Shown: piece by piece, positions 1 to 54,055 of the stretch | Layout of the letters: every line of letters starts with the position of its first letter | How positions within the stretch are numbered: the stretch's first letter is position 1 | Virus record (IMG/VR): IMGVR_UViG_3300010155_000008 | Span: 1 to 54,055 of that record | DNA from: a virus | DNA length: 54,055 nucleotides | Reading direction: 5' to 3' (one strand) | Position numbers and translations under genes: made by a program | The notes under the pieces: model-generated | Database searches by the model: none | Seen by the model: only the letters and a program-made list of their open reading frames with translations | What the model was told of the DNA's origin: nothing

Positions 1-2
1 AA

Positions 3-1595
3 AATGGTATAATTAATTATTCAGGTCCTAGAAATTATAATTATTTACTTGATGATGCATATTCTAAATATCCAGGTTTAGAAGTAATGAAAGATGACTT
101 GGAAATATTAGGAGATACAAGTTTTACTAGAGAGGCAACAGGTGTTGGTGATATAGAATTTTTTGGTAAAGATGATACTAGCTTTACTTATCCTACAGGT
201 TTTACATATCCTAATCCTAATCCAGGTGGATATGGTATACCATTTAATCCTAAAACTAATAATTCTCAGGGTATAGCTTTAGATATGCTACATGGTATGG
301 ACGAGTCTTCTCCTAAATATAAAGAATTAAAAAAAGAATTTGGTAAAGCATATTTGAATTCAAAGTTTAAAAAAGATTTTAAAGACCAAATTAAATGGAT
401 GAAAGAAAAGGTTGGAGAGGATAAATATAATGAATGGTATGATGGTAAGGATAGTAAATATTTTGATCATAGTTATCTTGATGGTATTATAAGGAATTTA
501 TTATATGAAGGTACTCCTGAAGATTTTAAAAGAGATAGATATTGGGATAAAGCACAAGAAGAATATTTATCTGATCCTAAAATGAAAGAAACATTTGGTA
601 ATTTAAAAAAATATCTTACAACAAAACCAGTTACTCCAGATAAATATGTAGAAGCTGCATTAACTCTAGAAGAAGCTGATAAGTATAGAGAAGGTGGTTA
701 TGTTCTAGAAGAGGTATATGAAGATGATCCAGGAACTGGTAAAAGTTATACTGTAAAATCAGGAGATACTTTTAATGCAATTGCATATGCTAATGGTATT
801 ACACCTGAAGAATTAAAGCTTGCAAATTCAGGAATTAGTTATGATAAACTTTCTATAGGTCAAGTAATAAATATTCCTAAAAAAGAATCTGTAGCAAAAC
901 TTGCAACAAAGATTGCAAAAAAAGCAGGAATTAGTCCATGGATTAAAGCAAAGAAAACTCTTAGTAAAAAGTTAAAGGCTCCAAAAGATGAATTTGAATA
1001 TGATGATGCTAAATTTATCGATGAGATTTACATGCCTGAGTTACTCTCTCAAGAAAATGCAGGTAGGGCAGGATATGATCCTGAAACGGGATTATGGTAT
1101 CCTCACAAAGCTCCAGAAGAAGGTGGAGGCTATGATATTTTTGGTGGGCATAAGATTGGGGAACATGAAGATTTTTCTGAAGGTATAACTACTGAACAAG
1201 GACATGCTCAAATGAGAAAAGATTTTGAAAGCAAAAAGAAAAATGCTTCTAAGTATATAGATAAAACATATGGAGAAGGTACTTTTGAAGGTCTTCCTGT
1301 TTATTCACAGGCATTATTAACAGATTATGAATATAATGTAGCTGGAGGTATAGGAAAATTTCCAAATTTTGCAAAAGGTGTAGTAAATAATGATAAAGAT
1401 TTAATGCTTAAAGAATATGTAAGATATTCAGATGGTAAACCTTTAGGTCGAAGAAATGACTTTACTAAAGATTGGATTAATAAATATTTTTTAGAAGAAA
1501 AGCAGGAAGGTGGAGGTTTTATAGAAGCTTACTTATCTCCTAAAGAAGTAAAACAATATGTAGATGGTGGTTATATATTAGATGAAATAATATAA
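3..1595 (+). CDS. LysM and lysozyme-like domain protein (5' partial)
   Basis: The reading frame is open from base 3 to the TAA at 1593-1595 (530 residues visible), so the ATG at 87 is probably internal and the gene starts left of the window. Residues about 248-294 form a LysM repeat (YTVKSGDTFNAIA near the start, GQVINIPKK at the end), a fold that binds peptidoglycan. Residues about 345-495 resemble the phage lysozyme-like module seen in Bacteroidota phages: WYPHKAPEEGGGYD, then GGHKIGE, then a Tyr-rich LLTDYEYN segment and a GRRNDF segment. From this, a muramidase role is likely, either virion-associated for DNA entry or in lysis; catalytic residues cannot be fixed by eye. GG motifs flank the domains (REGGYVLEE; a C-terminal VDGGYILDEII). 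It is the first visible gene of the rightward block. The N-terminal half is unrecognised. Confidence 0.75.
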   Translation, partial: NGIINYSGPRNYNYLLDDAYSKYPGLEVMKDDLEILGDTSFTREATGVGDIEFFGKDDTSFTYPTGFTYPNPNPGGYGIPFNPKTNNSQGIALDMLHGMDESSPKYKELKKEFGKAYLNSKFKKDFKDQIKWMKEKVGEDKYNEWYDGKDSKYFDHSYLDGIIRNLLYEGTPEDFKRDRYWDKAQEEYLSDPKMKETFGNLKKYLTTKPVTPDKYVEAALTLEEADKYREGGYVLEEVYEDDPGTGKSYTVKSGDTFNAIAYANGITPEELKLANSGISYDKLSIGQVINIPKKESVAKLATKIAKKAGISPWIKAKKTLSKKLKAPKDEFEYDDAKFIDEIYMPELLSQENAGRAGYDPETGLWYPHKAPEEGGGYDIFGGHKIGEHEDFSEGITTEQGHAQMRKDFESKKKNASKYIDKTYGEGTFEGLPVYSQALLTDYEYNVAGGIGKFPNFAKGVVNNDKDLMLKEYVRYSDGKPLGRRNDFTKDWINKYFLEEKQEGGGFIEAYLSPKEVKQYVDGGYILDEII

Positions 1596-1653
1596 ACCTA
1601 TAAGATTTAAACATTAAACTAAAAATTAGTATATTATATATAAGTATTAAATT

Positions 1654-4035
1654 ATGGCACAGACAAAAAAGTATAGAATATATAAAGCAGGTGGTCAACA
1701 AGGAAGAGTAGTCAATCCTACCGCAATGTGGTTTGCACAAATGGGTGCACAACAACCTTCTCAAGAAGAAATGATGATGATGCAACAAGCTCAAGCTCAA
1801 GCTCAAGCTCAAGCACAGGGACAAGAACAACAAGCTGTTGGAGAAGAAGAGATAATGCAAATAATGCAAATGTTACAACAAGCTTTAGAAAAAGGTGCTA
1901 ATCCTCAAGATGTAATTGCTGAATTGTTATCTAATCAAGTTCCTCCTGAAATTATTGTACAAGCTTTTATAAAAATAGGAGCTCCTGCTCAAGATGCTGA
2001 AAGATTAGTAATGACTACACTAGAGCAAATGCAAAATGCACAAGCTCAACAACAGCAAGTTCCTCAACAAGAACCTATGCCTATGGGTAAAAGAGGTTAC
2101 ATAAAGAAAAGACTTAAACAAGCAGAAGATGGTATAAATATGGACCAAGAAGCTGCTACTGCTTCTGCTACTAATTTTGCTGCTGATGTTCAACCTAGTA
2201 AAAATGCTTTATTAAATTTTAATAAAAGAAATATAATTAGGGGTCAAGCAGAAGAAGAATATAATAATATGATGGCTATGACTGGAAATGATTCTTCAGA
2301 AATTCCTCTTGAAGAAGCTAGATATGGTAGAGCAAGAAGACAAGCAAAAAAAACAGCTAGAAAACAAAATAGACAAAATAGAGAAGTTAATAGAACTATA
2401 AGAAATGCTTATGGAGATATATCATTTCCTGCTGGTGTTGCACCTATGATGATGCCAGGATCACCTATGATGGGTGGTGCACCTGGAGTATTTGATATGG
2501 AAGTACAAAGAGGAGGTCTTTTTAATAGGATTAAAAATATTAAAACCCACATGGAAACTACAGGTGCATCTAATATGCCTATCAATTTTGCACAAGGTGT
2601 ATTTACGAATGGTTTATATAATCCTTGGGCTATGCAAAATTCTGGTCAATTCATGCAAAGAATTACTTATCCTGGTGTAACTAATGAAATAGAAACGGTT
2701 AAAGATAAGATAATATTTAAAGATGATGTGAGTGAAGATAATGGTGATAAAGGAGGTGGAGATAATACTGACCCTATAATTACTGCAAATACACAACCTA
2801 AAGGAGGTTGTCCAGAAGGATATAAGTGGGACCCAAATGCTATGGCTCCTAATGGTAAAGCGGGAGTTTGTGTAGAAGATAAAAAAGTAAATCCTGGAGA
2901 TTGTACAGGAGGTAGAATATTTAATGAACTTTCTGGAGAATGTGATTGTAAAGATAAAAATCATGTTTGGGATTCTACAGCAGGAAAATGTATTCCTCGT
3001 GATAAAACAGTAATAGTACCAGAATCTAGTGATAATTGGAAGATACCTGCTGCTCTAGTTGCGGGAGCTGGTATAATAACTTATGCAAATAGAAAGAAGA
3101 TAGCTAAATATTTAGTAAATAGAGGTGTTAAGGTTACTAAAAAAAATGTGAATCAAGCTATAGCAGATCTTGCAGTTACTGATCTGGATAAGTATTTTTC
3201 TAATGCACCTGGAGATGACCTTGTACCATTAGTAGGTAGAGATGGTCAACTTCTTATGAGCTTTTATGATGATGCTGATTTTAAATTAGCAGGTCCTGAA
3301 ATAATTCCGGGTAGCTCTCCTATTGATGGAAAGATAGTAGATGATTTTATACCTGATCCTGCACAAGGAAATTTATTTGATCAACCTAAATTAGAGGTTC
3401 CTACTAAGCATTCAGAAAAACAAATTAAGAAAATGTCAAAGGAACTCAATCAAATTGTAAATACTAAAAAGCATATTAGTAGAACAAAAGTTTTAAACTT
3501 TTCTAAAAGGCATGGTGTAAAAATTCCAAAAACAGTGAGTAAGGGAAGTACAAAACATTTAGTGGATTGGTTGAAACAAGCATTAAAACTTAGATTTGAA
3601 GAAGGAGGAGAAATAGATTCAATGAATGAAATGTATGGTGATCCTGACTTGTATAAATTTACAGGTGGTGGACAAGGTGTAAATTATTTTGCAGATACAG
3701 GATATCCAGAATCTGAAGATGTATATGATCCTTACATGCCTTATATGGAACATGGTGGCCCACATACAGCAGCTGAACAACTGGCAGCACTTGGTTCTAC
3801 TAATCCTTCTATAGGACAAAATTTAGCACAACAACGTGATATTGATGCAGCTCAATGGGTAGCTAAAAGAACTAGTAATATTCAGAATAGAAATCCAAAT
3901 TATACTGAAGAAGAATTAAAACCAACAATTAAAAATTATGGTGGAGATTTGCGAGCAGGACAAGAAGTTTGGATGAATCCTAATGAAATAGCTGCATTTA
4001 TGGCTATAGGTGGAGTAGTAGAATTTTTAGATTAA
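1654..4035 (+). CDS. Gln-rich, Cys-containing probable virion protein
   Basis: A 793-residue protein of unrecognised function. Its first 160 residues are low-complexity: an MMMM run, a QAQAQAQA tract and many Gln residues, alternating with predicted helices. Residues about 225-250 are strongly basic (Arg/Lys/Gln). Residues 386-446 hold six cysteines in a pattern like small disulfide or metal-binding modules (GGCPEGYKWD, then GVC, GDC, GECDC and AGKC). A hydrophobic stretch near residues 465-482 (IPAALVAGAGIITYA) followed by Lys/Arg could be a membrane helix. GG motifs occur near the N-terminus (YKAGGQQG) and repeatedly near the C-terminus (EEGGEID, FTGGGQG, EHGGPH, NYGGDL, AIGGVV). It lies 6 bases before the next large gene in the structural/cargo block. 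A tail, virion or cargo role is inferred from context only. Confidence 0.7.
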   Translation: MAQTKKYRIYKAGGQQGRVVNPTAMWFAQMGAQQPSQEEMMMMQQAQAQAQAQAQGQEQQAVGEEEIMQIMQMLQQALEKGANPQDVIAELLSNQVPPEIIVQAFIKIGAPAQDAERLVMTTLEQMQNAQAQQQQVPQQEPMPMGKRGYIKKRLKQAEDGINMDQEAATASATNFAADVQPSKNALLNFNKRNIIRGQAEEEYNNMMAMTGNDSSEIPLEEARYGRARRQAKKTARKQNRQNREVNRTIRNAYGDISFPAGVAPMMMPGSPMMGGAPGVFDMEVQRGGLFNRIKNIKTHMETTGASNMPINFAQGVFTNGLYNPWAMQNSGQFMQRITYPGVTNEIETVKDKIIFKDDVSEDNGDKGGGDNTDPIITANTQPKGGCPEGYKWDPNAMAPNGKAGVCVEDKKVNPGDCTGGRIFNELSGECDCKDKNHVWDSTAGKCIPRDKTVIVPESSDNWKIPAALVAGAGIITYANRKKIAKYLVNRGVKVTKKNVNQAIADLAVTDLDKYFSNAPGDDLVPLVGRDGQLLMSFYDDADFKLAGPEIIPGSSPIDGKIVDDFIPDPAQGNLFDQPKLEVPTKHSEKQIKKMSKELNQIVNTKKHISRTKVLNFSKRHGVKIPKTVSKGSTKHLVDWLKQALKLRFEEGGEIDSMNEMYGDPDLYKFTGGGQGVNYFADTGYPESEDVYDPYMPYMEHGGPHTAAEQLAALGSTNPSIGQNLAQQRDIDAAQWVAKRTSNIQNRNPNYTEEELKPTIKNYGGDLRAGQEVWMNPNEIAAFMAIGGVVEFLD
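1786..1815 (+). repeat. Hexanucleotide tandem repeat coding Gln-Ala
   Basis: Five consecutive six-base units, four CAAGCT and one CAAGCA, encode a Gln-Ala run in the 793 aa protein. A run of four ATG codons lies just before it (1771-1782). This is a coding microsatellite that could change length by slippage in steps of two residues without shifting the frame. Confidence 0.9.
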
Positions 4036-4041
4036 ACTAAT

Positions 4042-7000
4042 ATGAAAGTAAAAATTAAAAAATTACCAAAGAAAGCTTATGGTGGTCAGCAATCAACTGG
4101 TGCATTAGATGTTACTCCTGCTACATGGGGAGATACTGATTATAGAAAAGCTAAAGAAGGATTAGAAGTTAAACAAACTTTAACTAAGATTCCAAGATCA
4201 ATGGCTAATTTAGAAGCTGAAGATGGAGAGAGTGCCTTTGGTCCTATTTCAGGAGATACTATTCCAGATCACTTTAACATAAAAGGATCTAAACATAGTA
4301 GTGGAGGAGTTCCTTTAAATCTTCCTGATGATACTTTTATATTTAGTGATACTAAAGCAATGAGGATAACAGATCCTGCTGTTCTTAAGATGTTTAATAA
4401 AATTCCTAAAAAAGGAGGATATACTCCTGCTGAACTTGCTAAACCTTATGATATAAATAAGTATAAGGCAATTTTAATGGATCCAGAGTCAGATAGAAGA
4501 TCAAGAGAAACAGCTACATTAATGATAAAGAACTTTATCATTAAACTTGGTGCATTAGCTTTAGCTCAGGAATCTAAGAAAGGATTTCCACAAGGTATTC
4601 CAGAAATGGCAAGACCTTATATGGAAGCTAATAAAATTACTGATGAAGATTTAATTCCTAAAGAACAAATAACACAACAAGCTCATATGATGAAAAATGG
4701 TGGAATAAATAAATTTAAACCAGGAGGAGCTGTAGATACAGATCCTAAAATTCTTATTGAAGATATTAACAGAATTACTATTGATGGTTCACTTGGTGCA
4801 AATAAAGCTAATATATTAAAAGATGGTAAACCCATAACAGGTACAGCTAGTGGAGTAACTGTAACTAGTGTAGAAGCAATAGGAGATAAAATTATTATTA
4901 ATGCTAAAATGGGCCTGATGTCAGGTCAACGACCTTTAGGTCACTTTAAAAAAGATTCTAAAGGTAACTATAAGTTTATACCTAATAAAAGTATTTATGA
5001 TAAATTTATGCATCCAAAAAAGGGTGCGGATAAGGAAGATCAAAGACTGTTCAATAGTTTTATAGAAGGAGTAGAAACTAATTCATCTTTTAGAGATGAT
5101 GTTAGAGGTGCTATTAAAGGTACAAATAAATATGAAGCTAAAACAAAAACAAAAGAGTACTTTACTCCTGTAAAATCTACTAAACCTACTGCTACTACAA
5201 CTACTGCTACTACAACTACTTCTAATATTCCAGTAAAAGAGGAGGAAGTAGAAATTGAAACTAATAATCAAGGTACTGATTTACCTACATATGAAGAAAT
5301 ATTAAAACAAAATCCTCCTAAAGTTGGTCAAAGTAAAGATGGATGGTGGTCAAATGTTACAGGTGCTACTCCTCCTTATTTACCTACTAATAAAGTTTGG
5401 GATGGAGAAAAGTGGGTTAAAGGAACCCCAACAGTAGATCAATCTACTACAACTCAAGGTACTACAACTCAAAGTGCTAATACTGGAATGAAATTAGAAG
5501 ATTTACCTTCATATCAAAATGCTAGTCCAGAACAAAAAGCAATGTTTAAATCTTTGAATCCTGAGCAAAAACAAATGCTACTAGATATGTATACTAAGCA
5601 AGCGGGTTCTTCAAACAGAATCCCTATGCAAGGATCAACTCAACTTGGGTATGATAGATTTGGTATGCCTTATGATGCAATAAGTAGACAACAATTTGGA
5701 AACTATTATGGAGAAAGACCTTTTTATAATATGAATAATGCAGGAGCATATAACTTAGACTTTAGTAATCCTTTTTCTAAGAGAGCTTTTAGAAGAGCTG
5801 GTAACTGGTTAAGTCCAATGGGACCTGGAAGAATGACGGGACCTGGATATGGAACAGGTATACCAGCAACAGGATTTCCTATGGGAATGATTCCTACAAG
5901 TGTTGATACAAATTATAGAAAAAACCCTTGGCTTAAAGCTTTATTTAATAAAGATATTGCAAGAAAGGAGTTTAGAACAAGATATAATTTTAATGAACCT
6001 TCATTACTTAGACCTTCTTCACTATCTAGATTTACAGATGATATTGATATAGAAGAAGAAATGTCTAATAGAGATTTTGCAAGAAAACATGTTCCTGGAA
6101 GAGATAGGTATTCTAGAAAAGATAGAAACGCATTAAGAAAACGATTAAATAAAGGATTAATAACTCAAGAAGAATATTTAAATCTATTAGAAGAAGAAGA
6201 GGGAATAGAAAATGATACTATAATTAATGATTATGAATATGCACAAATGTTAAGAGATGATGAAGCTAGGGATGCTGAGGAATTTGATTATGAAATACCT
6301 GAAATTAATGAAAAAGCATCAGAATCAATGCCTTTTACACCAGTTGATGAAGTTAAAGTAAAAGTTGATGAAGTTGATGGATGGGATTTAGAAGGAGTAA
6401 ATAGAGCTCATATACAACCAAAAGAAAGTGAGACTTATGGAGATTATTATAGAAGACAAGGTTATAATGAGCAGGAAGTTAAAGACATGTTAGGTGATAG
6501 AAGAGATGATCAAATAATGTCTGGTGAGTATAGAAAATATATAAAAGATATTCAAAATCCTTATTTTGAAGACTTAAAAAGTAAATTTTCAGATACAGAA
6601 GATGATACAGATCCAAATGCAGAAGCTAAAGCTGCATTAGGACCTGATGCTACAGAAGAAGATATAGCAGATTATAATGAGACAAAAAGAATTGAAGTTT
6701 TACAGAATCAAGAGAATGTGACTGAAGAGACTCAAAACTATTCTGGTTATACACCTAGATATCCAATTGGCACGGATAAATACTATGGAAATCAAAAAGG
6801 AAAGCCAGGTCAGAAACATGATCCAAGATATTATATGTTGGATAATCCTATTACAGAAGAGCAACAAGAAATATTAAATAGACCAAGTAAGCAAACTATA
6901 AACTTAGATGATCCAGAGGCAAGATGGATGTTACAAAATATGTATGAGGATGATGCAACTCAAGATGATGTCATCAAACGGGTGCAACGTATGAGACAAT

Positions 7001-9453
7001 CTGGATTTGACATTGCAAATAATGAAAGGGGTGATATTGATAAAATGTGGGCAAATGATAATTTAAGTTATGATTTAGATTATGGTAATAAATTATCAAA
7101 TTTATTAACAAGCTTTCAACAAGATCCTCCAGTGAGAAAAGCATTTGGTGGTGAGAATCAAACATTAAATATGTTTGTATATGGAGGTTATAATAAATAT
7201 CCACATGGTGGATTTCATACTCCTTTTGAAGAGAGAATGAAAGAAACAAGAACTCAAGATAGTTTATTACCTTCAGCAGAAGGAATACTGGGAGCTAGTG
7301 ATGCACAATCAGGAATTTTTACTAAAGATAATCCCTACATAAATCCTCTTACTGGTAAAAGATCTTCTTTTATGACTGACAGTGAGACAGGAAAATATAC
7401 AATGGTAGATCAACCTCCAAGTAGTTTTGAAACAAAACAAAAAGTTAATACGGCTTTTGATTGGAATCCTGAAGATACTGATCAACAACTTGGTTGGGTA
7501 GCAAATAAAATAACAAATACAGGTAGAGCAATTCAAGATGCTAGAAGAGAAGGTGAAATGAATAATTTAGGTTTTGTAGCAGCTCAAGATGCAAATGTAA
7601 GTCAACGTCTTAATAAAGGTCATGAATATGCTCTTAATCAAGGAGTAGCAGCAATAGATGCATATTCACCTGCTAATCTTATGAGAACAATGGGTACTAC
7701 GCTTGGAGAATATGGAGGATCTATACCTATAGCAAGATATGGTACTGATATGGGTGGTGCATATTATCCTGTTATGTCTAGTGGAGGTGGATCAAGAGTT
7801 AGAATAATGTCATTACCTTCAAAAGATGGTGGTGGACCTGCAGGTCATTCACATCCTCATCAAAGTTGGCAAGAAGGTCAAACATATAGCGGAGGTAGTA
7901 AAGAGTGGGATGATTGGTATACTTCAGAGTCTGCAAAAGATTATAGAACTAATAGATATGATGCATACAAACAACGAAGAACAGATGTGAATAAGGATAT
8001 ATTAGATGAGGAGAATTATCATAATATATATAGAAGGGGTCAGAAACAAATTAATGCCATGCAAGATTTTTATAAAGATGATGCTGGATATTTTGATAGT
8101 AAAGACTGGGATTCTAACTATGCTTATAAGGCTGATGGTACAAAAGATATGAGTGTTAATAAAGGTAAAAACTGGAAATATAAGGCATCTATTAAACAAA
8201 TGAATGATAAAATAAGAAAGGATAATCCAAACATGGCACAAGCAGAAATAGATAAACTTCTTTATACTGCATTAAGTGGTGAAGATATCTCAAATTTTCA
8301 GTCAGGTTATATAGGTGGTAAATTTATGGATGCTTCTGGTGGAAAAACTGGATCTGCGTTACAGGACTTTATACACACTGGGATGAGTGATCAAACTGTT
8401 ATGATAGATGGTGTACCAATTAACATTTCACCAGAAGATCAACGTTTTGGTAATACAACAGTTGGACAAAGGGAAGCTACAACAATTCCTATTACTGCTG
8501 ATGAAATAGTTGAAAACAATGATGGAAAGGTCACTGTAGAAGAAAATAAGTCAGTTACAACAGATATGAAAGACTGTATATGTTATCCTTTAGATGCACA
8601 GGGTAAGCCTGATAAAACTAAAACACCTATTTCTACAACACAAATTCCAGTAGATGAAAAGTGTGATTGTAATGCAACAATTCATACACAAAGAAAACAA
8701 CAATTTGTAGATGATCCTTATGAAAAACTTGGATATAGTAGACAAGATTATAGAAACTTAAATACTGCACAACGTTATGAAACAGAAGCTGCAAAAGTAA
8801 ATCCTTTTTTAGTAAATTATCAAGAGCAATCACCTACTTTAACAAATCCATATACTGCTGATATTACTTCAGCTTTACAAGGAATAAGAAGTAGTGTAGA
8901 TATGCAAGGTGGTCCTGCTTCAGCAAAGTTTGCTAAACAAATGGCAGCAATGAGTAATACTCTTCCTCAAACAGGCAAAAGATATAGTGATAAGGCTGCT
9001 TTAAATGCTCGTGATGTAAATACTTTTAGTAATCTAAATGCACAAGGTCAATTCAATGCAGGTAGAATAAATTCAGCTAATATACAAAACTTTAGAGCAC
9101 TAAATGCAGCTGCAGATAATACAAGTTTGAAAGCAAGAAATGCTAAAATGTCAAATATAAATTTAGCTGAACAAGCTGCACATAAGCGTATGATTGATAA
9201 AAGTGTTAATAATTATATGAATCCAAATAATCAAATTAGTTATTCAGATGATACGCCTTGGTATAGAAAAACTTATAGAGATTTTAGTTTAACTAAACCT
9301 GCATTAACTAAGAGAGAACAGTATGAACAAGATAAAAAGAACTATGGTCAACAAGCAGCTTTGGCAATGATGAATAAGAAATCTAAGTATGGAGGTTCTG
9401 TAAAATCTAATTCATTTATACCAACATATACTACAATGCCTTATGGTAACTAA
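4042..9453 (+). CDS. Giant GG-motif virion-associated protein
   Basis: An 1803-residue protein. Residues about 60-200 form a module I recognise from Bacteroidota and crAss-like phage proteins of unknown role: HSSGGVPLNLPDDTFIFSD, then TPAELAKPYDINKY, then KGFPQGIP. Residues about 380-480 are a Thr/Pro-rich linker encoded by short tandem DNA repeats. Later parts are acidic and rich in Asp, Glu, Tyr and Arg. C1512-x-C1514 and C1541-x-C1543 form a CxC...CxC pair that could bind metal or make disulfides. The last 350 residues are Ala/Asn/Gln-rich and probably helical. GG motifs recur: AYGGQQ at the N-terminus, AFGGENQ, VYGGYN, PHGGFH, EYGGSI, and KYGGSV at the C-terminus. The ATG lies 6 bases after the previous stop. 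A virion structural or tail role is inferred. Confidence 0.72.
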   Translation: MKVKIKKLPKKAYGGQQSTGALDVTPATWGDTDYRKAKEGLEVKQTLTKIPRSMANLEAEDGESAFGPISGDTIPDHFNIKGSKHSSGGVPLNLPDDTFIFSDTKAMRITDPAVLKMFNKIPKKGGYTPAELAKPYDINKYKAILMDPESDRRSRETATLMIKNFIIKLGALALAQESKKGFPQGIPEMARPYMEANKITDEDLIPKEQITQQAHMMKNGGINKFKPGGAVDTDPKILIEDINRITIDGSLGANKANILKDGKPITGTASGVTVTSVEAIGDKIIINAKMGLMSGQRPLGHFKKDSKGNYKFIPNKSIYDKFMHPKKGADKEDQRLFNSFIEGVETNSSFRDDVRGAIKGTNKYEAKTKTKEYFTPVKSTKPTATTTTATTTTSNIPVKEEEVEIETNNQGTDLPTYEEILKQNPPKVGQSKDGWWSNVTGATPPYLPTNKVWDGEKWVKGTPTVDQSTTTQGTTTQSANTGMKLEDLPSYQNASPEQKAMFKSLNPEQKQMLLDMYTKQAGSSNRIPMQGSTQLGYDRFGMPYDAISRQQFGNYYGERPFYNMNNAGAYNLDFSNPFSKRAFRRAGNWLSPMGPGRMTGPGYGTGIPATGFPMGMIPTSVDTNYRKNPWLKALFNKDIARKEFRTRYNFNEPSLLRPSSLSRFTDDIDIEEEMSNRDFARKHVPGRDRYSRKDRNALRKRLNKGLITQEEYLNLLEEEEGIENDTIINDYEYAQMLRDDEARDAEEFDYEIPEINEKASESMPFTPVDEVKVKVDEVDGWDLEGVNRAHIQPKESETYGDYYRRQGYNEQEVKDMLGDRRDDQIMSGEYRKYIKDIQNPYFEDLKSKFSDTEDDTDPNAEAKAALGPDATEEDIADYNETKRIEVLQNQENVTEETQNYSGYTPRYPIGTDKYYGNQKGKPGQKHDPRYYMLDNPITEEQQEILNRPSKQTINLDDPEARWMLQNMYEDDATQDDVIKRVQRMRQSGFDIANNERGDIDKMWANDNLSYDLDYGNKLSNLLTSFQQDPPVRKAFGGENQTLNMFVYGGYNKYPHGGFHTPFEERMKETRTQDSLLPSAEGILGASDAQSGIFTKDNPYINPLTGKRSSFMTDSETGKYTMVDQPPSSFETKQKVNTAFDWNPEDTDQQLGWVANKITNTGRAIQDARREGEMNNLGFVAAQDANVSQRLNKGHEYALNQGVAAIDAYSPANLMRTMGTTLGEYGGSIPIARYGTDMGGAYYPVMSSGGGSRVRIMSLPSKDGGGPAGHSHPHQSWQEGQTYSGGSKEWDDWYTSESAKDYRTNRYDAYKQRRTDVNKDILDEENYHNIYRRGQKQINAMQDFYKDDAGYFDSKDWDSNYAYKADGTKDMSVNKGKNWKYKASIKQMNDKIRKDNPNMAQAEIDKLLYTALSGEDISNFQSGYIGGKFMDASGGKTGSALQDFIHTGMSDQTVMIDGVPINISPEDQRFGNTTVGQREATTIPITADEIVENNDGKVTVEENKSVTTDMKDCICYPLDAQGKPDKTKTPISTTQIPVDEKCDCNATIHTQRKQQFVDDPYEKLGYSRQDYRNLNTAQRYETEAAKVNPFLVNYQEQSPTLTNPYTADITSALQGIRSSVDMQGGPASAKFAKQMAAMSNTLPQTGKRYSDKAALNARDVNTFSNLNAQGQFNAGRINSANIQNFRALNAAADNTSLKARNAKMSNINLAEQAAHKRMIDKSVNNYMNPNNQISYSDDTPWYRKTYRDFSLTKPALTKREQYEQDKKNYGQQAALAMMNKKSKYGGSVKSNSFIPTYTTMPYGN
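5188..5475 (+). repeat. Thr-rich linker from short tandem repeats
   Basis: Within the 1803 aa gene, a 15-base unit occurs twice in a row (5188-5202, 5203-5217) and a related 15-base unit occurs twice at 5446-5475. They encode TATTT-type and TTTQG/TTTQS-type peptides. This marks a flexible Thr/Pro-rich linker of about 100 residues between the conserved N-terminal module and the rest of the protein. Confidence 0.8.
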
Positions 9454-9520
9454 ACATTATAAGTTTAGTAAACTTTAAAAATTTTAATAAATTTAGAACA
9501 TAAAATAATACTTAATAAAA

Positions 9521-12500
9521 ATGGCAAGATACCCACAAGGAGTTTCCTCATTTATACCTACATATCAGGCATATGAACCTGACTTTACCACTATGGGTAA
9601 AATGTTGAGTATTAAACAAAATCAATATGATCAAAATTGGAAGAAACTTAATAACATTTATAGTTCTTTATATTTTTCTAAAACAAGTCATGGAGAAAGT
9701 CAAAAAGTAAAAGATCAATTAAGAAATGAAATAGATTTTAATCTTAAAAGAGTATCTGGATTAGATCTTTCTTTAGAACAAAATGTTCAAGCTGCACAAC
9801 AAGTATTTCAACCTTTTTATCAAAATAAAAGTTTGATGTATGATATGGCAGCAACTAAAAATTGGAATACTGCAAAGAATAGAGCATTAGGTTATCAAAA
9901 TTCTATTGATCCGAAAGAGCATGGATTGTGGTGGGAAGATGGATTTCTAGAGTTAGATTATAAACTTCAAGAATTTCAAAATACACCCTATGATGAAATT
10001 CAAAGTACAGGATTAGCTTCAGTAAATTATACACCTTATGTAGATATAGGATTAATGGCTGGAGAAATGGCAAAAGAATTTGGTGATAGAACCGTTTCTT
10101 CAACAAGTAAGGATGGTTTATATGAGATAACAACTACAAATGGACCTGCTATTTTAATGCAACCTTTATCTCAACTTTACCAATTAAGAATGGGTAATGA
10201 TCCTAGAGTACAAGCGATGTATAAAACACAAGCTTATGTAGATAGAAAGAATTGGTCACAAAGTCATGCTGGTGAATATGATGGAGATGTTAAGGCTGCA
10301 GAAATGGCTTATCTTGAAAATGAATTTAAAGTATTACAAGGTGGAGTTAAAAAGACTAATAAAAAATTAAAAGGTAATGAAGAGTCTTTTAATAAAATGC
10401 AAAGCCTTTTACAGACTGCATTACAAAATGGTACAGCTTCTCCAGATGCTGAAAAGGTTTTAAGAAATGTTTCATCTAATAAAGAGTTAGTTTCAGCACT
10501 TTTAAATATAAGTAATTTAGAAAAAGATATGGTGAGTGATGGTTCATCAAATGGAAATACATCAACAGGAAAACAAGTTATCTTTGAAGGTAATATAGAT
10601 GTGCTAAGAAATAGAGTAGATATTTTAAGAGCTAATTCTTTAATGATGCAAGATTTTAATAAAGCAGCTTATTCATATTCTCAAAGAAATATGAAAACAA
10701 CACAAAAAGCAGATGAATATAAATTAGCTGAATTTAAAGATATGCTTAAAGCTAAAAGTGATAGAAGTATTGCAATGGACAAATTTCGTGTTGAGTCTGG
10801 AACAGCTGTTTGGAGTGCTACAAAAAATGGTATAGAAGCAGTTGATGTTAAAAATAGAAACAGTTGGCAATCAGAAGGTCCTATTGCAGGTGTCACAGCA
10901 AACGAAACAAATTTAAAAACATTTGTTCAAGGTCAAATATCAAGTGAATGGAAACAAGCTAAACCCGGTATAGTTCAAGGTTTAGAGATAGCAACAGCAA
11001 TTGGTATAGAAGGAAGTTCTACTAAACATGGTGAAAGAATTGCTAATACTCTCAATAGAGGTAAATATGAAAATAAAGAAGGAATTGCTATAAATGTACA
11101 TGGGGAGGCTTTAACTTTAACTAATGTTAAAGATGCATTAAATAAATCAACTAATTCAGAAGAGTTTGAAAAAGAAACTGGTTTAAATTTAAGTGATCTT
11201 TCAACATTAAATACAGAACTTTTAGACTTGATGACTAATGATGAAACTACAGCAACTTTAATTAATAGTACTTTTCAAACTGAAGTTGATAAACAAAAGG
11301 TTGTTAATTGGAGAAAAGGAGCTATAAAAAATAAAATTTTATTAAAAGGTATTTATGCTGAAAAAGCGTGGTTAAGGGAAAATACTGAAAAATTACTTAA
11401 AAAAGCAAAACAATCTAGTGGACCTTTGCATAATGCTTCATTTGCAGTTGATCCAAATACAGGAAGATTCCTTGAAGAAAAAGAATATTATGATAATGCA
11501 TTAGAGGCTGTTTTAGAAGGAGGTGTAGCAAATCGTTTTTTAAATAGCATTGGCTTGGATAAAGACTACTTAAAAAGGTATTTAGCTGATCAAAGAAGAT
11601 ATGATAAAAGAGAGCAACAGCTAACTGAGTCTGCAAATAAACAATGGGAAAAGGGTAATTATTTAGGATGGCTTAAAGATCAAACTGAATCAACTTTTAA
11701 TACATATAAAGATTGGGATGATATTTTTTATCCTGATAATATACTTGGAGAGCTTTTAAAAAGTGCTTCTGTAGCTGACTATGACGATGTAAAAGAAGCT
11801 TGGGATAGAGAATGGACTAATAGTAGAAACTTTAAAGAAGCTCCACCATCTTCATTTGGTACAGGATCAGGAATTAGTTCTATGCCCGCAAGTGCAATAG
11901 TAACACCTGGAAATCAAGGAGCATTACCTACACAAGATTTTTATGGAATTGAAGGTGGTAAAATTGGAATTTATGATGATTATGGAAATGTAAAAGGTTT
12001 ATCTAATATAGGTGGCGAGTTAAGTGCAGAATCTCCTGTTATATTTTCTGGAGTTGGTACAACTAATGAAGTTTTAGATGATGATGTAAACACAATTGAA
12101 CATCAAAAGATTGCTAAAATGATTTGGGAAGCACATGGAGATAGAAACTTATATAAAAAAGGTGAAGGATTTAAAGTAATAGTAAAACCTACAACAGAGA
12201 TAAGTGGTAATAAAGCAGCTTATACAATAATGCCTACAAAAGCAATTTTAGATAATTTAATTACTACAGGTGAAGATGAAGAGAAGGACAAAATGAAACA
12301 AGATTTTCTTGTAAATGGAGCTACGATAATATCAGATAGAAGTCAATTTGATTCATATGCATTTGAAGCATCAACTACAAATCCAATAGAAGCTTCATTA
12401 AAAAGAAAAGTTAAATTAGAAACTGATGGTATTGCTGAAGATAGCTATGATATTGAACCTGGTTATGGAATGGATTTTACATATAATAATAAAACAAATC

Positions 12501-12775
12501 AGTATTCTATAAATCATAGATTTAAAGCATTTGATTTAGAAACTTATTTATCTACAGGTACTCTTATGGAAACATCTGTTCCTGTAAATTTAGTAAATGG
12601 AGAAACATTATATACACAATTTGAATCATTTCAAACTTCTACAATGCCTGTAACTCAAGCAGCAAATACCGAAAGAGTTAATGTAATAAGAGCTCTTAAA
12701 CAAAGAAATCCTAATATTACAGATGATCAAATAAGACAAATTTTTACAACTTATAACTTTCAATATAATCTTTAA
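9521..12775 (+). CDS. Large structural or cargo protein with SFIPTY N-terminus
   Basis: A 1084-residue protein. The N-terminus (SFIPTYQAYEPDF followed by KQNQYDQNW) resembles the start of large virion or cargo proteins in crAss-like phages, where a short aromatic/Pro segment precedes a long helical region with a QxxYD core. The rest is mostly charged, helix-prone sequence with no catalytic motif that I can identify. A Gly/Ser/Pro-rich linker sits near residues 780-805. The C-terminal third looks more beta-rich. A 67-base gap separates it from the gene to the left, one of the largest in this block; a weak 6-bp AT-rich inverted repeat (9461-9475) lies in it. The next gene starts 2 bases after its stop. 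No Shine-Dalgarno sequence is visible; the ATG follows an A-rich run. Confidence 0.7.
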   Translation: MARYPQGVSSFIPTYQAYEPDFTTMGKMLSIKQNQYDQNWKKLNNIYSSLYFSKTSHGESQKVKDQLRNEIDFNLKRVSGLDLSLEQNVQAAQQVFQPFYQNKSLMYDMAATKNWNTAKNRALGYQNSIDPKEHGLWWEDGFLELDYKLQEFQNTPYDEIQSTGLASVNYTPYVDIGLMAGEMAKEFGDRTVSSTSKDGLYEITTTNGPAILMQPLSQLYQLRMGNDPRVQAMYKTQAYVDRKNWSQSHAGEYDGDVKAAEMAYLENEFKVLQGGVKKTNKKLKGNEESFNKMQSLLQTALQNGTASPDAEKVLRNVSSNKELVSALLNISNLEKDMVSDGSSNGNTSTGKQVIFEGNIDVLRNRVDILRANSLMMQDFNKAAYSYSQRNMKTTQKADEYKLAEFKDMLKAKSDRSIAMDKFRVESGTAVWSATKNGIEAVDVKNRNSWQSEGPIAGVTANETNLKTFVQGQISSEWKQAKPGIVQGLEIATAIGIEGSSTKHGERIANTLNRGKYENKEGIAINVHGEALTLTNVKDALNKSTNSEEFEKETGLNLSDLSTLNTELLDLMTNDETTATLINSTFQTEVDKQKVVNWRKGAIKNKILLKGIYAEKAWLRENTEKLLKKAKQSSGPLHNASFAVDPNTGRFLEEKEYYDNALEAVLEGGVANRFLNSIGLDKDYLKRYLADQRRYDKREQQLTESANKQWEKGNYLGWLKDQTESTFNTYKDWDDIFYPDNILGELLKSASVADYDDVKEAWDREWTNSRNFKEAPPSSFGTGSGISSMPASAIVTPGNQGALPTQDFYGIEGGKIGIYDDYGNVKGLSNIGGELSAESPVIFSGVGTTNEVLDDDVNTIEHQKIAKMIWEAHGDRNLYKKGEGFKVIVKPTTEISGNKAAYTIMPTKAILDNLITTGEDEEKDKMKQDFLVNGATIISDRSQFDSYAFEASTTNPIEASLKRKVKLETDGIAEDSYDIEPGYGMDFTYNNKTNQYSINHRFKAFDLETYLSTGTLMETSVPVNLVNGETLYTQFESFQTSTMPVTQAANTERVNVIRALKQRNPNITDDQIRQIFTTYNFQYNL

Positions 12776-12777
12776 AA

Positions 12778-15700
12778 ATGGCTGAGGAAGTAAATAATAC
12801 AGGACAACCTTTGTCAGAGTATACAAATCTTGAGACAAAGTTGTCAACTCCTGAAAATACACAACCAGTTTCAAACATAAATTCTATTGGACCTGGTTTT
12901 GGTGTAAATAATAAATTAGATATTCCGGGTCCCTCTATAATGAATAATATTGTAGGTTATCCTGATAATTTACCTGGTGGACAAGCAATAGGTGATACAA
13001 GAAATTCATTAAAAGAATTTATAGCTACAGAATCTCAAGGTATTTCTGATGCAGCAGGTAAAAATAGTTATGGTAAAATGTTTAACTATGATGCAGGACC
13101 TGATAGTAATAATTTTTATGATAGATATGCTGCATATGGAGATGATAAATTTGCTGAAATAGGTTTTCATCCTTTTAGAGATAATGAAGCTAACTTTAAT
13201 GCTAATACTACAATGTGGAATGATTGGAGTAGAATGCTTACCCATTCATTTCCTGTATTATTAAAAAGAGGATTTATAGATGGACCCAAGAGTTTAGTAA
13301 AAATGATTGGGGGTGATTTTACTGGAGCTGATTTACAAGATGCAGCAGAATATGAAAGAGCTGCTGCTATTGGTATGTCTAATAAAGAAGGTGGAATAAC
13401 AGGAGTAAGTGCTTTTATGAATAATGCTTTCATGAACTTTGGTTATACTGCAGGTATAATTACTGAAGCTATAGTAGAAGAAGTTGGATTAAGTTTTCTG
13501 ACTGGAGCAACTAGTGGAGCAACTGGTGGAATTCAAGCAATGAGAACGACTAAGATTATTGAAGATATTGGAAAAGGTCTTGGTAAAATTAAAACAGGTG
13601 CTAAGGCTGTAAAAGAAATTATACCTAAGTTTTCTACACCAACGACTGCAAGAACTTTTTGGGAAAGTTCTAGAGGTAAAAAACTTTCTTCAATTGGAAG
13701 AACTCTTAATCCTTTAGAAAATACTGTAGATGTACTAAGAGATATAAGAAAATCTACTAAAGCTGGTGAATATTTAGATGGATTAGCTCTTCTTTCTAAA
13801 ACTTCAGGTAGTTTTTATAGAGATGTAAGAAATATAAATATGGCAATATCTGAATCTAGATTAGAAGCAGGTATGGTTGAAAATAAAATATTTCATAAAT
13901 TGTATGATGATCATTATGATAAAGTTGGTAAAATTCCAGATAGTAATGAACAGTATGCAATGAGGCAACAAGCTAAAAAGGGTTCTTTAGAAACGTTTTA
14001 TGCAAATGCAGGTATTATATATTTAACTAATCAAATTACTTTTGGTAATATAACAAATCCTAAAGGTGGATTAAATAATTTTTTAAAACAAACTAGAAAA
14101 GAAATTTATGAAGTTGGTGCTAAATCTGGAGAAAAACAGTTTGGTACTTTAGGTAAAGTAATATTTGATAATACAAAAAAAGCTTTTGTATTTGAAAAAA
14201 ATAACTTAATGAACTTAGCTAAGAGTTGGTGGAAACAGCCTGGATATGCTACAGCAAAAAAGACTTTAGGATATTTTAAAGCTAATGTATCTGAAGGTAT
14301 TCAAGAAAATTTACAAGAAGCAATTGCTAGAGCAAATGAGAATCATTATATAGAGGCTTATAAACAGCAAGGTCCTTCAGCTTCACTTTATGCTAAAGGT
14401 GTAAATAAAAGGAGTTATCAAGTTCAGAGTGGCATACTTGGGAGTACACATATGGATGACTATTGGAAAGAGTTAGGAAAAGAATTTAGTGCTCAAGGAT
14501 TTGAAACATTTATGTCTGGTTTCATGATGGGAACTTTTTCTAAACCTTTAAATAATGCAATTCCATTTTTATCTACACAAAAAGCTAGGATTTTTGATAA
14601 AGCTGCATTTGAAAAATGGAAAAAGACAAAACTTGAAGTAACTAAAGGAATTGTTGATAATCTAAATGATATCAACATAGATCAATTAATTAATAGTAGA
14701 TTAATGAATCTTGGGACTCAAGAAAAAGTTTCTGAAATTCAAAAAAAAGGAACTAAAAAAGAAGCATTAGATGCTGAAGTAGATGCATTTGTATCTACTA
14801 TGGCTTTAATGAGAAGAACTGGTACTGCAGGTGTATTTATAGAAAAGCTTAATTCTATGCAAGAACTTACTGATCTAGAATTAGCTGATGCAGTAAAATC
14901 TTTAAGTGTAGAAAATGTTCCAAAATATAGAAAAAGAATTACTAATTCTATTGCTAAATTAAAATCAATAGAAACTAAATTTAAAGAAGCTGAAGATAAT
15001 CTTGAAAATCCTGTTGATATTCAAAAGATATCTGCAGAAGAAATGAAGACTCCTGAAGGTCAAGCTTTAATTAGATTACATAATGCTTGGAATAAATCTG
15101 TAGAAAACTTTGTATACTTAAATACAGCCTTTGAAGATACAACTAAAAGAATGAGTTCTATCTATAATAATTATTTACAAAGTACTTCACTTGCTACTGT
15201 AGACTATGGTGCTGCTAAAGTTTTATTTAAACCACAAACTATTAGTAGACAACTAGGTATACTTGAACAAGAGCTTGCTATAGAAAGACAAAAAGAGGAT
15301 ATTCCACAATCTGAAAAATCTAAAAATGTAAAAGATAAAGAAAAACAAATTGATGCCTTAAAAGAATTTCAAAATGCTCAAGCTTTATTTTATGGATTTT
15401 ATCAAAGAAATGAAACCCCTACTATTAACTTAGCTAAAAAAAGATTAAAAGAATTTGATGATATAAAAGATCCCACTCAAGAACAAATTGATGGAAAACT
15501 TAATCAATTATTGGGAGATATTACTGATGAAAAGAAACAAGTTGAGGTAAATAAAGCACTAAAAGATACGCATGATAAATACATAAGATCATTAGCAATA
15601 GAAAATAATGCTACAATCTTCCAATCTAGTTTAGATGAGGCCTTTAATCAGTTAGTTGATTATTATAAACTTGAATTTGAATCAAGAGCTGTAGCAGAAC

Positions 15701-18700
15701 ATATTGATTTACTTACTGATCCAGGTGAATTTTTAAAGTTAGTTCTTGAAAATGAAAAAACTTTTGAAAGACTTGATGAATTTAGGAATGAATTACATTC
15801 AGAAATTGTAGATAGAGAAATAAATAAAGTAGCTTTAGATCAATTGTTAAATGCATTAGCAAATAATGCTCCTCCACTTTATATGGATAAAAATCAAGTT
15901 ATTGATATATTAGATAATAAAAAAGTTCCAGACTTTTTTACAGGTCATAAACAGGAAATTTATAATATTGGTAGTGAACCATATAGACAGGGAAAAGAAC
16001 TTATAGATAACTATATAACAACAGCAAATATACTAACTGCTAATATAGATCCTATTTCAGGAGTAGAAATGACTCCTGAAATGAAGAAATCTGTTGAAGA
16101 AGTTCAAAAGGTATTTAAAGATTCTAAAGATATAGGAAGTTTTAAAGGTATGTATCTTAAAGATGGTGATGTATATTCTAGAGTTTCTAATGTAATGTCA
16201 AAACTTTTTACAGATGAAGGTTATAATAGATTAAATCAAGTTATCAAAACTAAAGATGAAGCTTTTGTAAATTCTGAAGATGTTTTTGAGTTTAATCAAG
16301 AAAATATAAATTTGTTTATTAAAGAACTTAAACTTGATGTAGATTCAGGAAGATATGGGGAAACTGATGGAGGTATAACTGAAACAACTTTATCTAATTT
16401 AAAATTAGAACTTGAATCATTATTAAAGGGTGAGGTTTTAAACTCTTATCAAAAAGAAATTGCTGAATTAGAAAGTGGTAAAACTAAATACGAAGGTTCA
16501 CTTGTTGCTTTAGAAAATATAAGAATTATAGATAAAGAAATAGAAACTTTAAAATCTAATAAATATAATAAAGAAGAAATTACTAATGATATTTTAACTG
16601 ATGTAGTATATAAGGTCATGCCTATTATTACTTATGAAGGAGGAAGAGTTAGAGGTATAACTGCAGATGATATGGTCAGAGATTTCTTTGATCCTCAATC
16701 TGAACTCAGATATGATAACTATAAAGATAAAATTAGTGAAGAAGCATTTATTGCTTTATTTGGAGAAAGCGGACACTTAACTAAATTAAAAGAAAGAGTA
16801 GCATCAGGTGATATTTATATTTTTGCTAAAAATTTAGAAATAACTGATAATCAATTATTTAATAAAGAAGGAACTAAACTGAATAATGTTGGAGGTGCAA
16901 TTGATTTAATAATTGTAGATAAAACTGGTAAAAAATATATTGTTGATTTAAAAACAGGAAAACCAAGTAAATGGGCAACGTTTTTAATACCTGGTGATGA
17001 TAACTTTAATTATAAAAAGTATTTTGAAAACAGCATGCAACAAAGAGCCTATTCAAATTTATTTTATAATAAATCTAATGGTAAAGATATTGAAACTTTA
17101 TTATTACCTATATCTATTATAGAAGATACAGATGGTTATATTACAGAAGTTAAAAGTATTCCAGATAAAGATTTTAAAGGTCAAAAAACTTTTGATAATC
17201 TTGTTGATGGTCATATGTTTATAAAAACAGATAATAATGCTAGAATTCAAATAGGTAAGAATAAGGTTAAGGTAACTGATATTGATAAATATATACCAAG
17301 ACAAAGTATTGAAAAAGAAATTTCTGAAGAAAAGAAATTAAGTTCTAAAGAAGTTGTGGTAATAGAACAAAGAAAAAAGGATATAATACTAAAAATAAAG
17401 GCTTTAAAAAGAAAAGCTAATGTAGATACAGAAGCTATAGATGAATTAGAAGATGAATTAGAAGATGTTAAAAAGATCTTAAAACCTAATATTGCAAAAA
17501 AAACTCCAGAAGAAGATGAGGATAAAGAGTTTTATATTGATTTAAGAAAAAGGAAAAGAGCTGCTCAAGAAAATATAATTGAAACTTTAGAAGGAGTTAA
17601 AGAAAAAATAGGAGTAGAAACAGATTATGTAAATAATAAAGGAGTATCTATTAAAATCAAAAAAGGTTTTAATTTACCTAATTCAAAGATAACACTGGAA
17701 GAAGCTAAACAGACAGCTATTGTTAGTATTAATTTGAGAATAGAACAACTTTATAGATATGATATACTAAATCATGAAAGAAAAGATTTAGTTAAAGATA
17801 CTATAGATAATATAACAGGTAGAGTTTTTAATTCTGAAATTGGAAAAATATTTGATAAAAGAATAGATGATTGGGGAAATGAAGGAGCTTTACAAACAAT
17901 TATGATTGATTCTGTATATGTAACTGATGAAGGAAACTATGGAATTTTAGCAAGAAATTTAAGACGAGATAAATTATATGATATGATAGTTACTCCTGAA
18001 GGAGATGTTATATCCCATAATAATCAAGGTAAAATAGGAGAAGTGAAAAATCCTAAAGTTAAGATTGATGATTTTATAAAGTTTGAGAAAAGTGATTTTG
18101 CTAGAAAGAAAACTGATGAGGATAGAGCTAAAGAAGAAGCTTCTAAGAAATCTGGTAAAGAAACTAGAGATATAGACAAAGCTTCTGATATTAAAATTAT
18201 AGATGAATTTAGTGCTGTAACAACAGGTTTTATAAATGGAAAATTTGTACCAAGAACTTTAGAAGAAGGTCTTTTACACATAGATAAATTCTTAGAAAAA
18301 ACTTTTGGGTGGTCAAATGTTAAAACTACTCATAAGATAAAAACTATTAAAGATAAAATTTCTGAAAGTACAGAGGATGTGTTTACTATTACAGCTGATG
18401 GTACAACATTTATAGTAGATCAAGCAGCAGTTGGATTTGCAACTACTCCTGCAGGTAAGACTAGTACTTTTATTATTACATTACTTGATATAGTAAATGC
18501 TAAAGAAAATGCAGAAGAAAAAGCTCCTGTTACTAAATCTAAAGGTAAAATTATTCAATCAATTGAACCTACTATTGAAACAATAGGTAATATAACTTTT
18601 GGTACTGCAGGTCAAGTAGGAGAAAACAAAAATCAAGATGGTGTTTATATAGATACAGAAAATGGATTATATATTTTAGCAGATGGTATGGGAGGAATGG

Positions 18701-19920
18701 GTCGAGTAGCAAGTCAATCTCCTGAACAAGCTTCTTCTGATGTAATTAATATGTTAAAAGGTACACCAGTAAAAACTGGAACTGAATTATTATATGAAGA
18801 ATTTCAGAAAAATCCAGAGATGACTGCAGAAGAAGCTATGGATTTTCTAGGTATGGATGAAGACACTCCAACTGCTTGGATAGCTAAAGATAATCTAAGT
18901 TTTTTATTAGCTGCTTTTAAAGGAGTAGACTTTACTAAAACATCTGATGATAAAGGTTATAAGGCAACAACTACAGGTGCAGTCTCAGCAGTAGCAAAAA
19001 GAGTAGCTCCAAATAAATATAAAATAGAAAAGGTAGGGGATACTGTATTTTTTGTAGTAAATAAAAATGGTAAAGTAATTCAGTCTCATGGTTTATCTAC
19101 AAGTGCTAGTGTTGATGAAGCATATATGTTTAGTATAAAAGGTGGCAAGCCTCAAATGAATTCACCTAAAGTAGATAAGTTTACAATAGAATTAAAAGAT
19201 GGACAAACATTAGTTCTTGCTACAGATTTTATTGAAACAGAAAAAGCTATGGATGATTTTATCAAAACTGATTTTGGTAAAAATATAGATTTTGAAAAGT
19301 TTCAAAAAGAAAATAAAGAAGATGATTCTACTTTTATAGCTATTAGAGAAGAATCTTTAAAACCTGGAGAAGGACTCGATATTGAAGAATCAAGTTTAAC
19401 AGACTTAGTGAATGATATCAATAATGAAAATAAGAATGATACATCTATAATGTATGATACATTAAATGAATTATATATTTCACAAAAAATTACTCAAGAA
19501 AAATATGATGAATTAAAAACTTTATTAGATGCAAAAGCTAATGCACTTTTAGAAACAACTGTAATAATAAAGTCAGGTGATCTTTATACTTTTAAGGAGG
19601 CATTGGATTCTAAAAATATGCAAGTAGGTGAACAAGTTAGAGTACAAAAACTAGATGGTTCTAAAAAAGCTATTATTGTAAAAAAAGTAGGAAGAGGAAA
19701 TTATAAATCGGTATCTTTAACAGTTAAAGAATTTGAATCAAAAATTGATTTTGGTGAAATCCTTCCTAAAGAGGGAACAGGAAAAATTGAACTTGAAAAA
19801 ACTGGAGATATTCTTTTGGATTTTTTAAATGATAAAAAAGCTCAATTAGATTTAGATAAATCTAAAAAAGATTATCTAGATGAAACAGAGGATAATGATA
19901 TTTTTAATAATTGTAAGTAA
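12778..19920 (+). CDS. Polyvalent cargo protein with PD-(D/E)XK and PP2C domains
   Basis: A 2380-residue multi-domain protein. Residues about 150-650 resemble the helical region of large crAss-like virion/cargo proteins (Asn/Ala-rich segments around YLTNQITFGNIT). Around residues 1360-1400 a PD-(D/E)XK nuclease-type core is visible: GGAIDLIIVD with D1376, then YIVDLKTG with D1390 and K1392. From about residue 1942 a PP2C-type Ser/Thr phosphatase begins: ENKNQDGVY (D1954), LADGMGGMG (D1969-G1970), LVLATDF and a closing EDDSTFIAI, so the metal-binding acids of the family are present. Long coiled, Lys/Glu-rich linkers join the parts. By family knowledge such proteins are packaged or delivered to act on the host early; that is inference here. 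The stop TAA shares one base with the next ATG. Confidence 0.82.
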   Translation: MAEEVNNTGQPLSEYTNLETKLSTPENTQPVSNINSIGPGFGVNNKLDIPGPSIMNNIVGYPDNLPGGQAIGDTRNSLKEFIATESQGISDAAGKNSYGKMFNYDAGPDSNNFYDRYAAYGDDKFAEIGFHPFRDNEANFNANTTMWNDWSRMLTHSFPVLLKRGFIDGPKSLVKMIGGDFTGADLQDAAEYERAAAIGMSNKEGGITGVSAFMNNAFMNFGYTAGIITEAIVEEVGLSFLTGATSGATGGIQAMRTTKIIEDIGKGLGKIKTGAKAVKEIIPKFSTPTTARTFWESSRGKKLSSIGRTLNPLENTVDVLRDIRKSTKAGEYLDGLALLSKTSGSFYRDVRNINMAISESRLEAGMVENKIFHKLYDDHYDKVGKIPDSNEQYAMRQQAKKGSLETFYANAGIIYLTNQITFGNITNPKGGLNNFLKQTRKEIYEVGAKSGEKQFGTLGKVIFDNTKKAFVFEKNNLMNLAKSWWKQPGYATAKKTLGYFKANVSEGIQENLQEAIARANENHYIEAYKQQGPSASLYAKGVNKRSYQVQSGILGSTHMDDYWKELGKEFSAQGFETFMSGFMMGTFSKPLNNAIPFLSTQKARIFDKAAFEKWKKTKLEVTKGIVDNLNDINIDQLINSRLMNLGTQEKVSEIQKKGTKKEALDAEVDAFVSTMALMRRTGTAGVFIEKLNSMQELTDLELADAVKSLSVENVPKYRKRITNSIAKLKSIETKFKEAEDNLENPVDIQKISAEEMKTPEGQALIRLHNAWNKSVENFVYLNTAFEDTTKRMSSIYNNYLQSTSLATVDYGAAKVLFKPQTISRQLGILEQELAIERQKEDIPQSEKSKNVKDKEKQIDALKEFQNAQALFYGFYQRNETPTINLAKKRLKEFDDIKDPTQEQIDGKLNQLLGDITDEKKQVEVNKALKDTHDKYIRSLAIENNATIFQSSLDEAFNQLVDYYKLEFESRAVAEHIDLLTDPGEFLKLVLENEKTFERLDEFRNELHSEIVDREINKVALDQLLNALANNAPPLYMDKNQVIDILDNKKVPDFFTGHKQEIYNIGSEPYRQGKELIDNYITTANILTANIDPISGVEMTPEMKKSVEEVQKVFKDSKDIGSFKGMYLKDGDVYSRVSNVMSKLFTDEGYNRLNQVIKTKDEAFVNSEDVFEFNQENINLFIKELKLDVDSGRYGETDGGITETTLSNLKLELESLLKGEVLNSYQKEIAELESGKTKYEGSLVALENIRIIDKEIETLKSNKYNKEEITNDILTDVVYKVMPIITYEGGRVRGITADDMVRDFFDPQSELRYDNYKDKISEEAFIALFGESGHLTKLKERVASGDIYIFAKNLEITDNQLFNKEGTKLNNVGGAIDLIIVDKTGKKYIVDLKTGKPSKWATFLIPGDDNFNYKKYFENSMQQRAYSNLFYNKSNGKDIETLLLPISIIEDTDGYITEVKSIPDKDFKGQKTFDNLVDGHMFIKTDNNARIQIGKNKVKVTDIDKYIPRQSIEKEISEEKKLSSKEVVVIEQRKKDIILKIKALKRKANVDTEAIDELEDELEDVKKILKPNIAKKTPEEDEDKEFYIDLRKRKRAAQENIIETLEGVKEKIGVETDYVNNKGVSIKIKKGFNLPNSKITLEEAKQTAIVSINLRIEQLYRYDILNHERKDLVKDTIDNITGRVFNSEIGKIFDKRIDDWGNEGALQTIMIDSVYVTDEGNYGILARNLRRDKLYDMIVTPEGDVISHNNQGKIGEVKNPKVKIDDFIKFEKSDFARKKTDEDRAKEEASKKSGKETRDIDKASDIKIIDEFSAVTTGFINGKFVPRTLEEGLLHIDKFLEKTFGWSNVKTTHKIKTIKDKISESTEDVFTITADGTTFIVDQAAVGFATTPAGKTSTFIITLLDIVNAKENAEEKAPVTKSKGKIIQSIEPTIETIGNITFGTAGQVGENKNQDGVYIDTENGLYILADGMGGMGRVASQSPEQASSDVINMLKGTPVKTGTELLYEEFQKNPEMTAEEAMDFLGMDEDTPTAWIAKDNLSFLLAAFKGVDFTKTSDDKGYKATTTGAVSAVAKRVAPNKYKIEKVGDTVFFVVNKNGKVIQSHGLSTSASVDEAYMFSIKGGKPQMNSPKVDKFTIELKDGQTLVLATDFIETEKAMDDFIKTDFGKNIDFEKFQKENKEDDSTFIAIREESLKPGEGLDIEESSLTDLVNDINNENKNDTSIMYDTLNELYISQKITQEKYDELKTLLDAKANALLETTVIIKSGDLYTFKEALDSKNMQVGEQVRVQKLDGSKKAIIVKKVGRGNYKSVSLTVKEFESKIDFGEILPKEGTGKIELEKTGDILLDFLNDKKAQLDLDKSKKDYLDETEDNDIFNNCK

Positions 19921-22900
19921 TGATAAAATGTGCATTAAATAAAGAAGAACTTGAATATGTTTATGGATTAACTAAACAATCTATACAAGCAAAATTAAAT
20001 GCTAATAATCCTTTTAATGTAGATTCTTATATGAAGTATCTGTATGAAAGAATTCAAAAAGTTTCAGATAAAGATAGAGCTGCTCAATTTTTAGCATTTA
20101 CCCCAGCTATTATTGAATCTGTAGTTTTAAATAATTTTATTGAAAATATAGATCAAATTGAAGGATATGATAAAATATCTATTTTAAAAGTAAAATGGGC
20201 TGATCCACAAACTGCTATTAAAAATGTTGTAAATACATTAGATCAAACTAAAACAAATTTAATAATTGCTAGACTTATTAGAGAACAAGCAAAAGGTATT
20301 ATACCTGATAAAAATGAAAGTAAGTTTGATTATAATGTTGTATTTAGATATAAAGCTCTTAATATTTTATCAACTACATTACCTGCATTTAAACCAGGAG
20401 CAACTAAGTTTGAAAAAGAAGTTCCTGATGTACAGAGAAGAAATATAAATGATACCATTACTGCTATTGCTAATACAATTTCTTTAGAAGATACTGTATT
20501 AAAACATCCAAATTATCAAGGTGTTAATATTAAATTAAAAGCTGTTAATCTTAGTAAGTTTGTAGATGGTACTTATAGTGAAAAAAAACTTGATGGAACT
20601 ACTCAATCAGAGATTGCTAGATCTTTAGATATACAAAATCCTTTAACTAAAGGAAAACCTAAAGCAGGTATTATTCAAGTTCAAGATAGAGTTATTGTTT
20701 TAGTTACTGATGAAAAAGGAAATCCTTTGTCATTTGATTCAAGTAATAATATTGTTGCTGAAGAATCTTCTGATAGTACTTATGTTTATCAAATGATGAG
20801 AAGTATTAGGAAAGACGGATCTGGTTATAGTATTAGAGATATTTATAATTTAGAAAATAAAGTTTTAAGTTCTAGTGAGATTGCTACTATAAGGTCTGAA
20901 GAATCAAATGTAAATTATAAAGAAGCTTTGCAACAAGTAAACTCAGAATTTAAAGAATATTATACTTTAAAAAATGCAGCTTTAAAAGAAGATTTAGTGT
21001 TAGATTTTATAGGAATGACTGATGGTATCAGTATAGATAAAACTACAAAAAAAACTCCTTTAAATGTATTAATTGATAATAAAATAATTACAGATAAAAC
21101 TTTAGAAACTATAAGAACTCTTACAGTGCCTGAAAATGGAATAGCTGCAGGTAGAGCTACAATTGTTATAGAAGGAGATCTTTATCAACTTGATAGATCT
21201 AGAATGTCAGAGGATTTGGCAATTCAAATTCAAGAAGTTTTATTTTCAGAAGACTTTTCTATTAAAGAAAAAACTGATTTTTATGAACAGTTTATACCTA
21301 ATAAATATATTACGAATTATTCAAAAAGACATGATATAGTTAGAGAACCTGTAACAAATGAACTTTTTATAAAAGTCTATGATAAAGTTCAAAATAAAAA
21401 ATATCCAAGAAATCTTCTATTTGAAATAAGTATAAATTCTGATGGTATAGTTTTTGAAAATGGTCAAAAAGTATCAGAATCAAAAAAAGTAAAATTAAAA
21501 AAAGATTTTAAAGATGCCTTAACTAATACTTATCCAGATGGAAACTCTATATTTATACATTATAGTGAAGATCATCTTCAAACTCCCTATTCTTTAGATT
21601 TATATGAAAATGGTGAATTAAAAAGGACTGTTAATTATTATGACTTTATTAAAAGTCATGATCCTTTAGTTTTTATTGTTTCATCAGAAACAGGCTATTT
21701 TAATAAACAAATTTTATTTCAAAGGTCTACTGATACACAACTAAATAATATTACAGAAGCTTTACCAATAAATAAAAGATTTAGTCAATTAAAAGAAGAT
21801 GAGTATTTAGGAAATTTATTATTAAAAGAAACTCCTGATGGTAAATCTGTATTAAAAGATGAGTATAAAGGAAAGTTTATATATTCTACAGTTGGTTTGT
21901 TTTCCAATGAAGTTTTTCAAGATACAGATGTAGTACATACAAATGATATTACTGTAGATTTAATATCATCTATTCAAATGGGAAATGGTGAAGTCTTTAG
22001 AGAAAGAAATGAAGATGAAAGCATTGAAGCTTATATTTTTGCTTTTTCTAAAGCTGGTTATAAGACTACTCATTTAGATCCGGCAGTGACCAATAGAATA
22101 AAACAACTTACTGAAAGTGGAGTAACTGTAGTCACTGAAACTTCAGATAGAATAAAAGATGTTGACTTAGTTGTATTAGGAGATAGAAACAATCCCGGTG
22201 TAGAATCTTATAGTTTAAAAGATAATTTTTTTAAAAAAGAACTTGAAGCTTCAGTTAAATATATTCAGAATCTTCAAAAGGAACCTGCTTCTATTAGTAT
22301 TAGTCCTTATGTAAATAAAAAAATAGTAATAGACAAAGCTACTAGTGTAGATACTGATAAACCAAATGATCCTAATGAAGATTGGGAATTATTGAGAAAT
22401 GGAAAACTTAATTCAGATAAGCTATCTGCTGCAGACATAAAAAGGGCAGATACCTTTTGGACTAAGAGTGCTTTTGGTAAATCATTACAAAAAAGTATAT
22501 CTTTAAACAAAGCAGTTAATTTAGTAAATTCTGATGCATATGCTAATTTTGTAATCTCTGGTGCTACTTTAATGAATCCAGACATTAAAGGAACTATTAA
22601 TATTGATAACAGTAAAGGTTCAATGGTAGATTTATATCATGAATCATTTCATGCATTTACTCAATTGTATTTAACACCTCAACAAAAAATAGATCTATAT
22701 GAAGAGGTTTTAGATTATACGGATACAAAAGGAAATAAACCTTATGAAGGCAAAAGTTATTTAGAAATAGAAGAGATTCTTGCAGAAGACTTTAGAAGTT
22801 ACATGAAGAAGAATGTAGCTAAACCAAATTCTCCTATGAGAAATAGCATCTTTAGAAAAATAGTACAGATGCTTCAAAAACTCTTGGGTAAGATTATACC

Positions 22901-25900
22901 TAATTTGAAAAATGTTCAGTTGGATATAATGTCTGTACCTGCAGTAAAAGAATTATATGAAAACTTAAATTTTGGGAGTGATAAATATTTTAATCAATAT
23001 GAAGCTTCAGTAGATAACGCAATATTTTTTGAATTAGAAAGAGGTATTAAGTATGTAGAGAAAATTAATAATGAGAGTTATAAAAGAACTGCTTTAAGTA
23101 AAACTGATTCTGATCTTATATCAAGCTCTATAGATTCAATTATATCAGATCTTATAGATGCTCGTTATGACAAAGAGATGGAAAGATATCCTAATCTAAA
23201 AGGCACGCAGTTAGAAAGTTATATTTCAAAAATAAAAGGTTTAAGTTTAACAGCATTGCTTGAACCAAAACACAGAGCACTAACATATAAAAAAGTTTTA
23301 GATAAACTAAAAGAAAGATTAACTGTACTTAATAAAGAATACAATAAGTCAGTTGGTAAAGTTGGAATAAGTAAAATAAATACATTTAAACTATTAAAAG
23401 ATAATGCAGTTGCTACTTTAAAAACAGAAAGCGGTATACATAAATATGTATTGTTAAAATCTCAAATAGATAGCTTTAAAGATTTTGATTCATACTTTAA
23501 AAGAGGTACACGAGTTAAAGGTGAAGAATGGAAAGGAATTAAAATAGTAGGAGATTACTTTACGCATTCAATTATTAAAGATAATAGTAGAGAAAAAAAG
23601 CCTGAAGTTCCTGCACAAATTATTATAGTATCAAGAATTGAAGATGCTAAAGTTCAATATGATAATTATGTAAAAGGTAAAGCAAAAGAATATACTGGAA
23701 TTAAGTTAAATGCAAAGGCAGTAGATTCTGATTTAACATATGACCAAGAAAATCTTTTAGATAACATTAGAATTTTAGAAAATGCTATTGATCAATTTGG
23801 AGATCCCAATTACATAATAAATGATATTAAACCAACAGGTGTTATTGCTTATCATTTATTACATTCAGATTTTGAAATAAATAAGATTAAATATTTTGCA
23901 GAAGAAGAAGTTCCACAAGAAAATAGTGAGACTCCATTTGAAGAAGATTTTCAAAAATCTTTATATGATTTAGCAGAAAAAGAAGTAATTTATATTTTAA
24001 AAAGTTTACATAAGATTGAAAATGGAAAAACTAAAAATAATAAGTTAGGCTTTAAAGAACGTGCTGATTTTAGAAAAGTTTGGAATACATTATTTAAAGT
24101 TATAGGTGGTGTACAATCAAGACAGGAAATGTTTGACATTATAAAAGAAGAGGCAAAAAACTTTCCTGAATTAGAACAATTATGGAAATTTAAATTACCG
24201 TCACCACGCAATATTCAAAGCACTTATGCTATGGATATTAGCTCATCTTTTTGGCATACATTTTCTAAACCTTCTGTAAAAGCTTGGCAACTTACAACTA
24301 ATATTTCTGAGGTTTATATAGCCGGAGATTTGATGGATACATCTTATGATTTTATTGTAAATGAATCTACTATAGAATTAAATAAAATACTTTCAACTTT
24401 TGAGAATCGTTTTAAAATTTCAAAAAATAAATACATGCTTAGGTTTAAAGATCAACCAGCAGTATTAGATTTACCAAGATTTCATAATGATTTTATAGAT
24501 AGTTCAAGCAAAGTAGTTGATAAGTTAGGTTTTTTAAGAGTTCTAGGTTTTCAATTAGATAATACAAAACAATTAGAAAAAGCTCTTACAACAAAACAAG
24601 CTTCAGCTGATATAAATAATTTAGTTCTTTTGATTAAAGATTTATATAATATTACAACTAAACCTATTAATGAAAGAAGTGTAAAAGAAAAGAAATTATT
24701 AAAAAGATTTGTTACCAATCCAATAGGTACTCTTAGAAATAATGATTTTATGAAAAATTTTATTTCTGAATTACCTAGTTTTAAAAATATTGAAACTTTA
24801 AGAAATGATTCAATTGTAAGAAATTTAGGAAAGATACAAGCTAATTTTGGATTTGATACTCCAGGAGATACAATAGTATTACCTGATGGAAATAATGCAT
24901 ATACTGTTGCTAATCATAGTGCAGTAACTTCAATAGTATTGGGTATTAATGCTCTTGATGATTTAGAAGAAGCGTATGTTCTAAATGAACATTTATCTTA
25001 TTTAAATCCATATGAAGATAATGGAGGTATGCCTTATAATCCTTTAGCTCTTAGAAATAAAGTTTTGAATACAATGTTTCCTAATGGAACTAAAAGAGAT
25101 TTTACAAAAGAAATGGAGTTTGTATTATTAACTGGAACAGAACTTAGAACAACTACAATTTATGAAGATTTATATAATAGTAAAGCAGTTGCAGAAAGTT
25201 CTGGGATTAATACAGGTGATCTTACACCAATTGATAAATTATTTCAGGAATATAATATGTTACTTAGTAAAGGTGTAGGTGAGTTTATTAGACATTCTGA
25301 GAAAAAAAGTGCTTTTGGAATTAAGCTTGATAAAAGAAAAGAATTTAATGGAATAAAAACTGGGACAAATAAAAATTTATGGATAGATATTGATTTATTT
25401 AAATCTCAAGAAGGAGATGGGATTGCTTTAGAAGCATTTATATTAGATTATATTGCCTCAGAGTTTGATAGAATTCAATATTTTGAACAGAATGAGGGTG
25501 TTTTAGAAACTACTACAGGTTATAATAGAACATTATCTAATGGAAGAAAAGCAGGTTTATCATTTGTTGCAATGGATTCTTTGATAAGTGAACCTATTAA
25601 AGAATTTTTATATAAAGAAGCAAAAAAGCCTAATGTAACTGATATTATTGATGTACTTAAAAATAGTAAACATTATCAGTTTTTAAGAGATGATGTGCTA
25701 GAATATTTTGAACAAAAAACTCTTTTTATAAAAAATTCTTTAGGATCTAATTTAAGATTAAATCCAGAATTTGCAAAGTATGATGTAGATACATTAGCAA
25801 AAGCTTATACATATAATGATTTTATTAATAAGTTAGAAATGTCTAATCTTATTAATGGGGACGTAGCTCAATTTGAAAATTTAACAAAAAGAAGTCCTGG

Positions 25901-28900
25901 TTCTAGTTCTAATGGTGATGGGTTTCTTTCTGATATAAATGCTCAAAAATTTATTAATGGAATTTTTCAAGGTAAAAACGTAACAACTTATGCAAATACT
26001 TTAGGGATAGAGGATTTTAATTTTGATGGAACTTTAAATACAGGAGTTATAAAAGATCCTAAAAGAAAATCTATTTATCTTAAAGAAATGCAAGAGGCTT
26101 GGACTGAAAATTATTTAAAAGCGGGTTTAACAAAATCTGAAACTTCAAGTAGAGTTACTAGAGATTCTAAAGCTTACAAAAAAATGTTAGAAGCTGATGG
26201 AGCTGCATATTTAACTATTGATGCATATAGAGTTCTTAGAAAACTTGGTAATAAATGGAGTCTAGAACAAGAAAATTTATATAAAGATATAGTAGCCGGG
26301 AATGATGTAAGTGTAGAAAAGGTTTATAAATTTTTTCCAGTATATAAACTTCATAATTATGGTCCATTGATGAATAGTAAAATAGCTACTACATCTATGT
26401 TTAAATTTGCTGTTGCACCTATTATACCTTCAATTGCTAAACCAGGTACAGAATTATATAAACTCCATACAAAAATGTTAAAATCTGGAATACAGATGGT
26501 TACATTTAAATCAGGATCTAAAGTTGCATCTCTTACTAGTAAGTCTAATACAGAGGCAGATGATATTTTTGAAAAATTAGATGATTTAGAAAAATTGAAT
26601 AGAACTGATAAGTATGTAGAAGAAGATGATAAAAAAGCTCCTATTAAAAATAATAAGATTCATTTAAAATATTTAAAAGATGTAACTTCAGTAGCTGATA
26701 AATTACACAAAACTATAACAGTTGGAACACAATCTAGAGTGGTAGTTGAAAGTCAACTATATTCAATGGGTGATTTAATTAATCCTAAAAATAAAAAGAT
26801 TTCAATTCAATATAAAAAGGCTGTTAAAAATTTAACTGATGTTTTAGAAACAGAATTACTTGATGAAATAGGTTTTACTATTAATGAAAAGGGTACTTAT
26901 ATACCTTATAGTAAAGGAAGTCTTGAAAAACTAACAAGAATGATTAGAACAGAATTAGATTCTAAAGGATCACCTGTTCAATTACAAAATATAATTGATG
27001 TTTCAGTTAATGGTTCTTTGAAAATTGATTTTTCAATACATCCTGAAGCACAAGTGGTGGAACAAATTTTAGTTAATAGAATTTCTAAATCTATTTCTGC
27101 TCAAAAAACAAAAGGTGAATCAGATGTTCAAGTCCCAAATACTTTTTATAATGGTGTATGGAATTCTGAATTGGAACAAGATTTAGCTATTATTAAAAAT
27201 GAATTAGAAATTCAAAAATATTTAGGTACTAATAATTTACCTTTTTACAGAAGAGGTGAAATAATTAATAAAGAGACCGGGGAAAGAGCATCAACACATT
27301 TAGCCAAAGTAGCTATTCCACTCAATGGAGATTTTGTAAACTTATTAAACTTAGAGGATCCTGATAATCCTGGTAATATAATTGGGACAAGAAAAAGATT
27401 AAATGAGCTTTTAAAAGATACAGATTGGATGAAAGAGCATGGTCAAAAGGTTACAATTACAGGACCAAGGATACCAACAGATGATACTAATTTAATTGAA
27501 GGATTTGAAGTATGGCATTTTATAGATGCCTCTGCTGGTAGTACAGCAGTTGTTCCTACAGAAATTGTAGCTAAAGCAGGATCTGATTTTGATGTTGATA
27601 AGTTATTTTTTTCATTTCCTAATATAAATGAAGATGGTAGTTTACCTAAAACAGTTTTAAATTTTGATTCTCAAATTAAAAAATTGAGAAAAGAAAAAAA
27701 GAGTATTAAAAAATTAATCAATCAACAAAAAAGATTTAATCAAAATGAGTTAATAAGAACAGGTGTTGAAATATTAAAACTTCCAGAAACTTATTCAGCT
27801 TTAACAAAACCTGCTAATACTTATTTATTTAAAGATCAAGCAAAATTAGAATCTAAATCTGATATAAAGGGACATAGTTCTTTAACAGAAAATCCTACTA
27901 AATTTTTTGAAACTGAGTATAATAATTTACAACATGAATTATTACTAGGTGGTAATATACCAGTGAGTATTTTTGCAAAATATAATAAGCAACATATTTT
28001 ATATAAATCTATTGGAGCTAAAATGCCTAAAAAGTACTTTGATAATGATTATTTAATTAGAGAAATGAAAATGAGATTCCCACATAATCTAACTCCAGAA
28101 GGTAATATTTCAATATCTAGTATAACTAATGTAGACAATGTAAATATAGGAGAAATATTTTCTCATGGTCTTCAGGGTGTATTAGATAGAGGTAATGATT
28201 CTTTTCCTGTAAGAGCCGGTATTAGTAAAGAATCTCTTCCTGTAGTGCTAAGGATGATTGAAAGTGGAGTATCATTACCTCAAGTTATAAAATTTGTTCA
28301 GCAACCTTTAATTGAAGATTATTTAAAAAAACTTGCAGAATCTAAAGGAATTCTAAGTCAACTAAAAGATGCTAATATTAATAAAAGAAGAATAGTAGAT
28401 CAGTTACTTGTACAATATATAGATTCTAATGCTATTAGTTTTTATAATAAAAAATCTTTTGAAGATGCCAAAGAGGCAATGAAAAGAAATCCAAATAAAA
28501 TGGTTTCAATTACTGCAGGAGATGATATAAATTCAGTAGAAGTTTTGAGTAAAGATTTTAATAAATTTATAAAAGAAAATAATATAGAAAGTAATCAAAT
28601 AAAATGGATACAATTTGATAATGATTTAAGTCCTATTTTTGCAAAATATAGTTTTAAGAATCCAAACCTTCTTTATAAAACATATCATTTAGGAGAATAT
28701 TTTTGGAATAAGACTTATGCTCAAAATATTCCTACAGGTGAAGAATTAAGAACTCCTCAAGCTGATTTAGAACAAGTTGCTCTTTTATTTGAATTTTTAA
28801 ATGTAGAAAGACAATCACAAGGTATGGAAAACTTTGAGATGAACTTTAATCCAGATACAGGACTTCTTTTAAATATTGAGGGAGTTGTAGAAAGAAAAAA

Positions 28901-31900
28901 TTTTATTAAAAGTTTATATGCTGATAGTAGAATTGACAAAGAGACTCTTGATAACTACTTAAATGATTCTATAGTTTCTTCTATGTATAAAACTAAAATC
29001 TTTATAGATATTGTAGGTCCACAGTTTGCATTGAGATTAAATAAAGGTTTATCTGAAATGCTTGGAATAACTTATTTTAATAATAGACATAATATTAATT
29101 TAAGGTATGAAGGTAATAGAATAGAAGCTAGAGAAAAATATGCTAATGCTTTTAATAATGGTGTAATAGATTATATTTATCAAAATATTTTATCCAATTA
29201 TGTTGATAATAAAACAGGATTACCTGTAACATTACCTGAAGAAATTAGAAAAAGAAAAGTAAATAAAAAGAAACTTCTTGGTGACAGTGTTGTAGTTTTT
29301 AATAATAAAACTGTAAATATAGATCTTGATCAAATTAAAACTGATTATAAAAAAGGATTATTTTTTACAGGAAATGATGTTTCAGGAAAAGATACTTTTG
29401 ATAATAGCCCTTTTCCTACAGAAGAATCATATATAAGATATATAATTGAAAGAGAATATTTTAGAGAGGTATATAAAGAACATAAAGATAAGTCTGGTTT
29501 TGAAGAAAGAATTTCTAAAAGAGCTTTAGCAACTTCATTTAATGTTGGTTATATAAAAGGTGATGCCGGATTTGGATCAATTAAATATTCATATACTAAA
29601 GATATTATGGAGTTTATAGAAGATCCTAGTAATAAAACAATAGTTCAAAACTTTCCTGTTTTACAGCATTTAAAACCATCTTTCTATATGGCTTCAAAAG
29701 GATATCAACTTTTAGAGTTAGATAATAAAACATTAATTGATAATGATATAGCTTTAGATTATTCTAAACAATTAAAACAACTAGGAGATCCTATAATGAG
29801 AATTGTTTCTGATAATCCAATTAAAGATGCTATGATTAGTGATTTATTTAAAAACTTTTCACTAATGGCTATATATCAGCAAGGTACGGGTAAATCAGGT
29901 TTAAATTTTATCAAAGCCTTAAATCCAAATACTTTTGTTGATGTATTAAAAATACCAACAATACAATTTCAAAAATCTGTTTTTAAAGATCTTTCTAAAA
30001 TGCCATTATCAGATTTTAAAAAAGAGATGTCAAAAAGAAATACTCTATTTAATTTTATTGCTGATTCTATATTAGATACTTCTACATATAAACAATTATT
30101 GACAAGTCCTGGAAACTTTTTAGGTTCAATAGAAGCAGTAAAATTAAAGGATTTAAATAAGTTATCTAATCTTACTGATGAAGAATTATATAGAAGATAT
30201 AAGGATGCTATAGTGAATAAAGTTTTTGATAATGCAATGAGTGATAATAATCAAGGAACTGCAATTTTAAATGAAATAGAAATTGAATTATTAAGACGAA
30301 ATCTTCCTTTAATTCCTACTCAATCAACTTCTAAGGTTAAACCTACAATAAATTTATCAAAAGAGTGGAAAGGAGATTTGGAATCTAGACCTGTATATAC
30401 AGCAGAAGGAGTTAATACTATGAGAACTTCAGATGCTAAATCTGAAGAACATTTTGGAAATCCATTTAGTGAAGCTGGGTATGGAGATACAGTAAAAGTA
30501 AATAGTATTGGTGCTGCAGTTGAAGCTTATAAAGCTTGGCTTAATGAAGATAATTTAGCTACAACTAAAGACTTTGGTTTAGATCCAAAAGAATTTTTAA
30601 AAAAAATTATACTTTCTGCAGGAGGTAAACCAACTAGAAAAGGCATGTTTGCAATAGATGGTCAGTATTATTATATACCAGACATATCCATAATGTCTAA
30701 ACCTTATGGGTATGATGCATTTATTAATATTGGAAATGATGAAATATATTTAGGTTCTAGTAAAAAAGGATATACTGATTTTGTGTCAAATGATGAATAT
30801 CCTTTAGCTGATTTAAACTATGAACAAAGAGAATGGATACTTGATCAAATTAATCAAGGTAAATTAGATGGTGCTATTTTATTATATGCAGGTAAATTAG
30901 CAGCAAGAGGTGAAGGTATGCATCCTACAGCATTAGCAGAAGTAGTAGAAGAATTAAGATTAAATCCAAATACTAAAGTTAAAGTAGTAAATGAAGTATA
31001 TGATAAAATTGATGAAGATAGTTATTCAATAAGTTTGAATTACAAAGGACGTGATTATAATATGGTTATATCAAGAGATGGAGAAATAGTAGATCCTTCT
31101 TATTATAATCCGGAAACATTGATGGATGTAGATGTTAAGTCTAATATTTTTAAATTTACAAAAGAAGATATTAAAAATATTTTCTTAGAAATAGAACAAC
31201 CTCCTCAACCACCTGGTAAGGTTAAAGAAGGAGTATCTGAAGTATTTGAAATAAAACCTGAACTAGCTAATATAGGTACACAAGAACAATATTCTGAATG
31301 GATAAATTACTTATTAACTAAAGGAAAGCTTAAAGGAACTACTGTAAAAGATATTTTATATCATGGTACATATGAAGACTTTGAAGAATTTTCAAAAGAA
31401 AAAAGAGGAAATATAACAGGTTTAGGATCTTTTAAAGATAAAAAAACAGGAGAGGAGGTTGACTCTGATACAACTCATGCTTTTTTCTTTACTGATAATA
31501 AAATTAATGCAATAAGTTATTCTTTTAAAGGTAGAGAAGGTCGTATTAGGAAAGTTAAGGATGCTCTTGGAGATATTCTTATGGGAGAAGGAAAGAATGA
31601 AGCAGTAAAATTTATTAAGTCTATTCCTTATTATAATAAGCTTATTGAAGCTGCTAAAAATAAAGGTAAGTCTCAGGAGGAAATTAAAGATTTACTTAGA
31701 AAAGAATTAAAAAAAGTAAATATTGTTTGGAATAAAGGAAGTGCTCAAAGTTTTGGAAATTCACTACATAATCACGTAGCTGCTAAAAATGAATTTGAAA
31801 GTTTCTTAAAAAATATATCAAGATTTAAGAATAATGATTTATCTATTAAAAATAGATTTGGAGATTTTAATACTTATAATGCAAGTTATGATAATTATAA

Positions 31901-32564
31901 AATTTTTACTAACAATGAAAGATATGAGTTTGTTGATGTTAGTAAAGGACCAGGAGGTACAAGATTTTTTGCAGATGAAGTAGATAATAAAGTAATAGAA
32001 AAATTCTTTAAAGATGCACTTAAAGCAATAGAACAAGGTGAAATAGAGGCAAAAAAGAAGATGAAAAAACAAGGGTATGTAGAAAAAACATTGCCTGTTT
32101 TACTTAATTTAAAGAATCCTTTAATTCATGATTATGAAGAATCTCTTTTTACTGATAAATATAAAGGAGGTAAAAATCCTACAGAATATGTTGCAGGAAG
32201 ACAAGTTAAAAAAGCATTAAAAGAAAATAGAGATGGTGTAATATATGAAAATATAGTTGATCCTTATTTGTCTACAACTTATGGAGTGTTTGAAACAGAA
32301 AATATATATACACTTGGAGGTAAAGAAGACATGCAAGGTTTTAAAAACTTTGTATCTACTCAACAAACTATTAGTAAAAAAGGTCAATTAAATTTATTTG
32401 ATACTATAGATCCTGTATTAGAAAACTTTTATAATAATTTAAGTAAAGAACAATTAGATAATCCAAATTTACCTTCAATTACTCTTGCTCAAGAATTTTA
32501 TACTGATGCTCCACATGCATATAAAAATATAAATGAGTATATTGAATCATTAAAATGTTTATAA
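19920..32564 (+). CDS. Giant RNA polymerase polyprotein with protease and ADP-ribosyltransferase-like domains
   Basis: A 4214-residue protein. A zincin metallopeptidase motif HESFH (H907-H911) is followed by EEILAEDF near 950, a plausible third ligand. The RNA polymerase core spans roughly residues 2100-2850: FKSGSKV near 2196, RIPTDD, IVAKAGSDFDVDKLFF with D2556, D2558 and D2560 as the metal-binding DxDxD of the beta-prime-like barrel. This matches the single-subunit RNAP of crAss-like phages, which is carried in the virion and transcribes early genes. Residues about 3490-3680 (HFGNPFSEAGYG, then LLYAGKL...MHPTALAEVV) resemble DUF4326. Residues about 3810-4110 (DILYHGT, AFFFTD, DGVIYENIVD) resemble the ADP-ribosyltransferase fold of polyvalent proteins. 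GQLNLFD lies near the C-terminus. The start overlaps the previous stop. The protease might cut this or neighbouring proteins; that is inference. Confidence 0.87.
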   Translation: MIKCALNKEELEYVYGLTKQSIQAKLNANNPFNVDSYMKYLYERIQKVSDKDRAAQFLAFTPAIIESVVLNNFIENIDQIEGYDKISILKVKWADPQTAIKNVVNTLDQTKTNLIIARLIREQAKGIIPDKNESKFDYNVVFRYKALNILSTTLPAFKPGATKFEKEVPDVQRRNINDTITAIANTISLEDTVLKHPNYQGVNIKLKAVNLSKFVDGTYSEKKLDGTTQSEIARSLDIQNPLTKGKPKAGIIQVQDRVIVLVTDEKGNPLSFDSSNNIVAEESSDSTYVYQMMRSIRKDGSGYSIRDIYNLENKVLSSSEIATIRSEESNVNYKEALQQVNSEFKEYYTLKNAALKEDLVLDFIGMTDGISIDKTTKKTPLNVLIDNKIITDKTLETIRTLTVPENGIAAGRATIVIEGDLYQLDRSRMSEDLAIQIQEVLFSEDFSIKEKTDFYEQFIPNKYITNYSKRHDIVREPVTNELFIKVYDKVQNKKYPRNLLFEISINSDGIVFENGQKVSESKKVKLKKDFKDALTNTYPDGNSIFIHYSEDHLQTPYSLDLYENGELKRTVNYYDFIKSHDPLVFIVSSETGYFNKQILFQRSTDTQLNNITEALPINKRFSQLKEDEYLGNLLLKETPDGKSVLKDEYKGKFIYSTVGLFSNEVFQDTDVVHTNDITVDLISSIQMGNGEVFRERNEDESIEAYIFAFSKAGYKTTHLDPAVTNRIKQLTESGVTVVTETSDRIKDVDLVVLGDRNNPGVESYSLKDNFFKKELEASVKYIQNLQKEPASISISPYVNKKIVIDKATSVDTDKPNDPNEDWELLRNGKLNSDKLSAADIKRADTFWTKSAFGKSLQKSISLNKAVNLVNSDAYANFVISGATLMNPDIKGTINIDNSKGSMVDLYHESFHAFTQLYLTPQQKIDLYEEVLDYTDTKGNKPYEGKSYLEIEEILAEDFRSYMKKNVAKPNSPMRNSIFRKIVQMLQKLLGKIIPNLKNVQLDIMSVPAVKELYENLNFGSDKYFNQYEASVDNAIFFELERGIKYVEKINNESYKRTALSKTDSDLISSSIDSIISDLIDARYDKEMERYPNLKGTQLESYISKIKGLSLTALLEPKHRALTYKKVLDKLKERLTVLNKEYNKSVGKVGISKINTFKLLKDNAVATLKTESGIHKYVLLKSQIDSFKDFDSYFKRGTRVKGEEWKGIKIVGDYFTHSIIKDNSREKKPEVPAQIIIVSRIEDAKVQYDNYVKGKAKEYTGIKLNAKAVDSDLTYDQENLLDNIRILENAIDQFGDPNYIINDIKPTGVIAYHLLHSDFEINKIKYFAEEEVPQENSETPFEEDFQKSLYDLAEKEVIYILKSLHKIENGKTKNNKLGFKERADFRKVWNTLFKVIGGVQSRQEMFDIIKEEAKNFPELEQLWKFKLPSPRNIQSTYAMDISSSFWHTFSKPSVKAWQLTTNISEVYIAGDLMDTSYDFIVNESTIELNKILSTFENRFKISKNKYMLRFKDQPAVLDLPRFHNDFIDSSSKVVDKLGFLRVLGFQLDNTKQLEKALTTKQASADINNLVLLIKDLYNITTKPINERSVKEKKLLKRFVTNPIGTLRNNDFMKNFISELPSFKNIETLRNDSIVRNLGKIQANFGFDTPGDTIVLPDGNNAYTVANHSAVTSIVLGINALDDLEEAYVLNEHLSYLNPYEDNGGMPYNPLALRNKVLNTMFPNGTKRDFTKEMEFVLLTGTELRTTTIYEDLYNSKAVAESSGINTGDLTPIDKLFQEYNMLLSKGVGEFIRHSEKKSAFGIKLDKRKEFNGIKTGTNKNLWIDIDLFKSQEGDGIALEAFILDYIASEFDRIQYFEQNEGVLETTTGYNRTLSNGRKAGLSFVAMDSLISEPIKEFLYKEAKKPNVTDIIDVLKNSKHYQFLRDDVLEYFEQKTLFIKNSLGSNLRLNPEFAKYDVDTLAKAYTYNDFINKLEMSNLINGDVAQFENLTKRSPGSSSNGDGFLSDINAQKFINGIFQGKNVTTYANTLGIEDFNFDGTLNTGVIKDPKRKSIYLKEMQEAWTENYLKAGLTKSETSSRVTRDSKAYKKMLEADGAAYLTIDAYRVLRKLGNKWSLEQENLYKDIVAGNDVSVEKVYKFFPVYKLHNYGPLMNSKIATTSMFKFAVAPIIPSIAKPGTELYKLHTKMLKSGIQMVTFKSGSKVASLTSKSNTEADDIFEKLDDLEKLNRTDKYVEEDDKKAPIKNNKIHLKYLKDVTSVADKLHKTITVGTQSRVVVESQLYSMGDLINPKNKKISIQYKKAVKNLTDVLETELLDEIGFTINEKGTYIPYSKGSLEKLTRMIRTELDSKGSPVQLQNIIDVSVNGSLKIDFSIHPEAQVVEQILVNRISKSISAQKTKGESDVQVPNTFYNGVWNSELEQDLAIIKNELEIQKYLGTNNLPFYRRGEIINKETGERASTHLAKVAIPLNGDFVNLLNLEDPDNPGNIIGTRKRLNELLKDTDWMKEHGQKVTITGPRIPTDDTNLIEGFEVWHFIDASAGSTAVVPTEIVAKAGSDFDVDKLFFSFPNINEDGSLPKTVLNFDSQIKKLRKEKKSIKKLINQQKRFNQNELIRTGVEILKLPETYSALTKPANTYLFKDQAKLESKSDIKGHSSLTENPTKFFETEYNNLQHELLLGGNIPVSIFAKYNKQHILYKSIGAKMPKKYFDNDYLIREMKMRFPHNLTPEGNISISSITNVDNVNIGEIFSHGLQGVLDRGNDSFPVRAGISKESLPVVLRMIESGVSLPQVIKFVQQPLIEDYLKKLAESKGILSQLKDANINKRRIVDQLLVQYIDSNAISFYNKKSFEDAKEAMKRNPNKMVSITAGDDINSVEVLSKDFNKFIKENNIESNQIKWIQFDNDLSPIFAKYSFKNPNLLYKTYHLGEYFWNKTYAQNIPTGEELRTPQADLEQVALLFEFLNVERQSQGMENFEMNFNPDTGLLLNIEGVVERKNFIKSLYADSRIDKETLDNYLNDSIVSSMYKTKIFIDIVGPQFALRLNKGLSEMLGITYFNNRHNINLRYEGNRIEAREKYANAFNNGVIDYIYQNILSNYVDNKTGLPVTLPEEIRKRKVNKKKLLGDSVVVFNNKTVNIDLDQIKTDYKKGLFFTGNDVSGKDTFDNSPFPTEESYIRYIIEREYFREVYKEHKDKSGFEERISKRALATSFNVGYIKGDAGFGSIKYSYTKDIMEFIEDPSNKTIVQNFPVLQHLKPSFYMASKGYQLLELDNKTLIDNDIALDYSKQLKQLGDPIMRIVSDNPIKDAMISDLFKNFSLMAIYQQGTGKSGLNFIKALNPNTFVDVLKIPTIQFQKSVFKDLSKMPLSDFKKEMSKRNTLFNFIADSILDTSTYKQLLTSPGNFLGSIEAVKLKDLNKLSNLTDEELYRRYKDAIVNKVFDNAMSDNNQGTAILNEIEIELLRRNLPLIPTQSTSKVKPTINLSKEWKGDLESRPVYTAEGVNTMRTSDAKSEEHFGNPFSEAGYGDTVKVNSIGAAVEAYKAWLNEDNLATTKDFGLDPKEFLKKIILSAGGKPTRKGMFAIDGQYYYIPDISIMSKPYGYDAFINIGNDEIYLGSSKKGYTDFVSNDEYPLADLNYEQREWILDQINQGKLDGAILLYAGKLAARGEGMHPTALAEVVEELRLNPNTKVKVVNEVYDKIDEDSYSISLNYKGRDYNMVISRDGEIVDPSYYNPETLMDVDVKSNIFKFTKEDIKNIFLEIEQPPQPPGKVKEGVSEVFEIKPELANIGTQEQYSEWINYLLTKGKLKGTTVKDILYHGTYEDFEEFSKEKRGNITGLGSFKDKKTGEEVDSDTTHAFFFTDNKINAISYSFKGREGRIRKVKDALGDILMGEGKNEAVKFIKSIPYYNKLIEAAKNKGKSQEEIKDLLRKELKKVNIVWNKGSAQSFGNSLHNHVAAKNEFESFLKNISRFKNNDLSIKNRFGDFNTYNASYDNYKIFTNNERYEFVDVSKGPGGTRFFADEVDNKVIEKFFKDALKAIEQGEIEAKKKMKKQGYVEKTLPVLLNLKNPLIHDYEESLFTDKYKGGKNPTEYVAGRQVKKALKENRDGVIYENIVDPYLSTTYGVFETENIYTLGGKEDMQGFKNFVSTQQTISKKGQLNLFDTIDPVLENFYNNLSKEQLDNPNLPSITLAQEFYTDAPHAYKNINEYIESLKCL

Positions 32565-32565
32565 G

Positions 32566-33435
32566 ATGGCTTGTATAAATAAATCAAATTCAAAATATAA
32601 AGATCTTCAAGAAAGATATGGAGATTTTTTAGCTGAATCTTTTGTTAGAGGTAACATATTAAATAAAAAGTTAGAGGTATCTGAAGATTTTTATATACCT
32701 ACACAAGGAGAGGTTACTAAATATTTTAGAAGTATTAGAAAACCTTTAAAAATAAAAGAACTTGAAGATGCTTTAAGACTTAATCCTGCTTTAGATATAG
32801 CTGCTATACGTACAATATTACAAGGAATTATAACAAAACATAAAGATACCTTTTATGTTATTCAAGGTTCTAATAATAGAGGTCCTATTGAACAACAACT
32901 AACTCTTAAAGAGATATATATTCCTAATTTAAATATACTTGAAACACTGTCTGAAAAATATCCTGATATATTTGAATTAAATACAGATAAACCTAATGTA
33001 ACAAGAGTAACAATAACTCCTGCAACAAACGTAGAATATATACCTGAAATACAATCAAGTTTAAATGCTTATACTAATTTATTAAATGAAAATGAAGGTA
33101 TTCAACCTGATCAATTTATTGTAGAAGATCATTTATGGCAAAGAACCGGAAATCATTTATATGCTTTAATTGATACTCAAACAGGAGATCCATTTTTAAG
33201 AAATATGAGTATGCTTTCTGGTGCAGAAGTAGTACCACAATCAACACCTCTAGATAAAGAAAGTGCTGATGCAGAAATAATGGATATCAGAACTAATTTT
33301 GATACAGAATATTGGCAAATTGATTTTGGCTTAAGAGGATATAACTTAGAACAAATTATTAATAATCTAGAAGCTGCAGAAACTCAACAAGAATTTGATG
33401 AGCAATTAGCAACTTTTAAAAAAATTACATGTTAA
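32566..33435 (+). CDS. Small protein with Cys-Asn-Lys N-terminal motif
   Basis: A 289-residue protein of unknown function. The N-terminus (MACINKSNSKYKDL, then LAESFVRG) is similar to that of the next gene and to a short motif that I recognise at the start of many large Bacteroidota-phage proteins. The remainder is charged and mixed alpha/beta with no catalytic motif seen. The C-terminal part is Glu/Gln-rich and helical. It starts one base after the stop of the RNA polymerase gene and its TAA directly abuts the next ATG, so it is translationally coupled to both. A role as part of the co-injected protein set is inferred from context. Being short between giant neighbours, it could be a segment that is fused to a neighbour in relatives. 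Confidence 0.7.
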   Translation: MACINKSNSKYKDLQERYGDFLAESFVRGNILNKKLEVSEDFYIPTQGEVTKYFRSIRKPLKIKELEDALRLNPALDIAAIRTILQGIITKHKDTFYVIQGSNNRGPIEQQLTLKEIYIPNLNILETLSEKYPDIFELNTDKPNVTRVTITPATNVEYIPEIQSSLNAYTNLLNENEGIQPDQFIVEDHLWQRTGNHLYALIDTQTGDPFLRNMSMLSGAEVVPQSTPLDKESADAEIMDIRTNFDTEYWQIDFGLRGYNLEQIINNLEAAETQQEFDEQLATFKKITC

Positions 33436-36400
33436 ATGGCAACTTGTCCTAATAAAAATAGTAGAGAATGGAAAGAAGTTCTTGCTGCAGCACAGAATAA
33501 TGAAAAACTTGCAATGGAATTGTGGGTTAAAAGAGGTTATGTAGATAGAGTAAGTTTAAATCAAGAAGATACTTCAGGTTTGTCTCAAGAAGAAATTAAA
33601 AATCTAGAAAAAGATCAACAAGAAAAAGAAGAGGAAAAGACAGATTTACAAATATTAGTAGAAAGATCTAAAGTTCATTTAAGAAGACGAATTAAATATT
33701 TAACTAGTGTAATAGTTAAAGATAGACGTGTTCAGTCTGGAGAACTTAAAAAAGTTATTGATAATATGGAAGCTGTTGATGAAATAGAATCAATCAATGA
33801 GTTTATTATGGAAGCTTATGCAAAATCAGAAAGTTTGATGGTTAATATGGAACAAATTGTTGAAGATATAAAAGATAATCCTAAAGATAATTCTTTAATT
33901 GAAAGACTTCTTGAAATAAATATTGCAGTTAATGGTTCAGAAGATATATTAAGTGAAATTGCTGATAATAAGGATATAGTAGATTTTTTTAATAAGGAAT
34001 CAGAAAAAAGAACAAAAGATGGTGAGACAGAAGATTCTGAAGAACCTACAGAGTCAATAAAAGAAATGTTATATAAAGCTCTTGCTAATAGGAAAATATT
34101 AAAAAGAAGAATAAATGTTGAAGCAATTCCTTTAATTGCAGATTGGCTTTTAAGTGCACGATCTTCCTATGCAACAAATGCAAAAAGAAGTTATAATAAT
34201 ATTAAAAAAGATATTGAAAAGCAGAATAAAGCTTTTGCAGATGGTAAGATGTCTAAAAATAGACTTGATAGAATATTAAAAAGACTTGATAATAATTTAA
34301 ATGCTGCTGCAACAGCTGCTATAACAAGAGAAGATTTAATAAAAACATTAAGAGAGGCATCACGAGAAGATGGCAGGTTGGATTTTTTAATAGGACCAAT
34401 GATTAGTTCTCCTGATACTGTTATTGCACTTGTTGCAAAAGCTATTAAAGATCAATTAGAAAAAGCAAGACTTAAAGATGTAGTTGCTAAAGAAATAATA
34501 GGTGAATCATTTGATACGTATAAAGGTTTTGTTAGTGCTTCTAGAGATAATCCTCAAAAATTTAATGAAGGGATTTATGAAATAATTGATGAAAGAACAA
34601 ATGAGAAAGATGAAAATGGAAACTATATTTATAGAGAAGAGCTTCACTTTGTCAGCAAGTTTGATATGAAAAAATTTAAATCAGTTGAAAGAAATTGGTA
34701 TAAAAATAATCCAGAGCCTTTAAGTAAAAAGAAAAAAGCTTCTCCATTAACAACTAAAGAAGCAAGAGCTTATTCTTCATGGTTTGTTAAAAGAAATAAT
34801 TTTTATAAAACTATTACAAAATCTAAATCTGAAAAAGATATTAATAAGCTTGATTCTCAAATGATAAGACAAGTAGAAAATGGAATTATCACACAAGAAG
34901 AATTTGATGAATGGTCAAGAAGTAATGAAAGAAAAAAACAACTATCAGAACCAACAAATGAATTTTTAAGTGATAAGTGGAAAGCAATGTATAATGAAAA
35001 AGATGAGCCTATAAATCCTATGGGAGAATATCATCAGCAACTTACAGGTACATATTATGCTGCTCAAGAAAATATTCCTGATTCACAACGTCCTGGAACT
35101 AGAGTACCTTCTGTTCCTAAAAAAGATTTAGAAAGACTATTAGATAAGGGTGTAATAAATTTAGCTACAACTAATGTTAAAGAAGCACTAAAAGTACAAA
35201 GCTATGATACTGAATTTGGAGAATTAGGTTTAGATGATGAAGGTGTTCAAATATTACCTGTATTTTATACTCGCTTTATAGATATTGCTGATCAAAGTTT
35301 TGATCTTGCTAGTACTGTTTTAATATTTAATCAAATGGCTAATAAATATCAAGCCTTAAATGAAGTAAATGGACAAATATCTCTTGTTAAATCTATAATG
35401 AAAAATAGAAAAGTTCCTGAATTTAATCAAGGTGGTAAAAGGAAAATAGATGCTTTTGCTAATAAATTTGGACTTACTGAATATTTAAAACAAAATGGAG
35501 AAAGTTTTTCTAAACAACATTTAGATGCTTTTCTTGATATGGTTGTATATGGAGAAATGCAAAAAGTAGAAATGTTAGGTAATATATCAGCCTCAAAATT
35601 AACTAATACTATTACAAGTTTTTCAGCATTAACTTCTATTGCAGCAGATTTACTTAAAGGTGTCGCAAATAATTTACAAGGTAATATACAATTAATTATT
35701 GAAGCTAAAGGAGCTGAATTTTTTAATGGTAAAAATTTAAGAAAAGGAAAAGCTTTATATGCTAAAGGTCTTCCGGGAATGCTTTCAGATTTTGGTAAAC
35801 CAACTCCTATTAGTTTTATGGGAAGACTTAATGAATTATATGATCCTATACAGGGTGACTTTCAAGATAATTATGGAAGATTAATAACTGCTAGTGTTGC
35901 TAATAAATTATTTAGAACAAATACATTATTTTTTAATCAGTACTTTGGAGAACATGAACTTCAAACATCTACTATGTTAGCATTAATGGATGCTACTATG
36001 GTAAGAGATAAAGAAACCAAAGAAGAAATAACTTTATTTCAAGCTCATGAAAAGTATGGTGTAAGAGAAGCATTTGATAAAATTGAATGGATTGATGAAG
36101 ATGAAAAAGGCAATAAAAAATACAAAAATTTTACAGAAAAAGATAGAAGAAGTTTTCAAGATAGATTACATGCTTTAAATAAAAAAATGCATGGTGTATA
36201 CAATAGCTTTGATAAGGGTACTATTCAAAGACAGTCTGTTGGTAGATTAGCTTTAATGTATAGGAAACATATGTATCCAGGATTTATGAGAAGATTTCAA
36301 AGAGTAAGATTTGATGAAGAACTTGGTTCAGAAGTAGAAGGATATTATAGAACTTTTTGGCAGGTATTTGTTAGAGATCTTATTACTTATAAAAGAGATA

Positions 36401-36855
36401 TTGGTAAACAATGGTCTACATATACACCACATCAAAAAGCTAATATAAGACGAAATTTAACAGAGATATCTATTATATTAAGTTTAATGACAGTTATTAT
36501 ATTGTTAAGTTTAATGACAGATGATGATGAGGAAATGAAAGATAATTATGCATATAATTTTATATTATATGAGGCAATAAGAATGAAAACTGAAACTTCT
36601 CAATACATTAGTTTTAAAGATGCATGGAGAACTGTAAAATCTCCTTCTGCAGCTTTATCTACATTAAGTAGATTAATAAAATTTACAGGTCAAATAATGC
36701 CTTGGAATATTACAGAACCTTATGCAAGAAAACAAGGTATTTGGGATAAAGGAGATAATAAAGCATGGGCTTATTTTATTAGATTAATAGGACTTCCTGG
36801 TTATAATATTAAACCAAGAGAAGCAGTAAAAGTTTATCAAAGTATAGGTTTTTAA
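33436..36855 (+). CDS. Large cargo-type protein with C-terminal membrane segment
   Basis: An 1139-residue protein. It begins with the same kind of motif as the gene before it (MATCPNKNSREWKEVL, then LAMELWVKRG). Residues about 60-600 are highly charged and helix-rich. The C-terminal half (GRLNELYDPIQGDFQ, LFFNQYFGEHELQTS) resembles the C-terminal region of large crAss-like virion or cargo proteins. Near residues 1011-1030 there is one strong hydrophobic helix (IILSLMTVIILLSLMT) followed by an acidic DDDEE. Its DNA contains a 16-base direct repeat (36478-36493 and 36505-36520) that encodes the duplicated LSLMT. A membrane-inserting role during DNA ejection is possible but inferred. The gene abuts the previous stop and is followed by a 49 aa gene. 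Confidence 0.72.
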   Translation: MATCPNKNSREWKEVLAAAQNNEKLAMELWVKRGYVDRVSLNQEDTSGLSQEEIKNLEKDQQEKEEEKTDLQILVERSKVHLRRRIKYLTSVIVKDRRVQSGELKKVIDNMEAVDEIESINEFIMEAYAKSESLMVNMEQIVEDIKDNPKDNSLIERLLEINIAVNGSEDILSEIADNKDIVDFFNKESEKRTKDGETEDSEEPTESIKEMLYKALANRKILKRRINVEAIPLIADWLLSARSSYATNAKRSYNNIKKDIEKQNKAFADGKMSKNRLDRILKRLDNNLNAAATAAITREDLIKTLREASREDGRLDFLIGPMISSPDTVIALVAKAIKDQLEKARLKDVVAKEIIGESFDTYKGFVSASRDNPQKFNEGIYEIIDERTNEKDENGNYIYREELHFVSKFDMKKFKSVERNWYKNNPEPLSKKKKASPLTTKEARAYSSWFVKRNNFYKTITKSKSEKDINKLDSQMIRQVENGIITQEEFDEWSRSNERKKQLSEPTNEFLSDKWKAMYNEKDEPINPMGEYHQQLTGTYYAAQENIPDSQRPGTRVPSVPKKDLERLLDKGVINLATTNVKEALKVQSYDTEFGELGLDDEGVQILPVFYTRFIDIADQSFDLASTVLIFNQMANKYQALNEVNGQISLVKSIMKNRKVPEFNQGGKRKIDAFANKFGLTEYLKQNGESFSKQHLDAFLDMVVYGEMQKVEMLGNISASKLTNTITSFSALTSIAADLLKGVANNLQGNIQLIIEAKGAEFFNGKNLRKGKALYAKGLPGMLSDFGKPTPISFMGRLNELYDPIQGDFQDNYGRLITASVANKLFRTNTLFFNQYFGEHELQTSTMLALMDATMVRDKETKEEITLFQAHEKYGVREAFDKIEWIDEDEKGNKKYKNFTEKDRRSFQDRLHALNKKMHGVYNSFDKGTIQRQSVGRLALMYRKHMYPGFMRRFQRVRFDEELGSEVEGYYRTFWQVFVRDLITYKRDIGKQWSTYTPHQKANIRRNLTEISIILSLMTVIILLSLMTDDDEEMKDNYAYNFILYEAIRMKTETSQYISFKDAWRTVKSPSAALSTLSRLIKFTGQIMPWNITEPYARKQGIWDKGDNKAWAYFIRLIGLPGYNIKPREAVKVYQSIGF

Positions 36856-36856
36856 T

Positions 36857-37006
36857 ATGTGGCAATTAGAAGTAAATTTACATTGGCCTCATAATAGGTT
36901 TGCATTAGGATGGGAATATATAGAACCTATAAAAACAGAGAACTTTTCTACATATACGCTTTATTTATTTATTATGACTGTACAATTTCATGTGTTTCAT
37001 GATTAA
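36857..37006 (+). CDS. Small conserved phage protein, 49 aa
   Basis: A short frame begins one base after the previous TAA and ends at 37004-37006. It encodes 49 residues beginning MWQLEVNLHWPHNRFALGWE and ending in a beta-like hydrophobic segment (TLYLFIMTVQFHVF). The WPHNRFALGW-type core followed by an alternating hydrophobic strand matches small proteins that I recognise from crAss-like phages, of unknown function. The tight spacing and the clean stop just before the terminator support a real gene. Composition is Trp- and His-rich, unlike random AT-rich sequence. It is the last gene of the rightward block. No function is proposed. Confidence 0.65.
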   Translation: MWQLEVNLHWPHNRFALGWEYIEPIKTENFSTYTLYLFIMTVQFHVFHD

Positions 37007-37037
37007 AAAAAAAAGGGACAGCCTAAGCTATCCCTTT
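37005..37037 (-). terminator. Rho-independent terminator between convergent blocks
   Basis: Two 11-base arms, 37012-37022 and 37027-37037, enclose a 4-base loop. Read on the minus strand the stem is fully paired with one G-U wobble and is followed by a run of U from the A tract at 37005-37011, so it should end the leftward replication transcript after the DUF932 gene. On the plus strand the same position is a C-A mismatch and the bases after the stem are only moderately U-rich, so it is a weaker stop for the rightward block. Confidence 0.85.
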
Positions 37038-37043
37038 AATTAT

Positions 37044-38375
37044 TTAATTGAAATCAAAATCAACATCATCTGAGTTAACATCTTCATTATCTTCTACAAT
37101 TGGTGTAAAATCTAAATCAAAGTTTGGTTCCCCTTTAAGAGCATCATCTATATTCTCATCACTAACTGAATTATCAGCGGCTGCTTCTTGAGCCATTTGT
37201 TGATCAACAGCTTCTTGGCCTTTAATTAATTCTGATGCTTCTTCATCAGTAACCTCTGGACATGAATTCATATCATCAGAACCTAATGGCAAATCATAAT
37301 GATCAGACACTTCTTCTACTGATTCAGGAGCTTCACCACATACTTCAGCCACTGCAGCTTCATCTTCAGCTATTTGTTCTTCAATTGTGATCTCAGGAGT
37401 AAATTCACCGATCACCTCTTCTGGGTCATTATTAACTCCATATAACTGATCTGCAACTTCATCTTCTGTAGCTTCAGTAACAGTTACATCTTCTTCAGCT
37501 TCAGATTCTTCACCTTTATGGTCAAGACCTTCTTCAATTCTAGTTTGCTGATCCCATTCCTCTTGTTGTTCAGGTGATATTTTTACATTCTCAGCCTCAA
37601 CTTCAGCAATTGCATCTTCTAAGTCTACTTGATTAGGATCAACTTCTATAACTTCTACTGCATTAAATTTAAAAGCATCAGAAATAAACCAATGAAGAAT
37701 TCTTTGATCCTCCATCCAAGTCTTAGGATGTGATTGTTGTAGAGCTAAAGTAACATGATTATAAAATGCCCATAAACTGTCAGCATTTTCATAAGTAAAA
37801 CTAGGTCTAGACATTTGTTGTCTAATTATACTAGCTTGCTCAGTAGTAAGAATCTCATGTTCAGCAAATAAGATACCAAGCAATTGAGCTTGTTGTCTTT
37901 TTGTGATATTAATTTCTTTCATGTTATTTTTATCATTTACTAATTGCTTATAATACATATGAGCATTAGCAATTTGGTCTTTTATGGTTTCTTCAGTTTC
38001 TGTATCTGCAGAACCTGTGTGCTTACGAGCCCAAGAGCCCATGTCTCCACAAACCATACTACTACTAGTTTGATTTATGTAAGCTCCAATACCACATTTG
38101 AACCTCATTTGTTTATTATAACTGTTTGACCAGGCAAACATCATGGATAACTCAGAGTCATCCATATAAGTTAATCTATATACAGCTTGTGCTATGTTTC
38201 CGTCTCTTGTACATCTATAGTATTCATCATTCACTTGAAATCCTGCATCTACTAAAGATTGAATTGATAGGTCCATAACTGACTTATGACTGATTACAGT
38301 ATAAGTACTTCCATGACTTGGTAAAGCAACATCTACAAGATGCTGCTTTGTGCATTCTTTTATTTTTGTTGGCAT
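37044..38375 (-). CDS. DUF932 family protein with long acidic tail
   Basis: A 443-residue protein. The first ~240 residues match the DUF932 pattern common in phages and plasmids: HKSVMDLSIQSLVDAGFQV, a Tyr/Arg-rich strand region, SYNKQMRFKCGIGAYI, and a helical C-terminal part with YNHVTLALQ. Its biochemical function is not established. From about residue 245 the protein is a long, low-complexity Asp/Glu-rich tail ending DDVDFDFN. Such a tail could mimic DNA or dock to a replication partner; that is inference. It is the last gene of the leftward block, 2 bases after the DNA polymerase gene, and is followed by the terminator. Position and packing suggest co-expression with replication genes. 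Confidence 0.8.
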   Translation of the reverse strand: MPTKIKECTKQHLVDVALPSHGSTYTVISHKSVMDLSIQSLVDAGFQVNDEYYRCTRDGNIAQAVYRLTYMDDSELSMMFAWSNSYNKQMRFKCGIGAYINQTSSSMVCGDMGSWARKHTGSADTETEETIKDQIANAHMYYKQLVNDKNNMKEINITKRQQAQLLGILFAEHEILTTEQASIIRQQMSRPSFTYENADSLWAFYNHVTLALQQSHPKTWMEDQRILHWFISDAFKFNAVEVIEVDPNQVDLEDAIAEVEAENVKISPEQQEEWDQQTRIEEGLDHKGEESEAEEDVTVTEATEDEVADQLYGVNNDPEEVIGEFTPEITIEEQIAEDEAAVAEVCGEAPESVEEVSDHYDLPLGSDDMNSCPEVTDEEASELIKGQEAVDQQMAQEAAADNSVSDENIDDALKGEPNFDLDFTPIVEDNEDVNSDDVDFDFN

Positions 38376-38377
38376 AA

Positions 38378-40285
38378 TTAAAATAATTGTAATTGTGTTT
38401 TAATTGGCTCAAGAGATTCTATTTCTTTTTTAGCCTTTTTTATATAAAAATCATAATTAATATCATAATTTTCAAATGGTTTTTCTATGTAATCAATAAA
38501 CACAGTTTGTAACCATTTTCCTGCCTCAACTTGAGACACTCTATTATCAATATAATTTATTTTAAGAATTTTAGATCCTTTATTACTAATGTAATATCTA
38601 ACAGTTTTTTGAAGTTTGTCTTTATTATGTTTTTCATTTTTAACATAATTTTCCCAAAACTCCCAATTACCTTTAGCTTTTACACCACCACAAAAATCAA
38701 AAATATTTTTATTTTCTTTGATTGATTCTTCAGGATTTTTTCCATTGATAAAATAATCATATATAGCTTTACGTACACATAAGAAACTTTTATTTTTATG
38801 TAATGGTAAATCTTCAAATACAAATCTACCTTTACATTTAGTATTAGTTTCTTTTCCTTCAGTTTGTGCAATGTAATTATTTACATCTGCTAATACAACT
38901 TTTTGATATGTATCATGTTCTAATTGTAAATTAGTTATATCTTCCCATTGTTTACATATCTCCATATATGTATCTACATACTTTCTTGGAATTCTAGTCT
39001 CAAGACCATCTGTATTTTGCATTAGAGGAACAGCATTTGGGATACCTTCACATATCATTTCATATAACATCATAAGACTTAATTGTCCATTAAGAGTTAT
39101 ACGCATAGTAAGCTCAGGATCATATAAGAAACTGTTTTGATCATTACTAAGACCATAAGTACTATTTAGTACAATCTTATAAACATAGTTTCTTGGATCA
39201 GATTTAGGTATCTTTTTTCTTTCATTAAAAAACCATTCATACTGATCACAGAATTCTTCTTTAGGAAGATGTGCAGGAGCCCACCCATTTCTAATAGCTA
39301 GATTTGGATAAAAACTTGTTACATCACTTGTCATAATTACATATTCTTGATTAGATATATATATCTCTTTACGTGCACCATGTACACCACCAAGACCAAA
39401 GTGTGTAGTGATTCCTTTATATCTAACACTATATTTAAAACTACCTTTTAAATCATATGGATCTAGTTCTAGGTCTTTAAACTTATTAACTAGCTTTTGA
39501 AAGGTTGCTGTCTCAAATTTAATATAAGGTAATAAAAGATCATTAACTATAAGTTTAGACCTATAGGTTCTCATCTTTTTTAAATCATATTTTTTTATTC
39601 CTGTTTTTTTACTTAGGAACATTGCAAATAATTCTTTTGCAATTCTTGGTTCAGATGCACTTAATAGATCTATATTGTATTCTGTTGTTAATTCTTGTCT
39701 TAAAGCAATTTCTTTCTTGCTGCGATACATAATTGCTTTAGTTGAAGCAACATCATTAATACAATACTCTATTATAGCATCTATTTCTTTTAAGGTTTTG
39801 ATTTTAGTACTATGATGTATTGGCATATCTTGAATATTTTGCCAATTCATACTAAATTGAGCCCACTTTAAACTAGTTCTCTTAGCTGCATTATCCCAAT
39901 GATTGAGTTTAAATAAATCTATCTGCTTAATTTGCAGAGTCCAAGGAGCAAATACTGACCATTCACCTTCATTTTGTCTTTGAATAGTATCTTGAGCTTT
40001 TTCATATATAAACAAAGCAACTTCTTCACCACTCATTTCAAGTAGCTGGTCTTTGTTTGCTAATATGTGTTCTGTTACTTGAGCATCAAATGCAATACCA
40101 TTAAAAGATACATGCCATTCATTTTGAATAATGTTTCTTTCTAGAAATGTTATAAATTCTAGACAATCATTTCTTTCTTTATGAATAACAAATATTTCTC
40201 TATCTATAGATTTAATATCTTCAAAAACAGCTATGAAACAATTTAATAGAGTTTCATAGTCCATTACAAAATGTTGTCTAGACAT
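38378..40285 (-). CDS. Family B DNA polymerase
   Basis: A 635-residue replicative polymerase with proofreading exonuclease. Exo motifs: FVMDYET (D9, E11), FNGIAFD (N62, D67) and YCINDVAST (Y174, D178). Between exo and pol domains is FGLGGVHGA. Polymerase motif A is DVTSFYPNL (D321), motif B is KIVLNSTYG (K370 to G378), motif C is QNTDG (D426). All catalytic acids are present. The size matches the short family B enzymes of crAss-like phages. The protein ends TQLQLF, with QLQLF as the last five residues, which fits the bacterial sliding-clamp-binding consensus QLxLF. No phage clamp is seen in this window, so the host clamp is a likely partner (inference). One base separates it from the 127 aa gene upstream. 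Confidence 0.93.
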   Translation of the reverse strand: MSRQHFVMDYETLLNCFIAVFEDIKSIDREIFVIHKERNDCLEFITFLERNIIQNEWHVSFNGIAFDAQVTEHILANKDQLLEMSGEEVALFIYEKAQDTIQRQNEGEWSVFAPWTLQIKQIDLFKLNHWDNAAKRTSLKWAQFSMNWQNIQDMPIHHSTKIKTLKEIDAIIEYCINDVASTKAIMYRSKKEIALRQELTTEYNIDLLSASEPRIAKELFAMFLSKKTGIKKYDLKKMRTYRSKLIVNDLLLPYIKFETATFQKLVNKFKDLELDPYDLKGSFKYSVRYKGITTHFGLGGVHGARKEIYISNQEYVIMTSDVTSFYPNLAIRNGWAPAHLPKEEFCDQYEWFFNERKKIPKSDPRNYVYKIVLNSTYGLSNDQNSFLYDPELTMRITLNGQLSLMMLYEMICEGIPNAVPLMQNTDGLETRIPRKYVDTYMEICKQWEDITNLQLEHDTYQKVVLADVNNYIAQTEGKETNTKCKGRFVFEDLPLHKNKSFLCVRKAIYDYFINGKNPEESIKENKNIFDFCGGVKAKGNWEFWENYVKNEKHNKDKLQKTVRYYISNKGSKILKINYIDNRVSQVEAGKWLQTVFIDYIEKPFENYDINYDFYIKKAKKEIESLEPIKTQLQLF

Positions 40286-40286
40286 G

Positions 40287-40670
40287 TTAATCTATTATAG
40301 CAGCTACTGAAGGTTTATTAGATACTTTATCTAAATGTTTAGTAATATCAAATTTCTTTGCATTAATAGCAAAAAGATTTATTATTTCTTTAATAGAATT
40401 TGTATCTACAATATAATACTCTTGAAAAGTATCAATTGATTTTCTATCTTGTTTTGCTCCTTTGAGACCTGAAATGGCTTTACCATAATCATCAAGTTTA
40501 GGAAGCATATGTAAAGATGTTTTAGTTACTTTACTAATAATTACAAAAACTTTAGAAGAAGGATCAAAAATACATTCTACATAAGGACAATCATTACTGA
40601 TTGGTATCATTTTAAAAGTTTGTGTTTCGTGCCAGCTTGATTCAACCAGCATCATTGTTTTATTATCCAT
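40287..40670 (-). CDS. Conserved phage protein of unknown function, 127 aa
   Basis: A 127-residue protein just upstream of the DNA polymerase. The central part, with KLDDYGKAI, then KSIDTFQEYYI, then FAINAKKFDI, matches a pattern that I recognise in small conserved proteins of Bacteroidota phages, where Asp-Thr-x-x-Glu-Tyr-Tyr and a following helix are typical. No enzymatic motif is visible. The N-terminal half is beta-rich (CPYVECIFDPSSKVFVIIS). Because its stop is one base from the polymerase start, the two are probably translated together, and a replication-accessory role is possible but unproven. Confidence 0.7.
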   Translation of the reverse strand: MDNKTMMLVESSWHETQTFKMIPISNDCPYVECIFDPSSKVFVIISKVTKTSLHMLPKLDDYGKAISGLKGAKQDRKSIDTFQEYYIVDTNSIKEIINLFAINAKKFDITKHLDKVSNKPSVAAIID

Positions 40671-40691
40671 ATTAGTTTTATTATAAATTAA

Positions 40692-41258
40692 TTAATTAAT
40701 TATTTTTACATTTTCTAATTTTACTATTTTCATTGTTAAAGTTTCTTTTTTAAGATCAGGTTTACTACATAATTCACCAACTTTTTTGATAATGTTTATA
40801 TCAACATCTAAACATTCTGCATAATTATCAAAATATTCATTTGGATATAAGTAACTACTCATATATACATAATTAGCACTATGTACATCAAAAAATCCTT
40901 TTATTTTTCCTTTAATTTTATTGTTAAGATTGCTATATTTACCATTAATAAAATATTGCCAATCTTCTTTCATATCAGAAAAATCAAAAATAAATAATTT
41001 ATTGTGTTGATCTATTAATTGTATATCATATAGTCTATTATGTTTTAGTAAAACATTTTTTTCATACTTTTCATATTCATTTGATTTATTAGGATGATAT
41101 AAACACACTAACTTCATATCCTCAGTTTCATAAAACGGATACCAAGTGAGATAAGTCTCACTTGGTACAATTTTAGAACCTCTTTTAATTCCAAGAAGCG
41201 GATATAAAAACACCTTGGATTTTTGAAAATATTTATTATAAACAGATTTTATTGCCAT
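40692..41258 (-). CDS. Conserved hypothetical protein, 188 aa
   Basis: A 188-residue protein of unknown function. The N-terminal segment (KVFLYPLLGIKRG followed by ETYLTWYP) resembles a family that I associate with crAss-like replication regions, with Tyr/Pro and Trp landmarks. The rest is charged with several Tyr-rich patches; no catalytic motif is seen. The coding DNA contains a perfect 11-bp inverted repeat (41140-41167) in the stretch encoding PSETYLTW. Spacing to the neighbours is 21 and 12 bases, so it belongs to the same leftward transcript. A role in replication is suggested only by its place beside the polymerase and the PD-(D/E)XK nuclease gene. Confidence 0.65.
   Translation of the reverse strand: MAIKSVYNKYFQKSKVFLYPLLGIKRGSKIVPSETYLTWYPFYETEDMKLVCLYHPNKSNEYEKYEKNVLLKHNRLYDIQLIDQHNKLFIFDFSDMKEDWQYFINGKYSNLNNKIKGKIKGFFDVHSANYVYMSSYLYPNEYFDNYAECLDVDINIIKKVGELCSKPDLKKETLTMKIVKLENVKIIN
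41140..41167. repeat. Perfect inverted repeat inside a coding region
   Basis: Two perfectly complementary 11-base arms (TACCAAGTGAG at 41140-41150 and its complement at 41157-41167) surround 6 bases. This is within the 188 aa gene. There is no strong U tract after it on either strand, so it is not an obvious terminator. It could form an RNA hairpin or serve as a dyad protein-binding site, or be a by-product of the encoded protein sequence. Confidence 0.6.
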
Positions 41259-41270
41259 ACATATTAAGAT

Positions 41271-42287
41271 TTAAAGTTTTAAATTTTCAACTGCTAATTC
41301 ATAAGGTAAATTATAATCTTTCTTTTCATAATGGTATACAACTTGTTTAAGAACTTTTTCATAAAATCTTTTCATCCATTCACTCATTGTTTTAGGAGTA
41401 ACTTGGAAAGGATATACTTGATTATATTTGTCTACTACAATAAATGTAAATTGTATATTCCAATCTTTAGCATCATCTTTATCAACAATATATGTATAAA
41501 ATGCAAGATTATAATATAAAGCTGCTTGAATCCAATATCTATAATATTCTACAGATTCTGGAAAATCAATTAAAGGTTTCCCTGTTGTTTTTAAATCATT
41601 AATAAATAAGATTTTTTTTTCATCATCAATTACTATGTTATCAAGTATACCTTTAAAACCAAATGCAAATTTACCATATAATAATTTATCAGTTTTAGCA
41701 GAAATTTCATTATATACTTTTAAATCAGAATCATCAAGTTGTAATAATGCTTTAACAGATTCATTTTCTTTAATAGATTCTACACACTCTTTACAATAGT
41801 TAAGTGTTTCATAATCTAATAAGGTTTTTCCTTGACTTGACTTCAAGAATTCAAAATAACTAATATTATCAGCTATTAAGATTTTCTTTGTTCTTGCTTC
41901 ATCAGTTTTAAGCTTTTGATGCAAGTTTATTTTTTTCAGGAGATCTACTATTGCAGTCTCATACTTCAACAAAGTTAATGAATCATCTGAAGTTTCCAAA
42001 TGTAATTTGAAAATTTCATCTACAATCATTCTATTGTTACCACTTGGAAGTCTACCAGGCACAGTTATAAATTCATTATTATAGTCTTCAGGGTTTAAAA
42101 GAAGGCAGTGAATGACCCTACCTTTTACAAGGTGAGGGTCAACACTATCTTCCTTTTGTTTGAGCACATAATGATTAAAAAACATGCTTGGTGAAAACAA
42201 TAATTTGTTTATGCTGCTATAGCTGAAATAGAATTTTTCTCTATAAAATTGTTTTAGTTCATCAGAACCAATCAAATTCTTCTTCAT
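41271..42287 (-). CDS. PD-(D/E)XK exonuclease, RecE/Cas4-like
   Basis: A 338-residue protein with the layout of phage RecB/Cas4/RecE-type nucleases. FSYSSINKLLFSP at the N-terminus and KGRVIHCLLL (H60) precede the nuclease core: GILDNIVID (D216), then FINDLKTTG (D231, K233), then a helix YRYWIQAALYYN typical of motif IV. These enzymes resect DNA ends during recombination or help genome processing. It could act with the Sak4-like ATPase and the single-stranded-DNA-binding-like protein encoded upstream in the same transcript. Its start overlaps the upstream 498 aa gene by 26 bases. Metal-binding residues look intact, so activity is likely; the exact substrate is not known. Confidence 0.85.
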   Translation of the reverse strand: MKKNLIGSDELKQFYREKFYFSYSSINKLLFSPSMFFNHYVLKQKEDSVDPHLVKGRVIHCLLLNPEDYNNEFITVPGRLPSGNNRMIVDEIFKLHLETSDDSLTLLKYETAIVDLLKKINLHQKLKTDEARTKKILIADNISYFEFLKSSQGKTLLDYETLNYCKECVESIKENESVKALLQLDDSDLKVYNEISAKTDKLLYGKFAFGFKGILDNIVIDDEKKILFINDLKTTGKPLIDFPESVEYYRYWIQAALYYNLAFYTYIVDKDDAKDWNIQFTFIVVDKYNQVYPFQVTPKTMSEWMKRFYEKVLKQVVYHYEKKDYNLPYELAVENLKL

Positions 42288-43758
42288 CTTTTGTTTGTTT
42301 AATTAAAGTTTGTGTAACTTTTTTTATTGTTTTTATTTCTGTCTCTTCAATTTCAGGATTTCCCTGGACAGCTGTTTTTGCCGTGTCAGCCTCAGAATTT
42401 GAAACTTCTTCTACAGTATCTTCATTAACTGATTCTTTAGTTATTAAAGTTTCCATAACTTCATTTGTTGTTTCTTCAATAGAGTCAGAATTTTCTTCAA
42501 GTTTTATATTTTCTTCAGAGATTGGGTCTTCTTCAAGAATTTTTTCAACATCACTTTTTTCATGATAATGGTCAGTTTTAGAAGTCCAATAAAATCCTGT
42601 TTTTTCTGCAACTTCAGGGTTTAATGTATACTCTCTTGGTTTAACAAATTCACTATATCCTCCATTATTAAAAAAGTGTGCGTTTTCTTCCATTATAATT
42701 TTTAAAGCTTCTTTAGATAATGAATCATGAGATACTAAACCTCTAATTAGTGTATCAACATGTTGATTGTAATAATTATCTTTATCCATATAACTTTTAA
42801 GAGATTTAAAGTTTACATGATTTTTGGATTTAGAATATTGTATTTCATGATTATGATGATAATATAGAAGTTCTAACCATAGTACACTTTCTTTATAATT
42901 ACAGTTAGCCATAATTTCCATAGCAAGTATATGATTTTCTGAATCACTACTTTTAAACATGTTACGTAAGTTTTCATACATGTCTTTATTAATAGTAGTA
43001 CAATCTTCTCCATTAACAACTTCAAGAAGTCCATTTTGTTCTATAATAGTTTTACCTACTACACTATTGAGAAAGTCAACATTGTGATCAGATATAGTAA
43101 AAACATATTGACTATTATTTTTACTATTATTTGGGTATTTTAATCTATATTGTTTCCATGCTTTTGTAAGCAAAAGAGAAAAATTATCTGGTTTATTAGA
43201 AGAATTATTATTAAATAAGGCTTGTGTTTGCCAATCAGTTAATATTTTAAAATCTTCACCATGTTCTTCTGCATAAGCTTTTAAATGAAGATTTACATTT
43301 ACAAAACGTTCTTGATAATAAGAATCTAAATTTTCAACTATTTTTAAAAGTTCAGAATAAACATTTTCCCATATTGGGTAAGGTATATTATAATACCATT
43401 CTTGTTTAACAAGTTTATCACTTGCCACAGAACTACCTACAATTACTGTAGCTTTTTCTATATCTGTTGTTGTTCTAATTTTATAGTTTAAAGATAGATC
43501 TTTTAATTTTACTCTTGGAACTGTAACTCCTTTCATAAAATAAATTCTATCATTCTTTTTAGGTATATAAGCTTGTGCATCAAGCTCAACTAAATTGCGA
43601 GGAGTAGAATATCCTGTATCAGTTTTATCAATGATGTTTTTATGAAAAGTAGTTAGGTTATCTGCTTCCAATTCTATATCAGTAAAAGAGTGTTTTCCAT
43701 ATTCATCTCTTTCTGTATTCCAGTCTATTGTAAAATAGGGTATTTGTTTTATATTCAT
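42262..43758 (-). CDS. Conserved protein with SxDxEN motif and acidic tail
   Basis: A 498-residue protein of unknown function. The N-terminal part (YIPKKNDRIYFMKGVTVPR) is beta-rich; it matches a conserved crAss-like replication-region protein in my recollection, without known role. In the middle, NMFKSSDSENHILAMEIM followed by an aromatic-rich helix forms a helical motif that recurs in two other proteins of this block. The last ~100 residues are Glu-rich and end KDEEEFDWF. It starts after a strong hairpin terminator (43776-43803) that follows the MoxR gene, so it may have its own promoter or rely on read-through. Its TGA stop lies inside the 26-base overlap with the nuclease gene. Confidence 0.7.
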   Translation of the reverse strand: MNIKQIPYFTIDWNTERDEYGKHSFTDIELEADNLTTFHKNIIDKTDTGYSTPRNLVELDAQAYIPKKNDRIYFMKGVTVPRVKLKDLSLNYKIRTTTDIEKATVIVGSSVASDKLVKQEWYYNIPYPIWENVYSELLKIVENLDSYYQERFVNVNLHLKAYAEEHGEDFKILTDWQTQALFNNNSSNKPDNFSLLLTKAWKQYRLKYPNNSKNNSQYVFTISDHNVDFLNSVVGKTIIEQNGLLEVVNGEDCTTINKDMYENLRNMFKSSDSENHILAMEIMANCNYKESVLWLELLYYHHNHEIQYSKSKNHVNFKSLKSYMDKDNYYNQHVDTLIRGLVSHDSLSKEALKIIMEENAHFFNNGGYSEFVKPREYTLNPEVAEKTGFYWTSKTDHYHEKSDVEKILEEDPISEENIKLEENSDSIEETTNEVMETLITKESVNEDTVEEVSNSEADTAKTAVQGNPEIEETEIKTIKKVTQTLIKQTKDEEEFDWF

Positions 43759-43775
43759 TTTTTAATAATTTAAAA

Positions 43776-43803
43776 AAGATAGGGAATTTATTTTCCCTAT
43801 CTT
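43776..43803 (-). terminator. Intrinsic terminator inside the replication block
   Basis: Two perfect 11-base arms (43776-43786 and 43793-43803) with a 6-base loop. On the minus strand the stem is followed by UUUUAAAUU, giving a classical hairpin-plus-U pattern just after the MoxR ATPase gene and before the 498 aa gene. It should lower expression of the nuclease, polymerase and DUF932 genes unless bypassed. Confidence 0.8.
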
Positions 43804-43826
43804 ATATTAATTTAGTTATTTATAAT

Positions 43827-45002
43827 TTATTTTACAGTCATTGCTACAACTTTTTGATTTAACATCAGTTTAGAAAACTTTGCTTTATTAGCATTAAGAA
43901 TTTCTTTAACCATGTAATATCTTAAGTCATCAGTGAATGATTCACAGTCTGTAGTTAATTCTATTAATCTATTGATTAATTTTTGTGAAACTGAACCTTT
44001 TTCAGATAACATAACTGAGTAGTTTATAATTCTAGTACTAATAATACTAGATATATCTGCTCTAAATTCATCATCTATTCCAATACAAGAATTTAAAGAT
44101 CCTTTTACATAATCCCAATTTTCATTTGTAAGAATTTGTTGAGGACTAATAATCTTATCTAACTTGTTATTAATAAACATAGCAAATAAAGCAGAAGGTT
44201 CTGCACCAATTGATCCATCACCAATCATATTAATTAATGGGAGATCATCTTCAAATTTTTGAATAGAACTAATAGAGTTAAAGAAAGTAGTAATACTTCT
44301 AGGATTAACTTTTTGAGTTACTGTTTCAGGATTCATTAATAAAAAATTAATACATCTACCATCAATCCCTTCACTTTCTGCCCATTTAGCCCATACATCT
44401 ACATCAAATTTTAATTCAGTAGAAATAAATCTAGTTCTTTGAGCATCATCAAGAGATGTTACTTGATAATCTCCATTATCTGGATTAGTAGTTAAAAGTA
44501 CATGCCAGTTCTTAGGTAAACTCCAAGAAATATATTCTTGTCTATCTATTAATTCCATAGTAGCTTGCATGAATCTATGATCAGCTCTAGTATAATCATC
44601 TAATACTAAAAAACCACCTTCTTTTTTACCTTGAATCCATTCAGGTGCAGCATGAGACATTCTTTTGTCTATAACTTTATAACCTTTTTTCATAGCTGCA
44701 TTCATTTGGCTATCATTAATCCAAGTGCTTTGACCTTCTTTATTTTGAATTTTAAATTCTTTTACAGGAAATCCAACAAGATCACCTAATTCTTCTATCT
44801 GTGATAGATTAATTTTTACAACATCCATTTCCAACTCTCTACCAAGTTGAATAATTGCAGAAGTTTTACCTAAACCTGCATCTCCTTCAATATTTACAGC
44901 AACAGGAATTTTTCCTTCATTTTGAATATGCTGATTATTTTTCACCATGTGCTTTAAAAAGCCTTTTAACTCATCAACGTTTAATTGTGTGCTTTCACTC
45001 AT
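43827..45002 (-). CDS. MoxR-type AAA+ ATPase
   Basis: A 391-residue AAA+ protein. Walker A is EGDAGLGKT (residues 39-47), Walker B is FLVLDDYTRAD (from residue 131), and a TTNPDNGDY segment with a following DDAQRTRF arginine fits sensor 1 and the region after it. The order and lengths match MoxR-like chaperone ATPases. These usually work with a VWA-domain partner to remodel proteins, often metal-cofactor or complex assembly. The partner is encoded directly upstream (45015-46232), 12 bases away. In crAss-like phages a MoxR/VWA pair is known in the replication region; its target is unknown. A terminator follows the gene. Confidence 0.88.
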   Translation of the reverse strand: MSESTQLNVDELKGFLKHMVKNNQHIQNEGKIPVAVNIEGDAGLGKTSAIIQLGRELEMDVVKINLSQIEELGDLVGFPVKEFKIQNKEGQSTWINDSQMNAAMKKGYKVIDKRMSHAAPEWIQGKKEGGFLVLDDYTRADHRFMQATMELIDRQEYISWSLPKNWHVLLTTNPDNGDYQVTSLDDAQRTRFISTELKFDVDVWAKWAESEGIDGRCINFLLMNPETVTQKVNPRSITTFFNSISSIQKFEDDLPLINMIGDGSIGAEPSALFAMFINNKLDKIISPQQILTNENWDYVKGSLNSCIGIDDEFRADISSIISTRIINYSVMLSEKGSVSQKLINRLIELTTDCESFTDDLRYYMVKEILNANKAKFSKLMLNQKVVAMTVK

Positions 45003-45014
45003 TTATTTTATTTT

Positions 45015-46232
45015 TTAAAGTTCTAATCTAATTTGTTTTCCTGGTAAGTTATCATTAAAATCAGATCTCTCTGACAATACCCATAAAATTTGTTTTCTGG
45101 GTTTTATATCTGTCCAAGCCTCTCCATCTGTAAAATAGATTAAGCTTGTATATTTATTATTTTCTTCAAAATATTCTAGAACAGGATTAAAGTCTGTACC
45201 TCCTCTACCTGCAACTTCTAATTCAAATTTTCCATCATATTGTTTGATAGATTGTATTCTAGAATCACATTGTGCAATTGTAACATCAACACCTGCTTTA
45301 TATAAATGATGGATTTCATTTATAAATTCTTTTAATTCGTCATTACAAACAGAACCTGAAGTATCAATACCAACAAGCATATTTTGTCTCATCTTTACTT
45401 TAAGACCAGGATTTTCAGAAAATCTTTTATTTTCTTTTCTTCTAAGTTTTCTAGTAAAGATTTTTGTAGATAAACCTGTAAATCTTCTAATATATTTTTT
45501 CCAATTAAATTTAGGTGGTATAATTTCATCTAATTTGATGATACCTTCAATTTCTCCTGGTATATACCCTCTCTTTTTAATTGTCTGTTCTTTAGCTTCA
45601 CTAAGAACTCTTTGAATTTGTTTTTCAATTAGTTTCTTTTCAGCATCAGGCATGTCTTCAAATTCATCCCATTGATGATTTGGAATATTAACATCTTTAA
45701 TATTTCCATCTGCATCTAGAGTAACTGTTATTTGTCCACCTTCCATTCCATCAAGAAGTTTGTCCATATTCTTATCTCCACAAGTATCCTTCTGTTTTTT
45801 ATCTTCTTGAGCTTGTTTAAGCTTATCATAATAATATCTACAACCAGCTCTTCTATCTAAATTAAGATCAGAATAGTCATCTATATCTATTCCACCTTTA
45901 GGTAACCAATCATTACTTATATATTGATTGATTTCCATATCCATTGCAATATTCGCTATCTTTTTATCACTAAATATAGTGAAGGTTGTAAGATGTTGAA
46001 ATGCAATATGCAATAATTCATGTTTCAGTAGTCCTAGTCTGTAGTCTTCAGACAAATCAGTCCAAAACTTCTCATTGATCATCAACTGAAAGTTGATACC
46101 ATTTTTACATACACCTGCAGTTGGAAGTTTATTACTCCAACTCTTGTGTAACATTAATAAAAAGAAACCATAATAAGGTTCCTTTAACATTAAATCTTTT
46201 GATGTTTTACTTAGTGAATCTCGTCTATTCAT
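45015..46232 (-). CDS. VWA protein with HELLH metallopeptidase-like domain (DUF2201-like)
   Basis: A 405-residue protein. The N-terminal domain carries KHELLHIAFQH (HELLH at residues 71-75), a zincin-type zinc-binding motif. The C-terminal domain is a von Willebrand A fold with MIDAS residues: GIDTSGS (D290), GGTDFNPV and YFTDGEAW. The middle is a basic, Gly/Pro-containing linker. This two-part layout matches the DUF2201 family, encoded next to MoxR ATPases. The pair probably forms an ATP-driven chaperone or protease-like machine; whether the zinc site cuts peptide bonds is not established. Its ATG overlaps the TGA of the upstream 144 aa gene. Confidence 0.86.
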   Translation of the reverse strand: MNRRDSLSKTSKDLMLKEPYYGFFLLMLHKSWSNKLPTAGVCKNGINFQLMINEKFWTDLSEDYRLGLLKHELLHIAFQHLTTFTIFSDKKIANIAMDMEINQYISNDWLPKGGIDIDDYSDLNLDRRAGCRYYYDKLKQAQEDKKQKDTCGDKNMDKLLDGMEGGQITVTLDADGNIKDVNIPNHQWDEFEDMPDAEKKLIEKQIQRVLSEAKEQTIKKRGYIPGEIEGIIKLDEIIPPKFNWKKYIRRFTGLSTKIFTRKLRRKENKRFSENPGLKVKMRQNMLVGIDTSGSVCNDELKEFINEIHHLYKAGVDVTIAQCDSRIQSIKQYDGKFELEVAGRGGTDFNPVLEYFEENNKYTSLIYFTDGEAWTDIKPRKQILWVLSERSDFNDNLPGKQIRLEL

Positions 46233-46663
46233 TGTGTTATTTTTATTTGGATATCTTTATATTTAAAATCAAGAGCATTAAAAATACGCTTCTTCTCATT
46301 AATAATTTCTTCAATTATTAATTCTGCTACCCATGGTTTTTTAACACGGGCATTTGGACCTATTAAATGTCCTAACCATCTTTCTTTATATTTTAAATCT
46401 TGCTTACTCATTGTAAGAGATCCTTTAGGTCTGTATTTAGTACATATATTACGAAACATTTTGGTAACTTCAGGTTTCACTATAGCCCAATCTTCTAGAT
46501 GTGGTCTACCATATACCCATAAGAACAATAGTTCTTCTTTATATATAACTTCCACAATATTTGGAGGTCCTAAATTTACAATTGCTTGCATAGCCATGTA
46601 ATGATTATCTTCATCACTAGACTGCATCATATTTAATAAGTTTCTTAAAATTTTTTTATTCAT
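46229..46663 (-). CDS. Small helical protein with SxDxEN-type motif, 144 aa
   Basis: A 144-residue protein of unknown function. The N-terminus NLLNMMQSSDEDNHYMAMQA is the same kind of helical motif as in the 498 aa protein and the 137 aa protein of this block. Aromatic residues (ELLFLWVYG) follow. The C-terminal half is basic (KYKERWLGHLIGPNARVKK), which would fit nucleic-acid or protein contact. Start and stop overlap its neighbours by 4 bases each (ATGA), so it is translationally coupled with the GIY-YIG-type gene and the VWA gene. No catalytic motif is seen. Confidence 0.7.
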   Translation of the reverse strand: MNKKILRNLLNMMQSSDEDNHYMAMQAIVNLGPPNIVEVIYKEELLFLWVYGRPHLEDWAIVKPEVTKMFRNICTKYRPKGSLTMSKQDLKYKERWLGHLIGPNARVKKPWVAELIIEEIINEKKRIFNALDFKYKDIQIKITQ

Positions 46664-47139
46664 ACTTTTCCTTTATAAAATCTACCTAGTATATTTCCAT
46701 TCAGATATTCGTCTTTTTCTAAAACACTATGTAAAAATTGAAATTTAGTTTCTTGATAAGTAAGTTCTGCTTTTGAAAAACAAATTTTAAGTATTAACCT
46801 ATCTATATAAATTCCATCTTTATATGCTTGTTTTATATCTTTATTACTACTAAAATAATTTTTATAAGAAAGTTTTTTCATCATTGTATATTTTTTCTTT
46901 CTTTTATCTATTACTTTAGTTAAAGCTTTTTTACCAAACTTTTTTTTTTGATTTGAATAAAAATTCTTTTTACCTATATAGAAATATTCTTTATTTTCTC
47001 TTGTAAATTTCATTTTATAAACAAATCCTATAGCATTTTCAGGAATCAGTTCATCTTCAAAAGAAACACGTTCTGAATCTTCTGGATATATAATCCACCA
47101 TTTTACCATTGATTTTTTTATTTCACTTTTTAAATTCAT
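46660..47139 (-). CDS. GIY-YIG-type endonuclease-like protein
   Basis: A 159-residue basic protein. IGFVYKMKF (residues 37-45) followed by EYFYIGKKNF (YIG at 54-56) gives the two strands of a GIY-YIG nuclease with Val in place of Ile in the first motif. Then come a Lys-rich segment, NYFSSNKDIKQAY, which resembles the YYGSS-type segment of phage Seg-like enzymes, and ETKFQFLHSVLEKDEYLNGN, which carries the expected glutamate and Asn. It may cut phage or host DNA, or serve as a free-standing homing endonuclease. Its overlaps with both neighbours argue for a resident gene rather than a recent insertion. Confidence 0.72.
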   Translation of the reverse strand: MNLKSEIKKSMVKWWIIYPEDSERVSFEDELIPENAIGFVYKMKFTRENKEYFYIGKKNFYSNQKKKFGKKALTKVIDKRKKKYTMMKKLSYKNYFSSNKDIKQAYKDGIYIDRLILKICFSKAELTYQETKFQFLHSVLEKDEYLNGNILGRFYKGKV

Positions 47140-48119
47140 ATTAATTGTTTTAATAATGGCAATAAGGTTTCCCTAGTTTTAGATAAACCATAAGTTTTAA
47201 TGGAATCAGATAAATCTTTTTCCATATCAAGAATTACATAATCAAAATTATATTTTTCTTTGTATCTTTTCATAGATTTAATTCCTGGTTCATCATTATC
47301 AAATAAAACAAATATTTTTTCATACTTTAATATTATACTTTTGAGCATACTCTCTGGTATTAAAGTATTCTCACTATCAGGTGCAATTGATTCTGCATCA
47401 TTTAACTTTAACCTATTAAATGCCATTAGATCTTTTAAAGAAGACGTAATTACAAGATATTTTTTATCATAGTTTAATTGGTCAGAACCTTGAATATAGT
47501 TTTTGACTTTAATAAACTTTTTATCAGATACTTTGGGTTGATAAACTTTATACAATGTACCATCATCTTTAAAATAACCATATAGGCTAAGACCTTTAAT
47601 AGCAATTGAACTTTCTTTACCTTTATCATCTTCTTTTGTCATCTTATAGTACTGCAATGGAGCTACATTATATTTTTCAAGAAGTCTAGACCCAATATTA
47701 AACTTAGTCCAATATTTTTGATCAATAGTTGTCCAATGTCTTATTTCATAATCAGTGACTTTATATCTACTATGAGATTTATATTCTTGAATTGGGTTAT
47801 AATTATTAGTAAGAATATATTCATTATAATCTTGAATTAACTTCATGGCAGCTTGACCACGAGTTTTAAGGTTACAAAATACTTTTACTAGTTCCACTGA
47901 ATCACCTTGTAAACCAGAAGAAAAATCTTTGAATTTATATTTATCTCTACTAATATCAAAGTAAATACACATAGAAGGAATTCTTTCTTTTGTATTAACT
48001 ATAGATTTAATTTTTACATCTTGACCATTAAGTTTGTTTGATAATCCTAAATAATATTCAAAAGGCCAACCCGCAGGTATATCTTTTAAACTAGAAATTA
48101 AATTTTTTGTTGAAATCAT
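47136..48119 (-). CDS. DnaG-type primase-like protein with degenerate motifs
   Basis: A 327-residue protein with primase architecture. I chose the ATG at 48119: the longer frame needs a TTG at 48152 that lies in the loop of a hairpin. Residues 61-73 (YKFKDFSSGLQGD) sit where DnaG proteins have their zinc-ribbon knuckle, but the cysteines are absent. The Toprim part is LVITSSLKDLMAF (220s) and FVLFDNDEPGIKSM (D274, D276). The usual glutamate of the first Toprim motif is replaced by Ser226; Asp230 and the DxD pair remain. The same arrangement is what I recall for crAss-like primases. It presumably primes or helps prime DNA synthesis with the DnaB-like helicase, but activity is less certain. Confidence 0.78.
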   Translation of the reverse strand: MISTKNLISSLKDIPAGWPFEYYLGLSNKLNGQDVKIKSIVNTKERIPSMCIYFDISRDKYKFKDFSSGLQGDSVELVKVFCNLKTRGQAAMKLIQDYNEYILTNNYNPIQEYKSHSRYKVTDYEIRHWTTIDQKYWTKFNIGSRLLEKYNVAPLQYYKMTKEDDKGKESSIAIKGLSLYGYFKDDGTLYKVYQPKVSDKKFIKVKNYIQGSDQLNYDKKYLVITSSLKDLMAFNRLKLNDAESIAPDSENTLIPESMLKSIILKYEKIFVLFDNDEPGIKSMKRYKEKYNFDYVILDMEKDLSDSIKTYGLSKTRETLLPLLKQLI

Positions 48120-48138
48120 AAAAATTAATTTAGATAAT

Positions 48139-48166
48139 AAAGGGGAAACCAATTGACTTCCCCTTT
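48139..48166 (-). terminator. Hairpin between SSB-like and primase-like genes
   Basis: Two perfect 9-base arms (48139-48147 and 48158-48166, core GGGG/CCCC) with a 10-base loop lie 19 bases before the primase ATG. On the minus strand the following bases are AU-rich (AUUAUCUAAAUU) but lack a continuous U run. It could be a partial terminator, an mRNA-end stabiliser for the SSB-like message or a brake on primase translation. Confidence 0.6.
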
Positions 48167-48185
48167 CTATAATGTTAATTATAAA

Positions 48186-48869
48186 TTAGTCAAGATTAAA
48201 ATCTGAACTAGTTTTCAGTGGAATTGATAAATCATCATCATTACCAAAAGATTCAACTGGTTTGTTCTCAATCTTTCTTAAATGTTTTGATTCATCATAA
48301 GGAAGTATATTTTCTGCATTTGGAGCATAGCCATACTTTCTATTTTGTGCTTTTGCAAACCAGCAGTCATATGCAATATAACCTGATTTGTTTTCATATT
48401 CTTTTCCTGCTAAACAAGTATGTAAATATTTATCTTGATAGGGAGCTGTTTCATTAAAAGCTTTTACAAAGTCTTCAATTGTTTCATGTTGGTTATCTTG
48501 TTCAGTAAACCAATCAGTAATACCTAAAGCTGCAGAAAAATTCTTTAACCATACTAAAAGAGATCTATCTCTTTCAATTTTAATTCCTGATTTGGTTTCT
48601 CCATCAGCAAATGCATATTGACTTGCCTTTACTCTTCCTATTTGACCTTCATATCTACCTTTACTTTCATCATTTCTATCTTTCATAAAACCTTCAAAAC
48701 CTTCAATTGGTTTAGTTTCCATTTCTAATATTAGATGATACGCCCCTTCTATAAATTTAAATTCATCTAATCTTACACTATTAATTTTTAATTCATGATT
48801 TCCTGGAGCAATTGTTTTAGGCATGCTGCTCCCGCTACCTGTGGATAAATCTGTTGTACTTAAAGCCAT
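48186..48869 (-). CDS. Phage single-stranded-DNA-binding-like protein
   Basis: A 227-residue protein. An N-terminal linker is followed by a beta-rich domain (GNHELKINSVRLDEF, AYHLILEMET) of the kind seen in phage SSB-like proteins with an OB fold, and a C-terminal flexible acidic tail (GNDDDLSIPL then SSDFNLD). These proteins coat single-stranded DNA and recruit partners through the tail. It sits directly downstream of the Sak4-like ATPase gene and upstream of the primase-like gene, as expected for a recombination and replication set. A hairpin follows it, which may stabilise its message. SSB identity rests on fold pattern and context; no short diagnostic motif exists. Confidence 0.7.
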   Translation of the reverse strand: MALSTTDLSTGSGSSMPKTIAPGNHELKINSVRLDEFKFIEGAYHLILEMETKPIEGFEGFMKDRNDESKGRYEGQIGRVKASQYAFADGETKSGIKIERDRSLLVWLKNFSAALGITDWFTEQDNQHETIEDFVKAFNETAPYQDKYLHTCLAGKEYENKSGYIAYDCWFAKAQNRKYGYAPNAENILPYDESKHLRKIENKPVESFGNDDDLSIPLKTSSDFNLD

Positions 48870-48897
48870 TTGATTTTTTTTAAATTATTAATTAAGT

Positions 48898-49623
48898 TTA
48901 TTTATATATTCTATTCCAGTGAGTTTTTATCTCACCACTCATTACTTGCATTTCAGAAATTACTATTTCTTTATTTCTTAAGTGGTCAGGTCTTGCACCA
49001 CATGTTACATTATCATTATTATTAAAATTGATAAATACTTTGTTACCTTTTCTATACATGTATCCAATTGCATCTGAATTAGCACAAATTAAGGATTTTA
49101 TTTTTCCAGTGAGATCAATATTAGCAGCCATAACCATTTCTCCTTTATCATCTACAACTTTGTCTTTGATGTGTCCTGATAAGATAATATGTGGTGCTAA
49201 GGTGTCAATAAAATCTAAAACTTGAAAGAATGCTTGCCTAATATACAAATATCCTGCACCATTTGCTAGAGTTATTACATTATCACCATCATAATTTTTT
49301 CCCATAGCTGTTTTCTTATATAATTTTACTGCTAAGGGCATTACCATTTCTTCTAATGCGGTTACTGTATCTACAGTAACATAATCATAAGGTTTATCTG
49401 CGTCTTTAATTGCTTTTCCAGCATCTAGTAAGTCTTGTAAATTGTTAATTTTAACTTTTAATGCTTCAACATATTCAGCTCCATTTTCTAAATCTAATAT
49501 AAGATTATTTTTTAATCCTGCATATGCTGTTGTTTTACCTGTTTTAGGTTTACTATAAATAATTAATCTCTTAGGATTAACTCTTTCTATTTTTACTTTT
49601 GTTGTTGGAAGTACTATGCTCAT
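48898..49623 (-). CDS. Sak4-like RecA-fold ATPase
   Basis: A 241-residue RecA-fold ATPase. Walker A is SKPKTGKTT (residues 24-32) after a short beta strand (RLIIY); Walker B is YVTVDTVTAL (D85). Further features are a Gln-containing helix region and LSGHIKDKVVDDKGE, which matches the strand-turn of the phage nucleotide-binding (AAA_24) family that includes Sak4 annealing proteins. In phages these ATPases promote single-strand annealing or homologous pairing with the phage SSB, whose probable gene is immediately downstream. The start overlaps the upstream 210 aa gene stop (ATGA). All core motifs look intact. Confidence 0.85.
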   Translation of the reverse strand: MSIVLPTTKVKIERVNPKRLIIYSKPKTGKTTAYAGLKNNLILDLENGAEYVEALKVKINNLQDLLDAGKAIKDADKPYDYVTVDTVTALEEMVMPLAVKLYKKTAMGKNYDGDNVITLANGAGYLYIRQAFFQVLDFIDTLAPHIILSGHIKDKVVDDKGEMVMAANIDLTGKIKSLICANSDAIGYMYRKGNKVFINFNNNDNVTCGARPDHLRNKEIVISEMQVMSGEIKTHWNRIYK

Positions 49624-50252
49624 TTTATTTTTGTTATTTTGTGTGATAATATATCTGAAAGATTATTTAATTCAAATGCAATTTTTAAAAGAACTGATTT
49701 AAGATCTTCATTAATATTATCTTTATTAACATCATCTTCTTTCCAAGGAACATAATTAGGATCATCTTCTTCTTTTTTCTTTAACCCTACTTCAAGATAT
49801 TCTTTAGCAAAATTTGGAAAATCTGCTTCTTGTGTTTCTATTTCTTTAGGGGGGTGTTTTAAATAATCTTGATAAGAATTATAAGGTATTTCTTTACCGG
49901 TTTTTTTATCAATTACAACAAGTTCTTCAACGGGAACAATATATACTTCATAGTCATTACCTGATTTACTTGTTTTTTGTTCTAAAGGATATTCTTCTTT
50001 ATAAAAAGGATTATATTTTAGCTTATACAATGTATGTGTTGTATCTTCTGAAACTCCATTAAAATCACTAAATTCTGTATATATATCTTTACCTTGCTTT
50101 AATTCATTTGGAAAAAATTGCATTTTAAGCTCTTCTCCTGGAGGAGCCCATGCAGATTTAGCAACAAAAAAAGGATCAATAATTTTAAATTTTTTAAAAG
50201 TTGGCAAATGTGTTGCCATAAGAATTTTTGTATTCTCTTGTCTTGTATTCAT
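49620..50252 (-). CDS. Unrecognised protein, 210 aa
   Basis: A 210-residue protein that I do not recognise. It begins with a helical segment, then a beta-rich part with APPGEELKMQFFP and YKLKYNPFYKEEYPL, followed by PVEELVVIDKKTGKEIPYN. The C-terminal 60 residues are charged and helical (Glu/Lys/Asp with an ELNNLSDILSHK end). No catalytic or binding motif stands out. It lies between the DnaB-like helicase and Sak4-like ATPase genes with 4-base overlaps on both sides, so it is made with them and probably takes part in replication or recombination; that is inference. Confidence 0.68.
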   Translation of the reverse strand: MNTRQENTKILMATHLPTFKKFKIIDPFFVAKSAWAPPGEELKMQFFPNELKQGKDIYTEFSDFNGVSEDTTHTLYKLKYNPFYKEEYPLEQKTSKSGNDYEVYIVPVEELVVIDKKTGKEIPYNSYQDYLKHPPKEIETQEADFPNFAKEYLEVGLKKKEEDDPNYVPWKEDDVNKDNINEDLKSVLLKIAFELNNLSDILSHKITKIK

Positions 50253-51259
50253 ATATTAATTTTTGTATTGGTTTGTGTATTACCTGGTGTATTCATTTCT
50301 ATTATTCTTATTGTATTTCTATCTAATTTAAAGAAACTCATTCTTGTATCCCCATTTCTACATTTTAAGAAATGAAATACTAAAGTATCTGGATCAATGA
50401 TTTGAAATCTTTCAGGACCATAATATCTAATTTTTCTAGCAGCTGGTTTATTAATACCTACTACTATATCAGCATGTTGCAATAATGCATCAGCTCCAAA
50501 TAAATCAGAATCTAAAACATAGTTACCATATGTACCTTCCATAGCTCTTTTAGGATCATCAATATTTCTATTAAGCTGACTTAATACAACAAATGATAGA
50601 GGATAACTTCTTTTCATAAAAGTAAGAGCTTCTCCTAAATTATATAACATTTCAAATCTATCTTTTTCATGCCTATCTCTTTTAAATAAAGCTGAATGAT
50701 CTACTGTTACTAATAATTTTGGATATATTTTTTTATCATCTTTTATTTTAACATTTTGTTCAAAGTGATAATGTATACTTGCACAAAATTCATTAACAGT
50801 ACAGGGTCTATAAACAGAATAAACTTTATTATTTTTATTTAATATACTGGTATATTGTTTACATTTATTATAAATATCTTCTTGAAGTGGTTCATATTTA
50901 CTATGTAAAATACCATAGTCTTTTTGAGTTATGGTTGAAAATGCTCTCATACCAAGAGTTTTTTCAGGCATTTCAAATTGAAATTGTAATACTTGAAAAT
51001 CTTGATCTGTATTAAGAGCAATTATTTCAGTAACAAGTTGTTCCATAAACAAAGTTTTACCGACACCTGGTCTTGCACCAACAACAGTTAGTGTATTCCA
51101 TTCTAAACCATTTAGTGTAGCATCATTAAACTTTGGCCATGCAGTTTTAAGACTTTTAATTTTACCATCCATTCTCCCTTTCATTTCTAAGAGAGCTTTT
51201 TCATAAGCACGCACTTTGCTAATAGCCTTTAAAGGCTTTGCATTGTTAAATTGTTCCAA
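50249..51259 (-). CDS. DnaB-like replicative helicase
   Basis: A 336-residue RecA-type helicase domain. KIKSLKTAWPKFNDATLNG and GLEWNTLTVVGARPGVGKT (Walker A at 61-69) match the DnaB family layout used by crAss-like phages. Later come LLVTVDHSALF (Walker B), SFVVLSQLNRN (motif 3) and FGADALLQHADIVV. It unwinds DNA ahead of the fork. The frame begins with TTG at 51257-51259, one base after the preceding stop; the first ATG is at residue 27. I keep the TTG because the upstream helix (KVRAYEKALLEM) looks like the family N-terminus. The enzyme lacks the N-terminal domain of bacterial DnaB, as is usual for these phages. Confidence 0.88.
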   Translation of the reverse strand: MEQFNNAKPLKAISKVRAYEKALLEMKGRMDGKIKSLKTAWPKFNDATLNGLEWNTLTVVGARPGVGKTLFMEQLVTEIIALNTDQDFQVLQFQFEMPEKTLGMRAFSTITQKDYGILHSKYEPLQEDIYNKCKQYTSILNKNNKVYSVYRPCTVNEFCASIHYHFEQNVKIKDDKKIYPKLLVTVDHSALFKRDRHEKDRFEMLYNLGEALTFMKRSYPLSFVVLSQLNRNIDDPKRAMEGTYGNYVLDSDLFGADALLQHADIVVGINKPAARKIRYYGPERFQIIDPDTLVFHFLKCRNGDTRMSFFKLDRNTIRIIEMNTPGNTQTNTKINI

Positions 51260-51260
51260 A

Positions 51261-51851
51261 TTATACTACTTTTTCTCTGAATATATTTTCTTCATTACAG
51301 CCACCATCATTTACCATATCGCAGTGGGTAGCTAAATCAGACTCAAATGATTTGTCTGTATTTTGTTTTCTAATAAAGTATTGGGATGTTCTCATGTATT
51401 CATAATTTTTCAATTTGTATTCTTCTACGTATTTTTCTGTTGCTTGTAATATTGTTTTCCAATCATAGTCATAAGTATCAAAAAACCATCTAAAACCTGA
51501 TTCTAGATTTTTAAGATTAGTTCTTGCATACTTACCGCTTCCAAGTTTTTTAACAGGAAATATTGAATTATATTTTTTGATATAAATATCAAATTTATCT
51601 CCCATTAAATCTTTAGAAGTTTTCTTTTTACTTTTTCTAAAGTATGAATTTAATTCTTCCATAAAGATAATACTTTTACTTGTTAACTGCAACTGTTCAT
51701 TTAACCAGTCATCAGCTTTTAATCTATGTATTTCTAAATCAGAATTAGCCAAGGCTTTAGATACAGATAACTTTTTTTTTATACAATATAATACATATAA
51801 AGAATTAGGTGTTAGCTTTTCTTTTATTAATTTATTAAATATTTCATCCAT
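51261..51851 (-). CDS. Putative replisome organiser or helicase loader
   Basis: A 196-residue protein. The N-terminal half (LTPNSLYVLYCIKKKLS, helix, ADDWL) looks like a winged-helix DNA-binding domain. The C-terminal part contains GKYARTN, then LESGFRWFFDTYDYDW, then TILQATEKYVEEY and YEYMRTSQYFI, a pattern I recognise in phage proteins encoded beside DnaB-type helicases. The likely role is origin binding or helicase loading; this is inferred from neighbours and fold. Its stop is one base from the helicase start, and it starts just one base from the uracil-DNA glycosylase stop, so the three form one unit. Several cysteines near the C-terminus are unexplained. Confidence 0.68.
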   Translation of the reverse strand: MDEIFNKLIKEKLTPNSLYVLYCIKKKLSVSKALANSDLEIHRLKADDWLNEQLQLTSKSIIFMEELNSYFRKSKKKTSKDLMGDKFDIYIKKYNSIFPVKKLGSGKYARTNLKNLESGFRWFFDTYDYDWKTILQATEKYVEEYKLKNYEYMRTSQYFIRKQNTDKSFESDLATHCDMVNDGGCNEENIFREKVV

Positions 51852-51852
51852 A

Positions 51853-52566
51853 TTACCAAGTTATTTTTTCGCCATATAAGTTATACATAATATTATTAAT
51901 ATCATTAAAGATATTTTCACAATCCCATTGAGAATCATCTAAATAAGCAGCAGATGCAGGATGACTTATTGAAAATTTATAATTCATATCATGAATTAAA
52001 TCTTTCCAATCTTGAGCTTGCTTACCTATATAGACATATACTAATCCTGTGTGTGCAAAACTAAAATAATCAAATAAATATGCTAAAAAAGGTTTCCATA
52101 TAGGATAATGTTGTCCTGGTTTACCTATAGTAGTAGTTAATGCAGTGTTTAGCATTAATATTCCTTGATTAGACCATCTAGTTAAATTTGGATCATAAGA
52201 TTGTCCAACACCATCATATACAGTTTTATTAACTGCATTTAATAAATATCTAAGTTGAGGATGTTGTTCCATTGTATTACTACAACTAAATGCAATACCA
52301 TCAGCTATACCAAGTTCTGGATAAGGATCTTGCCCTATCATTATGATTTTTAGTTTATCATAAGGACATTCTTCAAATGCTTTAAATAATTGACTAAGTT
52401 TAGGAGTAAATCTTTTACTATCTTTTGATAAAGTTACTAACTGAATAATAATATTTTCAAAATCAGTGCTAAATATAAAAGATTTAAGAATTTTATCCCA
52501 TCCTGATGGTTCTAATTTTTTAAATAATTTTTGTTTAATTTCATTTATGTCTATAGTTTTTGTCAT
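51853..52566 (-). CDS. ung: Family 1 uracil-DNA glycosylase
   Basis: A 237-residue enzyme that removes uracil from DNA. The water-activating motif is GQDPYP (residues 78-83, D80); GIAFSCSN provides the uracil-stacking Phe; GILMLNTALT is the conserved central segment; SHPASAAY near residues 201-208 holds the catalytic H202. The only deviation in the first motif is Pro for the usual His at the end of GQDPYH. Length is normal for family 1. A glycosylase of this family is known in crAss-like phages. It may protect an AT-rich phage genome from uracil or act against a host defence. It begins 30 bases from the divergent plus-strand gene. Confidence 0.95.
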   Translation of the reverse strand: MTKTIDINEIKQKLFKKLEPSGWDKILKSFIFSTDFENIIIQLVTLSKDSKRFTPKLSQLFKAFEECPYDKLKIIMIGQDPYPELGIADGIAFSCSNTMEQHPQLRYLLNAVNKTVYDGVGQSYDPNLTRWSNQGILMLNTALTTTIGKPGQHYPIWKPFLAYLFDYFSFAHTGLVYVYIGKQAQDWKDLIHDMNYKFSISHPASAAYLDDSQWDCENIFNDINNIMYNLYGEKITW

Positions 52567-52596
52567 ATTTTGTTTATATTTGATAAAAATTAAATA

Positions 52597-52929
52597 ATGG
52601 AAAGTAAAAAAATTAAAGAAATGAAAGATGATGCTTTATTAAATGTAAAAGTTAATAAAACTTATTATTTAATGACCAAAGCTTCAATATTTACAGTTTT
52701 TAAAGAACTTTATGATGAATCAGGAAATCCTGAAGAATTTATAAAACAAATAGTTTCTCAAGAATATAAAAATATGAATGATAAAGAAAGACTTTTTTAT
52801 ACTTTAAGTTTACTTATTGGTGAAATAGAAAAGCAAGCTTTAGAAACTGATTCTTTTATTGAAAAAAATGTAGATATTAAAGACATTAAAAAAGATTTAA
52901 TATCAAAAGTTAAATCTAATGAAGACTAA
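52597..52929 (+). CDS. Small acidic helical protein encoded against the block
   Basis: A 110-residue protein of unknown function, and the only plus-strand gene among the replication genes. It is helix-rich: DDALLNVKVNKTYYLMTKA, then AIF-like hydrophobic turns, LFYTLSLLIGEIEKQAL, and an acidic/Lys C-terminus. The opening DALLNVKV-type strand followed by a helix resembles a small conserved family in crAss-like phages. No good minus-strand frame fills this gap, which supports it as real. It lies in a divergent arrangement with the glycosylase gene (30 bases between starts) and its last 14 bases overlap the end of the 120 aa minus-strand gene. A promoter in the 30-base gap is needed; a TATATTTG sequence at 52575-52582 is weak support. 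Confidence 0.72.
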   Translation: MESKKIKEMKDDALLNVKVNKTYYLMTKASIFTVFKELYDESGNPEEFIKQIVSQEYKNMNDKERLFYTLSLLIGEIEKQALETDSFIEKNVDIKDIKKDLISKVKSNED

Positions 52930-53278
52930 CATTATAAAATTCTCCTATTTCAATACAAGTTTGTATAGCTTGACTTAATTCTTCTTTATTACAATCAGCA
53001 AAGGATTTTATTTCTCCAGCTATTATAAGACCTGCATTTTCTTTTACAAGTTTTTTCATGTCATCAAAACTATAACCACTTTCTTTAGCTAATTCTCTAA
53101 TACATTTATGCACTTTTGAAATTTGTGCACCACTTCCATTATTTTCTGATAATGACATAAATATATCAACTTCTTGACCTTCAACAAGTTTATCAATAAA
53201 TAAATTATATTTTAATTTATCTAATTCTTTTGGATAAATTAATTTACCCTCTTCAAGTTTTAATTTTGCTGAAAACAT
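52916..53278 (-). CDS. Conserved phage protein, possibly recombination-related, 120 aa
   Basis: A 120-residue protein. The layout (short strands, EGQEVDIFMSL, GAQISKVHKCIRELAKESG, then a helical C-terminus) resembles a small protein family common in Bacteroidota phages in which a Gln/Lys-containing helix follows a beta hairpin; NinB-type recombination proteins have a similar pattern, but the similarity is too weak to name it. Its start overlaps the 84 aa gene by 19 bases. It ends in TAG, the only TAG stop seen in the window, inside the overlap with the plus-strand 110 aa gene. Confidence 0.65.
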   Translation of the reverse strand: MFSAKLKLEEGKLIYPKELDKLKYNLFIDKLVEGQEVDIFMSLSENNGSGAQISKVHKCIRELAKESGYSFDDMKKLVKENAGLIIAGEIKSFADCNKEELSQAIQTCIEIGEFYNVSLH

Positions 53279-53514
53279 AATACCATTTTTTTTAATTGTT
53301 TAATAGATTCAGTATTTTTAATTTTAGCTTGAGGCCAATCCCAATTGCGTACATACCAATTATCATTTTCTACTTCATCATCTGCAACAGATGTTAATGA
53401 TAATCCTGGCATTATATCTAAGGTATAATAGTAATAATCATAACCATTACCACTTTCTGCATCAGGAACATCTGTACGTATAAAATTTAATTTTATTAAT
53501 TCTTTTTCACTCAT
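53260..53514 (-). CDS. Small conserved protein with Tyr-rich strand, 84 aa
   Basis: An 84-residue protein of unknown function. Segments KLNFIRTD, YDYYYYTLDI, LSLTSVADDE and DNWYVRNW form alternating strands with many Tyr and Trp residues, a pattern common in small conserved phage proteins of this kind. No catalytic residues can be assigned. The gene overlaps both neighbours (8 and 19 bases), which supports a real, co-translated frame. Its TAA lies within the following gene's start region. Confidence 0.66.
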   Translation of the reverse strand: MSEKELIKLNFIRTDVPDAESGNGYDYYYYTLDIMPGLSLTSVADDEVENDNWYVRNWDWPQAKIKNTESIKQLKKMVLCFQQN

Positions 53515-53920
53515 TATTTTCTAATTTTTTTTTATTAGACCAAATATCTTTATTTAATATTTTTGTTTCATAAGATTTTCTTACTTCAACATATTTTGGT
53601 TCTTTAATATTAAATTCTCCTAGTTCTTTAATTCTTTCTTTTCTATAAAATTGAATTACTTGGGAAGCTACAAATAAATTTTCTTTATCTGTTGATTCTA
53701 ACATGCTTATTACATTGTTTGTACTTTTTTTATCAATGTATTTAAGATAGTGTAATAAACTTAATTCTGCAAGAAAAACAAAAGGTTTAAATGTATTTTT
53801 TTTTGTACCATGTACATACATATACCATAAATAATTTAAATTTTTACAGTCATCTCCATTAGTCATTTCAAAGTGTTCTTTACAAATTTTTTTAGTTAAA
53901 TTTATGATTCTTTTTTCCAT
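53507..53920 (-). CDS. Small basic protein with SxDxEN motif, 137 aa
   Basis: A 137-residue protein of unknown function, Lys-rich. The middle holds NVISMLESTDKENLFVASQV, a helical motif shared with the 498 aa and 144 aa proteins of this block. The N-terminal half contains NYLWYMYVHGTKKNTFKPF, rich in aromatics and basic residues. The start overlaps the end of the partial gene upstream by 19 bases and its TGA stop falls within the next gene's start. It is probably a protein- or nucleic-acid-binding accessory of the replication block; this is a guess from position and motif. Confidence 0.65.
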   Translation of the reverse strand: MEKRIINLTKKICKEHFEMTNGDDCKNLNYLWYMYVHGTKKNTFKPFVFLAELSLLHYLKYIDKKSTNNVISMLESTDKENLFVASQVIQFYRKERIKELGEFNIKEPKYVEVRKSYETKILNKDIWSNKKKLENNE

Positions 53921-54055
53921 ATTTTTAATATTATTCTAAGTCTTTTTCCTAAAGTAGCATCATTAGGTGTGTCTTTAGCAATTTCATCTAAACTATTTAT
54001 AAAAGCTGTAGGAGTATATTTGTTAATCAGTATTGCTTTTTTTGCTTTTTTTGCT
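53902..54055 (-). CDS. C-terminal end of a small protein (5' partial)
   Basis: The frame is open from the right edge of the window to a TAA at 53902-53904, giving about 50 residues. The visible end is AKKAKKA, then LINKYTPTAFINSLDEIAK, then DATLGKRLRIILKIWKKES. The Lys/Ala start may be a linker. The body looks like a compact helical domain. The end overlaps the next gene by 19 bases, as in other pairs of this block, which supports a genuine gene continuing beyond the window. Function is unknown. Confidence 0.6.
   Translation of the reverse strand, partial: AKKAKKAILINKYTPTAFINSLDEIAKDTPNDATLGKRLRIILKIWKKES

What the first reader, a model, noticed from the sequence alone, without database searches (positions are those of the whole stretch)
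19920..32564. A single 4214-residue frame joins protease, RNA polymerase, DUF4326-like and ADP-ribosyltransferase-like domains
HESFH, the DFDVD polymerase signature, HFGNPF...MHPTALAEVV and YHGT...DGVIYENI are all in one uninterrupted frame. crAss-like RNA polymerases are known to be large and packaged, but this set of extra domains on the same chain suggests one injected polyprotein that carries transcription plus host-modifying activities, possibly self-cut by its zincin.
Basis: partly seen in the sequence, partly recalled or inferred. Interest (0 to 1): 0.75.

Follow-up and report, generated by a model that had tools for sequence, protein, structure and literature searches.

The report
Cysteine-tipped chain of injected phage proteins
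[quoted passage not shown] this pattern holds in nearly every relative examined and I found no report of it.

Summary
In detail: window 19920-32564 is one open 4214-aa frame. The RNA polymerase is certain (profile match to the phi14:2 enzyme, E 2e-33). The ADP-ribosyltransferase is well supported. The DUF4326-like domain is probable. The HExxH metallopeptidase is conserved by motif across the clade, but its fold was not confirmed. Injected polymerases carrying a zincin and an ART are already described as "polyvalent proteins".

The surprise lies at the ends. This protein and its three chain neighbours (8022 aa) contain six cysteines, one at each of the six internal gene-junction ends and none elsewhere (chance about 1e-17). 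Across 19 reference phages, 28/28 junctions have a cysteine on both sides, and the two outer ends never do. In IMG/VR, 101/104 junctions after the polymerase follow the rule, against 1/51 control pairs. When parts are fused the cysteine pair is absent. In 7 phages with everything in one 5.0-5.6-kaa protein, neither end has a cysteine and 6 of the 7 proteins have none at all. The rule holds when the partner gene lies on the other strand (17/17).

Best explanation: a disulfide-linked linear chain of injected proteins. The pattern is shown. The bond is inferred.

The parts
12778..19920 (+). Chain member 1 (2380 aa): PD-(D/E)XK-like stretch (aa 1291-1398) and PP2C-like motifs (ADGMGG, aa ~1969); its only Cys is the second-last residue (Cys2379, nt 19912-19914)
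   Evidence: PDDEXK_1 E 6e-4, just under cut-off; PP2C by motif only
19912..19914 (+). Junction cysteine at C-end of member 1 (..NNCK*)
19920..32564 (+). Chain member 2 (4214 aa): the finding; zincin-like, RNA polymerase, DUF4326-like and ART domains; only Cys are Cys4 and Cys4213
19929..19931 (+). Junction cysteine Cys4 at N-end of member 2 (MIKCAL)
22389..23162 (+). Zincin-like metallopeptidase domain; HESFH at 22638-22652, invariant EE at 22770-22775
   Evidence: two relatives hit Tox-MPTase4, best E 3e-4; fold not confirmed
25617..30272 (+). RNA polymerase core; catalytic DFDVD at 27585-27599
   Evidence: hhalign to Steigviridae RNAPs incl. phi14:2 (PDB 6vr4), probability 99.9, E 2.2e-33
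30318..31166 (+). DUF4326-like domain (EHFGNPF ... MHPTALAEVVEEL) with a ~90-residue insertion
   Evidence: profile of 7 loci; 4 more found; compact relatives weakly match PF14216, E 0.015 and 0.027
31293..32369 (+). ADP-ribosyltransferase (ART-PolyVal) domain, YHGT ... DGVIYENI
   Evidence: PF18760 E 1.2e-5 (below cut-off); aligned relatives L199 and L064 pass the cut-off (5e-10, 1.7e-18)
32556..32558 (+). Junction cysteine Cys4213 at C-end of member 2 (ESLKCL*)
32566..33435 (+). Chain member 3 (289 aa), unknown function; only Cys are Cys3 (32572-32574) and the last residue Cys289 (33430-33432)
   Evidence: same layout in L187 (294 aa) and L188 (300 aa)
33436..36855 (+). Chain member 4 (1139 aa), last; only Cys is Cys4 (33445-33447), no Cys at its outer end; hydrophobic segment near C-end
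   Evidence: C-terminal 260 aa match the last member of L004, E 2e-7

Best explanation
The ORF is the RNA-polymerase member of a set of giant proteins that a crAss-like phage packs into its virion and ejects into the cell ahead of or with its DNA. The members (here 2380, 4214, 289 and 1139 aa) are made as separate, practically cysteine-free polypeptides. Each carries one cysteine at every end that faces a chain neighbour and none at the two outer ends. In the assembled virion the C-terminal cysteine of one member forms a disulfide with the N-terminal cysteine of the next, giving one linear, ordered, about 8000-residue thread with one member of each kind. The thread can be pulled partly unfolded through the portal and tail and comes apart in the reducing cytoplasm. 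There the polymerase starts early transcription, and the ART, DUF4326-like, zincin-like, nuclease-like and phosphatase-like parts act on the host. Shown here: domain content, cysteine placement, its conservation, and its loss on fusion. Shown by others: packaging of the homologues and disulfides elsewhere in a crassvirus virion. Inferred: packaging of these particular proteins, the disulfide itself, its role in ejection, and the host targets.
For: Window: 6 Cys in 8022 aa, one at each internal end, P about 1e-17. Nineteen reference phages (Steigviridae, Suoliviridae, Intestiviridae, Fipvunavirus, environmental): 28/28 junctions have Cys on both sides, 0/19 outer N-ends and 0/19 outer C-ends do; 0.0008 double-Cys junctions expected; control ORFs 6/237 and 8/237. 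IMG/VR: 101/104 RNAP-downstream junctions have both, outer end of the last member 1/95, control pairs 1/51, Cys frequency 0.0014 against 0.0100 in controls. Number of pairs tracks number of pieces: with everything fused (7 phages, 5005-5642 aa) neither end has a Cys and 6/7 have no Cys at all; member 1 fused to RNAP, Cys only at the C-end; last member fused, Cys only at the N-end; separate, both ends. Not a DNA-junction effect: with member 1 on the opposite strand its C-end Cys remains in 17/17 (crAss001). Split points differ: member 1 ends after the zincin in Steigviridae and before it in the window lineage. L188 has an extra 762-aa member with Cys only at its two ends, whose tail matches the window protein's own tail, E 4e-5. 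Nothing but the Cys is conserved at the ends, which fits a bond rather than a binding motif. crAss001 virions contain other disulfides, and gp47, gp49 and gp50 are virion proteins (PMC10172136). The N4 virion polymerase and its two neighbouring virion proteins have no Cys.
Against: No disulfide between cargo proteins has been observed. The crAss001 structure resolves little of the cargo, and its authors report no such bond. A cysteine alone does not fix the order: any tip could pair with any other unless docking holds neighbours together. Bacterial cytoplasm is reducing, so bonds would have to form late in assembly or after lysis. Intestiviridae and some others have several to 29 internal cysteines in the polymerase chain, so the cysteine-free rule is not universal although the end rule is. 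A few exceptions exist (L060, L071, L150 downstream; L049, L066 with none at either end). The phages are related, so counts are not independent. This virus has not been isolated.
Confidence: 0.7

Rival explanations
1. The terminal cysteines of neighbouring members meet but bind something other than each other: for example two junctions share a zinc ion or iron-sulfur centre, or the tips attach to a portal or scaffold protein during packaging.
For: Any thiol chemistry would explain Cys conservation. Two copies of one junction would supply the four thiols a zinc site needs. Several crassviruses encode a thioredoxin near the block.
Against: No second metal ligand (His, Cys, Asp) is conserved next to the tips; flanks look random. 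The outer ends, which would also need a packaging tag, never carry the Cys. The pair disappears on fusion.
Confidence: 0.14
2. The cysteines are inherited relics of an ancestral split of one polyprotein, or of an intein or frameshift at the junctions, kept without present function.
For: Colinear domain order and frequent fusion or fission suggest one ancestral chain.
Against: Different split points and an extra member in L188 each carry their own pair. Surrounding residues are not conserved while the Cys is. A relic would not vanish exactly at each fusion while persisting through divergence to 20-25% identity.
Confidence: 0.05
3. One reading: one injected polyprotein that its own zincin cuts into separate polymerase and host-modifying enzymes.
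For: HExxH and a downstream EE are invariant in 39 relatives; zincins are proposed to process polyvalent proteins (PMC5512222).
Against: Not tested. Both chain tips carry the conserved Cys, so a cut before ejection would detach parts from the chain. Some lineages lost HExxH. Compatible with the chain model if cutting happens after entry.
Confidence: 0.25
4. Chance, or a start or stop codon context artefact, on proteins that are cysteine-poor for other reasons.
For: The proteins are strongly Cys-poor, like N4 ejection proteins.
Against: 28/28 against 0.0008 expected; control gene pairs 1/51; holds across opposite strands.
Confidence: 0.01

Closest known systems
crAss-like virion RNA polymerase (phi14:2 catalytic RNAP, PDB 6vr4; crAss001 gp50)
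   Same: DxDxD catalytic motif in homologous core, profile E 2e-33; same position between a zincin-bearing member and a last member; homologues are virion proteins (PMC10172136)
   Different: Here the N-end includes the zincin-like domain and the C-end adds DUF4326-like and ART domains; about 4214 aa instead of about 2200-2400. The terminal cysteines are present in phi14:2 (Cys3, Cys2179) and crAss001 too; I found no comment on them in the papers I could read
Polyvalent proteins of phages (Iyer et al. 2017, PMC5512222): N4-like RNAP + zincin MPTase + ART
   Same: Same logic: packaged or injected chain with polymerase, metallopeptidase and ART-PolyVal domain
   Different: The polymerase is the two-barrel crAss type, not N4/T7 type; a DUF4326-like domain is added; no terminal-cysteine rule was seen there, and N4 vRNAP has no Cys
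Crassvirales 'RNAP-associated protein fused to zincin protease' (annotated in BK010471 gp45 and MH552500)
   Same: HExxH domain on the N-terminal side of the polymerase in the same gene block
   Different: There the zincin sits on the preceding protein; here on the polymerase chain itself, i.e. a different split point
Ejection proteins of N4, P22 and T7
   Same: Large virion proteins expelled before or with DNA through a narrow tail, thought to pass unfolded
   Different: No end-to-end covalent linkage is described for them to my knowledge; I checked N4 only (no Cys)

Membership tests
crAss-like virion RNA polymerase | Homologous core with DxDxD catalytic motif | tested here: met
   (prob 99.9, E 2.2e-33, 828 columns, DFDVD aligned to DFDID)
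crAss-like virion RNA polymerase | Packaged in the virion and active on early genes | not testable with these tools
   known for phi14:2 and crAss001 homologues (PMC7886860, PMC10172136); this virus is known only from metagenomes
Order Crassvirales | Conserved capsid, portal, TerL and IHF gene set | not tested
   54-kb fragment; only the transcription block and part of the replication block were examined
Zincin metallopeptidase | HExxH plus downstream third ligand | tested here: met
   Y-H-E-x-x-H and E128-E129 invariant in 39 sequences
Zincin metallopeptidase | Zincin fold | tested here: inconclusive
   AF2 pLDDT 66 (motif helices about 90), no PDB match at E<=0.001; Tox-MPTase4 hit in 2 of 39 relatives, best E 3e-4
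ART-PolyVal (PF18760) | Profile match and H...D signature | tested here: met
   window E 1.2e-5, below cut-off; aligned relatives L199 and L064 pass the cut-off; YHGT and DGV motifs kept; fold prediction of this region failed
DUF4326 (PF14216) | Profile match | tested here: inconclusive
   no match for the window; relatives L067 and L088 match at E 0.015 and 0.027 as best hit; HFGN and C-terminal H conserved
Polyvalent protein | Several conflict-type domains on one injected chain | tested here: met
   domains as above; injection inferred from homologues
Disulfide-linked cargo chain (proposed) | Cys on both sides of every internal junction and on no outer end | tested here: met
Disulfide-linked cargo chain (proposed) | Covalent bond present in virions | not testable with these tools
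   needs non-reducing gels or mass spectrometry

The most novel reading that the evidence does not exclude
crAss-like phages and their relatives thread their giant transcription and host-takeover proteins into the cell as one covalent, disulfide-linked string. The same function is met by peptide-bond fusion in some lineages and by a cysteine pair wherever the string is cut into separate genes. This would be a reversible protein-concatenation mechanism for ordered injection with no described counterpart that I know of.
Probability: 0.68. Interest if true: 0.95.

Novelty: new variant of a known kind. Interest (0 to 1): 0.87.

Why it matters
How a phage gets hundreds of kilodaltons of folded enzymes through a tail channel narrower than the enzymes, in the right order, is an open question for crAss-like phages, the most abundant viruses of the human gut. 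The cysteine rule gives a specific, cheaply testable answer for the whole group. It also predicts chain order and stoichiometry from sequence, flags mis-called gene starts (crAss002 gp33), and could suggest a redox-released way of delivering large proteins in series.

Tried and rejected
Pfam and PHROG scans of the full proteins gave little. PDB sequence searches with the ORF and the RNAP profile: no hits. AlphaFold of the DUF4326+ART region without an alignment failed (pLDDT 34). The zincin model gave no Foldseek match. A single-sequence IMG/VR search with the zincin slice found nothing. BLASTP gave no support for the idea that members 3 and 4 arose by splitting the last member of L004: member 4 matches its C-terminal end, member 3 does not match. 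PP2C assignment in member 1 rests on motifs only. A DNA-level cause (translational coupling, junction RNA motif) was rejected because the rule survives when partners lie on opposite strands. N4 was checked as a control and has Cys-free ejection proteins, so Cys poverty is not crAss-specific but the tipped ends may be. The Drobysheva 2021 and Yutin 2018 papers were not held, so a mention of the cysteines there cannot be excluded; searches of the held library found none.

Full report
OBSERVATION. The window is a whole IMG/VR virus record of 54,055 bases, probably a fragment of a phage of about 100 kb (its 35%-identical relative L004 lies on a 111.7-kb contig). ORF 19920-32564 (+) runs 4214 residues from ATG to stop without interruption. 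It sits in a row of giant (+) genes of 2380, 4214, 289 and 1139 aa, with stop/start overlaps or gaps of a base or so. This row is followed by a replication block on the other strand.

DOMAINS. Polymerase: a three-sequence profile of the core matches a Steigviridae polymerase profile (crAss001 gp50, phi14:2 and others) with hhalign probability 99.9 and E 2.2e-33, DFDVD aligned to DFDID. The phi14:2 sequence is PDB 6vr4. Zincin-like domain: the segment around HESFH is found in over 100 related loci, always on the N-terminal side of the polymerase when on the same ORF (84 of 84). YHExxH and a downstream EE are invariant in 39 aligned sequences. Two of them hit the metallopeptidase toxin family Tox-MPTase4, best E 3e-4. 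A 39-sequence AlphaFold model was mediocre (pLDDT 66) and found no fold match, so the fold remains unproven. Nine listed relatives keep the domain but have lost HExxH. ART: PF18760 matches the window slice at E 1.2e-5, under the curated cut-off; aligned relatives L199 and L064 pass it. Other crassviruses carry clear ART-PolyVal domains elsewhere in the same protein set (cr10_1 last member 2e-17, cr271_1 member 1 1e-19). DUF4326-like: the window itself misses PF14216, but a profile of seven loci is coherent and the two most compact members hit PF14216 as their best, weak match. The proposed role of DUF4326 in ADP-ribose phosphate processing (PMC9503650) would pair naturally with an ART; that is inference. 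Neither the DUF4326-like nor the ART domain is in the 35%-identical relative L004, so they are lineage-specific additions behind the polymerase.

THE ENDS. Counting cysteines in the window block gave an unexpected result. Member 1 (2380 aa) has one Cys, at position -2. Member 2 (4214 aa) has two, at +4 and -2. Member 3 (289 aa) has two, at +3 and -1. Member 4 (1139 aa) has one, at +4. So 8022 residues hold six cysteines, one at each end that faces another member. The first N-end and last C-end have none. Placing six cysteines one per end by chance has a probability of about 1e-17.

GENERALITY. In phi14:2, members of 1797, 2180 and 1421 aa have Cys only at -1; +3 and -2; +3. In crAss001 the order gp47, gp50, gp49 shows -3; +5 and -9; +5, although gp47 is on the opposite strand. 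In 19 reference genomes of three Crassvirales families, Fipvunavirus and environmental relatives, all 28 junctions have a Cys on both sides, and no outer end does (the crAss002 polymerase start was moved to the downstream ATG that gives MSCTP). An automatic survey of 125 non-redundant IMG/VR polymerase loci gave 101 of 104 downstream junctions with both cysteines, 1 of 95 outer ends with one, and 1 of 51 control gene pairs with both. On the upstream side 38 have both, 37 have neither (polymerase ORF long, median 4158 aa, i.e. member 1 fused; upstream neighbour median 608 aa) and 12 have only the N-end Cys. In seven of those twelve the true partner was found on the opposite strand, and in all 17 such loci examined its C-end carries the Cys.

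DOSE RESPONSE. The number of cysteine pairs follows the number of breaks in the chain. Fully fused proteins of 5005-5642 aa (seven phages) have no terminal Cys, and six have no cysteine at all. Member 1 fused to polymerase: Cys only at the C-end. Polymerase fused to last member: Cys only at the N-end. Three separate members: two pairs. Window: four members, three pairs; L187 keeps the same layout over the part held. L188 has a further 762-aa member with Cys only at residues 3 and 760; its tail matches the tail of the window's 4214-aa protein (E 4e-5), which has no internal Cys. The split points are not the same in all lineages: member 1 ends after the zincin domain in Steigviridae and before it in the window lineage. 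Apart from the initiator Met and the Cys, the end sequences show nothing obvious in common.

EXPLANATION. A cysteine pair appears wherever the peptide bond is missing and is absent where the peptide bond is present. The simplest reading is that the pair replaces the bond: the members are joined head to tail by disulfides in the virion. This gives a linear chain with defined ends and equal numbers of each member. Passage of partly unfolded cargo is already the published model for crAss001 (PMC10172136), whose virion contains other disulfides. Cysteine avoidance elsewhere would prevent wrong bonds while threading; the N4 virion polymerase and its two neighbouring virion proteins likewise have none. 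In the host cytoplasm reduction would free the enzymes. Steps shown: sequence pattern, conservation, dependence on gene breaks. Steps inferred: bond, timing, ejection as a string, host targets. A weakness is that cysteines alone do not impose order; docking of neighbouring members must be assumed. Confidence: pattern real and functional about 0.98; end-to-end disulfide about 0.7.

A multi-enzyme injected chain is supported. That combination is already a known theme (PMC5512222; the annotation in BK010471 and MH552500 of RNAP-associated protein fused to zincin). Self-cleavage is possible after entry but untested; cutting before ejection would break the chain.

NOVELTY. As a protein, it is a new variant of crAss-like virion polymerases with polyvalent additions. 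The cysteine-tipped chain was not found in the papers searched; two key papers could not be read.

Noticed in passing
window 18415-19377: Member 1 has PP2C-phosphatase-like motifs (NQDG, ADGMGG, TTTG, GDTVFF, EDDSTF) that no Pfam model recognised; a protein phosphatase on an injected phage chain would be unusual.
   Followed up: partly
L004 14197-22473; L021 21739-25356: Last chain members of some relatives carry one or two further HExxH segments and, in cr10_1, an ART-PolyVal domain, so the accessory enzymes move between chain positions.
   Followed up: partly
L184, L166, L183, L161, L174, L182, L160, L167, L098: The zincin-like domain is retained but HExxH is lost in a group that includes several of the fully fused single-chain phages.
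   Followed up: no
L023 14088-26825 (crAss002 gp33): Annotated start is probably 32 codons too far upstream; the in-frame ATG giving MSCTPSNP restores the junction cysteine.
   Followed up: yes
L007 12531-24121 (cr108_1): Polymerase gene is interrupted exactly inside the catalytic motif (..AKAGSD | ..MYDIDKMYLY..), as expected for an intron at the active-site codons.
   Followed up: no
L024 2588-5161 (p-crAssphage gp47); L023 3393-5066 (crAss002 gp30): An upstream, non-polymerase virion-region gene in Intestiviridae also has a single Cys near its C-end; its partner is not obvious.
   Followed up: no
L007, L013, L014, L017, L024: Thioredoxin-like genes are annotated close to the transcription block in several crassviruses, which may matter for thiol chemistry.
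   Followed up: no
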